Source of the DNA: Acetobacter suratthaniensis
GTDB taxonomy: Bacteria; Pseudomonadota; Alphaproteobacteria; Acetobacterales; Acetobacteraceae
Direction: 5' to 3'
DNA length: 64,000 nucleotides
NCBI RefSeq assembly: GCF_017377745.1
Contig: NZ_JAFVMG010000006.1
Span: 62,001-126,000 of the forward strand
Each line of letters starts with the position of its first letter. Position 1 is the stretch's first letter. Made by a program: the position numbers and the translations under genes. Below, piece after piece: positions 1 through 64,000 of the stretch. The notes beneath the pieces were generated by a model, which saw only the letters and a program-made list of their open reading frames with translations, did not search any database and was not told where the DNA came from.

Positions 1-129
1 TCCATGACTATTGAGGTCGAAGCCATTCGCCGGGTACGCCGCACGGCTATCCGGCAGAAAGTGACGCAGGCACGTTTTACCTTTGTCGCTCTTGATCAGG
101 ATGGTCGTCCCTGTCTGGTTGATCGCTAA
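1..129 (+). CDS. Acyl-CoA thioesterase (hotdog fold), C-terminal fragment
   Basis: An open frame enters from the left edge and stops with TAA at 127-129. Its 42 codons contain [17 protein letters not shown], which resembles the last strand and tail of YciA-type hotdog acyl-CoA thioesterases. These cytosolic enzymes hydrolyse acyl-CoA to free acid and CoA. The catalytic part lies outside the window, so the family call rests on the tail alone. Confidence 0.6.
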
Positions 130-266
130 GCCGCTTTTTTCTTTCTGGACAACACACCACACAAAAGCACAGACAAAGGCTGCATGTGCCTGCGGCCTGT
201 CGTTTCATGCGCGAAGACAGCCCGCAGGGTTTGCCGTATGAAACGCAAGGGGCAGGTGTGACAGAT

Positions 267-1166
267 ATGTGTAGTGCGCGGGCGGATATTATCGACGGAA
301 AGGCTTTTGCAGCGGCTCTCAGGCAGAAAATTGCCACGCAGGTGGCGCGTCTGAAGGCCGAATACGACATCGTGCCGGGGCTGGCCGTAGTGCTGGTGGG
401 AGAAGACCCGGCCTCTGCGGTGTATGTGCGCAACAAAGAGCGTATGACAGCAGAAGTGGGCATGAATGGGCACGCATTCAAACTGCAAGCAAGCGCTTCG
501 GAAGCGGAACTGCTTGAACTGATAGAACAGTTGAATGCCGATGCGTCCATTCATGGTATTCTGGTGCAGTTACCCCTGCCTGCCCACATGGATGCCCGTA
601 AGGTTATCAATACCATTACCCCCGCAAAAGACGTGGATGGTTTTCATGTGATCAATGCCGGTCTGCTTGCGACCGGGCAGGAGGCCATGGTGCCCTGCAC
701 ACCCCTTGGATGCCTTATGCTGCTGAGAGATCGGCTTGGCAGTCTGGCAGGGTATAAGGCGTTGATTGTGGGGGCGTCCAATATTGTCGGCAAACCTATG
801 GCGCAATTACTTCTGGCTGAAAAATGCACTGTCAGCATTGCGCATTCCAAAACCCGAGATCTGGAGGCGGAAGTGCGTCAGGCGGAAATTCTGGTTGTGG
901 CGGCAGGCCGGGCAGAACTGATCCCTGGTGCGTGGATTAAGCCCGGAGCTGTGGTGATTGATGTCGGGATCAATCGTATAGAGCGGGATGGCAAGCCTGT
1001 TCTGGTGGGGGATGTTGCGTTTGAACAGGCTGTGCAGGTAGCCGGAGCCATTACGCCGGTGCCCGGCGGTGTTGGCCCCATGACCATTGCCTGCCTGCTG
1101 GCCAACGCTCTGACAGCCTGCTGCCGTGCAGTCGGCGCCTCTGAGCCTGCGGAACTTGTCGCCTGA
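267..1166 (+). CDS. folD: Bifunctional methylenetetrahydrofolate dehydrogenase / methenyltetrahydrofolate cyclohydrolase
   Basis: FolD interconverts 5,10-methylene-, 5,10-methenyl- and 10-formyl-tetrahydrofolate with NADP in the cytosol. The 299-residue product has the family length and motifs: YVRNKERM near the catalytic Lys, QLPLP, KDVDGFH, the nucleotide-binding [15 protein letters not shown] and the closing GGVGPMT. I place the start at ATG 267, about ten bases after an AGG in AAGGGGCAGG (247-256). GTG 258 in the same frame also fits that ribosome binding site. The dehydrogenase at 1986 probably makes methylene-tetrahydrofolate, so the neighbourhood is consistent with one-carbon metabolism. 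Confidence 0.95.
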
Positions 1167-1253
1167 AATAGAACAAATCTGCACTGGCTCGTGTGCGCGT
1201 TGCCCATTGGGTAACGCTGTGCCGGGCGTGCAGTGTAATGGGGTGAGACAGAC

Positions 1254-1871
1254 ATGATCTGTTTTGATTTTGATGGCGTTATTTCGGACTCCCTGCTCAT
1301 GTGGGGCGGTGTGCTGCATAAAACGGCAGCCCGGTTCAGTATCGACCTGCCTGATGATATGCGGCCTTTCCAGCGCCTGCGTCCGCTGACTTTCGAAACA
1401 TTGGGCAAGGCGCTCGGGGTCGATCCTGTAGCCTTCAGTAATGCTATGGCGGCAGAAGCCGCCAGCAATGCTGCTGTGCCCCCTCTGGTAAAGGGTATGC
1501 GGAGCGTTTTGGATACCCTGCTGGGGCAGGAACCTCTGGTTATTGTCAGTTCCAGCCGCCGGGCCGTGATCGAGCGGTTTCTGGTGGAACATGATCTGAG
1601 TCATGTCTTTAACGATGTGATCGGCAGCGATGTCTATCCCTCGAAGGTGGAAGTCCTGCGCGCACTCCTGCCAGCAGGGGCCAGAATTATGGTGGGGGAC
1701 GCCGCCAGCGACATGGAAGCCGCCCGTGCCGTGGGTATCAGGGCCGTTGGCGTTTTGTGGGGCTGGCAGGATGCGGACATGCTGACAGATGCCCATGAAC
1801 TGGTGAAAACCCCGGCTGCTTTGCTGGATGCTTTGGCCCCCGTTCAGGTTGGCTCCGCACATAGCCACTAA
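1254..1871 (+). CDS. HAD-superfamily hydrolase, phosphoglycolate phosphatase-like
   Basis: This is a 205-residue haloacid dehalogenase-type phosphatase. The catalytic motif FDFDG places the nucleophile Asp and the acid Asp at residues 5 and 7. A small alpha-helical cap follows, then motif II (VSSSRR), the Lys of YPSK and the Mg-binding motif MVGDAASDMEAA. Its length fits phosphoglycolate or nucleotide phosphatases, but the substrate cannot be read from sequence. It starts with ATG after GGGGTGAGA and lies 87 bases after folD on the same strand, possibly in one transcript. Confidence 0.8.
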   Translation: MICFDFDGVISDSLLMWGGVLHKTAARFSIDLPDDMRPFQRLRPLTFETLGKALGVDPVAFSNAMAAEAASNAAVPPLVKGMRSVLDTLLGQEPLVIVSSSRRAVIERFLVEHDLSHVFNDVIGSDVYPSKVEVLRALLPAGARIMVGDAASDMEAARAVGIRAVGVLWGWQDADMLTDAHELVKTPAALLDALAPVQVGSAHSH

Positions 1872-1985
1872 AAGCAACATATAGTGTGGTTTTGTTGTTG
1901 ACTTGAGTGGGAAAAGCCGCACACTGAACATCTGATACGTAAGCACTGTCCGGGAATGCCTTCCCGGCCGCACGGAGCAAGGTTC

Positions 1986-4433
1986 ATGTCGGAGTTTCCC
2001 ACACACGCGCGTGTTGTTGTCATTGGCGGGGGCATTATGGGGGCCTCGACCGCGTATCATCTGGCCAAGCTGGGCTGGAAGGATACGATTGTCATTGAGC
2101 GGCACAAGCTAACCTCAGGCACCACATTTCATGCGGCAGGGCTGGTAGGGCAGCTACGCTCTAATGCCAACATTACCCAGCTTCTGGGGGAGTCCGTCAA
2201 ACTCTACAAAACTCTCGAGCAGGAAACCGGTCTGGCAACCGGCTGGAAGATGAATGGTGGGCTGCGGCTCGCCTGTAACGAGGAACGTTGGACCGAGGTG
2301 CGGCGTCAGGCCACAACGGCGCGCTCGTTTGGGCTGGAGATGCACCTGCTATCTCCCAAAGAGGCGCTGGATCTCTGGCCCCTTATGGATATTTCGGATC
2401 TCGTGGGGGCGGCTTTCCTGCCAACCGACGGACAGGCCAATCCATCCGACATTACTGCCTCTCTGGCCAAGGGCGCTCGTTTGCACGGTGCGCGTATTTT
2501 TGAAGATACCGATGTAACCGGCTTCAAGGTTGAGAATGGCCGTGTGACAGAGGTGCAGACCAGCCGTGGCACGGTTCAGTGCGAGATCGTGGTCAACTGT
2601 GCAGGGCAGTGGGCGCGTGAACTGGGTGCTCAAGTGGGTGTGAATGTGCCGCTGGTTTCTGTTGAGCATCAGTATATGATCACAGAGCAGATCGCGGGTG
2701 TAACATCCAACTTGCCAACCCTGCGTGATCCCGATCGTCTGACTTATTATAAAGAAGAAGTCGGCGGGTTAGTCATGGGTGGATATGAACCCAATCCCAT
2801 CGCATGGGCGGCGGATGGTTTTCCCGACAGGTTCAATTTCCAGCTTCTAGGCTCGAATTTCGATCATTTCGAACAGTTGACTGAGCTGGCTCTAGGCCGC
2901 GTCCCTGCTCTGGCGACTGCCGGGGTAAAAGAGCTGATCAACGGGCCGGAAAGCTTTACGCCAGATGGTAACTTCATCCTAGGATTGGCGCCCGAGCTGG
3001 ATAATTATTATCTGGGCTGTGGTTTTAACGCCTTTGGTATTGCGGCAGGTGGTGGGGCTGGCAAGGTTCTGGCGGAGTGGATCGTGGGGGGAGAGCCGCC
3101 CTATGATCTCTCTGCAGTTGATATTCTACGGTTTGGTCGCAACCATCAGGACGTCAACTGGGTGCGCAGCCGCACTCTGGAAGCGTATGCAAAGCATTAC
3201 ACAATTGCATGGCCCAGCGAGGAATATAAAAGCGGCCGTCCCCTGCGACGTTCTCCGCTTTACGACCGGCTTAAGGTACAGGGCGCCGTATTTGGTGAGA
3301 AACTGGGATGGGAAAGGCCAAACTGGTTTGCTGCCCCCGGTGAGGACGCCGCCGATCACTACACTTTTGGGCGTCCCAACTGGTTCGGAGCTGTTGCGCG
3401 AGAGCATGCGGCAACACGTGATGCGGTAAGTGTGTTTGATCAGACATCTTTCGCCAAATTTATGCTGGCTGGGCGAGATGCGGCAGAGGCTCTATCCGTT
3501 ATCAGTGCGGCGAACGTACACAAAGCTCCCGGCAGTCTGATCTATTCGTTGATGCTCAACTCGCATGGTGGCATTGAATCAGACTTTACCGCTGCACGCA
3601 TTGCGCAGGATGAATACTACCTTGTTTGCGGCACAGGGGCTGCAACCCGCGACTTTGACTGGATCAAGCGGCATATCCCCCGCGGCATGGATGCGCGGCT
3701 GATTGATGTCTCTTCAATGTATTCAACCCTGTCGCTCATGGGGCCACAGGCACGGCGTGTACTGGAAAAACTGACGCGCGATGATGTCTCGAATGCCGCG
3801 TTCCCGTTCGGAACATGGCGCACGTTGCATATTGCGGGCGCGCCAGTACGGGCCTTACGCGTTACTTATGTGGGTGAACTCGGTTGGGAGCTGCATATAC
3901 CGGTTGAATTCGCCGCAACTGTTTATGATGCGCTGATGCAGGCCGGGCAGGCTTTTGGTCTTTGCAATGCCGGTTATCGTGCCATTGAAACCCTGCGTCT
4001 GGAAAAAGGCTATCGGGCTTTTGGCTCTGACATTGGCCCCGACCATACCCCTTACGAGGCAGGACTTGGCTGGCTGCTGAAAATGAAGAGCGGTCTGCCC
4101 TTTATCGGTCGAGAAGCATTGGAAAAACTGCAGGATGCGCCATTACGCAAGAAACTGGTTTGTTTCACTGTAGAAGACCCTACGGTTGTGCTGCTGGGGC
4201 GTGAGACGATCTATCGCAATGGAGAGCGCGTAGGTTGGGTTGGTTCCGCAGGTTTTGGGCATACGATTGGTAAACCCATTGCTTATGGTTATGTCCGGCA
4301 GTCAGAAGGGGATGTCACCGATGAGTTCGTGCTGTCCGGCCAGTATGAACTGGATGTCGCAACAATACGTGTGCCGGCAACGGCTCATCTGAAACCGCTT
4401 TACGATGCCCAGCGCAGCCGTATTCTAGGGTAA
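1986..4433 (+). CDS. FAD-dependent oxidoreductase / GcvT fusion, dimethylglycine or sarcosine dehydrogenase-like
   Basis: The 815-residue two-domain enzyme has an N-terminal DAO domain with the FAD dinucleotide motif GGGIMG at residues 14-19. TSGTTFHAAG follows, where His49 matches the covalent FAD-His of dimethylglycine and sarcosine dehydrogenases. From about residue 430 it continues as a GcvT-type folate-binding domain (VTYVGELGWELHIP, ETLRLEKGYRAFG). The family demethylates N-methylglycines oxidatively and passes the one-carbon unit to tetrahydrofolate. Start ATG 1986 follows CGGAGCAAGG; an upstream ATG at 1956 has no such site. The exact methylamine substrate is unknown. folD lies upstream and a kinase-like gene directly downstream. 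Confidence 0.85.
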   Translation: MSEFPTHARVVVIGGGIMGASTAYHLAKLGWKDTIVIERHKLTSGTTFHAAGLVGQLRSNANITQLLGESVKLYKTLEQETGLATGWKMNGGLRLACNEERWTEVRRQATTARSFGLEMHLLSPKEALDLWPLMDISDLVGAAFLPTDGQANPSDITASLAKGARLHGARIFEDTDVTGFKVENGRVTEVQTSRGTVQCEIVVNCAGQWARELGAQVGVNVPLVSVEHQYMITEQIAGVTSNLPTLRDPDRLTYYKEEVGGLVMGGYEPNPIAWAADGFPDRFNFQLLGSNFDHFEQLTELALGRVPALATAGVKELINGPESFTPDGNFILGLAPELDNYYLGCGFNAFGIAAGGGAGKVLAEWIVGGEPPYDLSAVDILRFGRNHQDVNWVRSRTLEAYAKHYTIAWPSEEYKSGRPLRRSPLYDRLKVQGAVFGEKLGWERPNWFAAPGEDAADHYTFGRPNWFGAVAREHAATRDAVSVFDQTSFAKFMLAGRDAAEALSVISAANVHKAPGSLIYSLMLNSHGGIESDFTAARIAQDEYYLVCGTGAATRDFDWIKRHIPRGMDARLIDVSSMYSTLSLMGPQARRVLEKLTRDDVSNAAFPFGTWRTLHIAGAPVRALRVTYVGELGWELHIPVEFAATVYDALMQAGQAFGLCNAGYRAIETLRLEKGYRAFGSDIGPDHTPYEAGLGWLLKMKSGLPFIGREALEKLQDAPLRKKLVCFTVEDPTVVLLGRETIYRNGERVGWVGSAGFGHTIGKPIAYGYVRQSEGDVTDEFVLSGQYELDVATIRVPATAHLKPLYDAQRSRILG

Positions 4434-4500
4434 GGGAGCAGGCAGGAGCGGGCTTTCCAGGCCCGCAGGTTAGCATGACGGCATCTGAGAAGGACGGCGC

Positions 4501-5379
4501 ATGACACAGACACTGCATGATAGGCTGAAGGCGCTGCCATGCTGGACGGGGCCAGTTGATCCGCGCCCGTTAGGGGGCGGCATTACAAACAGCAATTTTG
4601 TGGTGGATGATGGGCCCCGGCGTTATGTCGTGCGTGTGGGGCAGGATATTCCCCTGCACAATGTCATGCGTTTTAACGAGCAGGCGGCCTCCCATGCGGC
4701 CGCGTTAGCCGGTATTTCTCCTTCAGTGCGCTATGCCGAAGCCGATTTACTGGTTATTGATTTCATAGAGGGGCAAACACTCGACGCGGCAGGAGTACGC
4801 GCCCGTTTGCCGGCTGTCGTCGATCTTGTTCGCCGTATGCATCATGGCATACAGGAACATCTGTCCGGGCCTGCTCTGAGTTTCTGGATTTTTCATGTTC
4901 TACGGAATTACCTGCGCGTTTTACGACGCAAGGATTCCAGCCCACCAGTAGAGCTTGATAGACTGGAGCGGATTACCCATGAACTGGAGCAGGCTTTGGG
5001 GCCTGTCGAGACCGTTTTTGCCCATAATGACCTGCTGCCTGCGAATTTTCTCGATGATGGGCAGCGTATCTGGTTGATCGACTGGGACTATGGTGGGTTT
5101 AACACGCCGCTGTTCGATCTCGGTAACCTGGCTTCGAACAATGCGTTTGATGCAGCCGAGCGTGAGGCCATGCTGGCACTTTATTATGGTCATCCACCAG
5201 ATGATGCCCTGCGTTATCGCTTGCAGGTTATGGCCGTAGCTTCGATGCTGCGTGAAGGATTGTGGAGCATGGTTTCTGAAACGGAATCCACAATCGCTTT
5301 TGATTATCGGGATTATACCCGCATGAATATGAGCGTGTTCGAGCAGGAACTTGAGATACTCAACATCATGCGAGGCTGA
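4501..5379 (+). CDS. Choline/ethanolamine kinase-like phosphotransferase
   Basis: The 292-residue protein has the aminoglycoside phosphotransferase/choline kinase fold. An N-terminal glycine-rich loop (LGGGITNSNF) is followed by the catalytic Brenner motif AHNDLLPANF near residue 178 and the metal-binding Asp of LIDWDYGG. Such proteins phosphorylate choline, ethanolamine or related alcohols with ATP in the cytosol. The start at ATG 4501 follows GAGAAGGAC. It lies 67 bases after the dehydrogenase fusion on the same strand, which suggests a shared methylamine or choline-related pathway. The substrate is not established. Confidence 0.75.
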   Translation: MTQTLHDRLKALPCWTGPVDPRPLGGGITNSNFVVDDGPRRYVVRVGQDIPLHNVMRFNEQAASHAAALAGISPSVRYAEADLLVIDFIEGQTLDAAGVRARLPAVVDLVRRMHHGIQEHLSGPALSFWIFHVLRNYLRVLRRKDSSPPVELDRLERITHELEQALGPVETVFAHNDLLPANFLDDGQRIWLIDWDYGGFNTPLFDLGNLASNNAFDAAEREAMLALYYGHPPDDALRYRLQVMAVASMLREGLWSMVSETESTIAFDYRDYTRMNMSVFEQELEILNIMRG

Positions 5380-5389
5380 TGGGCCCTTT

Positions 5390-6424
5390 TTAGGGAGCCA
5401 ACACAATACGGCCGGGCAGGCCACCCTTGCGGGTCTGTTCAAGTGCTGTTTCAAACGCTTCCAACGGCAGGGTCTGAGCAACCGGAACACGCAGTATGCC
5501 ACGGGCCAGAAGGTCTATGGCTTCGTGCAGATCTGACAGGGTGGCTCCAACGGAGCCGATAAATGAGACTTCGCGCACGATCAGGTCAATCGGGTGTGTC
5601 TGGAATGTATCCTGTGTATAGCCGATAAGCACCAGTCTGCCACGGCGGCGCAGCATATCCATGCCGGAGCGGATACTGGCCGCTGTCCCCACCAGTTCAA
5701 AGACTATATCCGCACCTTCGCCCGTTATTTCCTTCACGCGTGCGGCAAGATCGGGTTCCTGCGTGGCATCGAGGGTGTATTCGGCTCCCTGTTCATGAGC
5801 GAGAACCTCTCTGGCTCCCCCGCGCCCAACAGCGATAACGCGTGCGCCTGCATTTCTGGCATATTGCAACAGGGCCAGCCCCACCCCACCCGTGCCATAA
5901 ACGACCACCCATTCACCCGGCCTGATTGTAGCCAAGCGCCCGGCATGTACGGCTGTTGAACCCGCACAGCCCATAACGGCGGCCTCAGCCGTAGAAACAT
6001 GATCGGGGAGGGGGACGCAGTTACGCACTGGCACACAGATATATTCAGCAAAACCGCCATCCGCATTGAAACCGGGCTGCGCATGCGGGGCGGGGCAGAG
6101 ATGCTCGTCTCCTTTCAGGCAGTAGCGGCAATGGCCACAACCCTCATAATAATAAATAGCGGCACGCTGTCCCAGCCATGTGTCGGAAACACCAGCACCA
6201 CAACACATAATGGTGCCGGCAATTTCATGACCAACAGCAAAGTTCCGTCCACCCAGATCAAGCAGTCCATCGCGGATATGCAGATCCGTGCGGCAGACAC
6301 CGCAGGCATTGATCCGCACCAGCACCTCTCCTTCAGCGGGTGAGGGGATAGAGACGGCGCGCAGGGCAAAAGGCTTGCCCGGCTCAATGAGTTGCACGGC
6401 CCGCATGGTGGCTGATTCTGACAT
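5390..6424 (-). CDS. Zinc-dependent alcohol dehydrogenase (MDR family)
   Basis: This 344-residue medium-chain dehydrogenase has the catalytic zinc ligands CGVCRTDLH and GHEIAG. The four-cysteine structural zinc lobe is CGHCRYCLKGDEHLC, and the nucleotide-binding motif is GTGGVGLALL. It oxidises an alcohol, or reduces an aldehyde, with NAD(P) in the cytosol; the substrate is unknown. ATG 6424 is preceded on the minus strand by AGGG at suitable spacing. It converges on the phosphotransferase gene, with ten bases between the stops, and diverges from the RND efflux operon. Confidence 0.88.
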   Translation of the reverse strand: MSESATMRAVQLIEPGKPFALRAVSIPSPAEGEVLVRINACGVCRTDLHIRDGLLDLGGRNFAVGHEIAGTIMCCGAGVSDTWLGQRAAIYYYEGCGHCRYCLKGDEHLCPAPHAQPGFNADGGFAEYICVPVRNCVPLPDHVSTAEAAVMGCAGSTAVHAGRLATIRPGEWVVVYGTGGVGLALLQYARNAGARVIAVGRGGAREVLAHEQGAEYTLDATQEPDLAARVKEITGEGADIVFELVGTAASIRSGMDMLRRRGRLVLIGYTQDTFQTHPIDLIVREVSFIGSVGATLSDLHEAIDLLARGILRVPVAQTLPLEAFETALEQTRKGGLPGRIVLAP

Positions 6425-6653
6425 GATGTGGCCCTGCGTTCTGATTGCGGAATGGTTTGTCTGCGTATGATAGGCAAAGAGCGATAGCCCGGCAACAGCA
6501 GAAAAAACGGCACTTAATAGCGCTTTTACAGGCTGTATGGCGCAATATTAATTTGTTTTTTATATCAATAAAATTTTTTGTAACAGATTTTTGAATAAAA
6601 AATTCCTACCGTCAGGCCGATCCCGACCACAATCCATCGAGAACTGGGAAGGC

Positions 6654-9600
6654 ATGAATGCAATCGTCATAACCGCATTGAAACGGCCCTATACTTTTGT
6701 GGTCCTTTCACTGCTCATTCTCGCGTTTGGCGTGCTGTCCGTAATGCGCGCGCCAACCGATGTGTTTCCCAATATCAAGCTGCCAGTTGTGTCCGTTGTG
6801 TGGACATACGGCGGCATGCTGCCAGAGGAATTTGCAGGACGCATAACGTACAATTACGAACTGGCTGTAACCTCCACCGTGGAGGGCATCGAGCATATGG
6901 AAAGCAGCTCGTATTATGGCCGCAGTATCGTCAACATCTACTTCCAGCCCGGCACGGATATCGGCGAGGCGGAAGCTGAAGTTACGGCTATTTCCCAGAC
7001 CGTTATCAAGCAGCTTCCCGATAATATTCCTGCCCCTATGGTCATGCGTCTGGATGCGTCCTCCGTGCCGGTTCTGGCGCTGCAGGTCACATCTGACAAA
7101 CAGACCCCGTCAGATCTGTTCAAGATCGCGATGACGCGCATCCGGCCTATTCTCGTGACAGTGCCGGGCTCGGTGCTGCCACAGGCTTATGGCGGTATGG
7201 ACAGCTTCATTATGGTCGCACTGAACCAGAAGCAGCTTCAGGCACACCATCTCTCCGCTATGGACGTGCAGAACGCTTTGCGTAAGCAGAACATCGTACT
7301 GCCTGCGGGTGATCAGAAAATTGATCGCACGGACTGGATGGTTCAGACCAACGCCACCCCCCGCTCCATGCAGGAACTGGGTGATATTCCCGTCAAGCGT
7401 GTAGGTAACTCGGTCATTTATGTCCATGACGTGGCCAATGTGTACCGTGGCGGACACCCCCAGACCAACCTTGTGCTGGTGCAGGGCAAGCAGGGTGTCA
7501 TGATCGTCGTCATGAAAAGTGGCGAAGCATCAACGCTTGATGTCGTGTCCAGAACCAAGGAACTGCTGCCGCGTGTGCGCCAGCTCGTACCGCCTGACGT
7601 GCATATTTCGGTGCTGAACGATGCCTCGGTTTTCGTGAAAGACGCCATCAAGGATGTGGTCCGCGAAATGCTGACAGCCGCTGTGCTGACTGGCCTTGTC
7701 GTGCTGCTGTTCCTTGGTTCCTGGCGCTCGACCATCATTATCGCCACGTCTATTCCGCTGTGCATTCTGGCTGCCATTATCTGCCTGCTTTGGGCGGGGC
7801 AGACCATCAATGTCATGACTTTGGGTGGTCTGGCGCTGGCCGTTGGTATTCTGGTGGATGATGCAACCGTCATGATCGAGAATATCGATACCCACCTTGA
7901 AATGGGCAAAGATCTGGAAACAGCCATTATCGATGCGGCTAACCAGATTGTTATTCCCACGCTGGTTTCCACCCTGTGCATCTGCATTGTGTGGACACCA
8001 CTGTTCCGCCTGAGCGGTGTGGCTGGCTGGCTGTTCATGCCGATGGCCGAGGCGATTGTCTTCGCCATGCTGGCATCGTTTATCCTGTCGCGTACTCTGG
8101 TGCCGACCATGGCCAAATATCTTCTGGCAGGACAGGTACATCCGGGGCTGCATGGCGATGAGCATGAAGCCTTGCCAAAAGGGTTTTTTGGGCAGTTCCA
8201 GAACAAGTTCGAACATGCGTTTCACGCTTTCAAGCTCCGCTACGGGCGGGTGCTGGAACGTGCCGTCACTCGACGTCGCAAGTTTGTCACGGTGTTTCTC
8301 GGGTTATCTGTTCTCTCTCTTGCGCTCTTTGCAGTCGTCGGACAGGATTTCTTTCCCGAGGTGAAATCCGGCGCGTTGCAAATGCATGTGCGCGCGCCCC
8401 TTGGCTCGCGTATTGAAACCACGGGGCGTATCGCCAGTCTGATAGATGACCGGATTGAGCAGATTCTGCCTGGCAAGGTGGAAGGCATTATCAACAACTG
8501 CGGTCTGCCCGAAGGCCCGCATAATCAGGCGTTTATTCCCACGCCCACAATCGGTACACAGGATTGCGACCTGAGCATTACCCTTAAGGACGAGGTCTCT
8601 CCCGTATGGGATTACCGCGCCCTGCTACGGCGCAAGCTTTCAGCCAGTTTCCCCGGCACGGTCTTTACGTTCCAGCCTGCCGACCTGACTGAAAAAATCC
8701 TGAACTTCGGCTCACCCGCACCGGTTGATATCCAGATATCCGGCCCGGATATTCGCGATAACTACCGTTATGCCCGCCTGCTGGTTAACCGCCTGCGCAG
8801 CATACCCGGAGCCGTGGATACAGTTATCCAGCAGACCATGCGCACGCCAACACTGTTCGTGCAGGGCAACCGTACATTCAGTCAGGCCACTGGCATGACG
8901 GAAGGTGATATTGCCAATAACGAACTGATGACTCTCTCAGGCAGCCAGACGGTAGACCCGCAATACTGGCTCGACCCAAAAACCGGCATTACGTTTCCAC
9001 TTAATGTCTATGTCTCACAGGATCAGCTTACCCACTACAACAACCTGCTGACCATTCCTGTCGATAAGGGGGATAACGACCCCGAAGGCAAGGACATGCA
9101 GCTTCTGGGCAGTATCAGCACGGTTACGCCTATCGGCACGCCGGGACAGGTGTCTCACTATAACTCCATGCCTGATATTGATATTTACGTTTCGACAGAG
9201 TTTACCGATCTCGGGTCTGTTCTGGCTCAGGTCAAACGTGACATCGCAGCGACAAAAGGCGATCTACCGCGTGGTGTTGCTGTGGATATCCGTGGGCAGG
9301 CCACAACCATGCACAGCGCTTATGTGGAGCTGATTGCCGGTCTCGTGGTTTCGGTGGTGCTGATCTACATGCTGATTGTGGTCAACTTCCAGTCTTGGAT
9401 TGATCCTTTCATTATCATCTCGGCATTGCCGGGCGCGTTGGCCGGTATTGCATGGAGCCTGTTCCTGACCCAGACACGCCTGTCCGTGCCGGCATTGACG
9501 GGGGCCATCATGTGCATGGGAACGGCTACGGCCAACTCCATTCTGGTGGTGTCCTTCGCCAAGGAGCGTTTCGCCATGCACCGTAGTGCTGTAGCGGCTG

Positions 9601-9845
9601 CGGTTGAAGCGGGGATAGGTCGTATCCGTCCTGTCATCATGACAGCATCGGCTATGATTATCGGCATGGTGCCAATGGCTATCAGCAACTCTCAGAATGC
9701 TCCGCTGGGTAAGGCGGTCATTGGCGGGCTGATTGTGGCCACTATTTCCACCCTGCTTTTTGTCCCCTGTGTTTATGCAATTTTCCATCATCGTCCGGAA
9801 AAGCCGTCCAGCACGGATACGGCACACCGGCAGGAGGCTGTCTGA
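6654..9845 (+). CDS. RND efflux transporter, inner-membrane permease
   Basis: This proton-driven RND pump is about 1063 residues long. The first transmembrane segment (TFVVLSLLILAFGVL) follows ALKRP, and two large periplasmic loops separate the twelve helices. TM4 carries the proton-relay Asp pair in GILVDDATVMIEN. I prefer ATG 6654 because the domain begins there (MNAIVITALKRPYTF); an in-frame TTG at 6591 lacks a ribosome binding site. The stop overlaps the next start by one base. It is the first gene of a permease-adaptor-outer membrane operon. The substrate is unknown, and no regulator gene is adjacent. Confidence 0.92.
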   Translation: MNAIVITALKRPYTFVVLSLLILAFGVLSVMRAPTDVFPNIKLPVVSVVWTYGGMLPEEFAGRITYNYELAVTSTVEGIEHMESSSYYGRSIVNIYFQPGTDIGEAEAEVTAISQTVIKQLPDNIPAPMVMRLDASSVPVLALQVTSDKQTPSDLFKIAMTRIRPILVTVPGSVLPQAYGGMDSFIMVALNQKQLQAHHLSAMDVQNALRKQNIVLPAGDQKIDRTDWMVQTNATPRSMQELGDIPVKRVGNSVIYVHDVANVYRGGHPQTNLVLVQGKQGVMIVVMKSGEASTLDVVSRTKELLPRVRQLVPPDVHISVLNDASVFVKDAIKDVVREMLTAAVLTGLVVLLFLGSWRSTIIIATSIPLCILAAIICLLWAGQTINVMTLGGLALAVGILVDDATVMIENIDTHLEMGKDLETAIIDAANQIVIPTLVSTLCICIVWTPLFRLSGVAGWLFMPMAEAIVFAMLASFILSRTLVPTMAKYLLAGQVHPGLHGDEHEALPKGFFGQFQNKFEHAFHAFKLRYGRVLERAVTRRRKFVTVFLGLSVLSLALFAVVGQDFFPEVKSGALQMHVRAPLGSRIETTGRIASLIDDRIEQILPGKVEGIINNCGLPEGPHNQAFIPTPTIGTQDCDLSITLKDEVSPVWDYRALLRRKLSASFPGTVFTFQPADLTEKILNFGSPAPVDIQISGPDIRDNYRYARLLVNRLRSIPGAVDTVIQQTMRTPTLFVQGNRTFSQATGMTEGDIANNELMTLSGSQTVDPQYWLDPKTGITFPLNVYVSQDQLTHYNNLLTIPVDKGDNDPEGKDMQLLGSISTVTPIGTPGQVSHYNSMPDIDIYVSTEFTDLGSVLAQVKRDIAATKGDLPRGVAVDIRGQATTMHSAYVELIAGLVVSVVLIYMLIVVNFQSWIDPFIIISALPGALAGIAWSLFLTQTRLSVPALTGAIMCMGTATANSILVVSFAKERFAMHRSAVAAAVEAGIGRIRPVIMTASAMIIGMVPMAISNSQNAPLGKAVIGGLIVATISTLLFVPCVYAIFHHRPEKPSSTDTAHRQEAV

Positions 9846-11041
9846 TGTCTGTTTCCCGCAAAGGCAGAATCTTCATCATTCTTCTTGTGGTTGTCATCGT
9901 GGCGGATGTCGCGCATCTGCTGGTTCAGCGTGCCCGCAATGGCGTTCGCATCCAGCAGGATGCGGCCTATAGTCGGGTGCCCGATGTAGCGCTTGTGCTG
10001 CCAAAGCCCGCGCCGCCAACCGTCACCATGACCCTGCCGGGCACAATCAGCGCATGGTACGAAGCGCCCATTTACGCACAGGTCTCGGGCTATGTGAAAA
10101 TGTGGTACCGTGATTATGGTGCGATCGTGAAAAAAGGCGATCTTCTGGCAGAGATCAACGCGCCCAGACTTGATGCGGAATACGCTCAGGCACAGGCAGA
10201 CCTGAAAGTTGCTCAGGCCAAATATGGTCTGGCGGCCATAACCGCTACACGCTGGCGCTCAATGGGGCAGTCTCAGGCGGTTTCTGGTCAGTCTGTTTCC
10301 GTGCAGAACGCCAACGAGCAATCCGCCAAGGCTGAACTGGAAGCCGCCGAACACAAGGTGGCCCAGTATCAGGCTACGATCCACTTCAAGAGCATTGAAG
10401 CCCCGTTTGATGGCGTGGTGATCGCACGTAGCATCAACGTGGGGGATTATGTTGGGGCGGGTAGCGGCAATATGAACGCGAACGGCACGGCCAGTGAGCT
10501 GTTTACCGTGGCGGACACGCATGCCATGCGGCTCTTTGTATCCGTGCCGGAAACGTTTTCTTCCATCCTGCGTCCGGGGCTGGTGGCAAAGGTGAGCGTA
10601 CCGCAGTTCCCCAACAAGGTGTTTGACGCCAAGTTCCTGACCATTGCCAAGGGATTTGATCCGAATACCCGTACGGTGGTGACGGAATTTTCCATCGACA
10701 ATGCGGAGCAGAAACTGTGGCCGGGCAGCTTTGCTTCCGTCACGCTTACAGCTCCGGCGGATCAGGGCGTTTTCACCATCCCCACCGGCGCACTGGTATT
10801 CCAGGAGCACGGCATGCAGGTGGCGACAGTCGATGCCAAGGAAATCACCCATTATCACAACATTACCGTGGGTCGGATGTCGGACGCCTATACCGAAGTC
10901 AGTGCCGGCCTGTCTCCTGATGACCGGATCATCAACAACCCACCGGCTGACCTGATGGAAGGCGGCAAGGTCAGGCCTGTCGAACCGGAAAAAGGCTACC
11001 TCAATACGCCAGCCGCCGCTGGGGAGGAGGAGGACGAATGA
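9845..11041 (+). CDS. RND efflux periplasmic adaptor (HlyD/AcrA family)
   Basis: This 398-residue membrane-fusion protein has an N-terminal membrane anchor (IFIILLVVVIVADVAHLLV). Half-motifs of a lipoyl-like domain follow (YAQVSGYVKMWYRDYGAIVKKG and EAPFDGVVI), separated by an Ala/Gln-rich coiled coil at about residues 100-160. The C-terminal beta-barrel and membrane-proximal domains complete it. It links the RND pump to the outer-membrane channel across the periplasm. Its ATG shares one base with the permease stop, and its stop overlaps the start of the channel gene in ATGA, so translation of the three genes is probably coupled. Confidence 0.92.
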   Translation: MSVSRKGRIFIILLVVVIVADVAHLLVQRARNGVRIQQDAAYSRVPDVALVLPKPAPPTVTMTLPGTISAWYEAPIYAQVSGYVKMWYRDYGAIVKKGDLLAEINAPRLDAEYAQAQADLKVAQAKYGLAAITATRWRSMGQSQAVSGQSVSVQNANEQSAKAELEAAEHKVAQYQATIHFKSIEAPFDGVVIARSINVGDYVGAGSGNMNANGTASELFTVADTHAMRLFVSVPETFSSILRPGLVAKVSVPQFPNKVFDAKFLTIAKGFDPNTRTVVTEFSIDNAEQKLWPGSFASVTLTAPADQGVFTIPTGALVFQEHGMQVATVDAKEITHYHNITVGRMSDAYTEVSAGLSPDDRIINNPPADLMEGGKVRPVEPEKGYLNTPAAAGEEEDE

Positions 11042-12579
11042 AACAGACCCTCTCGCGTTTGGGTACAGTGCGCGCGCGTCGTCTGACGGCGCGGGCAGCC
11101 CTGCTGCTTTCCCTGACAGTGCTGAGCGCCTGCGATCTGGCGCCACGTTATGATCCGCCACATTATGTGGTTCCGGCATCATGGCACGGACAAGGCCCCT
11201 TCAAGGATGCGGTGCCCAGCACCGTAACCCTGAAGCCGGACTGGTGGACAGTGTTTGGTGACACCACCCTGAACGGACTTGAGCAGGAAGCTTTGGCAAA
11301 CAATGCCGATCTTCAGGCGGCGGCAGAGCGTTTCTCGCAATCCCGCGCGATTGTCATGGAAGCGCGTTCGGATCTGTTGCCGCATCTGGGCATGGCGTTT
11401 GGCGCGAGCGACAACAAAAGCTCGGCTGACCGTCTGTTCCGCTACAAAGGGCCGATTACGGCAACGGACGAGTTTTATTCGGGCCTTGCAAGCTGGGAGC
11501 CGGATATCTGGTCGGCTATCCGTAATCAGGTGCGGGTGCAGAAATACTACGCTCAGGAGCAGGCGGCTGATTATGCCGCCGCACGCCTCAGCCTTCAGTC
11601 AGAACTGGCGACAGACTATTTTGCCTTGCGCGGGCTGGATGCCCAGCATGCTATTTATACCCAGTCTATCGCGTATTATCAGCAGGCTCTGCACGTAACC
11701 CAGACACGGCTTGATAATCAGGACGCCACAGGCATTGATGTAGCGCGCGCCCAGAACCAGCTCTACATGACACAGGCGCGCCTGCTTGATGTGCAGGCCC
11801 AGCGCGAAGTGCTTGAGCACGGCATTGCGGTGCTGGTGAATGAACAGCCTTCCACCTTCCATATCGCGCCGGTGGATGAGCTGACCAATGTGGAGCCGAT
11901 CGTACCCACCGGCCTGCCATCCGACCTGCTGGAACGCAGGCCCGATATCGCAGCCTCAGAACGCAGTATGGCGCAGGCTAACCGGGCGATTGGTATCGCA
12001 CGGGCGGCGTTTTACCCACATGTGTTTTTCAGTGCCAATGGCGGGTTTGATTCCAATGGGTTCAATCTGGCCAATCTGGCCAACAGCATGTGGTCTTATG
12101 GCGCCTCGGTTTCCATGCCTCTGTTTGAAGGTGGGTTACGCCGTGCCCAGTTGCAGCATTCGTGGTCTGTCTATCGTGAAACGCTGGATCATTACCGCAT
12201 GACGGTTCTCTCGGCTTTTGGTGATGTCGAAAACGGTCTGTCCCTGACAAACCGGCTGCGGGCGGAAACCGAGCGTCTGGGGCAGGCGGTTGAAACGGCG
12301 CAAAAAGCTCAGACCCTGACAATGACTCTCTATAAAGGGGGCGCTGACAGCTATCTGGATGCCCTGATTGCGCAGGTTAATACACTGGACGCCCGGATCG
12401 ACCGAGTGCAGGTGCAGGCGCGCGCTCTGCAAAGCACGGTAGGGCTTATCCGTGCTCTGGGCGGTGGCTGGCGTCAGAGCGACCTGCCAACACCTGATGC
12501 CACCATGACATTTGGTGTCATGCAGTATTCCGGTTTGCAAACACCGGCTGACACCATGCAGCAGCTTAACAAACACTGA
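11038..12579 (+). CDS. Outer-membrane efflux lipoprotein (NodT/OprM family)
   Basis: The 513-residue TolC-like channel has a lipoprotein signal peptide whose lipobox is LSAC (Cys about residue 32), so it should be acylated and sorted to the outer membrane. The NodT-type start of the mature part (DLAPRYDPP) is followed by two outer-membrane-efflux repeats rich in Ala, Gln and Leu, including the conserved LPSDLLERRPDI. It forms the exit duct for the RND pump encoded just upstream and overlaps the adaptor gene by four bases. It converges with the MFS gene. Confidence 0.92.
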   Translation: MKQTLSRLGTVRARRLTARAALLLSLTVLSACDLAPRYDPPHYVVPASWHGQGPFKDAVPSTVTLKPDWWTVFGDTTLNGLEQEALANNADLQAAAERFSQSRAIVMEARSDLLPHLGMAFGASDNKSSADRLFRYKGPITATDEFYSGLASWEPDIWSAIRNQVRVQKYYAQEQAADYAAARLSLQSELATDYFALRGLDAQHAIYTQSIAYYQQALHVTQTRLDNQDATGIDVARAQNQLYMTQARLLDVQAQREVLEHGIAVLVNEQPSTFHIAPVDELTNVEPIVPTGLPSDLLERRPDIAASERSMAQANRAIGIARAAFYPHVFFSANGGFDSNGFNLANLANSMWSYGASVSMPLFEGGLRRAQLQHSWSVYRETLDHYRMTVLSAFGDVENGLSLTNRLRAETERLGQAVETAQKAQTLTMTLYKGGADSYLDALIAQVNTLDARIDRVQVQARALQSTVGLIRALGGGWRQSDLPTPDATMTFGVMQYSGLQTPADTMQQLNKH

Positions 12580-12598
12580 CGGTCTTCTGGCTGGCAGG

Positions 12599-13804
12599 TT
12601 AAGGGCTTTCCCTGGTCTGGCGGGCTTCTTTCAGCGCCAGGGAAATGCTCAACCCCCAACCGGCACAAGCTGCCAGCATACCAACCAGAAAAACCACGCT
12701 CTCGCCCATTCTGTCAGCCAGAAGGCCTGTAAGCGGGCCAGTGGCTCCATAAGCAAGATCCTGAAACGCGGCAAAGCCCCCCATCGCCGTACCCCGCATA
12801 TGAGGCGAAACCCGACGCACGACTTCCAGACCCATTGCGGGAAAAATCATGGAACAGCCAGCACCGGTCAGGGCGGCTCCAGCAAGGGCGAGTTCAGGGC
12901 CCGTGGCACACCATAACAAAAGCTGTCCGCAGGTTTCGACGCCCAGAGACAGTACGGCCACCCTTGCTCCGCCTATTTTATCGGGGAGATGACCACACAG
13001 AATACGCACCAGCACAAAAGCACCGCCGAAAAATGTTAAGCCCAGACTGGCATGTGGCCAGTGCTGGTGCAGAAAAATCAGTGGCATGAAAGCGCCGATT
13101 GCCGCAAAGCCGATCCCTTGCAAAAAGACGATAAAGCCAAGGTCGCGGATGCGGGCAATGATGGAGGTCAATGGCTGGCGTTCACCAGGATGCGGCGCTA
13201 CGGGAGTAATGGGCCAGACTATGGCAAGGCCCGCCAGCGGTGCGATCAGGCAGGCCAAACCCACCCCAAGATACCCGGCGTGATCATAAAGGGTCAGCCC
13301 TAGCGGGCTACCTGCGGCCAGTGAGCCATACATGCCCATACCCACCACGGACAACACGCGGCCAGAGCGATGATGCCCCATCAGGCCGATACTCCAGGCC
13401 AGAAGCCCGACAACGGTCAGGCTTTCACCCAGCCCAAGCACCAGACGCCCCAGAATTAAGACGAGAAAACTCGGAACCGTAGCCTCAATCCATGTGGAGC
13501 CGATACAGATCAGACTGCTGAGCGCGTATAGTACAAGCCCTTGTAACATGCAGTGCCGTCCACCCCGCTGGTCAGCCAGTCGGCCGGCAAAACCCCGTGT
13601 CAGGATGGTGGAGGCAAATGCAACGCCCACAGCCAGTCCCGCCATGGCGTTACCCATGTGCAGGGTGGTTGCAACCTGAATGGCCGTTGTCGGCATGGAC
13701 ATAGCCACGCACAGGTACGACAGGAATAAGGCTCCCACCTGCCAGTACAGCATGCGCATGGGCGTTTCTGCGGCGGGGGAGGCGGCAGACGGTGTGGGCG
13801 ACAT
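12599..13804 (-). CDS. MFS transporter, YhhS-like efflux permease
   Basis: The roughly 401-residue major facilitator has about twelve hydrophobic segments and the family loop motif GRLADQRGGR between helices 2 and 3. Overall it resembles the YhhS/arabinose-efflux group of proton-driven exporters; the substrate is unknown. ATG 13804 follows AAGGAAG at about nine bases on the minus strand, whereas the upstream in-frame ATG at 13849 lacks such a site. It stands alone, converging with the efflux channel gene. Confidence 0.82.
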   Translation of the reverse strand: MSPTPSAASPAAETPMRMLYWQVGALFLSYLCVAMSMPTTAIQVATTLHMGNAMAGLAVGVAFASTILTRGFAGRLADQRGGRHCMLQGLVLYALSSLICIGSTWIEATVPSFLVLILGRLVLGLGESLTVVGLLAWSIGLMGHHRSGRVLSVVGMGMYGSLAAGSPLGLTLYDHAGYLGVGLACLIAPLAGLAIVWPITPVAPHPGERQPLTSIIARIRDLGFIVFLQGIGFAAIGAFMPLIFLHQHWPHASLGLTFFGGAFVLVRILCGHLPDKIGGARVAVLSLGVETCGQLLLWCATGPELALAGAALTGAGCSMIFPAMGLEVVRRVSPHMRGTAMGGFAAFQDLAYGATGPLTGLLADRMGESVVFLVGMLAACAGWGLSISLALKEARQTRESP

Positions 13805-13938
13805 GAAAACAGCTTCCTTGATATGCCGCGCATGCGGCCGCCATGACATTGGAGCACTCTATGTCATGGCCTGCATGCGGGTAGCCCCTATAAGCCTGTG
13901 TTTATGCAAGATGGGGCGACACCTGTTAAGAGTGGATG

Positions 13939-15543
13939 TTACAGAGCGGCAATCACCTTCAGACCAGCCAGCACGGCGTTGGGAATGACAGAGGTCTCAC
14001 CGGGGCGCATCACGTATTCAAATTCCGGTGTAACCACCAGACCCGGTGTAACGGGAATACCGTAATAGGCCTCCAGTATGGCGGAGTGTGTCTGTGGGGC
14101 GTTGACATAAGCTCCCATCGACATCCCCGCGGATTGGCGTAACTCCTGCCCGTAGGTCAGCCGCGGGCTGAGTTGGTAATAGGAATACATGATGCCCACC
14201 CTGTCTCGTGGACGACCGGGCACCAGACCGAGGAGCGATGTGCCGACATAGAACTCGTTGGCAAAAGTGGAATTGCTCGGTGTGTTGTGTACAAACCCTG
14301 CGAGCACATATCCCCCCGCCATCTGATGTTCGCCACTGGCGCGATAAACCATCTGATCTGCTTCGATATAGAATGTATCGCGCGCTTTATCCGCATGCCG
14401 GGGCACGGAACCGGCATAAGCCGCAGGAATTGTCCCAATCAGATCCGGGTAGGGCGAGGTGTCATGCCCGTAACCAATTTTGTAATGTCCGGGCAGTTTT
14501 TTGGGGCCAATAAAGGGCTCCCATGTCAATTCAATAGGGGTCTGTATGCCCGTTGCGGTTTCGCTACCCCATGCCCAGCCGGTATTGTCCTGCGGCTTGG
14601 GGCCAATCCTGTAAATACCCGTACGCAGCGTCAGATCACGGGTCGGGCGAATGCGCAGCGTGCCACCCCACGAGGTTTTGGGATAAACGCTCCAGCCTGC
14701 CGGTTCTCGGATCGCCATAGGTGCTGAGCACATCGTCATGAACGTACATAGCAGCACCGATGTGGCATAGGTGTGCGTGATGGCAATGCGACCGATATTG
14801 ATGTTGATCCGGTTGTTAAGAAAGGATTTTTCCAGATACAGATCAGCCAGCCGGGCTGCTGCCGGGCCATGAATGCTCCAGACTTCCGTCAGGAGCACAT
14901 TGCGCTCCCCAACATGATCCCAGCCAACCTGACGGCCTTCACGGTTCATGACAATACCGTGCAGATACCAGCCTGCCAGCGGGCGCCAGTCCGTTAGCCT
15001 GCCAAGATCGAACAGCATGCTGGCGCGCACTTCATGGGTGTAGTCCATCCCTTTCGACAGGCCGCCTGCGACATTACCCATGCCTTCACCCTTGTAGGTG
15101 AATTCAAAGCTGAATCCCTTATCGCGCAGGCGCTCACGCCACGGTTTGAGAGCGGGAACAAGGTTGCCGCCAGCCTGCTCCGCCACAAAATACCCAGCAC
15201 TGACATCCTGCCGGCGGAGTGCATCCGTATTATGGCTGAGCAGATAAGAGAGGCTAACCGTCTGAAACCATGAATCCAGATGCTCTTCGGCAATCGGTCG
15301 CTTGGGTTTGGCGTGGGGCTTGGGCACCTCAGGCGGCGCAATGGGGGGTGTCATCGCGTGATCTGCTGCCTCGGTTCTATCAGCAGGAGCGGTGGTCTGA
15401 GCTACGGCAGGGTTGAGCGAAAGACCCGAGCTCACAAACACAATGCAGGCCAGTATGGGGGCTGCGCAGCTACAGAAAAAACGATGCAAGGAATGGCGCA
15501 GCCCGTTCCAGTGGGCCGCGTGCAAAGATAGTGCATGACGCAT
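13939..15543 (-). CDS. Carbohydrate-selective porin, OprB family
   Basis: The roughly 534-residue outer-membrane beta-barrel has a long n-region, a hydrophobic signal core and a probable cleavage after NPAVAQ. The body shows alternating aromatic strands and OprB features such as PTRDLTLRTGIYRIGP, and ends in a barrel-type strand. OprB porins pass glucose and other sugars into the periplasm, which fits acetic acid bacteria that oxidise sugars there. I chose ATG 15543 (MRHALSL) over an earlier in-frame start at 15624 because the signal peptide is complete from there. Confidence 0.85.
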   Translation of the reverse strand: MRHALSLHAAHWNGLRHSLHRFFCSCAAPILACIVFVSSGLSLNPAVAQTTAPADRTEAADHAMTPPIAPPEVPKPHAKPKRPIAEEHLDSWFQTVSLSYLLSHNTDALRRQDVSAGYFVAEQAGGNLVPALKPWRERLRDKGFSFEFTYKGEGMGNVAGGLSKGMDYTHEVRASMLFDLGRLTDWRPLAGWYLHGIVMNREGRQVGWDHVGERNVLLTEVWSIHGPAAARLADLYLEKSFLNNRININIGRIAITHTYATSVLLCTFMTMCSAPMAIREPAGWSVYPKTSWGGTLRIRPTRDLTLRTGIYRIGPKPQDNTGWAWGSETATGIQTPIELTWEPFIGPKKLPGHYKIGYGHDTSPYPDLIGTIPAAYAGSVPRHADKARDTFYIEADQMVYRASGEHQMAGGYVLAGFVHNTPSNSTFANEFYVGTSLLGLVPGRPRDRVGIMYSYYQLSPRLTYGQELRQSAGMSMGAYVNAPQTHSAILEAYYGIPVTPGLVVTPEFEYVMRPGETSVIPNAVLAGLKVIAAL

Positions 15544-15821
15544 GGCGATAATCCACAAAACCGACTGCAGACCGCTAGCGCTGCGGCCAGACAGGCACGC
15601 GCGAACAGGCTGCAGAAACAGCAAAAGACTGAGCGCCGGCCCTGCTGGACACAGGATGTGGCGGGGCCGGTCTCGTTATGGTGCGTGTGGGAGCGTGTCC
15701 CGCCGGTTTACGGCCGCAGTATCAGACCGCGAAGCCCGGCGATACGGCGGCTACGGTGCGGTTTTGTGAACGGGGAGGAGCATCGAGAGAGAGATTGATC
15801 ATTGGTTTTTTCTTTTTCTTA

Positions 15822-17120
15822 TTATTCAATGATGCCTGCCGTGCCCTGTCCATGCAGGGCATCGTGCAGTTTTTTGTCATCCAGCGCGTTTTCCCAGCGC
15901 GAGATCACAATAGCGGCGACCGCATTTCCAATCAGGTTGGTGAGCGATCGGCATTCGGACATAAAGCGGTCAATACCCAGAATAAGCGCCATGCCACCCA
16001 CAGGCACGCTGGGCACGACAGAGAGGGTTGCCGCCAGAGTAATAAACCCGGCTCCTGTAACCCCTGCTGCCCCCTTGGAACTGACCATGGCAACCAGAAG
16101 CAGGGCAATCTGTTCGCTGAAAGAGAGATGGATATCCGTCGCCTGTGCAATGAACAGGGCAGACAGGGTCATGTAGATATTCGTCCCATCAAGGTTGAAA
16201 GAATACCCCATAGGCACAACCAATCCGACAATGCCCTGATTACAGCCGGCCTGTTCCAGTTTGGCGATCAGGCCCGGCAGAGCAGATTCAGAAGAACTGG
16301 TGCCCAGCACGATCAGCAGTTCTTCCTTTATGAATCCTAGCAGCCGGATAATGCTGAACCCGGCCAGACGGGCCACCACACCCAGCACGATCCCGACAAA
16401 CAGAATAGCAGTCAGGTAAAAAGCCAGAACAAGGCCGATCAGGTGCAGCACTGTGCCAATGCCGAATTTGCCGATTGTAAACGCCATAGCCCCGAACGCC
16501 CCAACCGGGGCAAGGTACATGACCAGCCGTACAACGCCAAAAACCATTTCGGTCAGACTGCGGAACAGGTTCAGCACGGTTTCTCCAGCCTTGCCCATCC
16601 GGGCGAGGCTGATCCCGAACAGAATGGCGACCAGCAGCACCTGCAGGATCTCACCCGAGGTAAAAGCCCCAGCGGTGGTGGAAGGAATGATCTGGAGCAG
16701 AAAGTCCGAAAAACCGTGGTGCTCCTGTGCCGCGGCAACAAACTGGCTGACGGAACGCGTATCCAGACTGTCGGCATGGATATGCATGCCCGCACCGGGG
16801 CGAACGACATTCGCCACCACCATGCCGATCACAAGTGCGAATGTTGAGAAAAACAGGAAGTAGATCATGGCCTTGCCCGCGATCCGTCCTGTCTGTTTCA
16901 AGTCGGCCATACCGGCAATACCGGTGCAGACGGTCAGAAAAATAACCGGCGCGATAACCATCTTGATCAGTTTGACGAAAGCATCTCCCAGCGGTTTCAG
17001 CGATGCGCCGAAAGACGGAAACAGGACACCAACAATAACACCGGCAATAACGGCAATGATGACCTGAAGATAAAGGAAACGCTGATGCGACCCAGCAAGG
17101 GGAGAAGGGGAAGGAAGCAC
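15822..17120 (-). CDS. Dicarboxylate/amino acid:cation symporter (DctA/GltP family)
   Basis: The 432-residue secondary transporter of the DAACS family has the helical-hairpin serine motif [11 protein letters not shown] and the substrate/cation-binding segment [13 protein letters not shown], both hallmark features. It imports C4-dicarboxylates or acidic amino acids with protons or sodium across the inner membrane. The sequence alone does not separate DctA from GltP. The gene diverges from the urease operon across about 270 bases, and no partner gene is evident. Confidence 0.88.
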
Positions 17121-17392
17121 TCTGCTACTCTTTCTGTTTTTGTTTTTTTAGCGACGTCTGTGCTTCTGGAGCTTCCTTGTTATAGCGGAAACCGTGTCCA
17201 GATGGCCGACACGTTAACCTGTATTCACCCTCCTTGGAAAGAGGGGCGATGTTTTCATGCCCTGCGCCATACGCAATTCTACGGATGTCCGATCCCGTGA
17301 TGTCGGCTTGAAAGGGATTGAACCGGCAGGTTTTTTGCGCCATCGTCATAATCACAACATAGCAACAGACAGTGCGGGAACAGGAAAAACAG

Positions 17393-18214
17393 GTGAGTAG
17401 CCTCCAGCGCGCGCAGGGACGCTTCGGCCTGACCGTCCAGAACAGGGAAGGCCAGACCCGTTGTGCCGATCTGGCGCAAGGTGGGTGCTGTCGGCTGTTG
17501 TTCCCTCGCATTGCCCGTTCAGGACTGGAGGCCGTTACCGTCAATATCTCAGGCGGCATTGTCGCGGGGGATCGGATCGAGGGACGTATCCAGTGCCGGG
17601 AAGGAACGGAACTGGTCGTAACCTCTCAGGCGGCTGAACGTATCTACCGGGCGCGGCCGGGCGAGAGCGCTGCCCAGATCAGCGTTACGTGTGAGATCGG
17701 GGCGGATGCCACCCTGGAATGGCTGCCGCATGGCACCATCTTTTTTGATAACAGCCACCTTGAGCGGCGCATGTGCGTTGAAATGACCAGCACATCGCGC
17801 TTTCTTTATCTCGAAAATCGGGTGTTCGGCCGGACAGCTTCCGGCGAGGTGCTTAGTCGGCTCAATGTGCGCGACACTCTGTCAATCAAGCGGGATGGAC
17901 AGCCGCTCTTGGAAGACCGTCTGGCGATTGCGGGTGAAGAGATGACCGCGTTCTTTGACCGCGCCGTGGTGGCAGCGGGGCAGATGGCCGTAGCCACGCT
18001 GGTGTGGGTGGCGCCCGAGGCGCAAGCGCAGCTGGCTGACATACGCACCCTATGCAAAACATACAATGCGGTCGATCTGGCCGCATCAGCATGGAACGGC
18101 ATGCTGGTGGTGCGCGGGCTTGCTGCCAGCGGCTGGCAGCTTGATCAGGCATGCCACGCTCTTGTAGCGCAGTTGCGGCAACAAAAAGCCGCGCCCGTTA
18201 CCTGGCGCACATAA
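17393..18214 (+). CDS. ureD: Urease accessory protein UreD (UreH)
   Basis: UreD is the scaffold that binds apo-urease and recruits UreF and UreG for nickel insertion. The roughly 273-residue product has family features: QGRFGLTVQ near the start, [22 protein letters not shown] and [11 protein letters not shown] favour GTG 17393, placed six bases after AGGAA, over an in-frame GTG at 17372. It is the first gene of ureDABCEFG, and the next gene follows after 34 bases. The operon promoter should lie in 17121-17392. Confidence 0.92.
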
Positions 18215-18248
18215 TCATTTTATCTGGGAACAAGGACCGGACAGGACG

Positions 18249-18551
18249 ATGAATCTGCTCCCGCGCGAGAAAGACAAGCTGCTTGTTGCCATGGCTGCCA
18301 TGGTGGCGCGGCGCAGGTTGGAACGAGGGGTATTGCTCAACTACCCCGAGGCCGTGGCCCTGATTACCGACCATGTGGTGGAAGGCGCGCGCGATGGCCG
18401 CAGCGTTTCTGAACTGATGGAAAGTGGTGGGCATGTGCTGACACGCGATCAGGTCATGCGTGGCGTGCCGGAAATGATCCATGATGTTCAGGTAGAAGCA
18501 ACTTTTCCCGATGGCACAAAACTGGTGACAGTCCATGACCCGATACGATGA
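18249..18551 (+). CDS. ureA: Urease gamma subunit
   Basis: The 100-residue structural subunit of the cytosolic nickel urease, which splits urea into ammonia and carbamate. The whole length matches UreA, with [12 protein letters not shown] at the start, [11 protein letters not shown] in the middle and the [16 protein letters not shown] segment near the end. ATG 18249 follows a GGACAGGAC-type site. Its 3' end overlaps ureB by 17 bases in another frame, so the two are probably translationally coupled. Confidence 0.97.
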
Positions 18552-18879
18552 TCCGCTGCCCCCCGGCGCCGTGCCGGGAGAGTTCCTTGTGGCTGAAGGT
18601 GATATTACCCTCAATGAAGGCCAGCCCCGCATGGTGGTGTCCGTTACCAATACGGGCGACAGGCCCGTGCAGGTCGGGAGCCATTATCACTTTGCCGAGG
18701 TCAACCCGGCTTTGATATTCGACCGCCTTCGCACACGTGGCTGGCGGCTGGATGTGCCATCTGGCGGGGCGCTACGGTTTGAGCCGGGGCAGGAGCGCGA
18801 GGTCACGCTCGTGCCGCTGCGTGGCAAGCGACGGGTCATCGGCTTTCGGGGGGATGTCATGGGGAGACTGGGGGCATGA
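18535..18879 (+). CDS. ureB: Urease beta subunit
   Basis: The 114-residue UreB contains the hallmark [16 protein letters not shown] and the core [15 protein letters not shown]. It assembles with UreA and UreC into the (ABC)3 trimer. The start lies inside the last codons of ureA, and the stop overlaps the ureC start by four bases. Subunits A and B are separate genes here, not fused as in Helicobacter. Confidence 0.97.
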
Positions 18880-20582
18880 CGCGGCTTTCACGGTTCGAAT
18901 ACGCAGCACAGTTCGGCCCCACCGTGGGAGACCGGGTGCGTCTGGCTGATACAGCCCTGCTGGTGGAAGTGGAGAAAGACTACACCATCTATGGCGAGGA
19001 AGTGCGTTTTGGCGGCGGCAAAACCATCCGTGACGGCATGGGCCAGTCACAGGTTTCCCGCGCCGAAGGGGCCGCCGATACAGTCATTACCAATGTGGTG
19101 ATTATTGATTACTGGGGCATTGTCAAAGCAGATGTGGCCCTGCGCGATGGCCGGATTGCGGCTATTGGCAAGGCGGGCAATCCCGATATTCAACCCGGTG
19201 TCGATATTATCGTGGGGCCGGGAACAGAAATTATCGCGGGGGAAGGCAAAATCCTGACGGCTGGCGGGGTGGATAGTCATATCCATTTCATCTGCCCCCA
19301 ACAGATTGAGGAGGCGCTGGCCTCGGGCATCACCACGATGGTGGGGGGAGGCACCGGCCCCGCCACCGGTACGGCTGCCACAACCTGCACGCCCGGCCCG
19401 TGGCATCTTTCGCGCATGATTCAGGCAGCGGAAGATTTTCCGGTCAATCTGGCTTTTGCGGGCAAGGGCAACGCCTCCCGACCCGAAGCGCTTGAGGAAA
19501 TGGTGCGCGCGGGTGCTTCATGCCTGAAACTGCATGAGGACTGGGGATCAACCCCTGCTGCCATCAACTGCTGCCTTGATGTGGCCGACCGGATGGACGT
19601 GCAGGTCATGATCCACACCGACACGCTCAATGAAAGCGGCTTTGTGGAAGATACCATTGCCGCTTTTGAAGGTCGTACCATCCACGCTTTCCATACCGAA
19701 GGGGCAGGGGGCGGGCATGCACCCGATATTATCCGCGTGGCCGGATTGCCGAATGTGCTGCCATCTTCTACCAACCCAACACGACCGTACACCCGCAATA
19801 CGCTTGACGAACATCTGGACATGTTGATGGTCTGCCATCATCTTGATTCCCGTGTGCCAGAAGATATTGCTTTTGCTGAAAGCCGTATCCGGCGGGAAAC
19901 CATCGCTGCTGAAGATATTTTTCATGACATGGGCGCCCTGTCGATGATGTCTTCCGACAGTCAGGCCATGGGCCGGGTGGGCGAGGTACCTCTGCGCACA
20001 TGGCAGACAGCCCATAAAATGAAGGTTCAGCGCGGCGCTCTGGCTGGCGATGGCGATGCGGATAACAACCGCGTCAAACGCTACATTGCTAAATACACGA
20101 TTAACCCCGCCATTGCCCATGGGCTATCGCATGAAGTTGGCTCGGTCGAGGCGGGCAAGCTGGCTGACCTGGTGCTGTGGACACCGGCCTTCTTTGGTGT
20201 CAAGCCCGATCTGGTGATCAAGGGAGGGGCCATTGCTTACGCCATGATGGGCGATCCCAATGCTTCCATTCCCACGCCGCAGCCAGTTTACGGGCGCATG
20301 ATGTTCGGGGCATATGGGGGGGCGCGCCTATGCACGAGCTTAACCTTTGTTTCCAAGGCTGCTTTGGAAAACAATATAGCCCGTAATCTCGGCTTGCGCA
20401 GGCCGTTGTCGGCTGTATGCAACACGCGCGGCGGTATTGGCAAACGCAGCATGATCCACAACAGCGCCACACCCCATATTGAAGTAGATTCCGAAACATA
20501 CGAAGTCCGTGCCGATGGTGTTCTACTGACCTGCGAGGCTGCGGATATACTGCCTATGGCCCAGAGGTATTTCCTGTTCTGA
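18876..20582 (+). CDS. ureC: Urease alpha (catalytic) subunit
   Basis: The 568-residue catalytic subunit carries the two-nickel active site. Visible ligands are the HIHFICP pair, the carbamylated Lys in LKLHEDWG, the two-His segment [15 protein letters not shown], and the Asp of [13 protein letters not shown]. The flap with the mobile Cys-His is MVCHHL. Length and motifs indicate an intact enzyme. The stop shares a base with the ureE start. Activity requires nickel, yet no nickel transporter gene is in the window. Confidence 0.98.
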
Positions 20583-21037
20583 TGCACGATATTGTAGAGA
20601 TTCTGGCGGCTGGAAGCTGGAACACGGAAGATGCGGTAGAACGCTTTACTGCTGATTACGAAGGACGGCACCGACGCCGTGCGAGCCTGACCCTGCAATC
20701 GGGAGAGCGGGTTATGCTGGAACTCGAACACCCACGCCTGCTACGCGAGGGAGAAGCCCTGCGGCTGGATGACGGACGCCTTGTCAGCATCCACGCCCTG
20801 CCGGAGCAGTTGATGGAGGTTACAGCCCATACGCCGCTCCATCTGCTGCAACTGGCATGGCACATCGGCAACCGTCATTTACCTGCCGCGATAGAGAGTT
20901 CCCGTATTCTCGTGCGTGAGGATCACGTTATTGCCGAAATGCTGCACGGGCTGGGTGCGCATGTTCACCGGATAGAAGCCGCATTCGATCCTGAAGGTGG
21001 AGCTTACGCTCCACGTCCTCATGATCATGGGCATTAA
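20582..21037 (+). CDS. ureE: Urease accessory protein UreE
   Basis: The 151-residue metallochaperone carries nickel to the UreDFG-urease complex. It has an N-terminal peptide-binding domain, the central metal-site region AWHIGNRHLPA with its conserved His, and a short His-containing tail (HDHGH) that is much less His-rich than that of Klebsiella UreE. The start overlaps the ureC stop by one base, and the 3' end probably overlaps the beginning of ureF. Confidence 0.93.
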   Translation: MHDIVEILAAGSWNTEDAVERFTADYEGRHRRRASLTLQSGERVMLELEHPRLLREGEALRLDDGRLVSIHALPEQLMEVTAHTPLHLLQLAWHIGNRHLPAAIESSRILVREDHVIAEMLHGLGAHVHRIEAAFDPEGGAYAPRPHDHGH

Positions 21038-21746
21038 CACGGCTCCTGCACCCCGCGTGCCGGATGAAAACAGGATGGAAGACCACGGTCTGGATTTCCT
21101 GCGTTTGCTGTCATGGGTTTCTCCTGCCTTTCCGACCGGGGGTTTTGCTTACAGCCATGCGCTGGAATGGGCAGTAGAACACGGAGATATTACGGCAGTA
21201 GACAGTCTGGTGGACTGGATCAGCGCCCTGCTTACCCACGGTAGCCTGCGTGCGGATATGATTTTTGTTCGCCATGCCTGGCAGGCAGGAGAAGATGTGC
21301 GCCAGTTGGAAGACCTGGCCGCCTATGCTTGCGCCTGTGCATCCTCCCGTGAGCGATATGAAGAAACAGTTTATCAGGGCGAGGCTTTTCTGAAAGCTGC
21401 GGCCGTGTGGGATGATACTGTACTGCAAACGCGCCGTGCAGCAATACGCTGGCCCCTGCCGGTAGCACAGGGTGCGGTTTTCCGGCGCGGGGGCGCACCT
21501 GTCCGGCAGGCCGTGCTGGCTGGGGGGCATATGGCGGTTGCGGCTTTGGTGTCTGCTGCTGTCCGCCTTGTACCACTTGGCCAGACTGATGGCCTGCGTG
21601 CGCAGGTAAAACTGGAAACAGTCATACTGGACGCGCTTAAACAGACAGAACAATGCGGGCTGGATGATGTCGGCACAGCCTGTTTCCGCTCCGATCTGGC
21701 AGCCATGCACCATGAAACACAGGAAACGAGGCTTTTCAGAACATGA
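21027..21746 (+). CDS. ureF: Urease accessory protein UreF
   Basis: UreF acts as the checkpoint for the UreG GTPase during nickel insertion. The roughly 240-residue helical protein contains the family signature [21 protein letters not shown] and a C-terminal helical bundle. The start is uncertain: in-frame candidates are GTG 20997, ATG 21021, ATG 21027 and ATG 21075, none with a strong ribosome binding site. I chose one that overlaps only the end of ureE. The stop overlaps the ureG start in ATGA. Confidence 0.9.
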
Positions 21747-22357
21747 CAAAAGCAAAATACGGCCCGCTTCGGGTGGGCATTGGCGGGCCGGTTGGCACAG
21801 GAAAAACCGCATTGATGGATGCGCTGTGCCGTTATTTCCGCAATGATTACAACATCGCGGCCATAACAAACGACATCTATACGCGAGAGGATGCCGAATT
21901 CCTGACCCGCGCTGGCTCTCTGCCTTCAGAGCGGATCATGGGCATTGAAACCGGCGGCTGTCCGCATACGGCTATCCGTGAAGATGCCAGCATTAATCTG
22001 GCCGGAGTAGCGGAGCTGACGGCCCGTTTTGAAGGGCTGGAACTGATTCTGGTTGAAAGCGGAGGCGATAATCTGGCAGCTACCTTCAGTCCGGAACTGG
22101 CTGATTTAACCATTTATGTCATTGATGTTTCAGCAGGGGATAAAATCCCGCGTAAAGGTGGCCCCGGCATTACCCGTAGCGATCTGCTGGTGATCAACAA
22201 GATTGATCTGGCGCCGCATGTAGGAGCTGATCTCGCTGTTATGGACCGGGATAGCCGCCGTATGCGGGGAGAACGGCCTTTTGTGTTTACCAATATCCGC
22301 GCAGGAGAAGGGGTTGAGGCAATCGCGCGCTTTATTATCGAGCGGGGTGGATTGTAG
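21743..22357 (+). CDS. ureG: Urease accessory GTPase UreG
   Basis: The 204-residue SIMIBI-class GTPase powers nickel delivery to urease. The P-loop GPVGTGKT is at residues 15-22, the metal-binding region is [13 protein letters not shown], and the guanine specificity motif is NKID. The product is full length. It is the last gene of the urease operon; its final 23 bases overlap the 3' end of the opposite-strand metallo-hydrolase gene. Confidence 0.96.
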
Positions 22358-23099
22358 CCACTGGGCAACCTGCCTTGCGTCGTCCATTGATATATTCGGC
22401 GCAAAGCTGGCGGAACCGCACGCCCCCAAAACTGGGGAAATGCCCACCATGCACGATACTGACGGGCATTTTCTCAAGTTTTTCAAGTGTGGAGACGTAA
22501 TCCGGCACAGAGGAATGATAGGTATCATCCAGCAGGGGGCCATCATACACAACATCGCCAGATAGCAAGGTACCGGTCGCCTTTTCCCACAATGCAATGC
22601 CTCCGGGTGAATGGCCGGGTGTGTGCAGGACTTCAAAAACCCGGTTGCCCATATCTATGACATCGCCCTGTTTAAGCAGGCGCGTGGGGGTGACGGCGGT
22701 AATACTGTACTGCTGTGTGTTCCAGCCCTGCGGGCAGGCATCGAACATATCCTCGTTTGCATAGAGTGCAGCCAGAGTATGCTCGCCGTCCGGATTTTGC
22801 AGGATAGGAGCCTCTGCGGCATGAATAGCACAGTGTTCGAACTCATGGTGGCAGCCGATATGATCGAAATGAGCATGGCTGGCCACGCAAAGCACAGGAC
22901 GTTCCGCCAGCATCCGCACATGCTGGCGTAAGGGTACCGCTCCTAAGCCGCTATCAAACAGCAGATCGTAATCGCGCCCACGCACATGCCACATATTACA
23001 ACGGAAAAAGGGCTTGATCCACGGTTCGTGGATTAGCGTTATATCATCGGCATACGGTACGGTCTCATACCATCTGTCATGGGCGATAAAACCTGCCAT
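22335..23099 (-). CDS. Metallo-beta-lactamase-fold hydrolase
   Basis: The 254-residue MBL-fold enzyme has the di-zinc motif HAHFDH at residues 75-80, then HTPGHS, the bridging Asp in [10 protein letters not shown] and a late HGGH. Such enzymes hydrolyse thioesters, lactones, amides or phosphodiesters; nothing here fixes the substrate. It lies 33 bases after the ABC ATPase gene on the same strand and is probably the last gene of the importer operon, so it may act on the imported compound. Its stop lies within ureG on the other strand. Confidence 0.82.
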
Positions 23100-23132
23100 T
23101 GCATCCTCTGGCGTCTGTGGGGGCGGGGAAGT

Positions 23133-24266
23133 CTAGCCTTCCTGTGCGGGTACGATGGTAATATCGTCCACCAGAGCATGGGGTGTTATGGTATCCCCAC
23201 TTGCGGGTACCTGCCGTGCAGGGCTGTGCAGCACAAAGGTCTGGCCTGTTTCTGAGCGCGCAAAAACCCTGACATAATTCCCCTGAAAAACCGTTTCGCA
23301 CACAAGCGCCTGACCTATGGCCTGCCCGTAATCGGGGGTGGTTTTGATATTTTCAGGCCGAATGATTGCAACAGCCTTATCCCCTATACACCAGGTTCGG
23401 CTCTGTGTGTCCGTGTCTGTCATAGCACCTTCAGCGGGAGCGGCCATGCCCCGTAAAAACCCTTGCTGGGTTTCAAGAGTAATGACCTGACCATCCTGCG
23501 CATGAATGCGTCCTTCTATTTGCGTACTTTCACCCATGAATGTAGCGGCAAAACGTGTTGCCGGGCGCATATAAACCCGGCGGGGTGGCCCCATATCCTC
23601 AATGCGACCATGGCTCATGACAACAATCAGATCCGCCAGAGCCATAGCTTCTTCCTGATCATGGGTCACATGAACAAAAGTACGGTTCATCTGCCGCTGG
23701 ATGCGGTGTAGTTCGTCCTGCATCTGGCGGCGCAGGGCCAGATCAAGCGCGCCGAGCGGCTCGTCCAGCAACAGGATTTCCGGTTCTACCGCCAGTGCGC
23801 GCGCCAGAGCCACGCGCTGGCGCTGGCCACCGGACAGCGCTTGTATGCTACGCTCGCCATGCTGGCCAAGCCCGACCAATTCAAGCATTTCCGACACCCG
23901 GACTTTGCGGGCATCCGCTTTCAGACCGCGCAGCTTCAGGCCAAACTCGATATTGGCGGCAACACTCATATGCGGGAACAGTGCATAATCCTGAAAGACC
24001 GTTGTCGTGGGTCTTTTTGCTGGTGGCAGATCGGTTACATCCTGCCCACCAATGCGGATAACGCCTGAACTGGGCAATGTAAAACCACCAATAAGGGATA
24101 GCAGCGTGGTTTTACCACTCCCCGAGGGGCCAAGCAGCACAACATAATTACCGCGTTCCACATGCAGAGAAACAGTCTCCAGCGCGATTTGCCCCGGATA
24201 GTGCTTGGAAACGGCTTCCACAGACAGATGGTTCGTGGAGGCGGAAGAGGGATGTGAAACCGTCAT
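23133..24266 (-). CDS. ABC importer ATPase, spermidine/putrescine (PotA) type
   Basis: This 377-residue nucleotide-binding subunit has Walker A GPSGSGKTT, a Q-loop within VFQDYALFPH, signature LSGGQRQRVALARAL, Walker B ILLLDEPLGALD and the H-loop His in VTHDQEEAMALAD. The C-terminal third is a TOBE-type domain, typical of polyamine and iron importers. Its start abuts the stop of the upstream permease gene. It would energise the two permeases at 24267-25942 with the binding protein at 25935. Polyamine-type ligand specificity is inferred from family only. Confidence 0.9.
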   Translation of the reverse strand: MTVSHPSSASTNHLSVEAVSKHYPGQIALETVSLHVERGNYVVLLGPSGSGKTTLLSLIGGFTLPSSGVIRIGGQDVTDLPPAKRPTTTVFQDYALFPHMSVAANIEFGLKLRGLKADARKVRVSEMLELVGLGQHGERSIQALSGGQRQRVALARALAVEPEILLLDEPLGALDLALRRQMQDELHRIQRQMNRTFVHVTHDQEEAMALADLIVVMSHGRIEDMGPPRRVYMRPATRFAATFMGESTQIEGRIHAQDGQVITLETQQGFLRGMAAPAEGAMTDTDTQSRTWCIGDKAVAIIRPENIKTTPDYGQAIGQALVCETVFQGNYVRVFARSETGQTFVLHSPARQVPASGDTITPHALVDDITIVPAQEG

Positions 24267-25085
24267 TCAGGAACTCTTTTTTCGGAACATGAGATATTCC
24301 GCACCCAACGCAAGGGCGGCGGCACCGAAGAAAACCATGGAACCAATCGCATTGGTTTGCGGGTTCAGACCACCGCGCAGCAGTCCCCAGATGGCGACAG
24401 GTAGGGTAATGTCAAAGCGACTGAGCAGAAAAGCCGTCAGAAACTCATCCCACGACAGGGTAAAACAGAGGATAAAGGCAGCAATCAGGGCAGGGGCCAT
24501 CATCGGCACGGTTATCTGGAGCAACACGCGCGGCAGGGATGCTCCAAGATCAGCCGCCGCCATTTCCATCCGCACCTGCGCGGGGTTGAACTGGGCTGAG
24601 CAGATTGCAAAGGCCAGCGGCATATTGATAACAATATGCGAAATACAGACAAGCCAGAGCGAAGGGGCTATGTTCAGCCACGAGGCCATGACCAGCAGCC
24701 CCATGCCCACAATCAGGTAAGAAACAGCCATAGGCAGCACGAGAATGCCGCGCACAAGCGCCTGACCACGAAAGCGATAGCGCGCCAGACCGTAAGCTGC
24801 CAGAAAGCCCAGCACAACAGACAGAAATGCCGAACCGGCTCCAACAACAAACGAATGCCCCATAGCGGAAAGCAGTCGATCATTAGCAAGTGCCTGCCCG
24901 TACCAATGCAGGGTCGGGCCATGGAAAGGCGGTACGGGCAGGCGGCCATCCTGAAAGGAAAACAGCACAAGAACGGCAACCGGCGCGAAAATGAAGCAAA
25001 AACAGGCGGCGATATACGTCGCTGTTAGTCCTTTGCAGATCAGTTGCTTCCACCCGCCCGCGTAGCGGGTCTGCACGGCGCTCAT
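24267..25085 (-). CDS. ABC importer permease, PotC type
   Basis: The 272-residue inner-membrane permease has about six helices and the EAA loop MEMAAADLGASLPRVLLQITVP, which contacts the ATPase. It pairs with the PotB-type permease encoded directly upstream, overlapping it by four bases, and its own stop abuts the ATPase start. PotC-type subunits transport polyamines or related small cations. Confidence 0.9.
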   Translation of the reverse strand: MSAVQTRYAGGWKQLICKGLTATYIAACFCFIFAPVAVLVLFSFQDGRLPVPPFHGPTLHWYGQALANDRLLSAMGHSFVVGAGSAFLSVVLGFLAAYGLARYRFRGQALVRGILVLPMAVSYLIVGMGLLVMASWLNIAPSLWLVCISHIVINMPLAFAICSAQFNPAQVRMEMAAADLGASLPRVLLQITVPMMAPALIAAFILCFTLSWDEFLTAFLLSRFDITLPVAIWGLLRGGLNPQTNAIGSMVFFGAAALALGAEYLMFRKKSS

Positions 25086-25942
25086 CGTCCGGGCTCCTCT
25101 GGCCTGAGGAAACGGTATAGCGCCAGATACGCCACAGCCATGATAACCGTAAGCACCAGCGACATGGCGGAAGCCATAGGCAGATCAAGATGTTTTTGTA
25201 TCTGCATCATGACGGTCTGGGGCAGTACGATAGCACGCATGCCACCCAGAATCTGGGGGGTAACATAATCGCCTATACACAACACAATGGTCAGGAACGC
25301 TCCAACGGCAATGCCGGGCACGCTGAGCGGCAGTGTTATACTGAGGAAGGTGCGCAAGGCAGACGCTCCCAGATCACGCGCTGCCAACGCCAGCCGTGGG
25401 TTGATCTGCACCAGCGAGGCATAGATTGTCAGTGTGTCGAGCATGATGAAAAAATGCACGAACCCGATTTCAGTCGCCGTTGTGCTGTACGCCAGCCTGA
25501 GCGGCGTATGGATAAGCCCCAAAGCCATAAGTGCCGCATTGAGTGGCCCTGTAGGCGCAAGAACCAGAAGCCATGCGTATGAACGCACGACGTAGGATGT
25601 CCAGAACGGCAGCACGGCAAAGGTCAGGGCAAGGCGCTGTATTCTCGCCGAGCGGAGAGAGGCAATGGAGTAAGCCAGCGGATAGGCCAGAACAAGGCTT
25701 GCCAGTGTCACAACGGCTGTGAGTGTCAGGGAGTTGAACAGCGCATCCGTGTAGGCTTTTTCAGTAAAAACCTGAACGAAATTACCAATCCCGTATTGCC
25801 CGGTTGCGCTATCATGCAGGCTCACCGCAATCATCGCCAGTAAGGGGGCGGCAAAGAACGCCAGCAGCCATAACAGGGCAGGGGAGACGAACAGGAGGCC
25901 CGGAAGGCTCTCCCGTCGTGACACGGTGGCGACCTTATTCAT
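25082..25942 (-). CDS. ABC importer permease, PotB type
   Basis: A roughly 286-residue permease whose domain begins at MNKVATVSRRESLPG and continues with about six helices. The EAA-type loop is ALAARDLGASALRTFLSITLP. I place the start at ATG 25942, which overlaps the binding-protein stop by eight bases. The open frame extends further upstream to 26233 but that stretch is antisense-like and lies inside the binding-protein gene. It forms the membrane channel with the PotC-type partner. Confidence 0.88.
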   Translation of the reverse strand: MNKVATVSRRESLPGLLFVSPALLWLLAFFAAPLLAMIAVSLHDSATGQYGIGNFVQVFTEKAYTDALFNSLTLTAVVTLASLVLAYPLAYSIASLRSARIQRLALTFAVLPFWTSYVVRSYAWLLVLAPTGPLNAALMALGLIHTPLRLAYSTTATEIGFVHFFIMLDTLTIYASLVQINPRLALAARDLGASALRTFLSITLPLSVPGIAVGAFLTIVLCIGDYVTPQILGGMRAIVLPQTVMMQIQKHLDLPMASAMSLVLTVIMAVAYLALYRFLRPEEPGR

Positions 25943-26999
25943 TCTGCATGACTTCCGTCCAGAGTTTCTGGAGCGTTTTATCAAAAGCGGGGGTAAGCTG
26001 AGGATAGGTGGCGGTGCGGGCAATATAAGCTGGTTGCTGCGCCCATTGCAGAATGGCCTTGTCTGCATCGTTGAGAACCGCTTTGCGGTTGGCGGGCATG
26101 CCCCAGTAACAGCTTGAAGTTGCCAGTTTGGCTTGTGCCGCAGGCGTGAGAATATACTTGGCAAAAGCCGTTGCCAGATCCTTATGACTGGATGCCGCAA
26201 AAACAGCGATCCCCTGCTGCCAGCGAATGCCACCCTGCTCAGGCACGAGGTAGGCCAGATCGGGCCGGTCCTTATGCATGCCAGCGGTTACCCACTCACC
26301 CCCGCCGACCAGAATATCCACCTGTCCGGTAGCCAGCGCCTGCTGTGTGGTTGTGATGTCACCCACAAGAGCCGCATTATGTCGCAAGGCTGCAAGCTTG
26401 TCGCGCAAGGCTGGTAAATCGGCATCGGTCAGGTGTTCGGGGTCTTTACCCAGCGCTTGGGCCGCATAGGCGATAATCGGCACATAGTAATCATAAATGG
26501 CAACCCGGTCTTTGTATTCAGCGCTCCACGGGGCCTGAATATTGCTAAGGGCAGGCGCTTTTATATGGGCTGAATCATAAGCCACGGCGTTGTAGCCGAA
26601 TTTTTCCGGCACAGAATACATCTTGCCGTTCACAACATTCAGCGCGGGGTTACTCACCCCCTCGAACAGATCCGTCATGGGAAAGTCTGCCGGGTCAAGT
26701 GCTGCGAGCAATCCCATGTCAGCCAGTCGGCCAGTATCGGTTTCATCGAGCACCAGCACGTCCCAGTCTCCGGGGTGAGACTGCTGGATAACGGCCAAAG
26801 CTGCCCCGGTACTATCAATGTCCTTGTAGTGAACCTTGACGTTATGGGCTTTTTCAAACGGTTCAAGCAGGGCGGGATCTTCATGGTCGCACCATGTCAG
26901 AACATTCAGGGCGCCTGTTTCAGCGCGCGCGCCCGTTCCCCATCCGGAAAGAAACGTGCAGGCAACAAGGAGGGGCAGGCCGATACGGTAACGGGTCAT
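25935..26999 (-). CDS. ABC importer periplasmic binding protein, PotD-like
   Basis: The roughly 354-residue extracellular solute-binding protein has a signal peptide (RIGLPLLVACTFLSGWGTGARA) followed by LNVLTWCDHEDPALLEPFEKA, typical of the polyamine-binding group. The body has the expected two-lobe length. ATG 26999 follows GGAG at about nine bases, while an in-frame start at 27131 would bury the signal peptide. It is the first gene of the importer operon and diverges from the LysR gene. The ligand could be a polyamine, agmatine or another guanidino compound. Confidence 0.87.
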   Translation of the reverse strand: MTRYRIGLPLLVACTFLSGWGTGARAETGALNVLTWCDHEDPALLEPFEKAHNVKVHYKDIDSTGAALAVIQQSHPGDWDVLVLDETDTGRLADMGLLAALDPADFPMTDLFEGVSNPALNVVNGKMYSVPEKFGYNAVAYDSAHIKAPALSNIQAPWSAEYKDRVAIYDYYVPIIAYAAQALGKDPEHLTDADLPALRDKLAALRHNAALVGDITTTQQALATGQVDILVGGGEWVTAGMHKDRPDLAYLVPEQGGIRWQQGIAVFAASSHKDLATAFAKYILTPAAQAKLATSSCYWGMPANRKAVLNDADKAILQWAQQPAYIARTATYPQLTPAFDKTLQKLWTEVMQNE

Positions 27000-27422
27000 G
27001 GTACGGTTTCTCCGCTCGGAACGATCACGATACATTTGCGGGCATCTGACACGGTGTCCAGCCACACCCTCCATAGGCGTTCCACAAAAGAAACGATCTG
27101 GCGTGTGGTGCCCCGGTCGAAGCTGATACAACGATAAGCGTGGGAGGACGGTTTTTTGAATGCTGTTCTTGCGATCTTTGCATCAAGGTTTATAGATGTT
27201 TTATGCGGGCCTGACTTCAGGGGGAATTAAACCGCTCCACCACTCTCACACCATGATGGAATAACAAGAAAAAATCGTGTGATAACCACGCTTGTCGGCA
27301 CTTTTCCTGACAGCTTTCATATGCCTGAGAGGACATGCTATAAACAGGGCACGAGAAGATCGTTTCGGAGGTGTTTGGTTGTGAGAATGGTTACATTGAT
27401 TTTTATCAAAGCGGCCTGAACC
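27000..27422. other. Intergenic region between the importer operon and the LysR gene
   Basis: This is the only gene-free stretch longer than 300 bases. It should hold divergent promoters for the ABC operon (leftward) and the LysR gene (rightward). A perfect FNR-type dyad lies at 27396-27409. I saw no convincing open frame, no strong terminator hairpin, and no recognisable guanidine, glycine or other riboswitch core. Confidence 0.6.
27396..27409. promoter_or_regulatory. FNR/CRP-FNR-type binding site (TTGAT-N4-ATCAA)
   Basis: TTGAT TTTT ATCAA is a perfect match to the FNR/FixK consensus half-sites with the correct four-base spacer. It ends 13 bases before the LysR start codon, a position more consistent with repression or with control of a promoter just upstream than with classical activation at -41.5. 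Function is inferred from the motif only. Confidence 0.55.
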
Positions 27423-28355
27423 ATGCTGGGCACACTGAGCGACCTTGATCTAAGGCTCATCCGGGTTTTTCTGGCGATTGTGGATGCGGGCGGTATTTCC
27501 GTAGCGCAGGGTAGCCTTAATGTTGGTCAGTCCACGATCAGCACCCAGTTAGCCACACTTGAAACACGGCTTGGTTTCAGGCTGTGCGAAAGAGGCCGTG
27601 GAGGCTTCAGGCTGACAGCCAAAGGGCTGCGGTTTGCTGAGCTTGCCCGCACCCTTGTCGGGGCGGTGGAAGATTTCAGCATGCAGGCCCGCAACATGGA
27701 CCGCAAACTGGTGGGTGCGCTGAGGATTGGTATGATCGGGCATACACCTTTCAGCGAAAACAGCCGGATCAGCCATGCGATTGCGCGGTTTCGGCAGCGC
27801 GATGAAGCTGTACGCCTTTTTATAAAAGTCTGTTCACCCAGCGCCATGGAGGAACAACTCCTGAGTGGCGAGCTGGATATTGCTGTCGGGTATTTCTGGC
27901 ACAGAACCGCCAGCCTGCATTTTACCCCTCTGTTTCTGGAACGGCAGGTAGCCTATTGCGGCCAGCAGCACCCATTGTTTGCTCTTGCAGGGGAAGTTTC
28001 TGTAACTCAGGCATGGGATTATGACTGGGCCTGGCGTAGCTACCCCTTACCTGAAACCGTTTTTCCAACGCAGCCCCGCCATATTACGGCCGTTGCTGAT
28101 AATATGGAGGCATTGGCCATGTTGGTGTTATCGGGGCACCATCTGGCTTTTTTACCGCAACATTTTGCTTTGCCTTACTGCCGCCAGGGACTGATGGCGC
28201 CTCTTAACCAGCAGGCATTGCATTATGAGGTCACGTTCCATGTCGTAACACGACAGCGCCAGCACGTGAGCGAAATCGCCCGTGCTTTTCTGGCGGATCT
28301 GGCCGCTGTTCATCTGGATATACCAGAAGGCGGTAAGGCTGAAGGTCTGGGGTGA
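27423..28355 (+). CDS. LysR-family transcriptional regulator
   Basis: This 310-residue LTTR has an N-terminal winged helix-turn-helix (FLAIVDAGGISVAQ...QSTISTQLATLETRLG, about residues 15-60) and a C-terminal periplasmic-binding-like effector domain. It lies between the divergent polyamine-type importer operon and the ureohydrolase gene, and so is a likely regulator of both. In Pseudomonas a LysR gene neighbours guanidinobutyrase in a comparable layout (family knowledge). The effector may be a guanidino compound. A perfect FNR-type box sits just before the start. Confidence 0.88.
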   Translation: MLGTLSDLDLRLIRVFLAIVDAGGISVAQGSLNVGQSTISTQLATLETRLGFRLCERGRGGFRLTAKGLRFAELARTLVGAVEDFSMQARNMDRKLVGALRIGMIGHTPFSENSRISHAIARFRQRDEAVRLFIKVCSPSAMEEQLLSGELDIAVGYFWHRTASLHFTPLFLERQVAYCGQQHPLFALAGEVSVTQAWDYDWAWRSYPLPETVFPTQPRHITAVADNMEALAMLVLSGHHLAFLPQHFALPYCRQGLMAPLNQQALHYEVTFHVVTRQRQHVSEIARAFLADLAAVHLDIPEGGKAEGLG

Positions 28356-28509
28356 GAGCAGTTGCCCGGATGCAGCAGGCCGTGATTAGGTCAATGAACA
28401 TCAAACTAAACGTTCTGACTGAGCAATTTTTCCAGACAGGTATCTATGGTCTATTGGGCTACCCCTCTTGTGGAGCGCGCCAAGCTCCAGCCTGACAAGG
28501 AAAAGCCCC

Positions 28510-29565
28510 ATGAGCACCGAAAAACTTGATGCCCTGCGTAAAAAATATGGCGGTGCCGCCGGAGAAACAGTGCACACCCCCGAGTTTCGTGCTGTAGCGG
28601 AAGGGCAGTTTTCCGCCGGGGCCAGTCGGGCTAAACCTTATTCCGGCGTGCCAACCTTTATGGGGTTGCCCTATCAGCCTGAAGTAACCCCCGACACACT
28701 CTCCGCTCTCGATATTGCGGTGGTTGGTGTTCCCATGGATCTGGGGGTAACCAACCGTTCAGGCGCACGTTTTGGCCCGCGGGCAGTACGCAGCATCGAA
28801 CGTATCGGTCCGTATAATCATGTGCTGCATCGCCAGCCCGCAGCCCTGTGCCGTGCTGCCGATATTGGGGATGTACCGTTCCGCAGCCGTTTCAGCCTTG
28901 AGCAGTCTCATGAGGACATTCAGGCCTTTTATCATGTGCTGACAAAGGCAGGGGTTATCCCTCTTTCTGTTGGTGGCGATCACTCCATCAGCTATTCCAT
29001 TCTCAAGGCACTGGGGGCTGAACGCCCCGTCGGCATGGTGCATTTTGATGCCCATTGCGATACCGGCGGCAATTATGAAGGAGCAAAGTTCCATCATGGT
29101 GGCCCATTCCGGCACGCGGTGCTGGAAGGTGTGCTTGACCCCACACGCTGTGTGCAGATCGGCATCCGGGGGGCTTCGGAATATCTGTGGGAGTTTTCAA
29201 AAGACTCCGGCATGACGGTTATTCATGGCGAACAGGTGCCCCATCTGGGAGCCGCCGCCATTATTGAAACCGTTCGGCGCGTGGTGGGCGATGGGCCGGT
29301 TTACATCACGTTCGATGTGGACTGTCTGGATCCGGCTTTTGCTCCAGGCACCGGCACACCCGAAATTGGTGGCCTAACCACCCGGGAAGCACTGGAAATC
29401 CTGCGCGGGCTTGATGGGCTGAATGTGGTGGGAGGCGATGTGGTAGAGGTTGCGCCACAATACGATTCAACCACCAATACGGCCCATGCCGCAGCGCAGA
29501 TCCTGTTTGAGATTTTCTGCCTCAGTGCTGGACGGATTGCAGCAAACAGAGAAAGCAAGACCTAA
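28510..29565 (+). CDS. Ureohydrolase, agmatinase/guanidinobutyrase family
   Basis: The 351-residue arginase-fold enzyme hydrolyses a guanidino compound to urea plus an amine. The di-manganese ligands are all present: GGDHS, HFDAHCDTG, and DVDCLDPAFAPGTGTPE. ATG 28510 follows AAGGAA at eight bases. It is about 40 residues longer than E. coli agmatinase, mainly at the N-terminus. Agmatine, 4-guanidinobutyrate, 3-guanidinopropionate or free guanidine are all possible substrates. Urea made here could feed the urease encoded 6-10 kb upstream. Confidence 0.87.
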   Translation: MSTEKLDALRKKYGGAAGETVHTPEFRAVAEGQFSAGASRAKPYSGVPTFMGLPYQPEVTPDTLSALDIAVVGVPMDLGVTNRSGARFGPRAVRSIERIGPYNHVLHRQPAALCRAADIGDVPFRSRFSLEQSHEDIQAFYHVLTKAGVIPLSVGGDHSISYSILKALGAERPVGMVHFDAHCDTGGNYEGAKFHHGGPFRHAVLEGVLDPTRCVQIGIRGASEYLWEFSKDSGMTVIHGEQVPHLGAAAIIETVRRVVGDGPVYITFDVDCLDPAFAPGTGTPEIGGLTTREALEILRGLDGLNVVGGDVVEVAPQYDSTTNTAHAAAQILFEIFCLSAGRIAANRESKT

Positions 29566-29690
29566 CCAGCGCAGCCCGTTGAGGCATAGCCACAAAACCA
29601 TAATATTTTGTTGGAAATCATGGTGCCGTAGCCAAATTTTTGTTAGCATTTGCCGCAATTTGCATAAAACTGCGAAAAAAGGCCGGCACC

Positions 29691-30482
29691 ATGTCTCTTA
29701 AACGCCAGAATGCGATCATGCAGGCCGTACGGGCCAGAGGCAGCTGCAGCATTACCGATCTGGCGACAGAACTCGATGTGTCCACGGAAACCATCCGTCG
29801 CAATATACCCCCATTGCTGGCAATGGGGGTGTTGACCCGCTTCCACGGCGGCGTGATGGTGCCAGAAGGGCGGGAAGAACCGCCTTTCCAGCGGCGCATG
29901 CATATCAATTACATGGCTAAAAAAGCTGTCGCTGAAACTGTGCGAGCGCATATCCGTGATGGTGATAGCCTCATTCTGGATAATGGCACCACCTCGGCTT
30001 ATGTGGCTGAGGCTCTTCTGAATCATTCCAGCCTGACCGTTATTACGCATTCCGTGCAGATTGCCTACAGACTGTCTGCCCGTAACGGCAACCGCGTTTT
30101 TATGGCGGGTGGCGAGCTATCGGGAGAAGATGGCACGGCCAATGGCCCTTCGGTTATCAGCTTTATTCAACAGTTTCAGGTGCGTTACGCTATTCTGTCA
30201 GTCGCCGGGATCAGCCTGGATGGGGAGTTTGGCAACTTCCATCTCTTCGAGGCTGATTTTGCACAGGCCGCCTTGCAGCAGGCGCAGGAGACATGGATTA
30301 TTGCGGATGAGAGCAAGTTCCGGCGCGAAGCACCGGTAAAAGTCTGCCAGCTTGGCGCTGTCGATGCGATCGTAACCAGCGCCCCGCCCCCTGCACCGTT
30401 TGCAACGCGTTGTGCGGAGGAAGGGGTTAAAATACTCCTGCCAGAGACAGGCAGGAGCACAAACTCCGCAAAAGATGACTAA
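29691..30482 (+). CDS. DeoR/GlpR-family transcriptional regulator
   Basis: The 263-residue regulator has an N-terminal DeoR helix-turn-helix (SITDLATELDVSTETIRRN, residues about 18-36) and a C-terminal DeoRC sugar-phosphate sensor domain (DGDSLILDNGTTSAYVAEAL). The usual RRD after the recognition helix is RRN here. ATG 29691 follows AAGG. It converges with hisN, with eleven bases between the stops. Its targets cannot be inferred; DeoR proteins usually respond to phosphorylated sugars or polyols. Confidence 0.85.
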   Translation: MSLKRQNAIMQAVRARGSCSITDLATELDVSTETIRRNIPPLLAMGVLTRFHGGVMVPEGREEPPFQRRMHINYMAKKAVAETVRAHIRDGDSLILDNGTTSAYVAEALLNHSSLTVITHSVQIAYRLSARNGNRVFMAGGELSGEDGTANGPSVISFIQQFQVRYAILSVAGISLDGEFGNFHLFEADFAQAALQQAQETWIIADESKFRREAPVKVCQLGAVDAIVTSAPPPAPFATRCAEEGVKILLPETGRSTNSAKDD

Positions 30483-30493
30483 ACCGGAAAGCC

Positions 30494-31279
30494 TTACGCG
30501 TTAAGAATTTCGAGTGCGCGGGCATGCAAGGCTGGCGTGGCAGCTGCAACGACCTTACCCGTCGAGTTCAGGCCCAAAGGCTGGCCTTGCCAGTCAGTAA
30601 TAATTCCGCCTGCATTCTGCACGACCGGCACCAGAGCCAGATAGTCATACGGCTGGAGCGAGGCTTCAACCACCAGATCGCAAAAGCCCGAGGCCAGAAG
30701 TCCATAAATATAGCAGTCGCCGCCATAGCGCCTGACTGCGGCCTGTCGGCTTAATGTATTATAGCGCTCAAGGTCGGAAGCCGAAAAACAGTCCGGTGAG
30801 GTTGTGTAAACCCGTGCCGCTTCAAGAGACTGGCATGTGCTGACAGACACGCTCTGTTCCTGACCATCCTGCGTAAACAGGGTTTTGCCTGAATAAGCAC
30901 TCCATCGCTCTCCGGTTGCGGGAATTTCAATCACACCCAAAGTGGGCAGTCGGTCACGGGTAAAGGCAACCAGAGCGCCAAAAAGTGGAAAACCGGTCAT
31001 GAAGCTTTTGGTGCCGTCAATCGGATCAAGCGCCCACAGATTGCGACTGTCGCCGCTCAGGCCCTCTTCCTCACCCAAAATGGCGTGTTCGGGAAAACGC
31101 TGGCGCAGAATATCGCGCAATGCCGCTTCTATTGCCTTATCGGCCACGGTAACCGGGCTATCATCCGCCTTACGGTCATAAGCCGTAACCTGACGAAAAT
31201 GGCGTCGTGCCAGCACACGGGCTGTATCCGCCAGTTCCACAGCGCAGGAAGCAATGCTGGCAATATCCGGTTGTGTCAT
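30494..31279 (-). CDS. hisN: Histidinol-phosphatase, inositol monophosphatase family
   Basis: The roughly 261-residue Mg-dependent phosphatase has GEEEGLSG, the metal-binding LDPIDGTKSF and the HisN-type C-terminal motif QPYDYLALVPVVQNAGG in place of the WDxAAG of true inositol monophosphatases. HisN removes phosphate from L-histidinol phosphate in histidine biosynthesis. ATG 31279 is chosen; a GTG three codons upstream is also possible. A generic inositol-phosphatase role cannot be fully excluded. It diverges from the rRNA methyltransferase gene. Confidence 0.8.
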   Translation of the reverse strand: MTQPDIASIASCAVELADTARVLARRHFRQVTAYDRKADDSPVTVADKAIEAALRDILRQRFPEHAILGEEEGLSGDSRNLWALDPIDGTKSFMTGFPLFGALVAFTRDRLPTLGVIEIPATGERWSAYSGKTLFTQDGQEQSVSVSTCQSLEAARVYTTSPDCFSASDLERYNTLSRQAAVRRYGGDCYIYGLLASGFCDLVVEASLQPYDYLALVPVVQNAGGIITDWQGQPLGLNSTGKVVAAATPALHARALEILNA

Positions 31280-31455
31280 GATCTGCACTTTACCTGCTGT
31301 TTGTCATGCGATGTTGCGCCACTAAAGCCACATAAAAACAATAAATACAACAAAAAACGAGGCTATGTGTTGCTTTCATTCTTTTGAATGTATGGTGTCA
31401 TGCTAGCGTGATGGAAAAGAATTGCCGTTTCCTCTGCTTCCTGCCATGCAGGCGC

Positions 31456-32595
31456 ATGACGACGCACCCACCCGCTTCAGAAACCAAGCATGAAGACTTT
31501 GAAATCTTTTTGGCGACCGCGCCGGGTTTTGAAGAAACACTCTGTGATGAGGTTCGCCTCAAAGGCTTCAAGCGGCCTAAAACGGTCCCCGGTGGCGTTG
31601 TCCTGCGCGGTGGCTGGCCTGAAGTCTGGCGTGCAAATTTATGGATACGCGGAGCCAGCCGGGTTCTGGCACGGATAGAGACATTCCGGGTCGTCCATCT
31701 TGCTCAGCTTGATCATCTGGCGCGCCGCGTGCCGTGGGCTACCGTATTACGGCCTGATGTGCCATTTCGTGTTGAAGCCCATTGCGCAGCATCACGTATC
31801 TACCATGCTGGCGCAGCAGCCGAGCGGATCAGCCGCGCGATTAGCGAAACACTGGGCGCACCGTGTCAGCCGGATGCGGCGGTGGTTGTCCGTGCTCGCA
31901 TTGAGCGTGATGAGTGCACCCTGAGCATTGATACATCCGGCGTACTACTGCACCGCAGAGGCTATAAACAGGCGGTCAACCGTGCGCCGTTACGCGAGAC
32001 AATGGCAGCTCTTTTTCTGCGCCAGTGCGGTTATGATGGTACGGAGCCTGTTGTTGACCCCATGTGCGGATCAGGCACATTCATCATAGAAGCGGCGGAA
32101 ATTGCGGCCCGGCTCAATCCGGGACGGGGGCGGAAATTCGCGTTTGAAGAACTGGCGACCTTTGACGCGCAGGCGTGGGAACGTATGCGCAGTGTCAACA
32201 GCCAGCGCGTCCCTTCTGTCCGGTTTCATGGCAGCGACCGGGATGCGGGGGCCACAGCCATGAGCATAGCGAATGCAACGCGCGCAGGCGTGGAGGCATA
32301 TGTTACTTTTGAAACTGCCCCGATCAGCGCTCTTACGCCCCCCGAAGGCCCCAAGGGGTTGGTCATCTGCAATCCGCCTTATGGCGCACGGCTGGGTGAC
32401 CCGCGTAGTCTGGTGCCCCTGTACCGCGCTTTCGGGCAGGTATTGCGCGAGCGCTTTAGTGGCTGGCGCGCCGCCTTCGTAACCAGCGCGCCTGATCTGG
32501 CGCGAGAAACCGGATTACCGTTCCTGCCTATGCGAGCACCGGTGCCTCATGGTGGGCTGCGGGTCTCTCTGTTTCAGACTGCACCGCTCCCATAA
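31456..32595 (+). CDS. THUMP-domain class I methyltransferase, RlmL-like (23S rRNA m2G)
   Basis: The roughly 379-residue RNA methyltransferase begins with a ferredoxin-like/THUMP region (FLATAPGFEETLCDEVRLKG). The Rossmann domain carries the SAM motif DPMCGSGTFIIEA and the catalytic NPPYGARLGD, typical of N2-guanine methylation. It matches the N-terminal half of E. coli RlmL, which modifies G2445 of 23S rRNA, without the C-terminal RlmK half. The start is placed at ATG 31456 just before the conserved region; in-frame upstream ATGs exist at 31384 and 31411. A terminator-like hairpin follows. Confidence 0.85.
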   Translation: MTTHPPASETKHEDFEIFLATAPGFEETLCDEVRLKGFKRPKTVPGGVVLRGGWPEVWRANLWIRGASRVLARIETFRVVHLAQLDHLARRVPWATVLRPDVPFRVEAHCAASRIYHAGAAAERISRAISETLGAPCQPDAAVVVRARIERDECTLSIDTSGVLLHRRGYKQAVNRAPLRETMAALFLRQCGYDGTEPVVDPMCGSGTFIIEAAEIAARLNPGRGRKFAFEELATFDAQAWERMRSVNSQRVPSVRFHGSDRDAGATAMSIANATRAGVEAYVTFETAPISALTPPEGPKGLVICNPPYGARLGDPRSLVPLYRAFGQVLRERFSGWRAAFVTSAPDLARETGLPFLPMRAPVPHGGLRVSLFQTAPLP

Positions 32596-32606
32596 ATCCA
32601 TTGCGG

Positions 32607-32644
32607 CCCTGCCTACCACGCAAGGTCAGGCAGGGGGCTTTTTG
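32607..32644 (+). terminator. Candidate rho-independent terminator after the RlmL-like gene
   Basis: CCCTGCCT (32607-32614) can pair with AGGCAGGG (32628-32635), an eight-pair GC-rich stem with a 13-base loop. GGCTTTTTG follows, giving a five-T tract. It begins 11 bases after the methyltransferase stop and overlaps the end of the convergent NUDIX-type gene. Confidence 0.55.
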
Positions 32645-33560
32645 CGCCAGCAAGATAGCAATTATCTTGTGCTCCACGACCTGCCACATATAACCGTGCA
32701 GGTCGACCAGAGCCGGAACTGTCCATCTGTTCGGTTTCTTCCAACAGGCCCTGCTGCAACACCAGTCGCCGGAAATTCTGTTTGTGCATAGGCCGACCGG
32801 CCAGTGCTTCCATGGCCTGCTGCAGATGCAAAAGCGTGAAATGCGAAGCCAGCAGATCAAATACGATCGGCGTATAGCGTATTTTGGCGCGAAGGCGCGA
32901 AAGAGCCGTGGCCAGAACATGCCGGTAATCATACTGCATGGGCTGTCCGGTGGTGCATGCCGGTTCACTCTGCGGGCAGGATTCCTGTAGCAGGCCAGCT
33001 TCCCACAGCAACTCATAGCGAGACAGGGCGAGTTCATCATTCCAGCTATGGCCCGCAAGCCCGAATGTAATCGCACAACGCTGTTGTCGTGCGACATCCT
33101 GCCCGGCCCAGTCTTTCAGGGCCAGTAAAACCGGAGCAAGCCTTGCCGCATGATCGGGGTTTCTACGATCCTCCCATGGAAAATACGCATAAAACGACAC
33201 AAGCGGGTTTGTGGGTTTTGTGTCCTGATCGAACAAAACCGGCGCGAAGGGGAGGCTTTTGACCTCGGCACTTTTGGCGTTTGGGGGTAGGCAGGTCATA
33301 TAGGAAATCCGCACCCTGCGGTGGCCGTTTCCTGTATGGGTATCAGCAAAGGTATAAAGCTGCTCTGTATGACCGGGCCTGATCCCGGTTTGCTGGCGCA
33401 CCCATTCCCGCAGGCTCTTCTGGAGCGAGTGCTGTCCAGACATCAATGGGCCTGATGGCAGGATAGCCCCACGATTCAGGGTGAGAACCTGCGGATCACC
33501 GCGTTCCAGGCAGACCAGAACGGCAACCAGTTCTGTTTCGCAAAGGGCCGGAGCCTGCAT
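32613..33560 (-). CDS. NUDIX-fold transcriptional regulator of NAD synthesis (NrtR/NadQ-like)
   Basis: The 315-residue protein has an N-terminal NUDIX-like domain and a C-terminal winged helix (RYTPIVFDLLASHFTLLHLQQAMEALAGR then KQNFRRLVL and GRPARLY), the arrangement of NrtR-type NAD regulators. The NUDIX box is degenerate: the expected REUXEE reads REWVRQQ, so hydrolase activity is probably lost and the domain likely senses a nucleotide. It follows nadA-nadC on the same strand, 85 bases after nadC, and probably represses that operon. Confidence 0.78.
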   Translation of the reverse strand: MQAPALCETELVAVLVCLERGDPQVLTLNRGAILPSGPLMSGQHSLQKSLREWVRQQTGIRPGHTEQLYTFADTHTGNGHRRVRISYMTCLPPNAKSAEVKSLPFAPVLFDQDTKPTNPLVSFYAYFPWEDRRNPDHAARLAPVLLALKDWAGQDVARQQRCAITFGLAGHSWNDELALSRYELLWEAGLLQESCPQSEPACTTGQPMQYDYRHVLATALSRLRAKIRYTPIVFDLLASHFTLLHLQQAMEALAGRPMHKQNFRRLVLQQGLLEETEQMDSSGSGRPARLYVAGRGAQDNCYLAGAKSPLPDLAW

Positions 33561-33645
33561 GTGGGTGCGTTTTCCCCTTAACGATACCGATCAAAGGTTC
33601 GTGTAGCAGCCAGCGGGGCATATGCAAGGGTAAAAACAGAAAAGT

Positions 33646-34500
33646 TCAGTCTATATCCAGACCAATATCGAGCGCTTTCACGCTGTGCGTAAGCCACCCG
33701 AGAGACAGGATATCAACCCCTGTTGCTGCAATTTGTGCGGCATTGGTTGGGGTGATCCCGCCGGATGCCTCGGCAATGGCGCGGCCACCTATCATCTCCA
33801 CCGCCGTGCGGAGTGTGGCGGGAGGCATATTGTCCAGCAAATAGGCATCCGCTATCGCGCAGGTTAGGGCTGCTTCAAGCTGGGCCAATGTATCGACTTC
33901 CAGCTCTATGCTGACCAGATGGCCAGCATGCGACCGGGCGGCTTGCAGGGCATGAACCACATCTCCCCCGGCAAGGGCAAGATGATTATCCTTGATAAGG
34001 ATTGCATCATCCAGCCGGAAACGATGGTTGGAACCGCCACCCGCCCGCACCGCGTATTTCTGCACGGCCCGCAAACCCGGCAGGGTTTTGCGTGTACAGC
34101 ATACGCGGGCCTTTGTACCCTCAACCGCTTTGACAACCTGAGCCGTCGTGCTGGCAATGCCACTCAGATGCGAGAGCAGGTTCAACGCCGTGCGTTCGCC
34201 CGCCAGCACGGTTTCAGCCCCGGCGCTGATGGTTGCCAACACATCGCCGGGTTTTACAGACGCGCCATCCTGCATATGGGGCGTAAACAGACTGTGCGGG
34301 TCGAGTTGGGCAAATGCCAGCCGCGCTCCTTCCAGCCCGGCCAGCACACCACTTTCACGCGCACGAAAAGTCGCTTGCAGGCTTTGTCCCGGCCGCAGCA
34401 GGCTCTGTGTCGTAATATCGCCCGCAGTCCCCAGATCTTCCAGCAGGGCCACGCGGATAATGCTTTCCCATAAGGGAAGGGGAAGAGGGGGGAGAAACAT
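33646..34500 (-). CDS. nadC: Nicotinate-nucleotide pyrophosphorylase (quinolinate phosphoribosyltransferase)
   Basis: NadC converts quinolinate and PRPP to nicotinate mononucleotide, CO2 and PPi in de novo NAD synthesis. The 284-residue product shows LLEDLGTAGDITT near the N-terminus, the phosphate/PRPP-binding CTRKTLPGLRAVQKYAVRAGGG, and HRFRLDDAILIKDNH. The product is complete and family-sized. It starts 26 bases after nadA on the same strand. Confidence 0.95.
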   Translation of the reverse strand: MFLPPLPLPLWESIIRVALLEDLGTAGDITTQSLLRPGQSLQATFRARESGVLAGLEGARLAFAQLDPHSLFTPHMQDGASVKPGDVLATISAGAETVLAGERTALNLLSHLSGIASTTAQVVKAVEGTKARVCCTRKTLPGLRAVQKYAVRAGGGSNHRFRLDDAILIKDNHLALAGGDVVHALQAARSHAGHLVSIELEVDTLAQLEAALTCAIADAYLLDNMPPATLRTAVEMIGGRAIAEASGGITPTNAAQIAATGVDILSLGWLTHSVKALDIGLDID

Positions 34501-34526
34501 GGCGGGGTATCCGTTTCGAAAGACTA

Positions 34527-35450
34527 TCAGACGGCAAGCATCCGTTCCACGGCACGCCGGGCGTTTGCTGCGATGTCCGGGGGAATGCTCACCTGTGTCT
34601 GCATTGTTTCAAGAGCACGGCGAATGGTTGCCAAGGTTATGCGCTTCATGTGGGCACACAGGTTGCATGGCCGCACAAACTCTGTTTCGGGAAATTCGAC
34701 CGAAAGATTGTCGCTCATGGAACATTCTGTCACCAGCAGGATTTTTTCCGGGTTATGCGCGCGGATATATTCCGACATCTGGGCTGTAGACCCGGCGCAA
34801 TCAGCCTCTGCCAGAACCGCAGGCGGACATTCAGGATGCGCCATGACCGTCACGCCGGGATGCACTCTGCGATACTGCCGGATTTCCTGCGGAGTAAAGC
34901 GCTCATGCACCTCGCAATGAGCGGGCCATGTGATCATTTCTATCCCGGTTTCGGCTTCGATATTGCGGGCCAGAAACTCATCCGGGATCATGATAACGCG
35001 CGGAACACCAAGGCTTTCCACAACCCTTTTGGCATTGCCGGAGGTACAGCAGATATCGCTTTGCGCCTTCACGGCGGCCGAACTATTGACGTAGGTGACA
35101 ACTGGCACACCGGGGTTTGCCTGCTTTAACGCCAGCACATCGGCTTCGGTAATGCCTTCAGCCAGCGAGCACCCGGCTGCGGCATCTGGGATCAGCACGG
35201 TTTTTTCCGGGTTCAGCAGCTTGGCGGTTTCCGCCATAAAATGGACACCGGCAATGACAATGACATCGGCCTCAACATCCTGTGCGGCGCGGGCCAGTGC
35301 CAGACTGTCTCCGCGAATATCCGCCACACAATGAAAGATTTCCGGTGTCTGGTAATTATGCGCCAGAATTACCGCGTTATGCTGCTGTTTGAGGCGCAGG
35401 ATCGCCTCAATATCGTCAGCGTAAAGCTGTTCCCATTGATCTCGGCGCAT
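34527..35450 (-). CDS. nadA: Quinolinate synthase (4Fe-4S)
   Basis: NadA condenses iminoaspartate with dihydroxyacetone phosphate to quinolinate using an oxygen-sensitive 4Fe-4S cluster. Diagnostic segments are AVILAHNYQTPEI, AGVHFMAETAKLLNPEK, CCTSGNA, a CPP Cys and EFVRPCNLCAHMKRITL, which supply the cluster cysteines. I chose ATG 35450 (MRRDQWEQL), giving 307 residues. The frame stays open to 35585, and a GTG near 35507 would add about 19 residues. No nadB (aspartate oxidase) is in the window. A dyad lies upstream at 35535. Confidence 0.93.
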   Translation of the reverse strand: MRRDQWEQLYADDIEAILRLKQQHNAVILAHNYQTPEIFHCVADIRGDSLALARAAQDVEADVIVIAGVHFMAETAKLLNPEKTVLIPDAAAGCSLAEGITEADVLALKQANPGVPVVTYVNSSAAVKAQSDICCTSGNAKRVVESLGVPRVIMIPDEFLARNIEAETGIEMITWPAHCEVHERFTPQEIRQYRRVHPGVTVMAHPECPPAVLAEADCAGSTAQMSEYIRAHNPEKILLVTECSMSDNLSVEFPETEFVRPCNLCAHMKRITLATIRRALETMQTQVSIPPDIAANARRAVERMLAV

Positions 35451-35534
35451 GATGCGCGAAACCGGGCCGTACAGGGCATCACGGTTGCCGGAAAGGAGTG
35501 ATGTCACCACGGTGATCCTTGTCTGACCATATTG

Positions 35535-35545
35535 CTCAAGTTGAG
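35535..35545. promoter_or_regulatory. Palindrome upstream of nadA, candidate NAD-regulator operator
   Basis: CTCAAGTTGAG is a perfect 11-base palindrome about 85 bases upstream of the chosen nadA start. A wider pair, GTCTG (35521-35525) and CAGAC (35557-35561), surrounds it almost concentrically. Its place before nadA and the presence of a NUDIX-type regulator in the operon make it a plausible operator. No consensus was checked. Confidence 0.35.
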
Positions 35546-35625
35546 TATAACAGGGACAGACGAACCGCAACAGCTTTATGCACACATTCGCGTGGTTAGG
35601 TTTAGCGTGATGGTGGGTGAGTCAG

Positions 35626-36363
35626 CTACAGCGCGGCATCGTGCAGTTCATGCCGCTCGGAAGCGTGCCTGAGCATGGCAGGCAGGATTTGGCGCAGCCT
35701 GATGATACAGGGCAGGCGTTCATGTTTTTCGTAAGCGGCAGCATCGCGCCAGCGGCCCAGCAGGATGAAATTATCTGGGCGTCCACTGACATGAAAGAGA
35801 TCATAGGTTTCAGTCTGACGTCCTGCCCGCACGAGGGGAATGACATCATGGAATGCGGCAATAAAAGTCGTGCGCTCCTGCGGGCGAACCTGAAATCTGA
35901 TCACAAGTGTTTGTGCGACGTCCTCCTGCGCATCATCCGCAGGCCCTTTCGTATGGCTATCGTATGCAGGGATGTTGGGCACATCGGAGAGATGGAGACT
36001 GAGCGCTTCCCCTGAGAGTGTGCTTTGCTCAAGGGTGGCCAATGCCTGTTGTGCATCGGTTTTCATGAAATCAGCCAGATCAGGCAAGCTGTCCCAGCTT
36101 TCGAACAGATACAGTGTTGCAGGGCTTTCAGTATCCATAAAAACGCCAAAAGCCTGATTGCCGGGATGCGCGCGTGCAACACGTGCATTTTCCTTCATGA
36201 CAGGCAGGAACTCCGTCAGGGCTGGCGGTTTAACAGGTAGGACAGTGACGATTCTAACCGGCGCTGTTCTGGCGGCTGCATGTCCAAGGGCGGGTATTGC
36301 GGCCCATGCCGCCACACCGGCCAAAGCCTGACGACGTGTCATTACAGCAACAGGTCTGGGCAT
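35626..36363 (-). CDS. Exported protein with two antibiotic-biosynthesis-monooxygenase (ABM) domains
   Basis: The roughly 245-residue protein has a twin-arginine-like signal (TRRQALAGVAAWAAIPALGHA) followed by two dimeric alpha-beta-barrel/ABM repeats of about 100 residues. The first contains YLFESWDSLPDLADFM, the second ILLGRWRDAAAYEKHE. ABM domains form small oxygenase or heme-binding folds, but many have no known function. ATG 36363 follows GGAAGG at seven bases. It stands alone between nadA and the divergent cyd operon. The activity is unknown. Confidence 0.72.
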   Translation of the reverse strand: MPRPVAVMTRRQALAGVAAWAAIPALGHAAARTAPVRIVTVLPVKPPALTEFLPVMKENARVARAHPGNQAFGVFMDTESPATLYLFESWDSLPDLADFMKTDAQQALATLEQSTLSGEALSLHLSDVPNIPAYDSHTKGPADDAQEDVAQTLVIRFQVRPQERTTFIAAFHDVIPLVRAGRQTETYDLFHVSGRPDNFILLGRWRDAAAYEKHERLPCIIRLRQILPAMLRHASERHELHDAAL

Positions 36364-36466
36364 AAGGCGGCCTTCCAGCAAGCGGGCATACACAAATTAC
36401 GAGGCAACATAACCCGATGCCCGAATGCAGGGGAGGGGGAGTGATCCACCACGGGATGATTTTTGC

Positions 36467-36496
36467 TTGACCCCCAAATGTTTTCACACTTAAGTT
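36467..36496 (+). promoter_or_regulatory. Candidate sigma-70-type promoter of the cyd operon
   Basis: TTGACC (36467-36472) resembles a -35 box and TAAGTT (36491-36496) a weak -10 box, separated by 18 bases. The start point would fall about 30 bases before cydD. The -10 region overlaps the AGTTA/TAACT dyad listed separately. Confidence 0.35.
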
Positions 36497-36508
36497 AATA
36501 ACGTAACT
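36493..36508. promoter_or_regulatory. Inverted repeat over the putative cyd promoter
   Basis: AGTTA (36493-36497) and TAACT (36504-36508) form a five-base inverted repeat around six bases, overlapping the candidate -10 box. Short enough to be chance, but well placed for a regulator. Confidence 0.3.
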
Positions 36509-36513
36509 GGCAC

Positions 36514-36530
36514 TTACATTAGAAATGTAA
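36514..36530. promoter_or_regulatory. Perfect dyad TTACATT-N3-AATGTAA just before cydD
   Basis: A seven-base perfect inverted repeat with a three-base spacer ends two bases before the cydD start codon, where a ribosome binding site would normally be, and no clear one is present. It could be an operator for a dimeric redox or nitric-oxide regulator, or a translation-blocking element. I cannot assign the regulator. Confidence 0.45.
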
Positions 36531-36532
36531 TT

Positions 36533-38272
36533 ATGAGCAACGCAGGCAACACAGACACAAGCAAAGGGCAAGTGGCAGCACTCGCACGCAGGGCACGTGG
36601 CTGGCTGGCTGTGTCCGTAGGGTGCGGCGCGGTGTCTGCGGCTTGTCTGGTCGGACAGTTTGTCGCGCTGGCCCATATTGTGGACGACACGGTTTTCCAC
36701 GCCCGGACATTATGGGCCGAGCATACCCTGTTGATGGTGTTTCTGGTGTGCCTGCTCGGATATGTCGGCACGCGCTTTGCCTCTGATATGGCCGGAACAG
36801 AAGCCGGACTGCGGATTGTTGCCTCTGTTCGCACCGCATTGCTGCGGCACATTGCCAAAGCTGGCCCGGTCGCCAGCCTGCGTTTGCCTGCCGGTCAGAT
36901 TCTGAGTGTGCTGGATGATGGTGTTGAGGCTCTTGAGCCTTTTTTCGCCCGGTATGTGCCGAGTGCGGCCATGATGGTTGTTTTGCCTCTGCTGATTTTG
37001 GCAGTCGTGTGCGGCGTGGATGGCTGGAGCTTTGTTATTCTGGCCTGCACGGGACCATTGGTACCAGTTTGCATGGTATTTGTCGGCTACAGTGCGCAAA
37101 AAGCCATGGATCGGCAGTGGGGACACCTCAGCACGCTGGCTGGGAGCTTTCTTGATGCTTTGCGGGGACTGAAAACCCTGCGCCTGTTCGGCCGCACGGC
37201 AGGAAGTCTTGAAAGAATAGGCCAACTGGCGGACGCTCATAGGCAGGCTACACTGTCAGTAATGAAAATTGCGTTTCTGACATCGGCCTCACTGGAGTTT
37301 TTTGCCTCTCTCTCCATTGCTCTGGTTGCCGTTGTTTTCGGCAGTCGGCTGCTGGCTGGCACGGTCGATTTTCGCAGTGCGTTTCTGGTGTTGCTGCTGG
37401 CGCCTGAATATTTTGCTCCGTTACGTAACTTTTCCGCCAGCTACCATGCCCGGCAGAACGCAATGGCAGCTCTAGAACAGATTGCTACCGTGCAGGCCCT
37501 GCCTGAACTGGCTGTAGCACTTGATGCGAGACCTGCTGAACACCCGACTGCGCACATAGAAGTGGAGGAACTGGTCTGCGAACATCTGAGCGCTGCGTAC
37601 GAGGCTAATACGGTTGTGCTGCATGATGTGAACAGCACTTTCGCCCGCAGCCAGCTCAGCGCCCTGTCTGGTGTCAGCGGAGCAGGCAAAAGCACGCTCC
37701 TCTCGGTGCTGCTGGGCTTGCTGCCCCCTATGGCCGGGCGCTGTTACGCACGGGATGCCAAGGGGCAGCCTCTACCTCGTAGCGCTCTCAATGTTGCCTA
37801 CGTGCCACAACGGCCCCAGCTTGTTTACGGCACCATTGCGGATAACCTGTGTATGGGGCTGACAGATGTCGCCTTCGACACGCTATGTGAAGCAGCCCGC
37901 ATAGCCGATGCACTGGAGTTTATCGAAGCCCTGCCACAAGGCTTTCTGACTCTTGTGGGCGAACGGGGTTGTTGTCTGTCCAAGGGGCAGGTGCGGCGTC
38001 TGGCACTGGCGCGCGCACTACTGCGCAAGCCTGATGTGCTGGTGCTTGATGAACCCACAGCCGATCTGGACCCGGACAGCGCTCGCCGTATCACAGCCGC
38101 TATACGGCTCTGTGTGGCGGGGCGGATTGTCATTGTAGCCACCCACAAAGCCGATGTTCTGGCCTGCGCAGATCAGATTCTGGACATTGCACATGGGCGG
38201 GTTTCAGTGCGGAAGAAGCCCGAGGCTAAACGTGCTCCACACCTGAATGCAGGGGAGGTTTGCCCGGCATGA
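36533..38272 (+). CDS. cydD: Thiol-reductant ABC exporter, subunit CydD
   Basis: CydDC exports glutathione and cysteine to the periplasm and is needed to assemble cytochrome bd. The 579-residue half-transporter has six N-terminal helices and a C-terminal ATPase with Walker A SGVSGAGKST, signature LSKGQ (the usual second Gly is Lys) and Walker B VLVLDEPTADLD. ATG 36533 has no obvious ribosome binding site because a dyad occupies that position. Its stop overlaps the cydC start in ATGA, and cydAB follow, so all should form one operon. Confidence 0.92.
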   Translation: MSNAGNTDTSKGQVAALARRARGWLAVSVGCGAVSAACLVGQFVALAHIVDDTVFHARTLWAEHTLLMVFLVCLLGYVGTRFASDMAGTEAGLRIVASVRTALLRHIAKAGPVASLRLPAGQILSVLDDGVEALEPFFARYVPSAAMMVVLPLLILAVVCGVDGWSFVILACTGPLVPVCMVFVGYSAQKAMDRQWGHLSTLAGSFLDALRGLKTLRLFGRTAGSLERIGQLADAHRQATLSVMKIAFLTSASLEFFASLSIALVAVVFGSRLLAGTVDFRSAFLVLLLAPEYFAPLRNFSASYHARQNAMAALEQIATVQALPELAVALDARPAEHPTAHIEVEELVCEHLSAAYEANTVVLHDVNSTFARSQLSALSGVSGAGKSTLLSVLLGLLPPMAGRCYARDAKGQPLPRSALNVAYVPQRPQLVYGTIADNLCMGLTDVAFDTLCEAARIADALEFIEALPQGFLTLVGERGCCLSKGQVRRLALARALLRKPDVLVLDEPTADLDPDSARRITAAIRLCVAGRIVIVATHKADVLACADQILDIAHGRVSVRKKPEAKRAPHLNAGEVCPA

Positions 38273-40011
38273 AAACCCTCAGCAACCTTGATGTCTCAGG
38301 TCGTGCCTGCTCCGGGCTACGGGTGTTACTCACCCCCGCCGGGTTGGGGTTGCCAGTTTTCAGACCTGTGCGCTGGCATATGCGGCTTGGCATACTCCTT
38401 GCCTGCACCGGTGCTGTAGCCAATTTTGGCCTGTTAACGCTGTCCGGCTGGTTGCTGGCTGGTGCGGCAATGGCCGGGCTGGCAGGTGCCGTGGCGGCTC
38501 AGAGCTTCAATATTCTCCTGCCCGCAACGGCGGTACGTTTTTTTGCCACGACCCGTATTCTTGCGCGGTATCTGGAAAAAATCAGCACGCATGACACAGC
38601 CCTGCGCCTGACCGGACGGCTGCGTAGCTGGCTTTATGCCCGTCTGGCGCCACAGGCTCCTGCGGGCCTTGTATCAGTACGGGGCGGGGACATTCTGAGC
38701 CGCTTTGTCAGCGATACCGACAGGGTGGCGGCTTGGTATACGGATGTCGCCGTACCCTGCTGGCGGGCAATACTGTGCAGTCTGTTTTTTGCCGGTGTTT
38801 TCCTCTGCCTGCTGCCTCAGGCCGCGGCTGTACTGGGGGGCGGTCTGGCGCTCGCCGTTATGGGCGTGTGGTGTCTGGCCGTCCGTCCCGTGCGCGGGTT
38901 AATGCAGCGCTCAGTCGAACGCCACGCCGCACTCCAGGCTGAGCTGGCCGACACCCTGCATGGTCTGGGCGAGTGGTTGGTGCTTGGGGCCATGCCTCGC
39001 CAGATTGCGGCGCTGAATGCCCGGCAAACCGCCCTGACCAACACACACCGGCGCATTGCCGCACACGAGGGACTGGCAGGGAGTTGTATAACGCTTCTGA
39101 TGTTCTGCACCGCTGTGGGGGTGTTAGGGGTTGCTTTACAGGCATTCCGGGCCGGGCAACTTGCCGGACCAGAGGTGCCCATGCTTGTTCTGGGCACGCT
39201 GGCTGCGTTCGATGTTGTAGCCGCCCTGCCAGGTGCATGTGTGGCAGCGGCCCGCACACAACTCGGCGCCCAACGGCTGGCGGCCTGTGAGACCGGAGAA
39301 AGCAAGGCGGTTGCAACCCCAGCACAGCCTGTGGCCCCGTATGATCTTGAAATGCGCAACCTGTGTTTCAGCTACCCACAAACGGGTGCCGCCGTTCTCG
39401 ATCATACCACGCTCACGGTCAGACAGGGTGAAAAGCTGGGCATTACGGGCCCATCTGGGGCTGGCAAAAGCAGCCTTGTCGCCCTGCTGTTCAATTTCTG
39501 GCCCGTGCAGGAGGGACGCATCGTGTTTGGCGGCGTTGATGTCAGCACAACGGATGCGGAAACCCTTTCATCGCTGATCAGCGTTGCTTCTCAGGATTTT
39601 CACCTGTTTACGGCAACCCTGCGCGACAATCTGCTGCTGGCCGCGCCTCAGGCCAGTGAGGCGGATATGAATGAAGCCCTGCGGATTGCACAGCTTGCGA
39701 CATTTGTCGCGGCTCTGCCGCAGGGGCTGGACACGCTCGTGGGTCATGAAGGGCTGAGGCTGTCCGGCGGGCAGGCACGCAGGCTCTCCATTGCTCAGGC
39801 GCTCCTGCGCCGGACACCCTGGCTGGTTCTGGATGAACCGACCGAAGGGCTGGACGATGCCACGGAACAAGCCCTGATGCAGGCCCTGCTAGCCGCGTGC
39901 CCCCGAACAACCATCCTGTGTATCAGCCACAGGAGTGGCGTGCTTCCCTTCATGGATAGGGTTGTACGCCTTGAAGGAGGGCGATTGTGTCCCGAAGGGG
40001 AAAAGACATGA
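38269..40011 (+). CDS. cydC: Thiol-reductant ABC exporter, subunit CydC
   Basis: Partner half-transporter of CydD, 580 residues, with six helices then an ATPase domain. Walker A is GPSGAGKSS, the signature is canonical LSGGQARRLSIAQAL and Walker B is WLVLDEPTEGLD. ATG 38269 follows GGGGAGG at about nine bases. A TTG at 38260 in the same frame is less likely. The gene is 51 bases ahead of cydA. The CydC ATPase site looks canonical whereas that of CydD deviates at one position. Confidence 0.92.
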   Translation: MKTLSNLDVSGRACSGLRVLLTPAGLGLPVFRPVRWHMRLGILLACTGAVANFGLLTLSGWLLAGAAMAGLAGAVAAQSFNILLPATAVRFFATTRILARYLEKISTHDTALRLTGRLRSWLYARLAPQAPAGLVSVRGGDILSRFVSDTDRVAAWYTDVAVPCWRAILCSLFFAGVFLCLLPQAAAVLGGGLALAVMGVWCLAVRPVRGLMQRSVERHAALQAELADTLHGLGEWLVLGAMPRQIAALNARQTALTNTHRRIAAHEGLAGSCITLLMFCTAVGVLGVALQAFRAGQLAGPEVPMLVLGTLAAFDVVAALPGACVAAARTQLGAQRLAACETGESKAVATPAQPVAPYDLEMRNLCFSYPQTGAAVLDHTTLTVRQGEKLGITGPSGAGKSSLVALLFNFWPVQEGRIVFGGVDVSTTDAETLSSLISVASQDFHLFTATLRDNLLLAAPQASEADMNEALRIAQLATFVAALPQGLDTLVGHEGLRLSGGQARRLSIAQALLRRTPWLVLDEPTEGLDDATEQALMQALLAACPRTTILCISHRSGVLPFMDRVVRLEGGRLCPEGEKT

Positions 40012-40062
40012 AAAACTGAAAGTTAGAAAAACAGGTTTTCTCGTATTGCAAGGTCTTGAAAA

Positions 40063-41658
40063 ATGGATTTGATAAACCCCTCCGTGGTTGACCTTTCGCG
40101 CTTCCAGTTTGCGCTTACGGCTCTGTACCACTTCATGTTTGTGCCCCTGACCCTTGGGCTTACCTTCATGCTCGCCGCAATGGAGACGGTCTATGTCGTC
40201 ACCGGCAAGCAGATTTACAAAGACATGGCCCAGTTCTGGGGCAAGCTGTTCGGTATCAACTTCGCACTTGGTGTTGCGACCGGGCTGACCATGGAGTTCG
40301 AATTCGGCACCAACTGGTCGATGTATTCGCGCTTTTTTGGGGACATGTTCGGCACGCCCCTAGCGATTGAGGGCCTGATGGCCTTCTTTATGGAATCCAC
40401 CTTCGTGGGGATCATGTTCTTCGGGTGGGACAGGCTGAGCCGTCAGGGGCACCTGGCCGTGACGTATCTTGTCGCCCTTGGTTCCAACCTGTCTGCATTG
40501 TGGATTTTGGTCGCCAATGCCAGCATGAACGTACCAGACGGTGCGCATTTTGACCCCGACACCATGCGCATGACGTTCGACAGCTTTGTTCACGTGGTGT
40601 TTAACCCGGACTCTCAGGCCAAGTTCGTTCACACATCTGTTGCCGGGTATGTTACCGCCTCGCTTTTTGTCATGGGTATCAGCTCTTTTTACCTGCTGCG
40701 TCGCGAACACCGGCAGTTTGCCGCACGTTCTTTTCGTATGGCCGCTATTTTCGGCATTATTTCCACCGTTGCAGTGATTACGCTGGGCGATGTGCTGGGC
40801 CGGATGGATTATGAACACCAGCCGACAAAAATCGCTGCAATCGAAGGGCTGTGGCACACAAGCAAGCCGCCGTACGAGCCGTGGATACTGGCGGCCCTGC
40901 CAGATGATGCAAAACAGGAAAGCTATTTTGAAATCGGCGTGCCTTATGTTCTCACTCCGCTGATTACTCATAGCTTCAATACGCCCATTACTGGCATGCG
41001 CGAACTACAGGAACAGGCAGGCCCGCGTATTGAATCCGGCATTACAGCCGTTGCTGCTCTCAAGCGCTATGGCGAGACGCATCTGGCTGAAGATCTGGCC
41101 ATCTTTCAAGCGCATGAAAATGACATGGGTTATGGTTTTCTGGCCACCCGCCACGCCCCCAATCAGGATGTTTCGGGCATGACGGACGAACAGCTGCACA
41201 CTGTTGTAGAGCAGACCAAGCCCGATATTCTGCCTAATGTGTTTGTGACGTTCTGGGCGTTCAGGCTGATGGTTTTTCTGTCGCTGTATTTCTTTGTGAT
41301 CTTTGCCGTTGCAGCCTATCTGAGCCTGAAGAAACAGCTTGAGCGCTATCCGCTGTTCCTTAAAATCTGCCTGTGGTCCATTCCTCTGCCGGTGCTTGCA
41401 ACCGAGTTTGGCTGGATTACGGCGGAGGCGGGCCGTCAGCCATGGACCGTGTTCGAGCGTCTACCCACTTTCATGTCCGCCTCATCGCACGGCGTTGGGT
41501 ACATGCTGTTCTCGCTGGCAGGTTTTACCGTGCTCTACAGCATTTTTATCGCAGCGGAACTTTACCTGATGTTCAAGTTCGCGCGGCTCGGCCCGGATAG
41601 TCATGGCACGCATGAACCGGAAAACAGCACACCCTCGCTTTCGGTTATCGCGCATTAA
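40063..41658 (+). CDS. cydA: Cytochrome bd ubiquinol oxidase subunit I (long Q-loop type)
   Basis: The 531-residue heme-bearing subunit oxidises quinol and reduces oxygen to water without pumping protons. It aligns by eye along its length with E. coli CydA: RFQFALTALYHF with the heme b595/d-region His23, KLFGINFALGVATGLTMEF, KFVHT with the heme b558 His, and GRQPW. The region between helices 6 and 7 is full length with the C-terminal insertion, so it is an L-type (CydA) enzyme and not the short-loop cyanide-insensitive CioA. It is followed by cydB and two small genes. Confidence 0.95.
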   Translation: MDLINPSVVDLSRFQFALTALYHFMFVPLTLGLTFMLAAMETVYVVTGKQIYKDMAQFWGKLFGINFALGVATGLTMEFEFGTNWSMYSRFFGDMFGTPLAIEGLMAFFMESTFVGIMFFGWDRLSRQGHLAVTYLVALGSNLSALWILVANASMNVPDGAHFDPDTMRMTFDSFVHVVFNPDSQAKFVHTSVAGYVTASLFVMGISSFYLLRREHRQFAARSFRMAAIFGIISTVAVITLGDVLGRMDYEHQPTKIAAIEGLWHTSKPPYEPWILAALPDDAKQESYFEIGVPYVLTPLITHSFNTPITGMRELQEQAGPRIESGITAVAALKRYGETHLAEDLAIFQAHENDMGYGFLATRHAPNQDVSGMTDEQLHTVVEQTKPDILPNVFVTFWAFRLMVFLSLYFFVIFAVAAYLSLKKQLERYPLFLKICLWSIPLPVLATEFGWITAEAGRQPWTVFERLPTFMSASSHGVGYMLFSLAGFTVLYSIFIAAELYLMFKFARLGPDSHGTHEPENSTPSLSVIAH

Positions 41659-41724
41659 GCCGGAGCGGCAACACGCGTGGCGGGGTTCAAGGCCCGCCAC
41701 ATGGTTGGGGAAAGAAGAAGTATC

Positions 41725-42861
41725 ATGGATCTTTATACAATTCTCAAACTCGTCTGGGCTGGCCTGCTGTGCATCCTGCTGATCGGGCTTGGGCTGATGG
41801 TCGGCATGGATATGGGGGTCGGTACGCTCCTGCGCTTTGTCGGCCGCAATGATGCCGAACGCCGGACTGCGCTCAATATCATCGGCCCGCACTGGGATGG
41901 CAATCAGGTGTGGTTCATTCTGGGAGGGGGCGCGATTTTTGCGGCTTTCCCGACGCTCTACGCCACCTCCTTTTCCGTGTTTTATGTGGTTATGATCCTG
42001 CTTCTGTTCAGCATGATCCTGCGGCCTGTGGCGTTTGAATACCGCTCCAAGGTTGATGCGCGTCTCTGGCGGGCAAGCTGGGACTGGGCGTTTCTTGTAT
42101 CCGGCTTCCTGCCCATGTTCGTCTATGGCGCAGCCTTCGGGAACATTCTGCAAGGCGTTGGCTATCATTTTGCATGGAGCGGACAGTATTTTCAGGATAG
42201 CTCGTTTTTCAGCTATCTGCTGAATCCCTTTGCCATTCTATGCGGCCTTATGGCCGTCAGCCTGAGCGTTTTTCAGGGTGGTGTCATGCTGATGATGCGT
42301 GCCGAAAACCCGATTTACGCCCGCGCACGGGGCTATGCCCAGACTGCTGCCCTGTCAGGTGCTGCCCTGTTTGTCATTGGCGGCGTATGGATCCGTAATG
42401 TGCGGGGCTTTGTACTGCTGGAGGGCGAACCCGGCATGCCAGCCAACCCGATGCGAGGGCAGCATGTAAGCATGGAAGCCGGGGCATGGCTGCATAATTA
42501 CACCGCACACCCTGTGCTGTGGCTGCTGCCTGTGCTGGGGATTTTTTCCATGCTGGCAGGGGCCGCTTTTGTGCGCGCCAACCGTCCGTATCTGGCCTGG
42601 TGGACGGGACTTGGTACATGGATTGGCACCATCGGCACGGTTGCCGGAGCCATGTTTCCGTTCTTCATGCCCTCCACCACCAACCCGGATCAAAGCCTGA
42701 CAATATGGAACAGTTCAGCCAGTCAATACGGGCTGACCTGCATGTTGGTGGTCGCACTGATCTTTGTGCCGATCATCCTGTCCTATACCGCGTGGTGCTA
42801 TTACATCATGGGGGGCAAGGTACGCACGGAAAACATTGTTAATGATACGCATAGCTACTGA
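41725..42861 (+). CDS. cydB: Cytochrome bd ubiquinol oxidase subunit II
   Basis: The 378-residue partner of CydA has about nine helices. Its start MDLYTILKLVWAGLL and the segments GPHWDGNQVWFILGGGAIFAAFP and TTNPDQSLTIWNSSAS are typical of CydB. It has no heme of its own but stabilises the oxidase. I start it at ATG 41725, after AAAGAAGAAG; an upstream in-frame start at 41677 would add non-family residues. The two short membrane-protein genes begin 13 and 209 bases after its stop. Confidence 0.94.
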   Translation: MDLYTILKLVWAGLLCILLIGLGLMVGMDMGVGTLLRFVGRNDAERRTALNIIGPHWDGNQVWFILGGGAIFAAFPTLYATSFSVFYVVMILLLFSMILRPVAFEYRSKVDARLWRASWDWAFLVSGFLPMFVYGAAFGNILQGVGYHFAWSGQYFQDSSFFSYLLNPFAILCGLMAVSLSVFQGGVMLMMRAENPIYARARGYAQTAALSGAALFVIGGVWIRNVRGFVLLEGEPGMPANPMRGQHVSMEAGAWLHNYTAHPVLWLLPVLGIFSMLAGAAFVRANRPYLAWWTGLGTWIGTIGTVAGAMFPFFMPSTTNPDQSLTIWNSSASQYGLTCMLVVALIFVPIILSYTAWCYYIMGGKVRTENIVNDTHSY

Positions 42862-42874
42862 GAGGAGAGCCAAA

Positions 42875-43069
42875 ATGACAACACTCTTACGCATTGCAGG
42901 TTTGGGTCTGGTTCTTGTCGTAGCACTGCTATTTGCAGTTTTCGTTGGGGATCAGGGGCCGTGGTATTTTGCCTGGGTAGTTGGAACGGTCATGATTGTG
43001 CTGATCGCCGGGGCAGGGGCCATTCTGTTCGATGCCCAACCCGACAATACTCCAGATGGGGAGGTATAA
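42875..43069 (+). CDS. CydX-like small subunit with an extra N-terminal helix
   Basis: The 64-residue membrane protein contains GPWYFAWVVGT at about residues 28-38, close to the MWYFAWILGT start of E. coli CydX (YbgT family), followed by a helix and an acidic tail as in CydX. Unlike CydX (37 residues) it has an additional N-terminal hydrophobic segment of about 25 residues (LLRIAGLGLVLVVALLFAVF). ATG 42875 follows GAGAGGAGAG. CydX stabilises the hemes of cytochrome bd. The position 13 bases after cydB supports the same role. Confidence 0.82.
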   Translation: MTTLLRIAGLGLVLVVALLFAVFVGDQGPWYFAWVVGTVMIVLIAGAGAILFDAQPDNTPDGEV

Positions 43070-43070
43070 T

Positions 43071-43169
43071 ATGTTAGGCGATCTTGAAGGTATTATCCTT
43101 TTCATACCATTCCTTTACCTGACTTTTTATATTGCGGCATGGGCTATTTGCAGAAAGCTCTTTCCGTAA
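43071..43169 (+). CDS. 32-residue single-pass membrane protein after cydX
   Basis: A very short gene: ATG 43071 to TAA 43167-43169. The product starts MLGDLEGIILF, continues as one hydrophobic helix rich in Phe, Leu and Tyr, and ends in a basic tail (ICRKLFP). The strong ribosome binding site GGGGAGG (43058-43064) sits six bases before the ATG inside the end of the previous gene, whose stop is one base upstream. I recognise no family. It may be an additional small oxidase subunit, comparable in size to CydX, CydH or CydY proteins. Confidence 0.65.
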   Translation: MLGDLEGIILFIPFLYLTFYIAAWAICRKLFP

Positions 43170-43189
43170 AATCATGTACATGAAATTAT

Positions 43190-43220
43190 ACTTTCAAATA
43201 TAAAATTTTTATTTGAAAGT
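43190..43220. terminator. AT-rich 11-bp perfect hairpin after the cyd operon
   Basis: ACTTTCAAATA (43190-43200) pairs perfectly with TATTTGAAAGT (43210-43220) around a nine-base AT loop. T-rich sequence follows. It lies 21 bases after the last small gene. It may be a weak terminator, an RNA-stability element or a protein-binding dyad. Confidence 0.45.
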
Positions 43221-43289
43221 TATTTGTTTCGTGATATATTATTTTTGTAGAAGGTTTCTGGCTGACATCAGACTTTTACATGCCTCATG

Positions 43290-43323
43290 CAAAGCGCCCC
43301 GGCCGAAAGACCGGGGCGCTTTG
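43290..43323. terminator. Strong GC-rich hairpin, probable bidirectional terminator
   Basis: CAAAGCGCCCCGG (43290-43302) pairs perfectly with CCGGGGCGCTTTG (43311-43323) over 13 bases with an eight-base loop. It lies between the convergent cyd operon and the alpha-E gene. A-rich and T-rich stem ends would serve as short U tracts in both directions. Confidence 0.8.
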
Positions 43324-43360
43324 TTATGCAACAATGGTTTTACGTATTTAAACGGCAGTT

Positions 43361-44368
43361 TTACTCCTGCACCTGCAAAACCCCCTGATTGACCGCACTT
43401 GGAATACTGGGCCAGAAAGTCTCGGCAATGGCGTTCTGTGTGCTGGCGAGGCGGGTCTGTATCCAACTCATGTAATCATGTAATCCACGCAGGATAATAT
43501 CACCTGCTGTCTGATCGCTCAGGGTTGTGCGGAGTTCATCCAGGCATTCCTGCAGCGGGGCACATAACCCGTACAGTCCTGCATGGTTGGCCAATAAGCT
43601 CAACACATCATCAATCTGCCGCAGATTGGACGAAAGGGAGCGCGGAAAACCTTCGTTCTTGAGAAGAAAACCAACAATATTGGCGGGCGTCACCGTAACT
43701 GGCCGCAAGCGGCGGAAGGAATGATGCGCCGCAGCAGAGCGCAGAACAGAGGTCCACTGCGTGATATCAATGGCTGATCCCGGCACTTCTCCTTGTGGTA
43801 GCAGCATATGGTACCGGATATCGACCAGACGGGTAATCTGATCGCAGCGTTCAAGATGTTTGCCAAGTCGGTAGAACAGCCACGCCTGATCGCGATACAG
43901 CGTGCCTTCAGCAATACCATAATGGGTCTGGCATTCCTGTCGTATGCGCCCACACAGGCCGGACAGACTGCTGGTTTTGACCGATGTTTCGTCCAGTTCC
44001 AGCAGCCAGCGTGTGAAAACGTTCAGATGTGTCCATAACTCGGTAGAAACCAGCGGCCTAACAGCACGAGCGTTTTCACGAATGGCATGCGCCATAGACC
44101 GAATGGAACCGGGGTTTTCTGCTTCGATCAGGTAAAAAGGCACGGCATCAGCACTTGAGCCATCAGGGTGCAGGCGGCTGAACAGGCTTTCATCCGAATT
44201 GATGCTTACGATGGAATCCCATGCGGTCTGCCCTTCGGCATCACGCACAAAGGTTTCCGTCACTTCCAGCAGTCGGGCCAGATTTTCTACCCGCTCCATG
44301 TAACGGGCGAGCCACATCATGCACTCAGCATAACGGGATAAAAGGGGAAAATGCGCCAGTTCCATCAT
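43361..44368 (-). CDS. Alpha-E domain protein
   Basis: The 335-residue all-helical alpha-E protein has the family start LSRYAECMMWLARYMERVENLARLLE and later YRDQAWLFYRLGKHLERCDQITRLVDIRY. It has no recognised catalytic residues. In many bacteria alpha-E genes are paired with circularly permuted ATP-grasp ligases, as here: its ATG overlaps the ligase stop in ATGA. The pair has been predicted to build or attach a peptide, but its product is unknown. It is the downstream gene of the pair, ending near the hairpin at 43290. Confidence 0.87.
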   Translation of the reverse strand: MMELAHFPLLSRYAECMMWLARYMERVENLARLLEVTETFVRDAEGQTAWDSIVSINSDESLFSRLHPDGSSADAVPFYLIEAENPGSIRSMAHAIRENARAVRPLVSTELWTHLNVFTRWLLELDETSVKTSSLSGLCGRIRQECQTHYGIAEGTLYRDQAWLFYRLGKHLERCDQITRLVDIRYHMLLPQGEVPGSAIDITQWTSVLRSAAAHHSFRRLRPVTVTPANIVGFLLKNEGFPRSLSSNLRQIDDVLSLLANHAGLYGLCAPLQECLDELRTTLSDQTAGDIILRGLHDYMSWIQTRLASTQNAIAETFWPSIPSAVNQGVLQVQE

Positions 44369-45843
44369 GATGCCATGACCCATGTATCTTTAGACCCGCC
44401 ACCCTGAGAGGAATTGACCACAAGAGACCCTTTGCGCAGGGCCACGCGGGACAACCCGCCGGGCAGCACCCAGACTGATCGCCCTGTCAGGGCGAAAGGT
44501 CGCAGATCAACATGACGCGCCTCAACACCATCGGGGCAGAGGGTGGGTGTTACGGACAGGCCGATAACCGGCTGGCTGATATAATTGGCAGGGTCCTGTT
44601 GCAGTTTCTGCCGAAATTCCTCCAGTTCGGCCTTGCTGGCCTGCGGGCCGATCAACAGGCCGTAACCACCAGACTCTCCAACAGGTTTAACTACCAGCTT
44701 GTCCAGATTAGCCAGAGTATAGGCCAGTCCTTCCTCTTCTGCGCAGATATGGGTTTGCACACTGTCCAGAATGGGGTCTTCGTCCAGATAGTAGCGAATG
44801 ATACGCGGCATATAGGCGTAAACAGCTTTGTCATCCGCCACACCGGTACCAAGGGCGTTAGCCAGTGTCACGTTGCCATACCTGTAAGCGTCAATCAGCC
44901 CCGGAACCCCCAGAAGACTATCGGGGTTGAAAGCAAGCGGATCAAGAAACTCATCATTAAGACGACGGTAAATGGAATGAACCGGCTTCGGCCCCATCGT
45001 GGTACGCATATAGACACGATGGTTTTCCACGAACAGGTCGCGGCCTTCAACCAGCGGCACCCCCATCTCGCGCGAGAGGAAAACATGCTCGAAATAAGCG
45101 GAGTTGTAGATACCCGGTGAAAGCAGAACGACCTGCGGATTGAGAACACCTTCGGGCGCCACTTCACACAGGGTCTGATGCAGGCGCGGGCCATACTCCT
45201 CAACCGAGCGAACTGGCAGGCCTGATGCCAGGTCAGGCATGAGCCTGAGCATCATATGGCGATTTTCAATCACATAGGAAACGCCCGAGGGCGTGCGGGC
45301 ATTATCTTCCAGAATGAGAAAACGTCCATCCATATCGCGGATAAGGTCTGTGCCGTTTACATGCACATACACACCACCCGGCACCTTGAAGCCCACCATA
45401 GCCTCGCAGTAATTCGGATTATTCAACACCAGCTCGGCAGGAATAATGCCGTCTTTAAGGATTTTCCGGTCATGATAGATGTCGTGCAGGAAGAGGTTAA
45501 GCGCTTGAATGCGCTGCTGCACGCCGCGCTCGATATGTGACCATTCCTGTGCTGTCATGATCCGCGGAATGGCATCAAACGGCAGAATACGGTCTATGGC
45601 CTCGCGGTTGGAATAGACAGTAAAGGTTATGCCCATGCTGTAAAGCTGCGCCTCGGCCGAGGCCGTGCGTTTGCGCAGCTCCGCCACATCCATCGCGGCA
45701 AGCCTGCTGCGAACACGATTGAGGGCTTCAGGCATGGGGCCTTTACGGTTCATGAGTTCGCAGAAAAACTCAGGAACCTGATATCCATCCAGCAGGCCGG
45801 TTGGCGATGTTTCGGACAGAGTATGCGGCTTGGCACTACTCAT
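44365..45843 (-). CDS. Circularly permuted ATP-grasp ligase
   Basis: The 492-residue protein of the CP_ATPgrasp group (former DUF404/DUF407) would activate a carboxylate with ATP and join it to an amine. Recognisable segments are ILEDNARTPSGVSYVIENR, the metal-binding LVVKPVGESGGYGLLIG near the C-terminus, and VALRKGSLVVNSSQGGGSKDTWV at the end. ATG 45843 follows GGGAGG. It is divergent from the transglutaminase-like gene across 269 bases and overlaps the alpha-E gene. The substrate is not known; a peptide or amino-acid ligation is predicted by family. Confidence 0.88.
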   Translation of the reverse strand: MSSAKPHTLSETSPTGLLDGYQVPEFFCELMNRKGPMPEALNRVRSRLAAMDVAELRKRTASAEAQLYSMGITFTVYSNREAIDRILPFDAIPRIMTAQEWSHIERGVQQRIQALNLFLHDIYHDRKILKDGIIPAELVLNNPNYCEAMVGFKVPGGVYVHVNGTDLIRDMDGRFLILEDNARTPSGVSYVIENRHMMLRLMPDLASGLPVRSVEEYGPRLHQTLCEVAPEGVLNPQVVLLSPGIYNSAYFEHVFLSREMGVPLVEGRDLFVENHRVYMRTTMGPKPVHSIYRRLNDEFLDPLAFNPDSLLGVPGLIDAYRYGNVTLANALGTGVADDKAVYAYMPRIIRYYLDEDPILDSVQTHICAEEEGLAYTLANLDKLVVKPVGESGGYGLLIGPQASKAELEEFRQKLQQDPANYISQPVIGLSVTPTLCPDGVEARHVDLRPFALTGRSVWVLPGGLSRVALRKGSLVVNSSQGGGSKDTWVMAS

Positions 45844-46112
45844 GGGGCCTCCCGTCTGAACGGTCTGGCGTCAGGTGCCCGGATCAGGGGAGCGGGCCAC
45901 GCCAGATTGTTGCGATCTGTTACTGACGGGAGCAGGAATTCCCGTCTTTGCCAAGAGGAAAAAACGAAAGACTTTTTTTATTCGTCCAGCACGGAGTAAC
46001 GCTTGCGCGCGCTTTTGATGCTGATATGGTTTTGACCTTGAAATCCGTCATACATGACAGGCGGCCCCGGGGCCGGGCCGCCATCAAAGGTGAAAGAGTA
46101 GGCCGCTTTCTG

Positions 46113-46952
46113 ATGAGTTCCCAGATAACGCTGGTACACCGGACGTGTTACCGTTACGACAGGCCGGTTGTCATGGGGCCGCAGACAGTCCGCTTGCGCC
46201 CCATGAAAGACTGCCGCACACCTGTATTGTCCTACACGCTCAAGGTAGAGCCCGCAGGGGCTGAACTGGGCTGGGGGCAGGATGATAACGGCAATGAAAC
46301 TGCCTTTATCCGCTTTGATGAAAAAGTGACCCATTTCAATGTCGAAGTCAGCCTCGTCGCTGACATGAGGGTGTACGACCCCCTGCGATTGACTGACGAA
46401 AGCCCCCTCTGCACGCAAGACTGTGATACGGCCTGCCGGAGCCAACCTCAATTGGGGGAGCATGCCACAACCTTTATCAACGATTTACACGCTCTGTTGC
46501 CAGAAGACCCCGCCCGGAAGTTTATCAAGCTGAACGAAGTGATTGCCCGGCGGGTACGTTATGAACGCCGCATGGAGCCGGGAGTTCTTTCAGCCGAGGA
46601 CGTATTGAGCCGTAATTGTGGCTCCTGCCGGGATAGCGCGTGGCTTATGGTGCTGCTGGCACGTCATATGGGCTTTGCTGCACGTTTTGTCTCTGGCTAT
46701 CTGGTGCAAAGCCTGCATGGTGCCGGAGACGAGGAAGTTCTGAACGGAGACCTGCACGCATGGGCTCAAGTTCTGCTGCCTGAACATGGCTGGCTGGGAT
46801 TTGATACAACTTCAGGCAGGCTGGCAGGGGAGGGGCATATTCCACTTGCCGTAGCTGCGGAACCAGAAGGGGCTGCCCCCATTTCGGGTCTACTGGATCG
46901 ATGCGAGTCCTGTTTTAATGTTTCCATGCAGGTTCAGCGTCTGTTTTCATGA
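46113..46952 (+). CDS. Transglutaminase-like cysteine protease/amidase family protein
   Basis: This 279-residue protein has an N-terminal beta domain (TLVHRTCYRYDRPVVMGPQTVRLRP) and a transglutaminase core. The catalytic Cys is in NCGSCRDSAW, His in DLHAWAQVLLPEHGW and Asp in the following GFDTTSG. Bacterial members mostly hydrolyse amide or peptide bonds instead of crosslinking. It has no signal peptide. Start ATG 46113 is chosen at the beginning of the conserved domain; an in-frame ATG at 45948 adds non-family sequence. It overlaps the peptidase gene in ATGA. Confidence 0.85.
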   Translation: MSSQITLVHRTCYRYDRPVVMGPQTVRLRPMKDCRTPVLSYTLKVEPAGAELGWGQDDNGNETAFIRFDEKVTHFNVEVSLVADMRVYDPLRLTDESPLCTQDCDTACRSQPQLGEHATTFINDLHALLPEDPARKFIKLNEVIARRVRYERRMEPGVLSAEDVLSRNCGSCRDSAWLMVLLARHMGFAARFVSGYLVQSLHGAGDEEVLNGDLHAWAQVLLPEHGWLGFDTTSGRLAGEGHIPLAVAAEPEGAAPISGLLDRCESCFNVSMQVQRLFS

Positions 46953-48049
46953 AAAAATTCTCGTGCCAGTCCTGCGGGCAATTGCTGTTTTTTGAAAACA
47001 CCCGTTGCGAGCGGTGTGGGGCAACGCTCGGGTTTGTGCCCGAAACCGCCCGTCTCTCTGCCTTACAGGCCGGGGCGGATGGAGTATGGTTCCCGCTGGA
47101 TAGCGAGGCGACTAGCGTGGATGGGCAGACCATCGCACGGCGCTTCTGCGCCAATCACGCCCATCATGTCTGTAACTGGCTTTTGCCTGCCGAGGATGTT
47201 GAAACAGTTTTCTGTTTTGCCTGCCAGTTCAACAGAATCATCCCCAATTTGGATATGCCGGGCAATCAGGAACGCTGGTACAGGCTGGAAGTCGCCAAAC
47301 ACCGGCTGTTTTACACAATCCTGCGGTTAAACCTGCCTGTTTACACGCGCAGGGAAAGGCCAGAAACAGGTCTTGTCTTCGATTTTCTTGATGATCCACC
47401 AGACGGTTCAACCTCGATCATGACCGGACATGCGAATGGTGTCATCACCATCGCCACCAAGGAGGCAGATGACGCCTACCGGGAAGGCATGAGGGTTGAG
47501 CTGGGTGAATATTACCGCACTCTGCTAGGGCATTTCAGGCACGAAATCGGGCATTATTACTGGGGTCTGCTGATACGCGATGGCGGGTGGCTGGAAGACT
47601 GCCGAGCAATTTTCGGGGATGACCGGCAGGATTATCAAGCAGCTCTTGCTGCCTACTACCACCGGCCAGAGTCCGCTCACTGGCGGGAATCCTTTGTCAG
47701 CCTTTATGCGACTTCGCATCCATGGGAAGATTTTGCCGAAACATGGGCGCATTATTTCCACATCGTCTCAACGCTGGAAACAGCACTCGCCTATGATGTG
47801 TCAGTCAGTGCAGATATGGGTGGTGCTGCGCTGACAGGCCATGCTGGCGATCCCTACACACGAATGTCGTTCGACGAAATCATTAATGCCTGGGTGCCTC
47901 TGGCCTCGGTTGTCAACGCACTCAACCGTTCCATGGGGTTGCCGGATTTTTATCCTTTTGTGCTGACACAGGGCGTGCGGGCAAAGCTGGCCTTTATCCA
48001 TAAGGTCATCCGCGACACGCAGGAAAAGCAGCGCACACACCCCGTATAA
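46949..48049 (+). CDS. Zinc-ribbon metallopeptidase (putative zinc-binding peptidase)
   Basis: The 366-residue cytosolic protein starts with a zinc ribbon (CQSCGQ...CERCG, residues 6-23). A second Cys/His cluster follows (FCANHAHHVCN, CFACQ), and then a zincin motif HEIGHYYW with His at about residues 198 and 202. Downstream SLYATSHPWEDFAETWAHYFH may supply the third ligand. Members of this family commonly neighbour transglutaminase and ATP-grasp genes. It is translationally coupled to the transglutaminase-like gene. The substrate is unknown. Confidence 0.85.
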   Translation: MKKFSCQSCGQLLFFENTRCERCGATLGFVPETARLSALQAGADGVWFPLDSEATSVDGQTIARRFCANHAHHVCNWLLPAEDVETVFCFACQFNRIIPNLDMPGNQERWYRLEVAKHRLFYTILRLNLPVYTRRERPETGLVFDFLDDPPDGSTSIMTGHANGVITIATKEADDAYREGMRVELGEYYRTLLGHFRHEIGHYYWGLLIRDGGWLEDCRAIFGDDRQDYQAALAAYYHRPESAHWRESFVSLYATSHPWEDFAETWAHYFHIVSTLETALAYDVSVSADMGGAALTGHAGDPYTRMSFDEIINAWVPLASVVNALNRSMGLPDFYPFVLTQGVRAKLAFIHKVIRDTQEKQRTHPV

Positions 48050-48080
48050 AAGGGCAGAAATCAGGGGCACCCCAATCGGG

Positions 48081-49055
48081 TCAGCGGCTCGGGCGAATCC
48101 GTGGATCAAGCGCCATGTGCAGGACATCAACCAGCGCATTGGCAACCACCACGAAGGTAGCCGAATACATGACTGTTGCCATAATCAACGGCAGGTCCAT
48201 ATTGCTCAGGGCTTGATAAGTCAGGTGGCCAACGCCGGGCAGGCCGAACACCACTTCAGTCATAAGCGCACCACCCCCGGCAAGCTGTGCAAAATCCATG
48301 CCGAACAACGCGGTATAACCAATCAGCGCCATACGAAGGCTATGTCGCAGCATGATCCGCGAGGGGGATAACCCTTTGGCGCGTGCCGTACGAATAAAAT
48401 CTTCATGCGAAAGGGCAATCAGGTCGGCCCGCAGAACGCGGCTATATATGCCAGTAAAGGCCAGAGCCAGCACGCACCACGGAATGACAAGCGATAAAAA
48501 CCACCCCAATGGGTTTTGTGTAAGCGGAATATAACCCGGCGGCGGCACCCATGCGAACCACCAGCGGTCATGATAGCGGCTTTGGGTGAGCATGTTCATG
48601 ACTTCACCCAGCCAGAAAACGGGAATGGAAATCCCCACCATGCCCAGAGCCATGATCATACGATCAATCATGCGCCCTTTCATGGCTGCGGCCAGAGTGC
48701 CAGCCAGTAGCGACGTAGCAATCCAGATCACGGCAGCCCCACAGACCAGTGAAGCCGTTACAGGGGCCGCATGTAAAATTTCAGGCACAACATGTTCGCC
48801 CCGATTGGCATAGGAGGCCAGATCCCGGGTGATGAAGAGCTTCTTCATCATGATACCGTACTGAACGGGCAGGGAGCGGTCGAAACCATACTCCTTGCGG
48901 ATTGTTTCCATCACCTGCGGCGATGCCCCCCGTCCGGCAATACGCGCCGTTGGGTCCATCCCCGGCGTTGCGAAAAAAACACCGAATACCATGGCAGAAA
49001 TGCCAAACAGAACAAACAGGGTCTGAGCCATACGGGAGAGAAAAGCGCGCAGCAT
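48081..49055 (-). CDS. Dipeptide/oligopeptide-type ABC permease, DppB-like
   Basis: The 324-residue permease has the typical first helix (TLFVLFGISAMVFGVFF), a long periplasmic stretch, and about six helices with the EAA-type loop FIRTARAKGLSPSRIMLRHSL. DppB-type subunits import peptides, nickel or sugars. It starts eight bases after the DppC-like gene. No binding protein or ATPase gene is nearby, so it must use distant partners or be part of a split system. It converges with the zinc peptidase gene. Confidence 0.87.
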   Translation of the reverse strand: MLRAFLSRMAQTLFVLFGISAMVFGVFFATPGMDPTARIAGRGASPQVMETIRKEYGFDRSLPVQYGIMMKKLFITRDLASYANRGEHVVPEILHAAPVTASLVCGAAVIWIATSLLAGTLAAAMKGRMIDRMIMALGMVGISIPVFWLGEVMNMLTQSRYHDRWWFAWVPPPGYIPLTQNPLGWFLSLVIPWCVLALAFTGIYSRVLRADLIALSHEDFIRTARAKGLSPSRIMLRHSLRMALIGYTALFGMDFAQLAGGGALMTEVVFGLPGVGHLTYQALSNMDLPLIMATVMYSATFVVVANALVDVLHMALDPRIRPSR

Positions 49056-49063
49056 GATCTGGC

Positions 49064-50077
49064 CTATGGCTCCCGTCCCGCGCTGCGCGGGTCAAGGTGG
49101 TCGCGCAAAGAATCCCCCAGAATGTTCAGGCAGAGCACTACGGCGGCAATCGCCAGCCCCGGTGCTATGGCAACCACGGGACGGGTATAGATCAGGCCTT
49201 CCCCATCCTGAATCATGGTGCCCCATGATGAGGCCGGTGCCTGCACCCCAATGGACAGAAAGGACAGGGCGCTTTCCGTCAGCAGCGCCATGGCCATAAC
49301 CAGTGGCCCGAGCACGACCAGCGTATCACTGACATTGGGCAGAATATCAAACAGCACAATACGCCAGCGCGGCACCCCCAGACAGCGTGCTGCCGTTACG
49401 AATTCAGCAGTTTTCAGGCTCATGACCCGCGCACGGACTGGCCTGGCCGCATAAGGCATGTAAACCAGCGCGATAATCATGACAGGCACAAGAAGGCTGT
49501 TACCTTCAAGCGTAAACGGCCCAAGATGCAGGCCCGTTGTAATGGTGACGATCGAAAGGCAGATAGCAAAAAGATAAACCGGCACAGCCCACATAATGTC
49601 CATCAGCCGGGAAAGCACACTATCCACTACCCCCCCCATAAACCCGGCCACCACACCAATAAGCGTGGCAAAAACCAGACACAACGTAGCGGAAGCCGAA
49701 GCAATCAGCAGGGAGTTACGACCGCCATAGAGTAGCCGGGCCGCAATGTCGCGCCCCTGACTATCCGCCCCCAGCAGATAGTGGGTATGCCACGTAGGCC
49801 CAATAGGACTAAGCCCCAGATGCAGCGGGTTATCATTAGGCTGCATCAGATCAACTTCCTGCCCATCAAGCATAATACTGCCCGCAACATTGGCGCTGAA
49901 CGGATCTGTATGCGCGATACGTGCAGCATAAAATGGCGCCATAAGGCAGGACAGAACGATCAGGAGCAGGCAAAGCCACGCAAACCGGGCCGTGTTATCG
50001 CGGGCCAGCCCTATCAGGGCTGTTTTCCACGGGCCGGATGAGTCAAGGCGTTCTGGCTGGGTAGAGGATGTATTCAT
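49064..50077 (-). CDS. Dipeptide/oligopeptide-type ABC permease, DppC-like
   Basis: The roughly 337-residue permease has a cytoplasmic N-terminus, a first helix (FAWLCLLLIVLSCLMAPFYAA), the family segment HYLLGADSQGRDIAARLLYGGRNSLL, and the EAA loop EFVTAARCLGVPRWRIVLFDILP. ATG 50077 has GGGG just upstream; ATG 50089 in the same frame is an alternative. It is the first gene of a two-permease unit with the DppB-like gene and has no local ATPase or binding protein. Confidence 0.87.
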   Translation of the reverse strand: MNTSSTQPERLDSSGPWKTALIGLARDNTARFAWLCLLLIVLSCLMAPFYAARIAHTDPFSANVAGSIMLDGQEVDLMQPNDNPLHLGLSPIGPTWHTHYLLGADSQGRDIAARLLYGGRNSLLIASASATLCLVFATLIGVVAGFMGGVVDSVLSRLMDIMWAVPVYLFAICLSIVTITTGLHLGPFTLEGNSLLVPVMIIALVYMPYAARPVRARVMSLKTAEFVTAARCLGVPRWRIVLFDILPNVSDTLVVLGPLVMAMALLTESALSFLSIGVQAPASSWGTMIQDGEGLIYTRPVVAIAPGLAIAAVVLCLNILGDSLRDHLDPRSAGREP

Positions 50078-50253
50078 TAACCCCGACATAAAAGACAGTC
50101 ATTACACCCCACAGGATGCGGGCTGGCGTCAGTTTTGACAACTCCACATAAAAAACACCCTACCGGGCTTTTCACAAAACTATCACCTCATACTCATCAG
50201 GTATTGGATAGAGTGTGCGCACGCTCGCAATAAATACAAAGAGAGGCAGGGCC

Positions 50254-50466
50254 ATGAAAGCTCGGCACGCTTCAAAACAGTCCGTTTCAGTGTCTCAGGA
50301 ATGCTGGAGAGAGGCTGTGCACGAAAGATGGCGCTCGACCCTGCTCCGCGTATGGGAAGGGCAGGCGGAAAAGCCTCAACTGGCGACTGGCCGGAAAAAA
50401 ATGCTGCCGCGCCCCGTCATTACCCGGAGTGCTGAATGCGGCTCGGTCAGGGTTGAACTGTCCTAA
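50254..50466 (+). CDS. Small hypothetical protein, basic
   Basis: A 70-residue open frame starts at ATG 50254 with GAGAGGCAGG as a good ribosome binding site. The product is basic and rich in Arg, Lys, Ser and Trp (ECWREAVHERWRSTLLRVWEG), without a hydrophobic segment. I recognise no family. It stands alone between the divergent permease pair and the aminotransferase. It could be a real small gene or a chance frame. Confidence 0.4.
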   Translation: MKARHASKQSVSVSQECWREAVHERWRSTLLRVWEGQAEKPQLATGRKKMLPRPVITRSAECGSVRVELS

Positions 50467-50558
50467 GCAGCTTTCAGAGCATAAATTCGCGCGAAAAAAC
50501 TGGTCAGTGTAGTAATCTCCTTTATAAAAACAGGCTTTGCCAGCTTTTTGGATTGGTC

Positions 50559-51713
50559 ATGCCTGTTCCTGCCATTGATCCGTTTCACGCTATCGCCATT
50601 AGTGCGCTGGCGCATCAGCTCGAATCACAGGGCCGCAGTATTATCCATCTGGAGTTTGGCCAACCCTCCACGCCCGCGCCTCAGGGCGCGATCAAGCGCG
50701 CACACCATGTGTTGGATACAGACCCCATGGGGTATTGGGAAAGCGAGGCGCTTAAACAGCGCATTGCCACCCATTATGTCGAGCAGTACGGCATTACCGT
50801 TGCGCCAGAACGCATCATTCTGACCTGCGGGGCCTCTGCCGCACTGGTGCTCGCTATTTCGAGCTGTTTTGTGCCGGGGCAATCGGTGGCGCTGGCGCGG
50901 CCGGGATATGTGGCCTATCGCAATACTCTGCGGGCCTTGCATGTCGGGGCGCAGGAAATTCCCTGCGGGCCGGAGACACGCTTTGGGCTGACAGCCCAAG
51001 CTATCGGCGCCCTTGATCCGGCTCCGGCCGGGGTGATTGTTGCCAGCCCTGCCAACCCCACCGGCACAATTCTGTCCCCAGATACCCTGCGCGACATCGC
51101 AGCTTTGTGCCACCAGCGCGGGATGGTGCTGATTTCCGATGAAATCTATCATGGGCTAAGTTACGGTCAGCCCGCAAAAAGCATGCTGGAGTTCGCCCCC
51201 GACGCCTTGGTGGTGAACAGTTTTTCCAAATATTTTTCCATGGCGCCCTGGCGTCTGGGATGGCTGGTGGTGCCGGATCATCTGATTGGTGCGGCCCGCG
51301 CACGCATGGGCAATCTGTTTCTGCCGCCTTCAGCTCTCAGCCAGCATGCTGCACTGGCTGCCTTTGACTGCAACGCGGAGTTACAGGCGCATGTAGCAAC
51401 CTATCGGCGCAATCGTGATCTGTTTTTAGAGGCTTTGCCAGCCATGGGCCTGAACCGCCTCGCCCCACCGGATGGCGCGTTTTATATTTACGCCGATATC
51501 CGGCACCTAACGGATGATAGTCTGGCATTTTGCCGCCAGCTCCTGCTCGATACAGGCGTCGCCTGTGCACCCGGCATTGATTTCGACCCCGTAGATGGCA
51601 GACACTTCATCCGCTTTAGTTTTGCGGCATCAACCGCGCTGGTGAAAGAGGCTCTGGCCCGCATGATTCCGTGGTTTGCCGCCCGCCAGACGGGGGGCAA
51701 TGCAAAAACCTGA
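50559..51713 (+). CDS. PLP-dependent class I/II aminotransferase
   Basis: The 384-residue fold-type I aminotransferase has LEFGQPSTPAP near the N-terminus, the cofactor contacts ASPANPTGT and ISDEIYHGL, and the Schiff-base Lys in NSFSKYFSMAPWRLGW. The C-terminal Arg for the substrate carboxylate is in HFIRFSFA. It transfers amino groups between an amino acid and a 2-oxoacid; the specific acid is unknown (aspartate, tyrosine and alanine types look alike). ATG 50559 is chosen over a TTG two codons upstream. It precedes guaB on the same strand. Confidence 0.87.
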   Translation: MPVPAIDPFHAIAISALAHQLESQGRSIIHLEFGQPSTPAPQGAIKRAHHVLDTDPMGYWESEALKQRIATHYVEQYGITVAPERIILTCGASAALVLAISSCFVPGQSVALARPGYVAYRNTLRALHVGAQEIPCGPETRFGLTAQAIGALDPAPAGVIVASPANPTGTILSPDTLRDIAALCHQRGMVLISDEIYHGLSYGQPAKSMLEFAPDALVVNSFSKYFSMAPWRLGWLVVPDHLIGAARARMGNLFLPPSALSQHAALAAFDCNAELQAHVATYRRNRDLFLEALPAMGLNRLAPPDGAFYIYADIRHLTDDSLAFCRQLLLDTGVACAPGIDFDPVDGRHFIRFSFAASTALVKEALARMIPWFAARQTGGNAKT

Positions 51714-53327
<1,614 letters not shown>

Positions 53328-53336
53328 CAGCCTCAC

Positions 53337-54656
53337 ATGATACCTTCCGCCAGGCTTGCCGCCAGTATTGATCTGCTGGCGGCCATGGAAGCCGCGCCGC
53401 GTAAACCCGCGGATGCCGTGGCCAACAGCTTTTTTCGGGAAAGACGCTATATTGGCGGAGGAGACCGGCGGGCCATTTCCGGGCTTGTCTGGGATGTCAT
53501 GCGCGGCTGGCGCAGGCTGGGCTGGTGGCTGCAAAAGCAGAACCTGCCCGTTTCAGCCCGTCTGCTCTGCGGGGCAAGGCTGGTGCTGGATGGCATGGCC
53601 GTATCCGCCGTGGCCAACCTGTACGCTGAAGGTCGCTACGCGACCGGCGTACTGGAGCGCCATGAGTGGGATGGCTTCATTGCCATGCAGGACAAGTCAC
53701 TGGATAACCCGGATATGCCCAAGGCAGTCCGTCTGGAGCTGCCAGACTGGCTTCTGCCCCGGCTTGAGGAAACCTTTGGCCCGGCCCTTGAGACCGAAAT
53801 CAAGGCACTCTCCGGCGAAGCGCCGCTCGATCTGCGGGTGAACACACTGCGAGCTGACCGTGCCGAAGCACGCAAGGCACTGGCGCGTGAAGGCCTGCAT
53901 GCGGAACTGACACCGCACTCTCCTTGGGGGTTGCGCCTTGAAAGCCGTCTGCCTGTTACGGCCAGCGCGCCATTTCGTGATGGCCGGGTGGAAATACAGG
54001 ACGAAGGCAGCCAGCTTGTCGCTGCCCTGACTGGCGCGAGCCCGGAAATGCGGGTTCTGGATTACTGTGCCGGAGCGGGCGGAAAAACACTCGCCATGGC
54101 GATGATGATGAACAACCGTGGCCACATTGTCGCGTGCGATGTCTCAGAGCCCCGGCTTGATGGCGCCGTGCGCCGTTTGCGCCGTGCGGGAGTACACAAT
54201 GTGGAGCGTCACCTGCTTGGAGCGGGAGACAAATGGGCCAAGCGCCGCGCCAAGTCGTTTGACCGGGTGCTGGTGGATGCGCCCTGTAGCGGCACCGGCA
54301 CATGGCGTCGCAATCCTGATGCCCGTTTTCGTACTACCGAAACGGATCTGGCCGAACTGCTGGTCAAGCAGGCGGCGATCATGGACAGGGCAGCCGCCCT
54401 CGTACGCCCAGGCGGGCGTATGATTTATGCGACCTGTTCACTGCTGAAAGCTGAAAATACCGATCAGGTTCATGCGTTTCTGGCACGCCATCCTGATTTC
54501 CGGCTTGTGCCATCAGAAGCGCCTGATCTACCTGAAGCCCTGCGGCATGAGAGTATGATCAGCCTGACCCCCGCGCGCGATGAAACCGATGGTTTCTTTG
54601 GTGCCGTAATGGAACGCATTCCAGAGCAGGATGAAGCCGACACGGCTCAAGCCTGA
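53337..54656 (+). CDS. RsmB-family RNA m5C methyltransferase
   Basis: The 439-residue NOL1/NOP2/Sun-family enzyme methylates cytosine-5 in rRNA. The N-terminal NusB-like helical region is followed by a SAM domain with LDYCAGAGGKTLA, the two catalytic-cysteine motifs DAPCSGTGTWRRNPD and YATCSLLKAENTDQV, and the family C-terminus. RsmB of E. coli targets C967 of 16S rRNA; the exact site here is not proven. It lies in an operon with guaB and converges with the L,D-transpeptidase gene. Confidence 0.88.
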   Translation: MIPSARLAASIDLLAAMEAAPRKPADAVANSFFRERRYIGGGDRRAISGLVWDVMRGWRRLGWWLQKQNLPVSARLLCGARLVLDGMAVSAVANLYAEGRYATGVLERHEWDGFIAMQDKSLDNPDMPKAVRLELPDWLLPRLEETFGPALETEIKALSGEAPLDLRVNTLRADRAEARKALAREGLHAELTPHSPWGLRLESRLPVTASAPFRDGRVEIQDEGSQLVAALTGASPEMRVLDYCAGAGGKTLAMAMMMNNRGHIVACDVSEPRLDGAVRRLRRAGVHNVERHLLGAGDKWAKRRAKSFDRVLVDAPCSGTGTWRRNPDARFRTTETDLAELLVKQAAIMDRAAALVRPGGRMIYATCSLLKAENTDQVHAFLARHPDFRLVPSEAPDLPEALRHESMISLTPARDETDGFFGAVMERIPEQDEADTAQA

Positions 54657-54660
54657 AAAA

Positions 54661-55185
54661 TCAGGGCTGAACACCTGATGGGTGAATGGTAATGGCCTGC
54701 GCGTTTGTTGCAAGAACAGCGCGCAGGTCGTTTTGTGTCAGGGCCACGCATCCTTCGGTCGGAGCCTGATCAGTCCGCAGCAGATGCATAAAAATGGCTG
54801 ATCCCGCGCCGGGGCGTGCGGGAGCGTCATTATATCCGATCACAACAAGAAGATCATAAACATGGTCATCCCGCCACAGGCGTTCGTGCCGGGCGGAGTG
54901 GGGCAGGGTCACAAGCCTGTTGTAATCGGCAGAGGCAGGATCATCGCACCAGCCATCCGTTGGCGCCAGAGGTGAGAGGGGCAGGGACGTAATAGGCCGG
55001 GCTATACGATCAGCCCGGTAGAAAACCTGCCGCAGCGGATAAAGGCCGGTGGGGGTACACAAATCCCCTTCGCGCTTATGGGAACTTATGCCGTTTTGTC
55101 CAATGCGGGCCTTCATGATATTGTGTCCGCAATGCAGTCGTGCATCGCTCAGGCTATCTGCTCCGGCATAGATGTGTATCATCAT
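54661..55185 (-). CDS. YkuD-type L,D-transpeptidase with atypical active-site motif
   Basis: The 174-residue protein consists almost entirely of a YkuD domain. The catalytic Cys146 lies in APTEGCVAL with His134 in IFMHLL, a shorter variant of the classical H-x(14-17)-[S/T]-H-G-C motif: Glu replaces the His before Gly. No signal peptide is evident. Gluconobacter has an atypical transpeptidase that makes L-Ala-mDAP (1,3) crosslinks, and this gene could be its relative (not verified). ATG 55185 is chosen. It diverges from the response regulator gene. Confidence 0.8.
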   Translation of the reverse strand: MMIHIYAGADSLSDARLHCGHNIMKARIGQNGISSHKREGDLCTPTGLYPLRQVFYRADRIARPITSLPLSPLAPTDGWCDDPASADYNRLVTLPHSARHERLWRDDHVYDLLVVIGYNDAPARPGAGSAIFMHLLRTDQAPTEGCVALTQNDLRAVLATNAQAITIHPSGVQP

Positions 55186-55324
55186 GACCAATCTTGCCCC
55201 TGTTTATGTTTTCTTGGGGTATTGACGTATCATGCGGGCTAACAGAAACCGAAGCGATTCGGACATTGAACGTGGAATATGTCGGACAGCCGCGATGTAG
55301 GCTTGAGACAAGGAGATGGACCCC

Positions 55325-56038
55325 ATGACGGGTGCGCGCCCCATTTTGGTTGTTGATGATGATCAGGTTATCCGCAAAACATTGGCGGAACAGTTGCAGC
55401 TTGACGGAGAATTTCAGGTTCTTGAGGCCGCAACGCTGGCTGAAGCGCGCGAAAAGATCAAAGGCCCGGATGCACGGTGTGATGCGCTTCTGCTCGACGT
55501 GACCCTGCCGGACGGAGATGGTCGCGATTTTTGCGCAGAAATCCGCAAGGAAGGCCTGCGCATGCCCGTGATCATGCTGACCGGCTCGGACGACGAGGCC
55601 GATATTGTCCGTGGCCTTGATGCCGGGGCGAATGATTACGTTGCCAAGCCTTTCCGTATTGCCGAACTGCTGGCCCGCCTGCGGGCTCAGCTCAGGCTGT
55701 TCGAAAATAGCGAAGACGCGGTTTTCTCTATCGGGCCTTATACATTCAGGCCGTCCGCCAAGCTGTTGCAGGATACCGTCAAGAACCGCCGTATCCGCCT
55801 GACGGAAAAAGAAACCGCCATTCTGAAGTTCCTGTACCGCGCTGGCACTCGCCCGGTGCCGCGTCAGGTGCTGCTCAACGAAGTCTGGGGCTATAACGCC
55901 GCGGTAACCACCCATACGCTGGAGACGCATATTTATCGTCTGCGGCAGAAAATCGAGCCGGATCCGGCTCATGCTTCCCTGCTGGTGACGGAAGGGGGCG
56001 GTTACCGCCTCAACCCTGAGCTGGAAACGCAAGGCTGA
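55325..56038 (+). CDS. OmpR-family response regulator, CenR-like
   Basis: The 237-residue two-domain regulator has a receiver domain with acidic pocket VVDDDQ, phospho-acceptor Asp58 in LLLDVTLPDGDG, and Lys108 in KPF. The C-terminal winged helix includes VWGYNAAVTTHTLETHIYRLRQKIE. The segments FSIGPYTFRPSAKLL and RLTEKETAILKFLYRAG strongly recall alphaproteobacterial CenR, which controls envelope functions; I rate that as likely but unproven. ATG 55325 follows AAGGAG at nine bases. No sensor kinase is adjacent. The divergent transpeptidase gene is a natural candidate target. Confidence 0.85.
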   Translation: MTGARPILVVDDDQVIRKTLAEQLQLDGEFQVLEAATLAEAREKIKGPDARCDALLLDVTLPDGDGRDFCAEIRKEGLRMPVIMLTGSDDEADIVRGLDAGANDYVAKPFRIAELLARLRAQLRLFENSEDAVFSIGPYTFRPSAKLLQDTVKNRRIRLTEKETAILKFLYRAGTRPVPRQVLLNEVWGYNAAVTTHTLETHIYRLRQKIEPDPAHASLLVTEGGGYRLNPELETQG

Positions 56039-56056
56039 AAAAACTAGCTACGCACT

Positions 56057-56097
56057 GACATGGGCCGCAGGCAGATCAAATGCCTGCGGCCCATGTC
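56057..56097. terminator. 17-bp perfect hairpin between convergent genes
   Basis: The arm at 56057-56073 pairs perfectly with 56081-56097 (core GGGCCGCAGGCA) around a seven-base loop. It lies 19 bases after the response regulator stop and ten bases after the convergent hypothetical gene. No strong T tract follows on the plus strand; on the minus strand a run of T comes about 12 bases later. Probably a shared terminator. Confidence 0.65.
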
Positions 56098-56106
56098 GTA
56101 TCTGGC

Positions 56107-56421
56107 CTAGTGTTCGATGACATCCAGAATTTCGTATTTGGCGAACTCTTCCATAATATCAGAATAACGTTTCCAGTTTTCCGGAGAGTTCGTTGGTGTG
56201 GTGCAGTCCGCGTAAAAGAAATAAACATGATGCTCAGAGTTGGAGCGCACCAACCCCATGGAAATCAGCTTGGTTTCCGTCAAGCCTTCTATCTTGTATT
56301 TGCTGACATGGCCGCGCTTCTGTAATCCAATCGGAGCGTAATACCTGTTAAGAATATGAAATGTACCATCATCATTAATTTCTATGCAGTAGGGTAGAAA
56401 GACTGTTCTTACGGTGGGCAT
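56107..56421 (-). CDS. Hypothetical protein, AT-rich
   Basis: The 104-residue soluble protein (start MPTVRTVFLPYCIEI, centre FHILNRYYAPIGLQKRG, end FAKYEILDVIEH) has no signal peptide or membrane helix. ATG 56421 follows AAAGGAT at six bases. The gene and its flanks are clearly more AT-rich than their neighbours, which could indicate transfer or relaxed composition. I recognise no family. A hairpin terminator follows. Confidence 0.7.
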   Translation of the reverse strand: MPTVRTVFLPYCIEINDDGTFHILNRYYAPIGLQKRGHVSKYKIEGLTETKLISMGLVRSNSEHHVYFFYADCTTPTNSPENWKRYSDIMEEFAKYEILDVIEH

Positions 56422-56543
56422 GATAATCCTTTCATGAAAATACCTCACCAGAGCTTAGCATTTTTCTGAGAAAGGTATTTTTGCTTTTTAAAATTTTGCC
56501 GTTTTTTCATAAAAAGAAAACCTGCATGACCAGCGCTCCCGTT

Positions 56544-57320
56544 TTATGAGACAGCCTTTTTATCATGCGCCACAATAGGGCGCCGCAGAAGATAAATATC
56601 CATGATCCAGCCATGCTCTTTACGGGCCTGCGCCCGTGTTTGCATGATTTCATCCGCCATGTCAGATAATGGGCCTGACAACAGGATCTGCTCTGGCATG
56701 CCCACATAGGCTCCCCAGTAAATCTGCACATCCGTAGGGTCGATATGGCTGAAAGAACATTCTCCATCGAGCAGAATAATCAGCGTATCCACACCATCGG
56801 GCCATCCTTTTTCGCGCAGGTGGCGTCCCGTGGTGACCATAAAGGCCGCACCGATTTCATTCAGGGCGATGGTATGCGCTGCCGTAAGCGCATTAATGGA
56901 CATAATACCCGGAATACTGCGTATCTGCTCTGGTGGCAGCAGGCGTGCGGCAATTCTGAGTGTGCTGTCATACAAAGCAGGATCGCCCCATACCAGAAGT
57001 GCTACTCTTCCCCCCTGCGGTAGATGAGCCTGAATAGTCCTGCTCCATACAGCCGCTATGGCATCGTGCCAGTCTTCCACGCCTTGCTGATAATCCGCAT
57101 TGGCCGCATCGCGCACCGGCATGTCGAAGGAGGCAATTTTTGTGTCCGGGTTGGTCAACACATCGCTACAGAGCGTTTCGCGTAAAGTGGCCAGATCTGC
57201 CTTGGCTTTTCCTTTGCGTGGAATAAGAATCAGGTCTGCCTTGTTGATTTCCCGAATGGCCGCCAGTGTCAGGTGTTCAGGGTTGCCGGTGCCTATCCCG
57301 ATAAGCGAGAGCGTGATCAT
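56544..57320 (-). CDS. cobF: Precorrin-6A synthase (deacetylating)
   Basis: CobF methylates C-1 of precorrin-5 and releases the acetyl group, giving precorrin-6A in the aerobic cobalamin route. The 258-residue SAM-dependent tetrapyrrole methylase starts LIGIGTGNPEHLTLAAIREI and contains ADLILIPRKGK, MSINALTAAHTIALNEIG and the conserved GDPALYDS. ATG 57320 follows GGAGG. It is the last gene of the minus-strand cob operon. The presence of cobF marks the aerobic pathway. Confidence 0.9.
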   Translation of the reverse strand: MITLSLIGIGTGNPEHLTLAAIREINKADLILIPRKGKAKADLATLRETLCSDVLTNPDTKIASFDMPVRDAANADYQQGVEDWHDAIAAVWSRTIQAHLPQGGRVALLVWGDPALYDSTLRIAARLLPPEQIRSIPGIMSINALTAAHTIALNEIGAAFMVTTGRHLREKGWPDGVDTLIILLDGECSFSHIDPTDVQIYWGAYVGMPEQILLSGPLSDMADEIMQTRAQARKEHGWIMDIYLLRRPIVAHDKKAVS

Positions 57321-57361
57321 GTATTGGCCTCCGTAGTGAGCCGTGGTCAGGGGAGAGCCGT

Positions 57362-58684
57362 TCATGTGACATCGGCAATAAAATGGAAAAATGTACCCGT
57401 TGCTGTCCCTCTGCGTGAACCGGTTTCAGGCACGGGGGCGCCGTTTGCATCCACCACATGGGCCAGAGGCTGATCGGGCTGCGCGGTGATGGTCGCATAG
57501 TGGAACTCATGTCCCCGCAGCCGCTGGCCTGTTTTGCGGCCGGGCATTGGCCCATCAAGCGTTGCCAGCCTGTAACCCAGATGCATGCGACGCTTTGCGA
57601 ACGATGTCTGTAACCCCAGAAGCCCTGCCATACGATGCGTTACACCCTCTGCATCCGTCAGGGTTTCTCCCATAACCATATATCCTCCGCATTCGCCATG
57701 CACCGGATGGGTTTGGGCATACTGTCGCAATCCATCGAGAAAATGTCGGGCATTAGCCAGCACACCCGCATGAAGTTCAGGATACCCACCGGGGAGCCAG
57801 CAAAGGTCAGAAGTCGGGTGCGGGGCTTCGTCAGCCAGAGGTGAAAAGGGAAGAATATCCGCCCCAGCCCGCCGCCACTGTGTCAGGAGATGCGGATATA
57901 TAAAGGAAAACCCCCGATCCTGCGCCAAGGCGATACGCTGCCCCGGCGGGGCAATGAATGGCAGCGGCGTACAGGCCGATGATCCAGCTGCCAGTTGCAG
58001 GAGACGTTCCAATGCAACATGGCGGCCAATAAACGCTGCCAGCGCTGCCAGTGTCGCATGAAGTTGTTCATGCTCCCCTGCCTGCACCAGACCGAGATGA
58101 CGTTCAGGCAGGGTCAGGTCAGTCTGGCGTGGCAGAACCCCCAACACCTCAATGCCAACCTGCGCCATACCAGCACGGGCCAGTGCCTCATGGCGGGGGC
58201 TTGCAACCCTGTTCAGAATAACACCCGCCAACTGGACATCGGGCCGAAAGGTAGCAAACCCCTTGGCGATAGCCGCAGCAGATTGCGCCTGCCCTGAAAC
58301 ATCGAGCACCAGCACCACTGGCCACCCCATCATGGCGGCCATATCGGCACTCGCTCCGTTGCCACATGCGCCGGGAGTAGCCACACCATCAAACAGCCCC
58401 ATCGAGCCTTCAGCAATAATCAGGTCGGCCCCATCAGCCGTGCTGACCAGCCCACTCATAGAGTGGGCTTCCATTGCCCAGCTATCCAGATTGAAAGAGG
58501 GTTTGCCTGATGCTGCGGTATGAAAGGCCGGGTCTATGTAATCCGGGCCGTTCTTGAAAGCCCTGACATCCAGTCCCTGCGCCCGATAGGCAGCCAGCAG
58601 GCCGAGCGTCAGGGTTGTTTTACCTGACCCCGAAGCCGGTGCGGCAATGACCAACCCACCGGGTTTGCCGGTTTTAGCGCTCAT
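57362..58684 (-). CDS. cobB: Cobyrinate / hydrogenobyrinate a,c-diamide synthase
   Basis: The 440-residue ATP- and glutamine-dependent amidase adds amides at the a and c side chains. The N-terminal dethiobiotin-synthase-like ATPase has [19 protein letters not shown] and [13 protein letters not shown]. The C-terminal class-I glutamine amidotransferase has LPGGYPELH and the nucleophile Cys in [12 protein letters not shown]. In the aerobic route the substrate is hydrogenobyrinate. It overlaps the cobM stop by four bases; cobF starts 41 bases downstream. Confidence 0.93.
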
Positions 58685-59463
58685 GGGTTTTGCGGAAAAC
58701 GGGGCTGCGTACCCACCGGGCGATAGCGCCGGTCGTAATCAGCCGCATACAGGCGACTTTCCTCAAACGCGCCTGCCGCCAGAGGAGCGCCAACCAGAAT
58801 AAGTGCTGTACGCTCCATCTGTTGCGCAATCTCCAGGTCAAGAGTGCCTAATGTCGCGCGCACGATCCGCTCATCCGGCCAGCTTGCCCGCCACACCACA
58901 GCAATGGGGCATTCAGCCCCATAATGTGGCAGCAATTCGCTGATAACGCGCGGCAACACATGCACCGACAGGTGGATGGCCAGTGTGGCGCCAGTTTGCG
59001 CAAAAGCACTCAGGGTCTCACGTTCCGGCATGGCACTGGCCCGGCCGGATGTACGCGTCAACACCACGGACTGCGCAACACCGGGACGGGTCAACTCCAC
59101 ATCCAGTGCGGCCGCTGCTGCTGCGAAAGACGGCACACCGGGTGTAATATCATAAGGAATACCCAGCGCCTGAAGGCGGCGTATCTGTTCCCCCATGGCC
59201 GACCACACAGAAAGGTCGCCCGAATGTAACCGGGCAATATCCTGCCCGATAGCATGGGCGGAGGAGATTTCCTCGATGATGTCATCCAAGGATAAGGGAG
59301 CTGTGTTGATAACCCGAGTACCCGGCGCACAATGTTCCAGAACCCCTTCGGGAATGAGCGACCCTGCATACAGACAGACGGGACTTTGAGCGATCAACTT
59401 TGCACCGCGCAGTGTCAGAAGATCGGGCGCACCCGGCCCGGCACCGATAAAATGAACTGTCAT
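58681..59463 (-). CDS. cobM: Precorrin-4 C11-methyltransferase
   Basis: CobM transfers a methyl group from SAM to C-11 of precorrin-4. The 260-residue product starts [19 protein letters not shown] and contains [27 protein letters not shown] and [13 protein letters not shown], all typical of the CobM/CbiF branch. It overlaps cobE upstream and cobB downstream by four bases each, so the run is translationally coupled. Confidence 0.94.
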
Positions 59464-59861
59464 GCTCCCATAAGTCCTTCTGTCTCAGCCCATGCTGCAC
59501 TGGCTGTGCCGTCAGTCGATACAATACGCGCCACAATAATCTGAGCCCCATGCCCCGCAGCCAGCAGGGCCGTGGCTTCGGCCACACTCCCCGTGCCGAA
59601 AAGTGCCTGAATACGGGGGGAGCCTGTAGGGGTTACAACCCCAGCAAGCCGGTTTTCATCTACCCCCATAACAGGCAGCCCATGATCCCGCGCAAGAGCC
59701 AGCAAAGCAGGATTCTGCACCCGTCGGGCCAATGTCGCCACGGCATCTGGCAAGGAATGCTGAGCGTTATGTGAGCGGGCTTGATCCAGCACACCACGCA
59801 TAACCTGTTCAAGAGCTTCACGCGGGGCATGGGGACGCAGACCAAAGCCCACCACCCTCAT
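59460..59861 (-). CDS. cobE: Cobalamin biosynthesis protein CobE (CbiG C-terminal type)
   Basis: The roughly 133-residue protein corresponds to the C-terminal domain of CbiG, with [17 protein letters not shown] and [19 protein letters not shown]. CobE is required for cobalamin synthesis in aerobes, but its exact role is not settled. ATG 59861 overlaps the cobL stop in ATGA, favouring this start over an in-frame alternative at 59903. The stop overlaps the cobM start. Confidence 0.85.
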
Positions 59862-61087
59862 CGGGTCACGCTCCACTGCACAACAGGGCGGGAAGGGGAC
59901 CACCCACGCATACGGCCCAAAGGCTGGGATTCAGCGAGTTCGATGCGCAGCAGGCTCCCCCCGGCACGGGCGTGCCATGTGGCCAACAGGGTTTCGGTTT
60001 CCAGCGTTACGGCGTTGATAACAATCCGGGCTCCCATCGGCACCTGTGCCCAGAGCCGTTCCAGCAGGGCTTCGTTCGCACCGCCTCCAATGAAAACTGC
60101 CTCTGGTAGCCTATGCGGAAAACTCTCTGCCGTATCTGCCTGCAATACACTCAGCCTGTGCTCCACCCCAAACCGGGCGGCATTGGCACGAATACGCATG
60201 CAACGTTCCAGATCACGTTCAACAGCACAGGCTTGTCCACCCGCCAGACACCACTCCACGCTGATGGAGCCAGAGCCAGCCCCCAGATCCCACAACACTG
60301 CGTTGGGCCGTGGCGCCAGTGCCGAGAGGGTTAGCGCACGCATGGGGCGCTTGGTAATCTGGCCATCATGGGTGAACAGATCATCCGGCAAACCAAAGCC
60401 GACAGGCAGACCCGCAGCATCTGGCCCTTCGCCACACACAGACAGAGCTACTGCGACGGGTGCCTGAATATCCGCGAAAGCAAAACTATCAGCCTGCGCA
60501 GTTCTTATACGCTCGTTTGCTCCCCCCAAGGATTCCATGATGTGCAAGCGGCTTGAGCCAAAACCCCGCTCGTTCAACCAGCGGGCCAGTTCTTCAGGTG
60601 CTTTGCCGTCACGCAGAAGGCAAATTGCTCGCCCGCCAGTGCGCAGAACAGGCACAAGCCGCTCGAAAGGCGCTGCGTGCAGGCCCAGACAGGGCGTTTC
60701 TTCCAACCGCCAGCCCATACGCGCAGCAACCCATGAGAACGTCGAGGGAGCCGGGTAGGCACACCATTCACCCGGGACGAGATGGGCACACAGGCTACCG
60801 CCCGCGCCATGCCAGAATGGATCGCCTGAAGCCAGAACTGCCACTTTGCGCCCGCGCAAAGCCAGAACTGCCTCTATGCTGAAAGGTACGGGCCAAGGGG
60901 TAGCTTTAGGAGAGAGCTCCAGCCCGGCGAGGGCCAGATGGCGCGGCGCACCAAAAACCACCTCGGCCTTATCCAGCGCTGCACGGCTTGCCGGAGCAAG
61001 GGCTTCAAGCCTATCTTCGCCAATGCCAATGATAGACAGCCAGGGAATGACAGTGCCGCAGGTATCGGGGTCAGACACGACACGCAT
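59858..61087 (-). CDS. cobL: Precorrin-6B C5,15-methyltransferase (decarboxylating)
   Basis: CobL methylates C-5 and C-15 and decarboxylates the C-12 acetate of precorrin-6B to give precorrin-8. The roughly 409-residue fusion has an N-terminal CbiE methylase half (LSIIGIGEDRLEAL, VLASGDPFWHGAG) and a C-terminal CbiT half (LWDLGAGSGSISVEWCLAGG). I start it at ATG 61087, where the conserved part begins; GTG 61078 is possible. Its 5' end overlaps the divergent cobK start by about 40 bases. Confidence 0.92.
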   Translation of the reverse strand: MRVVSDPDTCGTVIPWLSIIGIGEDRLEALAPASRAALDKAEVVFGAPRHLALAGLELSPKATPWPVPFSIEAVLALRGRKVAVLASGDPFWHGAGGSLCAHLVPGEWCAYPAPSTFSWVAARMGWRLEETPCLGLHAAPFERLVPVLRTGGRAICLLRDGKAPEELARWLNERGFGSSRLHIMESLGGANERIRTAQADSFAFADIQAPVAVALSVCGEGPDAAGLPVGFGLPDDLFTHDGQITKRPMRALTLSALAPRPNAVLWDLGAGSGSISVEWCLAGGQACAVERDLERCMRIRANAARFGVEHRLSVLQADTAESFPHRLPEAVFIGGGANEALLERLWAQVPMGARIVINAVTLETETLLATWHARAGGSLLRIELAESQPLGRMRGWSPSRPVVQWSVTR

Positions 61088-61844
61088 CCTGTTGCTGGGC
61101 GGCACAAGCGAAGCCTCGCAGATGGCCCGCGCTCTGGCAGCTACGGGGCGCAGGGCCATTTTTTCCTATGCTGGGCGCACCGCTACCCCTATCAGCCAGC
61201 CTCTGCCAACCCGGATTGGTGGCTTTGGTGGCATAGCGGGGTTGGCCGCCTATCTGCGGGCGGAAAACATTACGCATGTTATCGACGCAACGCATCCGTT
61301 CGCGGCACAGATGAGTGCTAACGCTGTTGCGGCCTGCTCCATGACAGGCACCGCCCTGTGCGCACTGGAACGCCCCGCATGGGAATCCGGACAGGGTGAC
61401 CGATGGGTATCTGTGCCCGACACCGCAGGGGCGGCAAAAGCTTTGCCAGAGCGCCCGGCACGGGTATTTCTGGCCATCGGCCGCCAAACGCTGGAGACTT
61501 TTGCCTGCCGTAGCCAGCATTTCTATTTGCTGCGGCTGGTTGATACCCCCGAAGCCCCCTTGCCGCTGCCCCATGCGCAGGCCGTTATAGCACGTGGCCC
61601 CTTTACTCTGGCCGAAGACCTGCAACTGCTGCGCACGCACGCCATCACCCATATCGTTGCCAAAAATGCCGGAGGAGCGGGTGCCCGTGCCAAACTCGAT
61701 GCCGCGCGTGAACTCGGCTTGCCGGTTATCCTGATCGACCGCCCGGCTGTGCCGCCCCGTCTGCTCAGGCACAACGTAGAGGATGTCATGCACTGGCTTG
61801 ATCATGGCCCAGCCACAGGAGCCGCTATAGAGCGTGGTGTATAA
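61047..61844 (+). CDS. cobK: Precorrin-6A reductase
   Basis: CobK reduces precorrin-6A to precorrin-6B with NADPH. The roughly 265-residue protein has the N-terminal RILLLGGTSEASQMA, the central IGGFGGIAGLAAYL and THVIDATHPFAAQMSANA, and the C-terminal HIVAKNAGGAGARAKLDAA. It is the only plus-strand gene in the cob cluster. It overlaps the 5' end of cobL (divergent) and the last 43 bases of cobJ (convergent). ATG 61047 has an AGGG four bases away; GTG 61053 is another option. Confidence 0.92.
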   Translation: MTVPQVSGSDTTRILLLGGTSEASQMARALAATGRRAIFSYAGRTATPISQPLPTRIGGFGGIAGLAAYLRAENITHVIDATHPFAAQMSANAVAACSMTGTALCALERPAWESGQGDRWVSVPDTAGAAKALPERPARVFLAIGRQTLETFACRSQHFYLLRLVDTPEAPLPLPHAQAVIARGPFTLAEDLQLLRTHAITHIVAKNAGGAGARAKLDAARELGLPVILIDRPAVPPRLLRHNVEDVMHWLDHGPATGAAIERGV

Positions 61845-62554
61845 ACCCAACGCCCGACCTGCCGTGTTTGACTGTTGCCAACGATTACCACCGTGCGCAT
61901 ATCCGCCATATCGGGCGTGGCCTGTTCGAGCGTGACAGTCCGTAGAGTTTCATCGGGGGTGCTGACAGCGCGGGCGAAAGTAATCAGACGCTGGCTTTCG
62001 CATTCCTCACGCAGGATTTCGAGCACACGCTCAAACTGATGTGGGCGGCTTTTGCTGCGCGGGTTGTAAAACGCCATGGCAAAGTCACCCCGCGCCGCCA
62101 TGCGCAGCCGTTGCTCAACCACACTCCACGGTTTGAGGTTATCTGACAGATTGATCGCGCAGAAATCATGGCCCAGCGGTGCCCCCGCACGGGCTGCGGC
62201 GGCCAGCATGGCGGTAATTCCGGGCAGAATGCGGATATTCACCATCGTGTCGGAAGATTCAGCGTCCAGCACTTCGAAGAGGGCAGACGCCATAGCGAAA
62301 ACCCCCGGATCGCCCGATGAGACGATAACTGCATGGCGGCCCTGCCGGGCCAGTTCCAGTGCATGGCGGGCGCGGGTGAGTTCTTCACGGTTGTCGCTGG
62401 GGTGCAGGCTCAGCCCCGGCCTCGGGGCAATGCGCCCCACATAGGGAATATAACCCAGAATATCCGTGGCCATGTCCAATGCCGCCTGCACTTCAGGTGT
62501 AACCAGCATGGGATCACCCGGCCCCAGCCCCGCGACAACAACACTCCCGCTCAT
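61802..62554 (-). CDS. cobJ: Precorrin-3B C17-methyltransferase
   Basis: CobJ methylates C-17 and drives ring contraction of precorrin-3B to precorrin-4. The 250-residue product starts VVVAGLGPGDPMLVTPEV and contains YIPYVGRI, IVSSGDPGVFAMA, LPGITAMLAAAARAGAPLGHDFCAINLSD in part and AFYNPRSKSR, all CobJ/CbiH marks. It overlaps the cobI stop by four bases, and its 3' end overlaps cobK on the other strand by 43 bases. Confidence 0.94.
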   Translation of the reverse strand: MSGSVVVAGLGPGDPMLVTPEVQAALDMATDILGYIPYVGRIAPRPGLSLHPSDNREELTRARHALELARQGRHAVIVSSGDPGVFAMASALFEVLDAESSDTMVNIRILPGITAMLAAAARAGAPLGHDFCAINLSDNLKPWSVVEQRLRMAARGDFAMAFYNPRSKSRPHQFERVLEILREECESQRLITFARAVSTPDETLRTVTLEQATPDMADMRTVVIVGNSQTRQVGRWVYTPRSIAAPVAGP

Positions 62555-63327
62555 GGCTGCGCCCCATGGCTTTGCGCTACAGGTAGCACGTCCGTCCTAT
62601 CCCGCCGCTCCGGCCTCCGGCCATTGCCATGTACCAGCACAATTGCGAAGTAAGGACAGTCCTGCTCGGCGGCATCCACCAGACGGAGCACCCGTTGGTT
62701 GGGCATGGTACCCCGTTCAACCAACCACGCCCGCTCCAGCAAGCCAGTCTGGGTCAGTGCACGCCTTATTTTTGGCAGGTTCCGCCCAGTTTTCATGATC
62801 ACCAGAGCATCAGCCTGACGCATGTGATGCACAAGAGCGCTTTCGGACAAGGTGCCGGGCAATACGGCCAGCACATCATCCCCACAGGTAATCGGCTGAC
62901 CTGTCGCGTGCCAGCAGCCGGTCATACCCGGAATGCCCGGTACAATCTCCACAGGGCAGCGCCCCTGCAAGCGGGCATGCAGATGAATGAATGAACCGTA
63001 CAGGAAGGGGTCTCCTTCGCACAGGACAATGACATCATGCTGCTGTGCCATCTGACACAGGCGATCGGCCCACTCATCGTAAAAACTTGCCAGCAGGTCG
63101 TTATAATCGACGCAGGCAAAGGTAATCTCGGTCGTGACGGGATATTCCATAGGATATTCCGTTACATCCGGGTGCAGCATCCCCTCCACAATCCGGCGAG
63201 CCTGCCCCATCTGTCCAGCCTTGCGGAAATAGGCGACATGCAGCCCCGCCTCAATCAGTCGGGCCGCTTTGCGGCTCATCAGATCGGGGTCTCCCGGCCC
63301 CAGCCCCACGCATGTAATCGTGCCCAT
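62551..63327 (-). CDS. cobI: Precorrin-2 C20-methyltransferase
   Basis: CobI methylates C-20 of precorrin-2 to precorrin-3A. The 258-residue product starts TITCVGLGPGDPDLMSRKAARLI and contains FACVDYNDLLASFYDEWAD, VLCEGDPFLYGSFIHLHARL and VPGIPGMTGCWHATGQP. ATG 63327 follows GGGAG at eight bases; the frame extends upstream to 63369 but over the end of cobH. It starts four bases after the cobH stop and overlaps cobJ. Confidence 0.94.
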   Translation of the reverse strand: MGTITCVGLGPGDPDLMSRKAARLIEAGLHVAYFRKAGQMGQARRIVEGMLHPDVTEYPMEYPVTTEITFACVDYNDLLASFYDEWADRLCQMAQQHDVIVLCEGDPFLYGSFIHLHARLQGRCPVEIVPGIPGMTGCWHATGQPITCGDDVLAVLPGTLSESALVHHMRQADALVIMKTGRNLPKIRRALTQTGLLERAWLVERGTMPNQRVLRLVDAAEQDCPYFAIVLVHGNGRRPERRDRTDVLPVAQSHGAQP

Positions 63328-63331
63328 GAAG

Positions 63332-63961
63332 TTACTCCCTGTCACAGGCCAGCGCGTTGACCGCAGCAACCGTCATAGCCGACCCGCCCAACCGCCCCCG
63401 AACAATCAGGGCCGGGCAGGGGGCATCCGCCAGCAGGGCTTCTTTTGATTCTGCTGCCCCTACAAAACCCACCGGGCAACCAATAATGGCGGCAGGGCGG
63501 GGGCAGGCCGGGTCTTCCAGCATATTCAGCAGGTGAAACAGCGCTGTGGGCGCGTTGCCAATGGCGACAATGCTGCCCGCAAGGAATGGCCGCCATAATT
63601 CGATAGCCGCCGCAGAGCGCGTTGTACCCATGCTCCGTGCAAGCTCCGGTACCGTGGGTTCATGCAGGGTGCAGATCACGCGGTTCTGCGCAGGCAGGCG
63701 TGAGCGAGTAATGCCTTCTGAAACCATACGCGCATCACACAGAATGGGTGCGCCAGCCTGTAAGGCTGCCCGGGCTGTTTCAGCCATGCCGGGTGTAAAA
63801 ATAACGTTTTCTTCCAGCCCCACCATGCCAGCCGCGTGAATCATGCGCACGACAACCTGTTCTTCAGTCGGGCTGAACCCTTCGAGCGTGGCTTCAGCCC
63901 GGATAATGGAGAAAGACTGGCGGTAGATGGCCGCGCCATCGGTTTCAAAGCAGTGGGGCAT
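63332..63961 (-). CDS. cobH: Precorrin-8X methylmutase
   Basis: CobH moves the methyl group from C-11 to C-12, converting precorrin-8 to hydrogenobyrinate. The 209-residue protein contains the catalytic-His segment RMIHAAGMVGLEENVIF, ILCDARMVSEGITRSRLP, and AIIGCPVGFVGAAESKEAL. The complete family length is present. Its ATG overlaps the stop of the preceding gene in ATGA, so it continues a coupled operon entering from the right. Confidence 0.95.
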   Translation of the reverse strand: MPHCFETDGAAIYRQSFSIIRAEATLEGFSPTEEQVVVRMIHAAGMVGLEENVIFTPGMAETARAALQAGAPILCDARMVSEGITRSRLPAQNRVICTLHEPTVPELARSMGTTRSAAAIELWRPFLAGSIVAIGNAPTALFHLLNMLEDPACPRPAAIIGCPVGFVGAAESKEALLADAPCPALIVRGRLGGSAMTVAAVNALACDRE

Positions 63962-64000
63962 CAGTCCTTGGTCATCAGCTCGGGGTGGGCACGCAACCTT
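63961..64000 (-). CDS. C-terminal end of the gene preceding cobH (partial)
   Basis: Only the last 12 codons are visible, ending RAHPELMTKD and TGA (minus strand, 63963-63961), in ATGA overlap with cobH. In aerobic cob operons the gene before cobH is often cobG (precorrin-3B synthase), but the fragment is too short to tell. Confidence 0.4.
   Translation of the reverse strand, partial: RLRAHPELMTKD

What the first reader, a model, noticed from the sequence alone, without database searches (positions are those of the whole stretch)
43361..48049. Divergent ATP-grasp/alpha-E and transglutaminase/zinc-peptidase pairs: an uncharacterised peptide-ligation system
Seen: two tightly coupled pairs (each overlapping in ATGA) diverge from one 269-base region. 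One pair is a circularly permuted ATP-grasp ligase and an alpha-E protein; the other is a transglutaminase-like protein and a metallopeptidase with an N-terminal zinc ribbon and HEIGH motif. Known: such families co-occur in bacteria and comparative genomics has proposed that they synthesise and trim a peptide or tag; no substrate or product is established as far as I know. Inference: the ligase builds an amide bond, and the two hydrolases remove or process the product, all in the cytosol since none has a signal peptide. The Anbu proteasome-like gene often found with them is not in this window.
Basis: partly seen in the sequence, partly recalled or inferred. Interest (0 to 1): 0.75.

Follow-up and report, generated by a model that had tools for sequence, protein, structure and literature searches.

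The report
Nitrogen-stress amide ligase with swapped hydrolases
Four linked bacterial genes appear to build and break an unknown amide bond; relatives of this system are switched on by nitrogen shortage in some bacteria, and here a zinc peptidase sits where a proteasome-like enzyme is often found.

Summary
In detail: alpha-E and circularly permuted ATP-grasp genes diverge from transglutaminase-like and zinc-ribbon metallopeptidase (Peptidase_Mx, "Mx") genes across 269 bp, each pair overlapping in ATGA. It is a real unit. In seven other acetic-acid-bacterial loci the block recurs (in Gluconobacter morbifer without the transglutaminase), while none of nine tested flanking window genes follows it. 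Ligase, alpha-E and transglutaminase occur in 81, 82 and 81 of 100 family genomes, missing from the same 19 apart from one alpha-E fragment. Mx is an optional partner: 28 of 29 Mx genomes in a 200-genome phylum draw carry the ligase, and ligase and transglutaminase genes are its commonest neighbours, also in Bacteroidota. Anbu, beside 34 of 60 phylum ligases, was not found in this genome. Across the phylum the ligase often has sigma-54-type promoters (22 of 60 against 2.25 expected), matching published nitrogen-starvation induction; the window lacks one and shares a conserved TTGGCAA element instead. Best reading: a make-and-hydrolyse amide cycle with a fixed ligase/alpha-E core and exchangeable hydrolases, a new variant of the known ATP-grasp/alpha-E/transglutaminase system. 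Substrate and product remain unknown. Alpha-E proves to be an internal duplication.

The parts
43361..44383 (-). Alpha-E protein (likely start at the ATGA overlap, M6 of the longest ORF); all-helical, internally duplicated
   Evidence: Pfam Alpha-E 4.9e-76; model pLDDT 87.5; halves align with probability 97%, E 6.3e-11
44365..45843 (-). Circularly permuted ATP-grasp ligase
   Evidence: Pfam 1.8e-160; PDB 3n6x E 8.8e-168; E179, N181, K386, D446 invariant in 34 of 34 aligned sequences
45844..46112 (.). Divergent regulatory region, no sigma-54-type site
   Evidence: 269 bp; best sigma-54 match has 5 mismatches
45948..45954 (.). Conserved TTGCCAA (TTGGCAA towards the ligase) element
   Evidence: At -83 to -119 of the ATP-grasp ORF start in 7 of 7 loci of this type with an unbroken ligase ORF; aligned block; control 36 of 1693 other ORFs have it anywhere in 350 bp; window place
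46113..46952 (+). Transglutaminase-like cysteine hydrolase/transamidase
   Evidence: Pfam 3.3e-22 and 3.4e-18; Cys and Asp of the triad in 18 of 18, His in 15 of 18 aligned sequences
46949..48049 (+). Peptidase_Mx: double zinc ribbon plus zincin-type metallopeptidase
   Evidence: Pfam 1.8e-103; model pLDDT 91.9; nearest fold 4l7a E 3.8e-4; HExxH in 110 of 111 Mx ORFs examined

Best explanation
The locus is a cytosolic amide make-and-break module. The ATP-grasp ligase, working as one enzyme with alpha-E, activates a carboxylate as acyl-phosphate and joins it to an amine. The transglutaminase-like cysteine enzyme and the Mx zinc peptidase then hydrolyse or trim the product, or supply the ligase with cut peptides. 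Ligase plus alpha-E is the fixed core; transglutaminase, Mx and Anbu are an exchangeable set of hydrolases around it. In many Pseudomonadota the module belongs to the sigma-54 nitrogen-limitation response; this acetic-acid-bacterial lineage has no Anbu and no sigma-54 site, has Mx in the block, and runs it from a divergent region with its own conserved element. Shown here: homologies, intact residues, co-occurrence, linkage, variable hydrolase set, promoter signature in relatives. Shown by others: a Yersinia homologue of the ligase releases phosphate from ATP; nitrogen induction in Pseudomonas putida and NtrC dependence in Burkholderia cenocepacia. Inferred: amide-bond formation in vivo, what the hydrolases act on, the direction of the evolutionary changes, and any nitrogen role in this host.
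For: Co-occurrence: ATP-grasp 81, alpha-E 82, TGase 81 of 100 family genomes, absent from the same 19 except one alpha-E fragment in G097. Ligase and alpha-E also occur as one fused polypeptide. Block conserved without flanks in 7 other loci. Mx: 28 of 29 Mx genomes hold the ligase against 88 of 171 others, Fisher 9e-7, uncorrected for phylogeny; in at least 10 of these 29 Mx lies within about 10 kb of a ligase gene, read from positions. Among 80 named Mx loci the commonest neighbour clusters are ATP-grasp (18), TGase (16), long TGase (12); the next has 9, eight of them Bradyrhizobium. Hydrolase exchange: Mx clusters without transglutaminase in Gluconobacter morbifer and G200 (no Bact_transglu_N hit in the genome) and G284 (one hit under the cut-off, elsewhere). 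Sigma-54-type sites: 22 of 60 phylum ligases against 2.25 expected; 14 of 59 in the family against 3.05. Published: PP_2685 and PP_2688 up 4.44 and 3.99 log2 on nitrate versus ammonium (PMC8050072); NtrC-dependent cluster in B. cenocepacia (PMC5491218); a predicted RpoN site before a CP_ATPgrasp gene in Bradyrhizobium (PMC13207237); phosphate release by the Yersinia ATP-grasp (PMC6376114).
Against: No substrate or product is known. The Yersinia study saw no specific interaction among the operon proteins and no Anbu peptidase activity. Mx is optional: 40 of 81 ligase-bearing family genomes gave no Mx hit, and in 59 of 80 named loci no full-length partner lies in the fetched stretch. In 30 of 60 fetched family loci none of TGase, Mx or Anbu lies within 5 kb of the short ligase, so the hydrolases are then elsewhere. 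G184 keeps an HExxH-bearing Mx of a divergent subclass without the ligase. The window itself has no sigma-54 site, although its genome has a divergent rpoN, so nitrogen control here is untested. Related genomes are not independent samples.
Confidence: 0.5

Rival explanations
1. A nitrogen-salvage route: the transglutaminase-like enzyme and Mx break down cytosolic peptides or amides to release ammonia and amino acids, and the ligase makes a small conjugate that stores or activates them; no tagging of proteins.
For: Nitrogen-starvation induction together with urease and urea-transport genes in P. putida, NtrC dependence, association with urea domains in marine metagenomes (PMC3597751), sigma-54 signature in relatives. 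The idea that the transglutaminase generates ammonia from degraded protein is also raised in PMC6376114.
Against: Does not explain why an ATP-consuming ligase and alpha-E are the constant part while the hydrolases vary. The window lacks the sigma-54 site.
Confidence: 0.22
2. Synthesis of a specialised small molecule, such as a modified peptide or a glutathionylspermidine-like amide, with the hydrolases as maturation enzymes.
For: The only PDB relative found by sequence, 3n6x, was deposited as a putative glutathionylspermidine synthase.
Against: No GSP_synth match at E up to 1. Presence in 81 of 100 family and 116 of 200 phylum genomes is broader than usual for specialised metabolites. No other neighbour family recurs widely beside Mx, but only ORFs of 80 residues or more were clustered, only clusters in five or more loci were shown, and the unlabelled ones were not annotated, so a short precursor gene would be missed.
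Confidence: 0.13
3. Two unrelated gene pairs that happen to lie back to back.
For: In many genomes Mx and TGase lie elsewhere than the ligase.
Against: Same divergent block in different surroundings in several genera with a shared element in the gap; Mx-ligase linkage in Hymenobacter and Ferruginibacter.
Confidence: 0.04

Closest known systems
Anbu operon (ATP-grasp, alpha-E, transglutaminase-like, Anbu; proposed peptide-tagging system, Iyer et al. 2009, known here only through passages of PMC6376114 and PMC5666114)
   Same: Same ligase, alpha-E and transglutaminase-like families; ligase and alpha-E adjacent; published nitrogen induction of homologues
   Different: Anbu not found in the window or genome; Mx present; transglutaminase on the divergent strand with Mx; no sigma-54 site
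Long-form system (long transglutaminase protein, fused ATP-grasp/alpha-E, short transglutaminase; the name DUF2126 for the long protein's C-terminal part is recalled)
   Same: Same domains; Mx is also found beside it
   Different: The window genome has one PF14403 match, the short separate ATP-grasp
3n6x, ATP-grasp of solved structure
   Same: Homologue over nearly the whole length, E 8.8e-168
   Different: Its name 'putative glutathionylspermidine synthase' is not backed by a GSP_synth match of the window protein
4l7a, putative zinc-binding metallo-peptidase of Bacteroides caccae
   Same: Nearest fold of the Mx model, E 3.8e-4; a zincin fold for DUF2248 (PF10005) had been predicted before (PMC3650047, passages)
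   Different: Low overall overlap (TM-score 0.27 by query); Pfam Peptidase_Mx1 matches the window protein only below its cut-off, 17.4 against 25.6 bits; the window protein carries an N-terminal eight-cysteine double zinc ribbon

Membership tests
ATP-grasp/alpha-E/transglutaminase system (short form) | Circularly permuted ATP-grasp with intact conserved residues | tested here: met
ATP-grasp/alpha-E/transglutaminase system (short form) | Alpha-E gene directly after the ligase | tested here: met
   Overlapping genes; alpha-E within 5 kb of the short ligase in 60 of 60 fetched phylum loci
ATP-grasp/alpha-E/transglutaminase system (short form) | Transglutaminase-like protein with Cys-His-Asp | tested here: met
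Anbu operon | Anbu gene in the operon | tested here: not met
   No Anbu profile hit in the genome; one PF00227 hit, on another contig
Anbu operon | Sigma-54-type site before the ligase (frequent, 22 of 60, not universal) | tested here: not met
   Best match in the window gap has 5 mismatches; regulation itself not testable here
Anbu operon / peptide-tagging system | Formation of a peptide or protein conjugate | not testable with these tools
   Needs biochemistry
Peptidase_Mx (PF15887) | Score over the curated cut-off, HExxH and downstream conserved Glu | tested here: met
   345.5 against 27 bits; motifs
Glutathionylspermidine synthase | GSP_synth domain | tested here: not met
   Only CP_ATPgrasp_1 and _2 match at E up to 1
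Known fold class for alpha-E | Clear structural match in the PDB | tested here: inconclusive

The most novel reading that the evidence does not exclude
A constant ligase/alpha-E enzyme makes one amide conjugate under nitrogen stress across bacteria, and three unrelated hydrolase folds (transglutaminase-like cysteine enzyme, Mx zincin, Anbu Ntn-hydrolase) are functionally interchangeable removers of it. In acetic acid bacteria the zinc peptidase has taken over from the proteasome ancestor Anbu, and in Gluconobacter morbifer from the transglutaminase too, leaving ligase, alpha-E and Mx as the smallest working cycle.
Probability: 0.28. Interest if true: 0.75.

Novelty: new variant of a known kind. 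Interest (0 to 1): 0.5.

Why it matters
The ATP-grasp/alpha-E system is widespread (116 of 200 genomes of the phylum draw), and no substrate is named in the passages read here. Tying Mx to it gives a third hydrolase, one that occurs without Anbu and even without the transglutaminase. That offers a three-gene version (Gluconobacter morbifer) for biochemistry. The sigma-54 signature in relatives says when to look for the product: under nitrogen limitation. The internal duplication of alpha-E gives a first structural handle on a protein without a clear fold match.

Tried and rejected
Sigma-54 site in the window: none (best 5 mismatches); the loose pattern scan of the whole window gave no more matches than chance (280 against 292 expected). 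A first sigma-54 count anchored on the longest ORF start gave 7 of 65 with at most 2 mismatches against 3.4% before other ORFs; the count anchored on the profile start is the one used, and both are told. Sigma-54 sites before Mx: 6 of 107 (5.6%) with at most 2 mismatches against the same 3.4%, so Mx itself is not claimed to be sigma-54 controlled.

Simple Anbu/Mx exclusion at genome level: rejected. 9 of the 14 Anbu genomes in the family also have Mx, two phylum clusters hold both (L175, L176), and Paracoccus chinensis and the Ferruginibacter genome with linked Mx each have an Anbu hit. The exchange claim is limited to the clusters listed.

Decay of Mx without its partners: in the family the one Mx in a genome without the other three (G021, L085) has lost HExxH, the only such case of 111 Mx ORFs. 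But G184, without the ligase, keeps the motif in a divergent Mx subclass, so this is suggestive only.

Alpha-E fold: VIA matches are ordinary helical-bundle scores, so no function is read from them. Weak Mx matches to lethal-factor-type zincins are taken as fold class only. A sigma-70 consensus scan listed no site in the gap.

Literature: PMC3268129 (Iyer 2009) is not held, so it may already list the metallopeptidase. A search for COG4307, DUF2248, Peptidase_Mx, COG2307, COG2308, COG3484 gave 5 papers; I read passages of three, found by term, and saw no statement linking Mx to this system; the other two were seen in the listing only. A search for four Mycobacterium locus tags (recalled names) gave one paper, listing only. 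Other searches. No paper was read whole.
Full report
OBSERVATION. Both pairs overlap in ATGA, and the gap between the two start codons is 269 bp. The transglutaminase start at 46113 is preferred over an in-frame TTG at 45948, because the similarity to relatives begins there. The family is Acetobacteraceae by inference: the named loci Acidomonas methanolica L121 and Roseomonas rosea L100 lie on contigs of the same lengths (216753 and 270870) as contigs of family genomes G037 and G003. The genus of the window is not told, and the phylum name Pseudomonadota follows from the family.

IS IT A UNIT? In 100 genomes of the family (the window's own included) ATP-grasp is found in 81, alpha-E in 82, the transglutaminase N-domain in 81. 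The 19 genomes without ATP-grasp are the 19 without transglutaminase; 18 of them lack alpha-E and the last, G097, has only a 69-residue alpha-E fragment match. Peptidase_Mx is found in 42 of 100: 39 long matches, all in genomes with the ligase; short fragments in G022 and G067; and a divergent one in G021, which has none of the other three. Counting all 42 (41 with the ligase), the Fisher test gives 1.9e-4, uncorrected for relatedness.

The divergent order [alpha-E, ATP-grasp] against [transglutaminase, Mx] recurs in G030, G060, G073 and G085, in Komagataeibacter europaeus L096, and in Acetobacter persici L094, where draft ORFs are frameshifted. In Gluconobacter morbifer L095 it recurs without the transglutaminase, and no transglutaminase N-domain was found in that genome. 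In these seven loci the block genes match the window (ligase 74-85% identity) while none of nine tested flanking window genes does, within the fetched stretches. A 7-bp element, TTGGCAA read towards the ligase, lies 83 to 119 bp before the ATP-grasp ORF in 7 of 7 loci of this type with an unbroken ligase ORF (L014, which is the window's own copy, L015-L018, L095, L096). Of the other 58 ligases examined 2 have it, further upstream. As control, 36 of 1693 other ORFs have it, in either orientation, within 350 bp upstream, and 4 of these 1693 have it in the same orientation at 60 to 130 bp; in the eight loci of this type the control is 1 of 61. The alignment of the gap shows the same block in L094 too.

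THE METALLOPEPTIDASE AS PARTNER. Clustering the neighbouring ORFs (80 residues or more) by similarity, the commonest neighbour families were ATP-grasp (18 of 80 loci), transglutaminase (16) and the long transglutaminase form (12); the next family (9) comes from eight Bradyrhizobium loci and one Methylobacterium. By profile, 21 of 80 loci have at least one partner ORF in the fetched stretch, plus one with a 100-residue transglutaminase piece; these include Acetobacteraceae, Methylopila, Methylorubrum, Bradyrhizobium, Paraburkholderia, Luteimonas, Paracoccus chinensis (two Mx-ATP-grasp-alpha-E copies in tandem), Hymenobacter and Ferruginibacter. In a 200-genome draw from the phylum, 29 have Mx and 116 the ligase (113 over its cut-off); 28 of the 29 have both, G184 being the exception (Fisher 9e-7; I take the two calls to have drawn the same 200 genomes, as the listed handles agree). 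Reading positions in those lists, Mx lies within about 10 kb of a ligase gene in 10 of the 29 (G000, G127, G148, G193, G200, G241, G249, G260, G265, G284); the ligase list was truncated, so this is a lower bound. Mx is therefore a real but optional partner.

HYDROLASE EXCHANGE. Around 60 short ligases of the phylum draw (one from each of 60 of the 116 genomes with a match, mostly taken from the upper part of the hit list), alpha-E is present in 60, transglutaminase in 45, Anbu in 34, Mx in 3 within 5 kb (ten of the 45 transglutaminase cases also have the long form nearby, to which the gene may belong). In 60 fetched family loci the figures are alpha-E 60, transglutaminase 20, Anbu 10, Mx 7, and in 30 none of the three hydrolases is within 5 kb. 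G284 and G200 have Mx and Anbu but no nearby transglutaminase; a genome search found none in G200 and only one hit under the cut-off in G284. In the family, Anbu occurs in 14 of 100 genomes, in 12 of these beside the short ligase by position. The window clade has transglutaminase plus Mx and no Anbu hit. Both Hymenobacter genomes have no Anbu hit, while Paracoccus chinensis and the Ferruginibacter genome do. Ligase and alpha-E stay together and the hydrolases vary. This is what an enzyme with replaceable product hydrolases would give, but it is an inference.

REGULATION. Within 350 bp upstream of the short ligase, sites with at most two mismatches to the sigma-54 consensus (GG and GC kept) occur in 22 of 60 phylum loci against 2.25 expected from dinucleotide shuffles (5 of 60 on the reverse strand, 4.2% before 672 other ORFs), and in 14 of 59 family loci against 3.05 (3 of 59 on the reverse strand). 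With at most one mismatch the figures are 11 against 0.10 and 8 against 0.40. The six usable named loci had none. All 14 family sites lie in genomes with an rpoN hit; the four examined ligase genomes without one (G013, G022, G030, G073) have no site, which is too few for a test. The window has no site although its genome keeps a divergent rpoN (E 3.3e-48), and its same-genus relative G030 has no rpoN hit. This fits published data, of which I read passages only: in P. putida the Anbu gene PP_2685 and the ATP-grasp gene PP_2688 rise 4.44 and 3.99 log2 on nitrate compared with ammonium and their promoters were tried as nitrogen sensors (PMC8050072); in B. cenocepacia the cluster I35_5080-83 depends on sigma-54 and NtrC (PMC5491218); a table of predicted RpoN sites in Bradyrhizobium lists a CP_ATPgrasp_1 gene (PMC13207237); a sigma-54 regulon survey lists COG3484 (PMC12316311); marine metagenome correlation groups these domains with urea metabolism (PMC3597751). 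Against: PMC5666114 cites work in which expression of the operon proteins did not change under various other conditions.

THE PROTEINS. ATP-grasp matches 3n6x over nearly its whole length, and E179, N181, K386 and D446 are invariant in 34 of 34 aligned sequences. That these are metal and ATP residues is recalled from ATP-grasp enzymes, not tested on a structure. The Yersinia homologue releases phosphate from ATP; no specific interaction of the operon proteins and no Anbu peptidase activity were seen (PMC6376114, passages). Alpha-E has no convincing PDB relative by sequence, and a confident model (pLDDT 87.5) gives no clear fold match. Its residues 17-97 align with residues about 165-253 of the aligned sequence (26% identity, probability 97%, E 6.3e-11), so it is an internal duplication, each half opening with a helix that carries an ER motif. 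No search was made for whether this duplication is already known. Mx is an eight-cysteine double zinc ribbon followed by a zincin (pLDDT 91.9; nearest fold 4l7a); a zincin fold for this family had been predicted (PMC3650047, passages). Of 111 Mx ORFs examined, 110 keep HExxH; the exception is G021's, in the family genome without the partners. G184, also without the ligase, keeps it in a divergent subclass.

MECHANISM AND VERDICT. Most likely the ligase with alpha-E forms an amide through an acyl-phosphate, and the transglutaminase-like enzyme and Mx hydrolyse or trim it, in the cytosol, as part of a response that in relatives answers nitrogen shortage. The chemistry follows from the families; the nitrogen role is shown only in relatives; the substrate is unknown. 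The locus is not an Anbu operon, since that defining gene was sought and not found; it is a new variant of the ATP-grasp/alpha-E/transglutaminase system. Whether Iyer et al. 2009 already noted the metallopeptidase could not be checked.

Noticed in passing
17372-29565: Urease cluster (ureD by Pfam, other ure genes by reading), an ABC transporter with solute-binding protein, a LysR regulator and an arginase-family enzyme lie together, as if feeding a guanidino compound or urea to ammonia.
   Followed up: partly
48081-50089: Two ABC permease genes of peptide-transporter look (by eye) without an ATPase or binding-protein gene beside them, convergent with Mx; not found beside the block in seven relatives.
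   Followed up: partly
L094:3321-8240: Acetobacter persici draft: alpha-E, ATP-grasp and transglutaminase are each split by frame changes while Mx is whole; decay or draft error cannot be told.
   Followed up: no
L095:7480-7997: Gluconobacter morbifer has no transglutaminase between ligase and Mx but keeps the TTGGCAA element.
   Followed up: yes
L085:6828-7838: Mx of G021, a genome without the partner genes, has lost its HExxH motif.
   Followed up: partly
L033 (G022:C4:125506-125652): Short Mx remnant with a stop codon lies beside the ligase, suggesting recent loss of Mx.
   Followed up: no
L143:1116-11600: Paracoccus chinensis has two tandem copies of Mx-ATP-grasp-alpha-E.
   Followed up: no
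L019, L021, L025: An alanine/serine-rich ORF of about 270 residues stands divergent from the ligase in G025, G048 and G037, followed by a PLP-decarboxylase-like ORF (named by eye); G079 has ORFs of like size in the same places.
   Followed up: no
G000:C45:42175-42633: rpoN of the window genome is divergent (E 3.3e-48), and none was found in the same-genus genome G030.
   Followed up: partly
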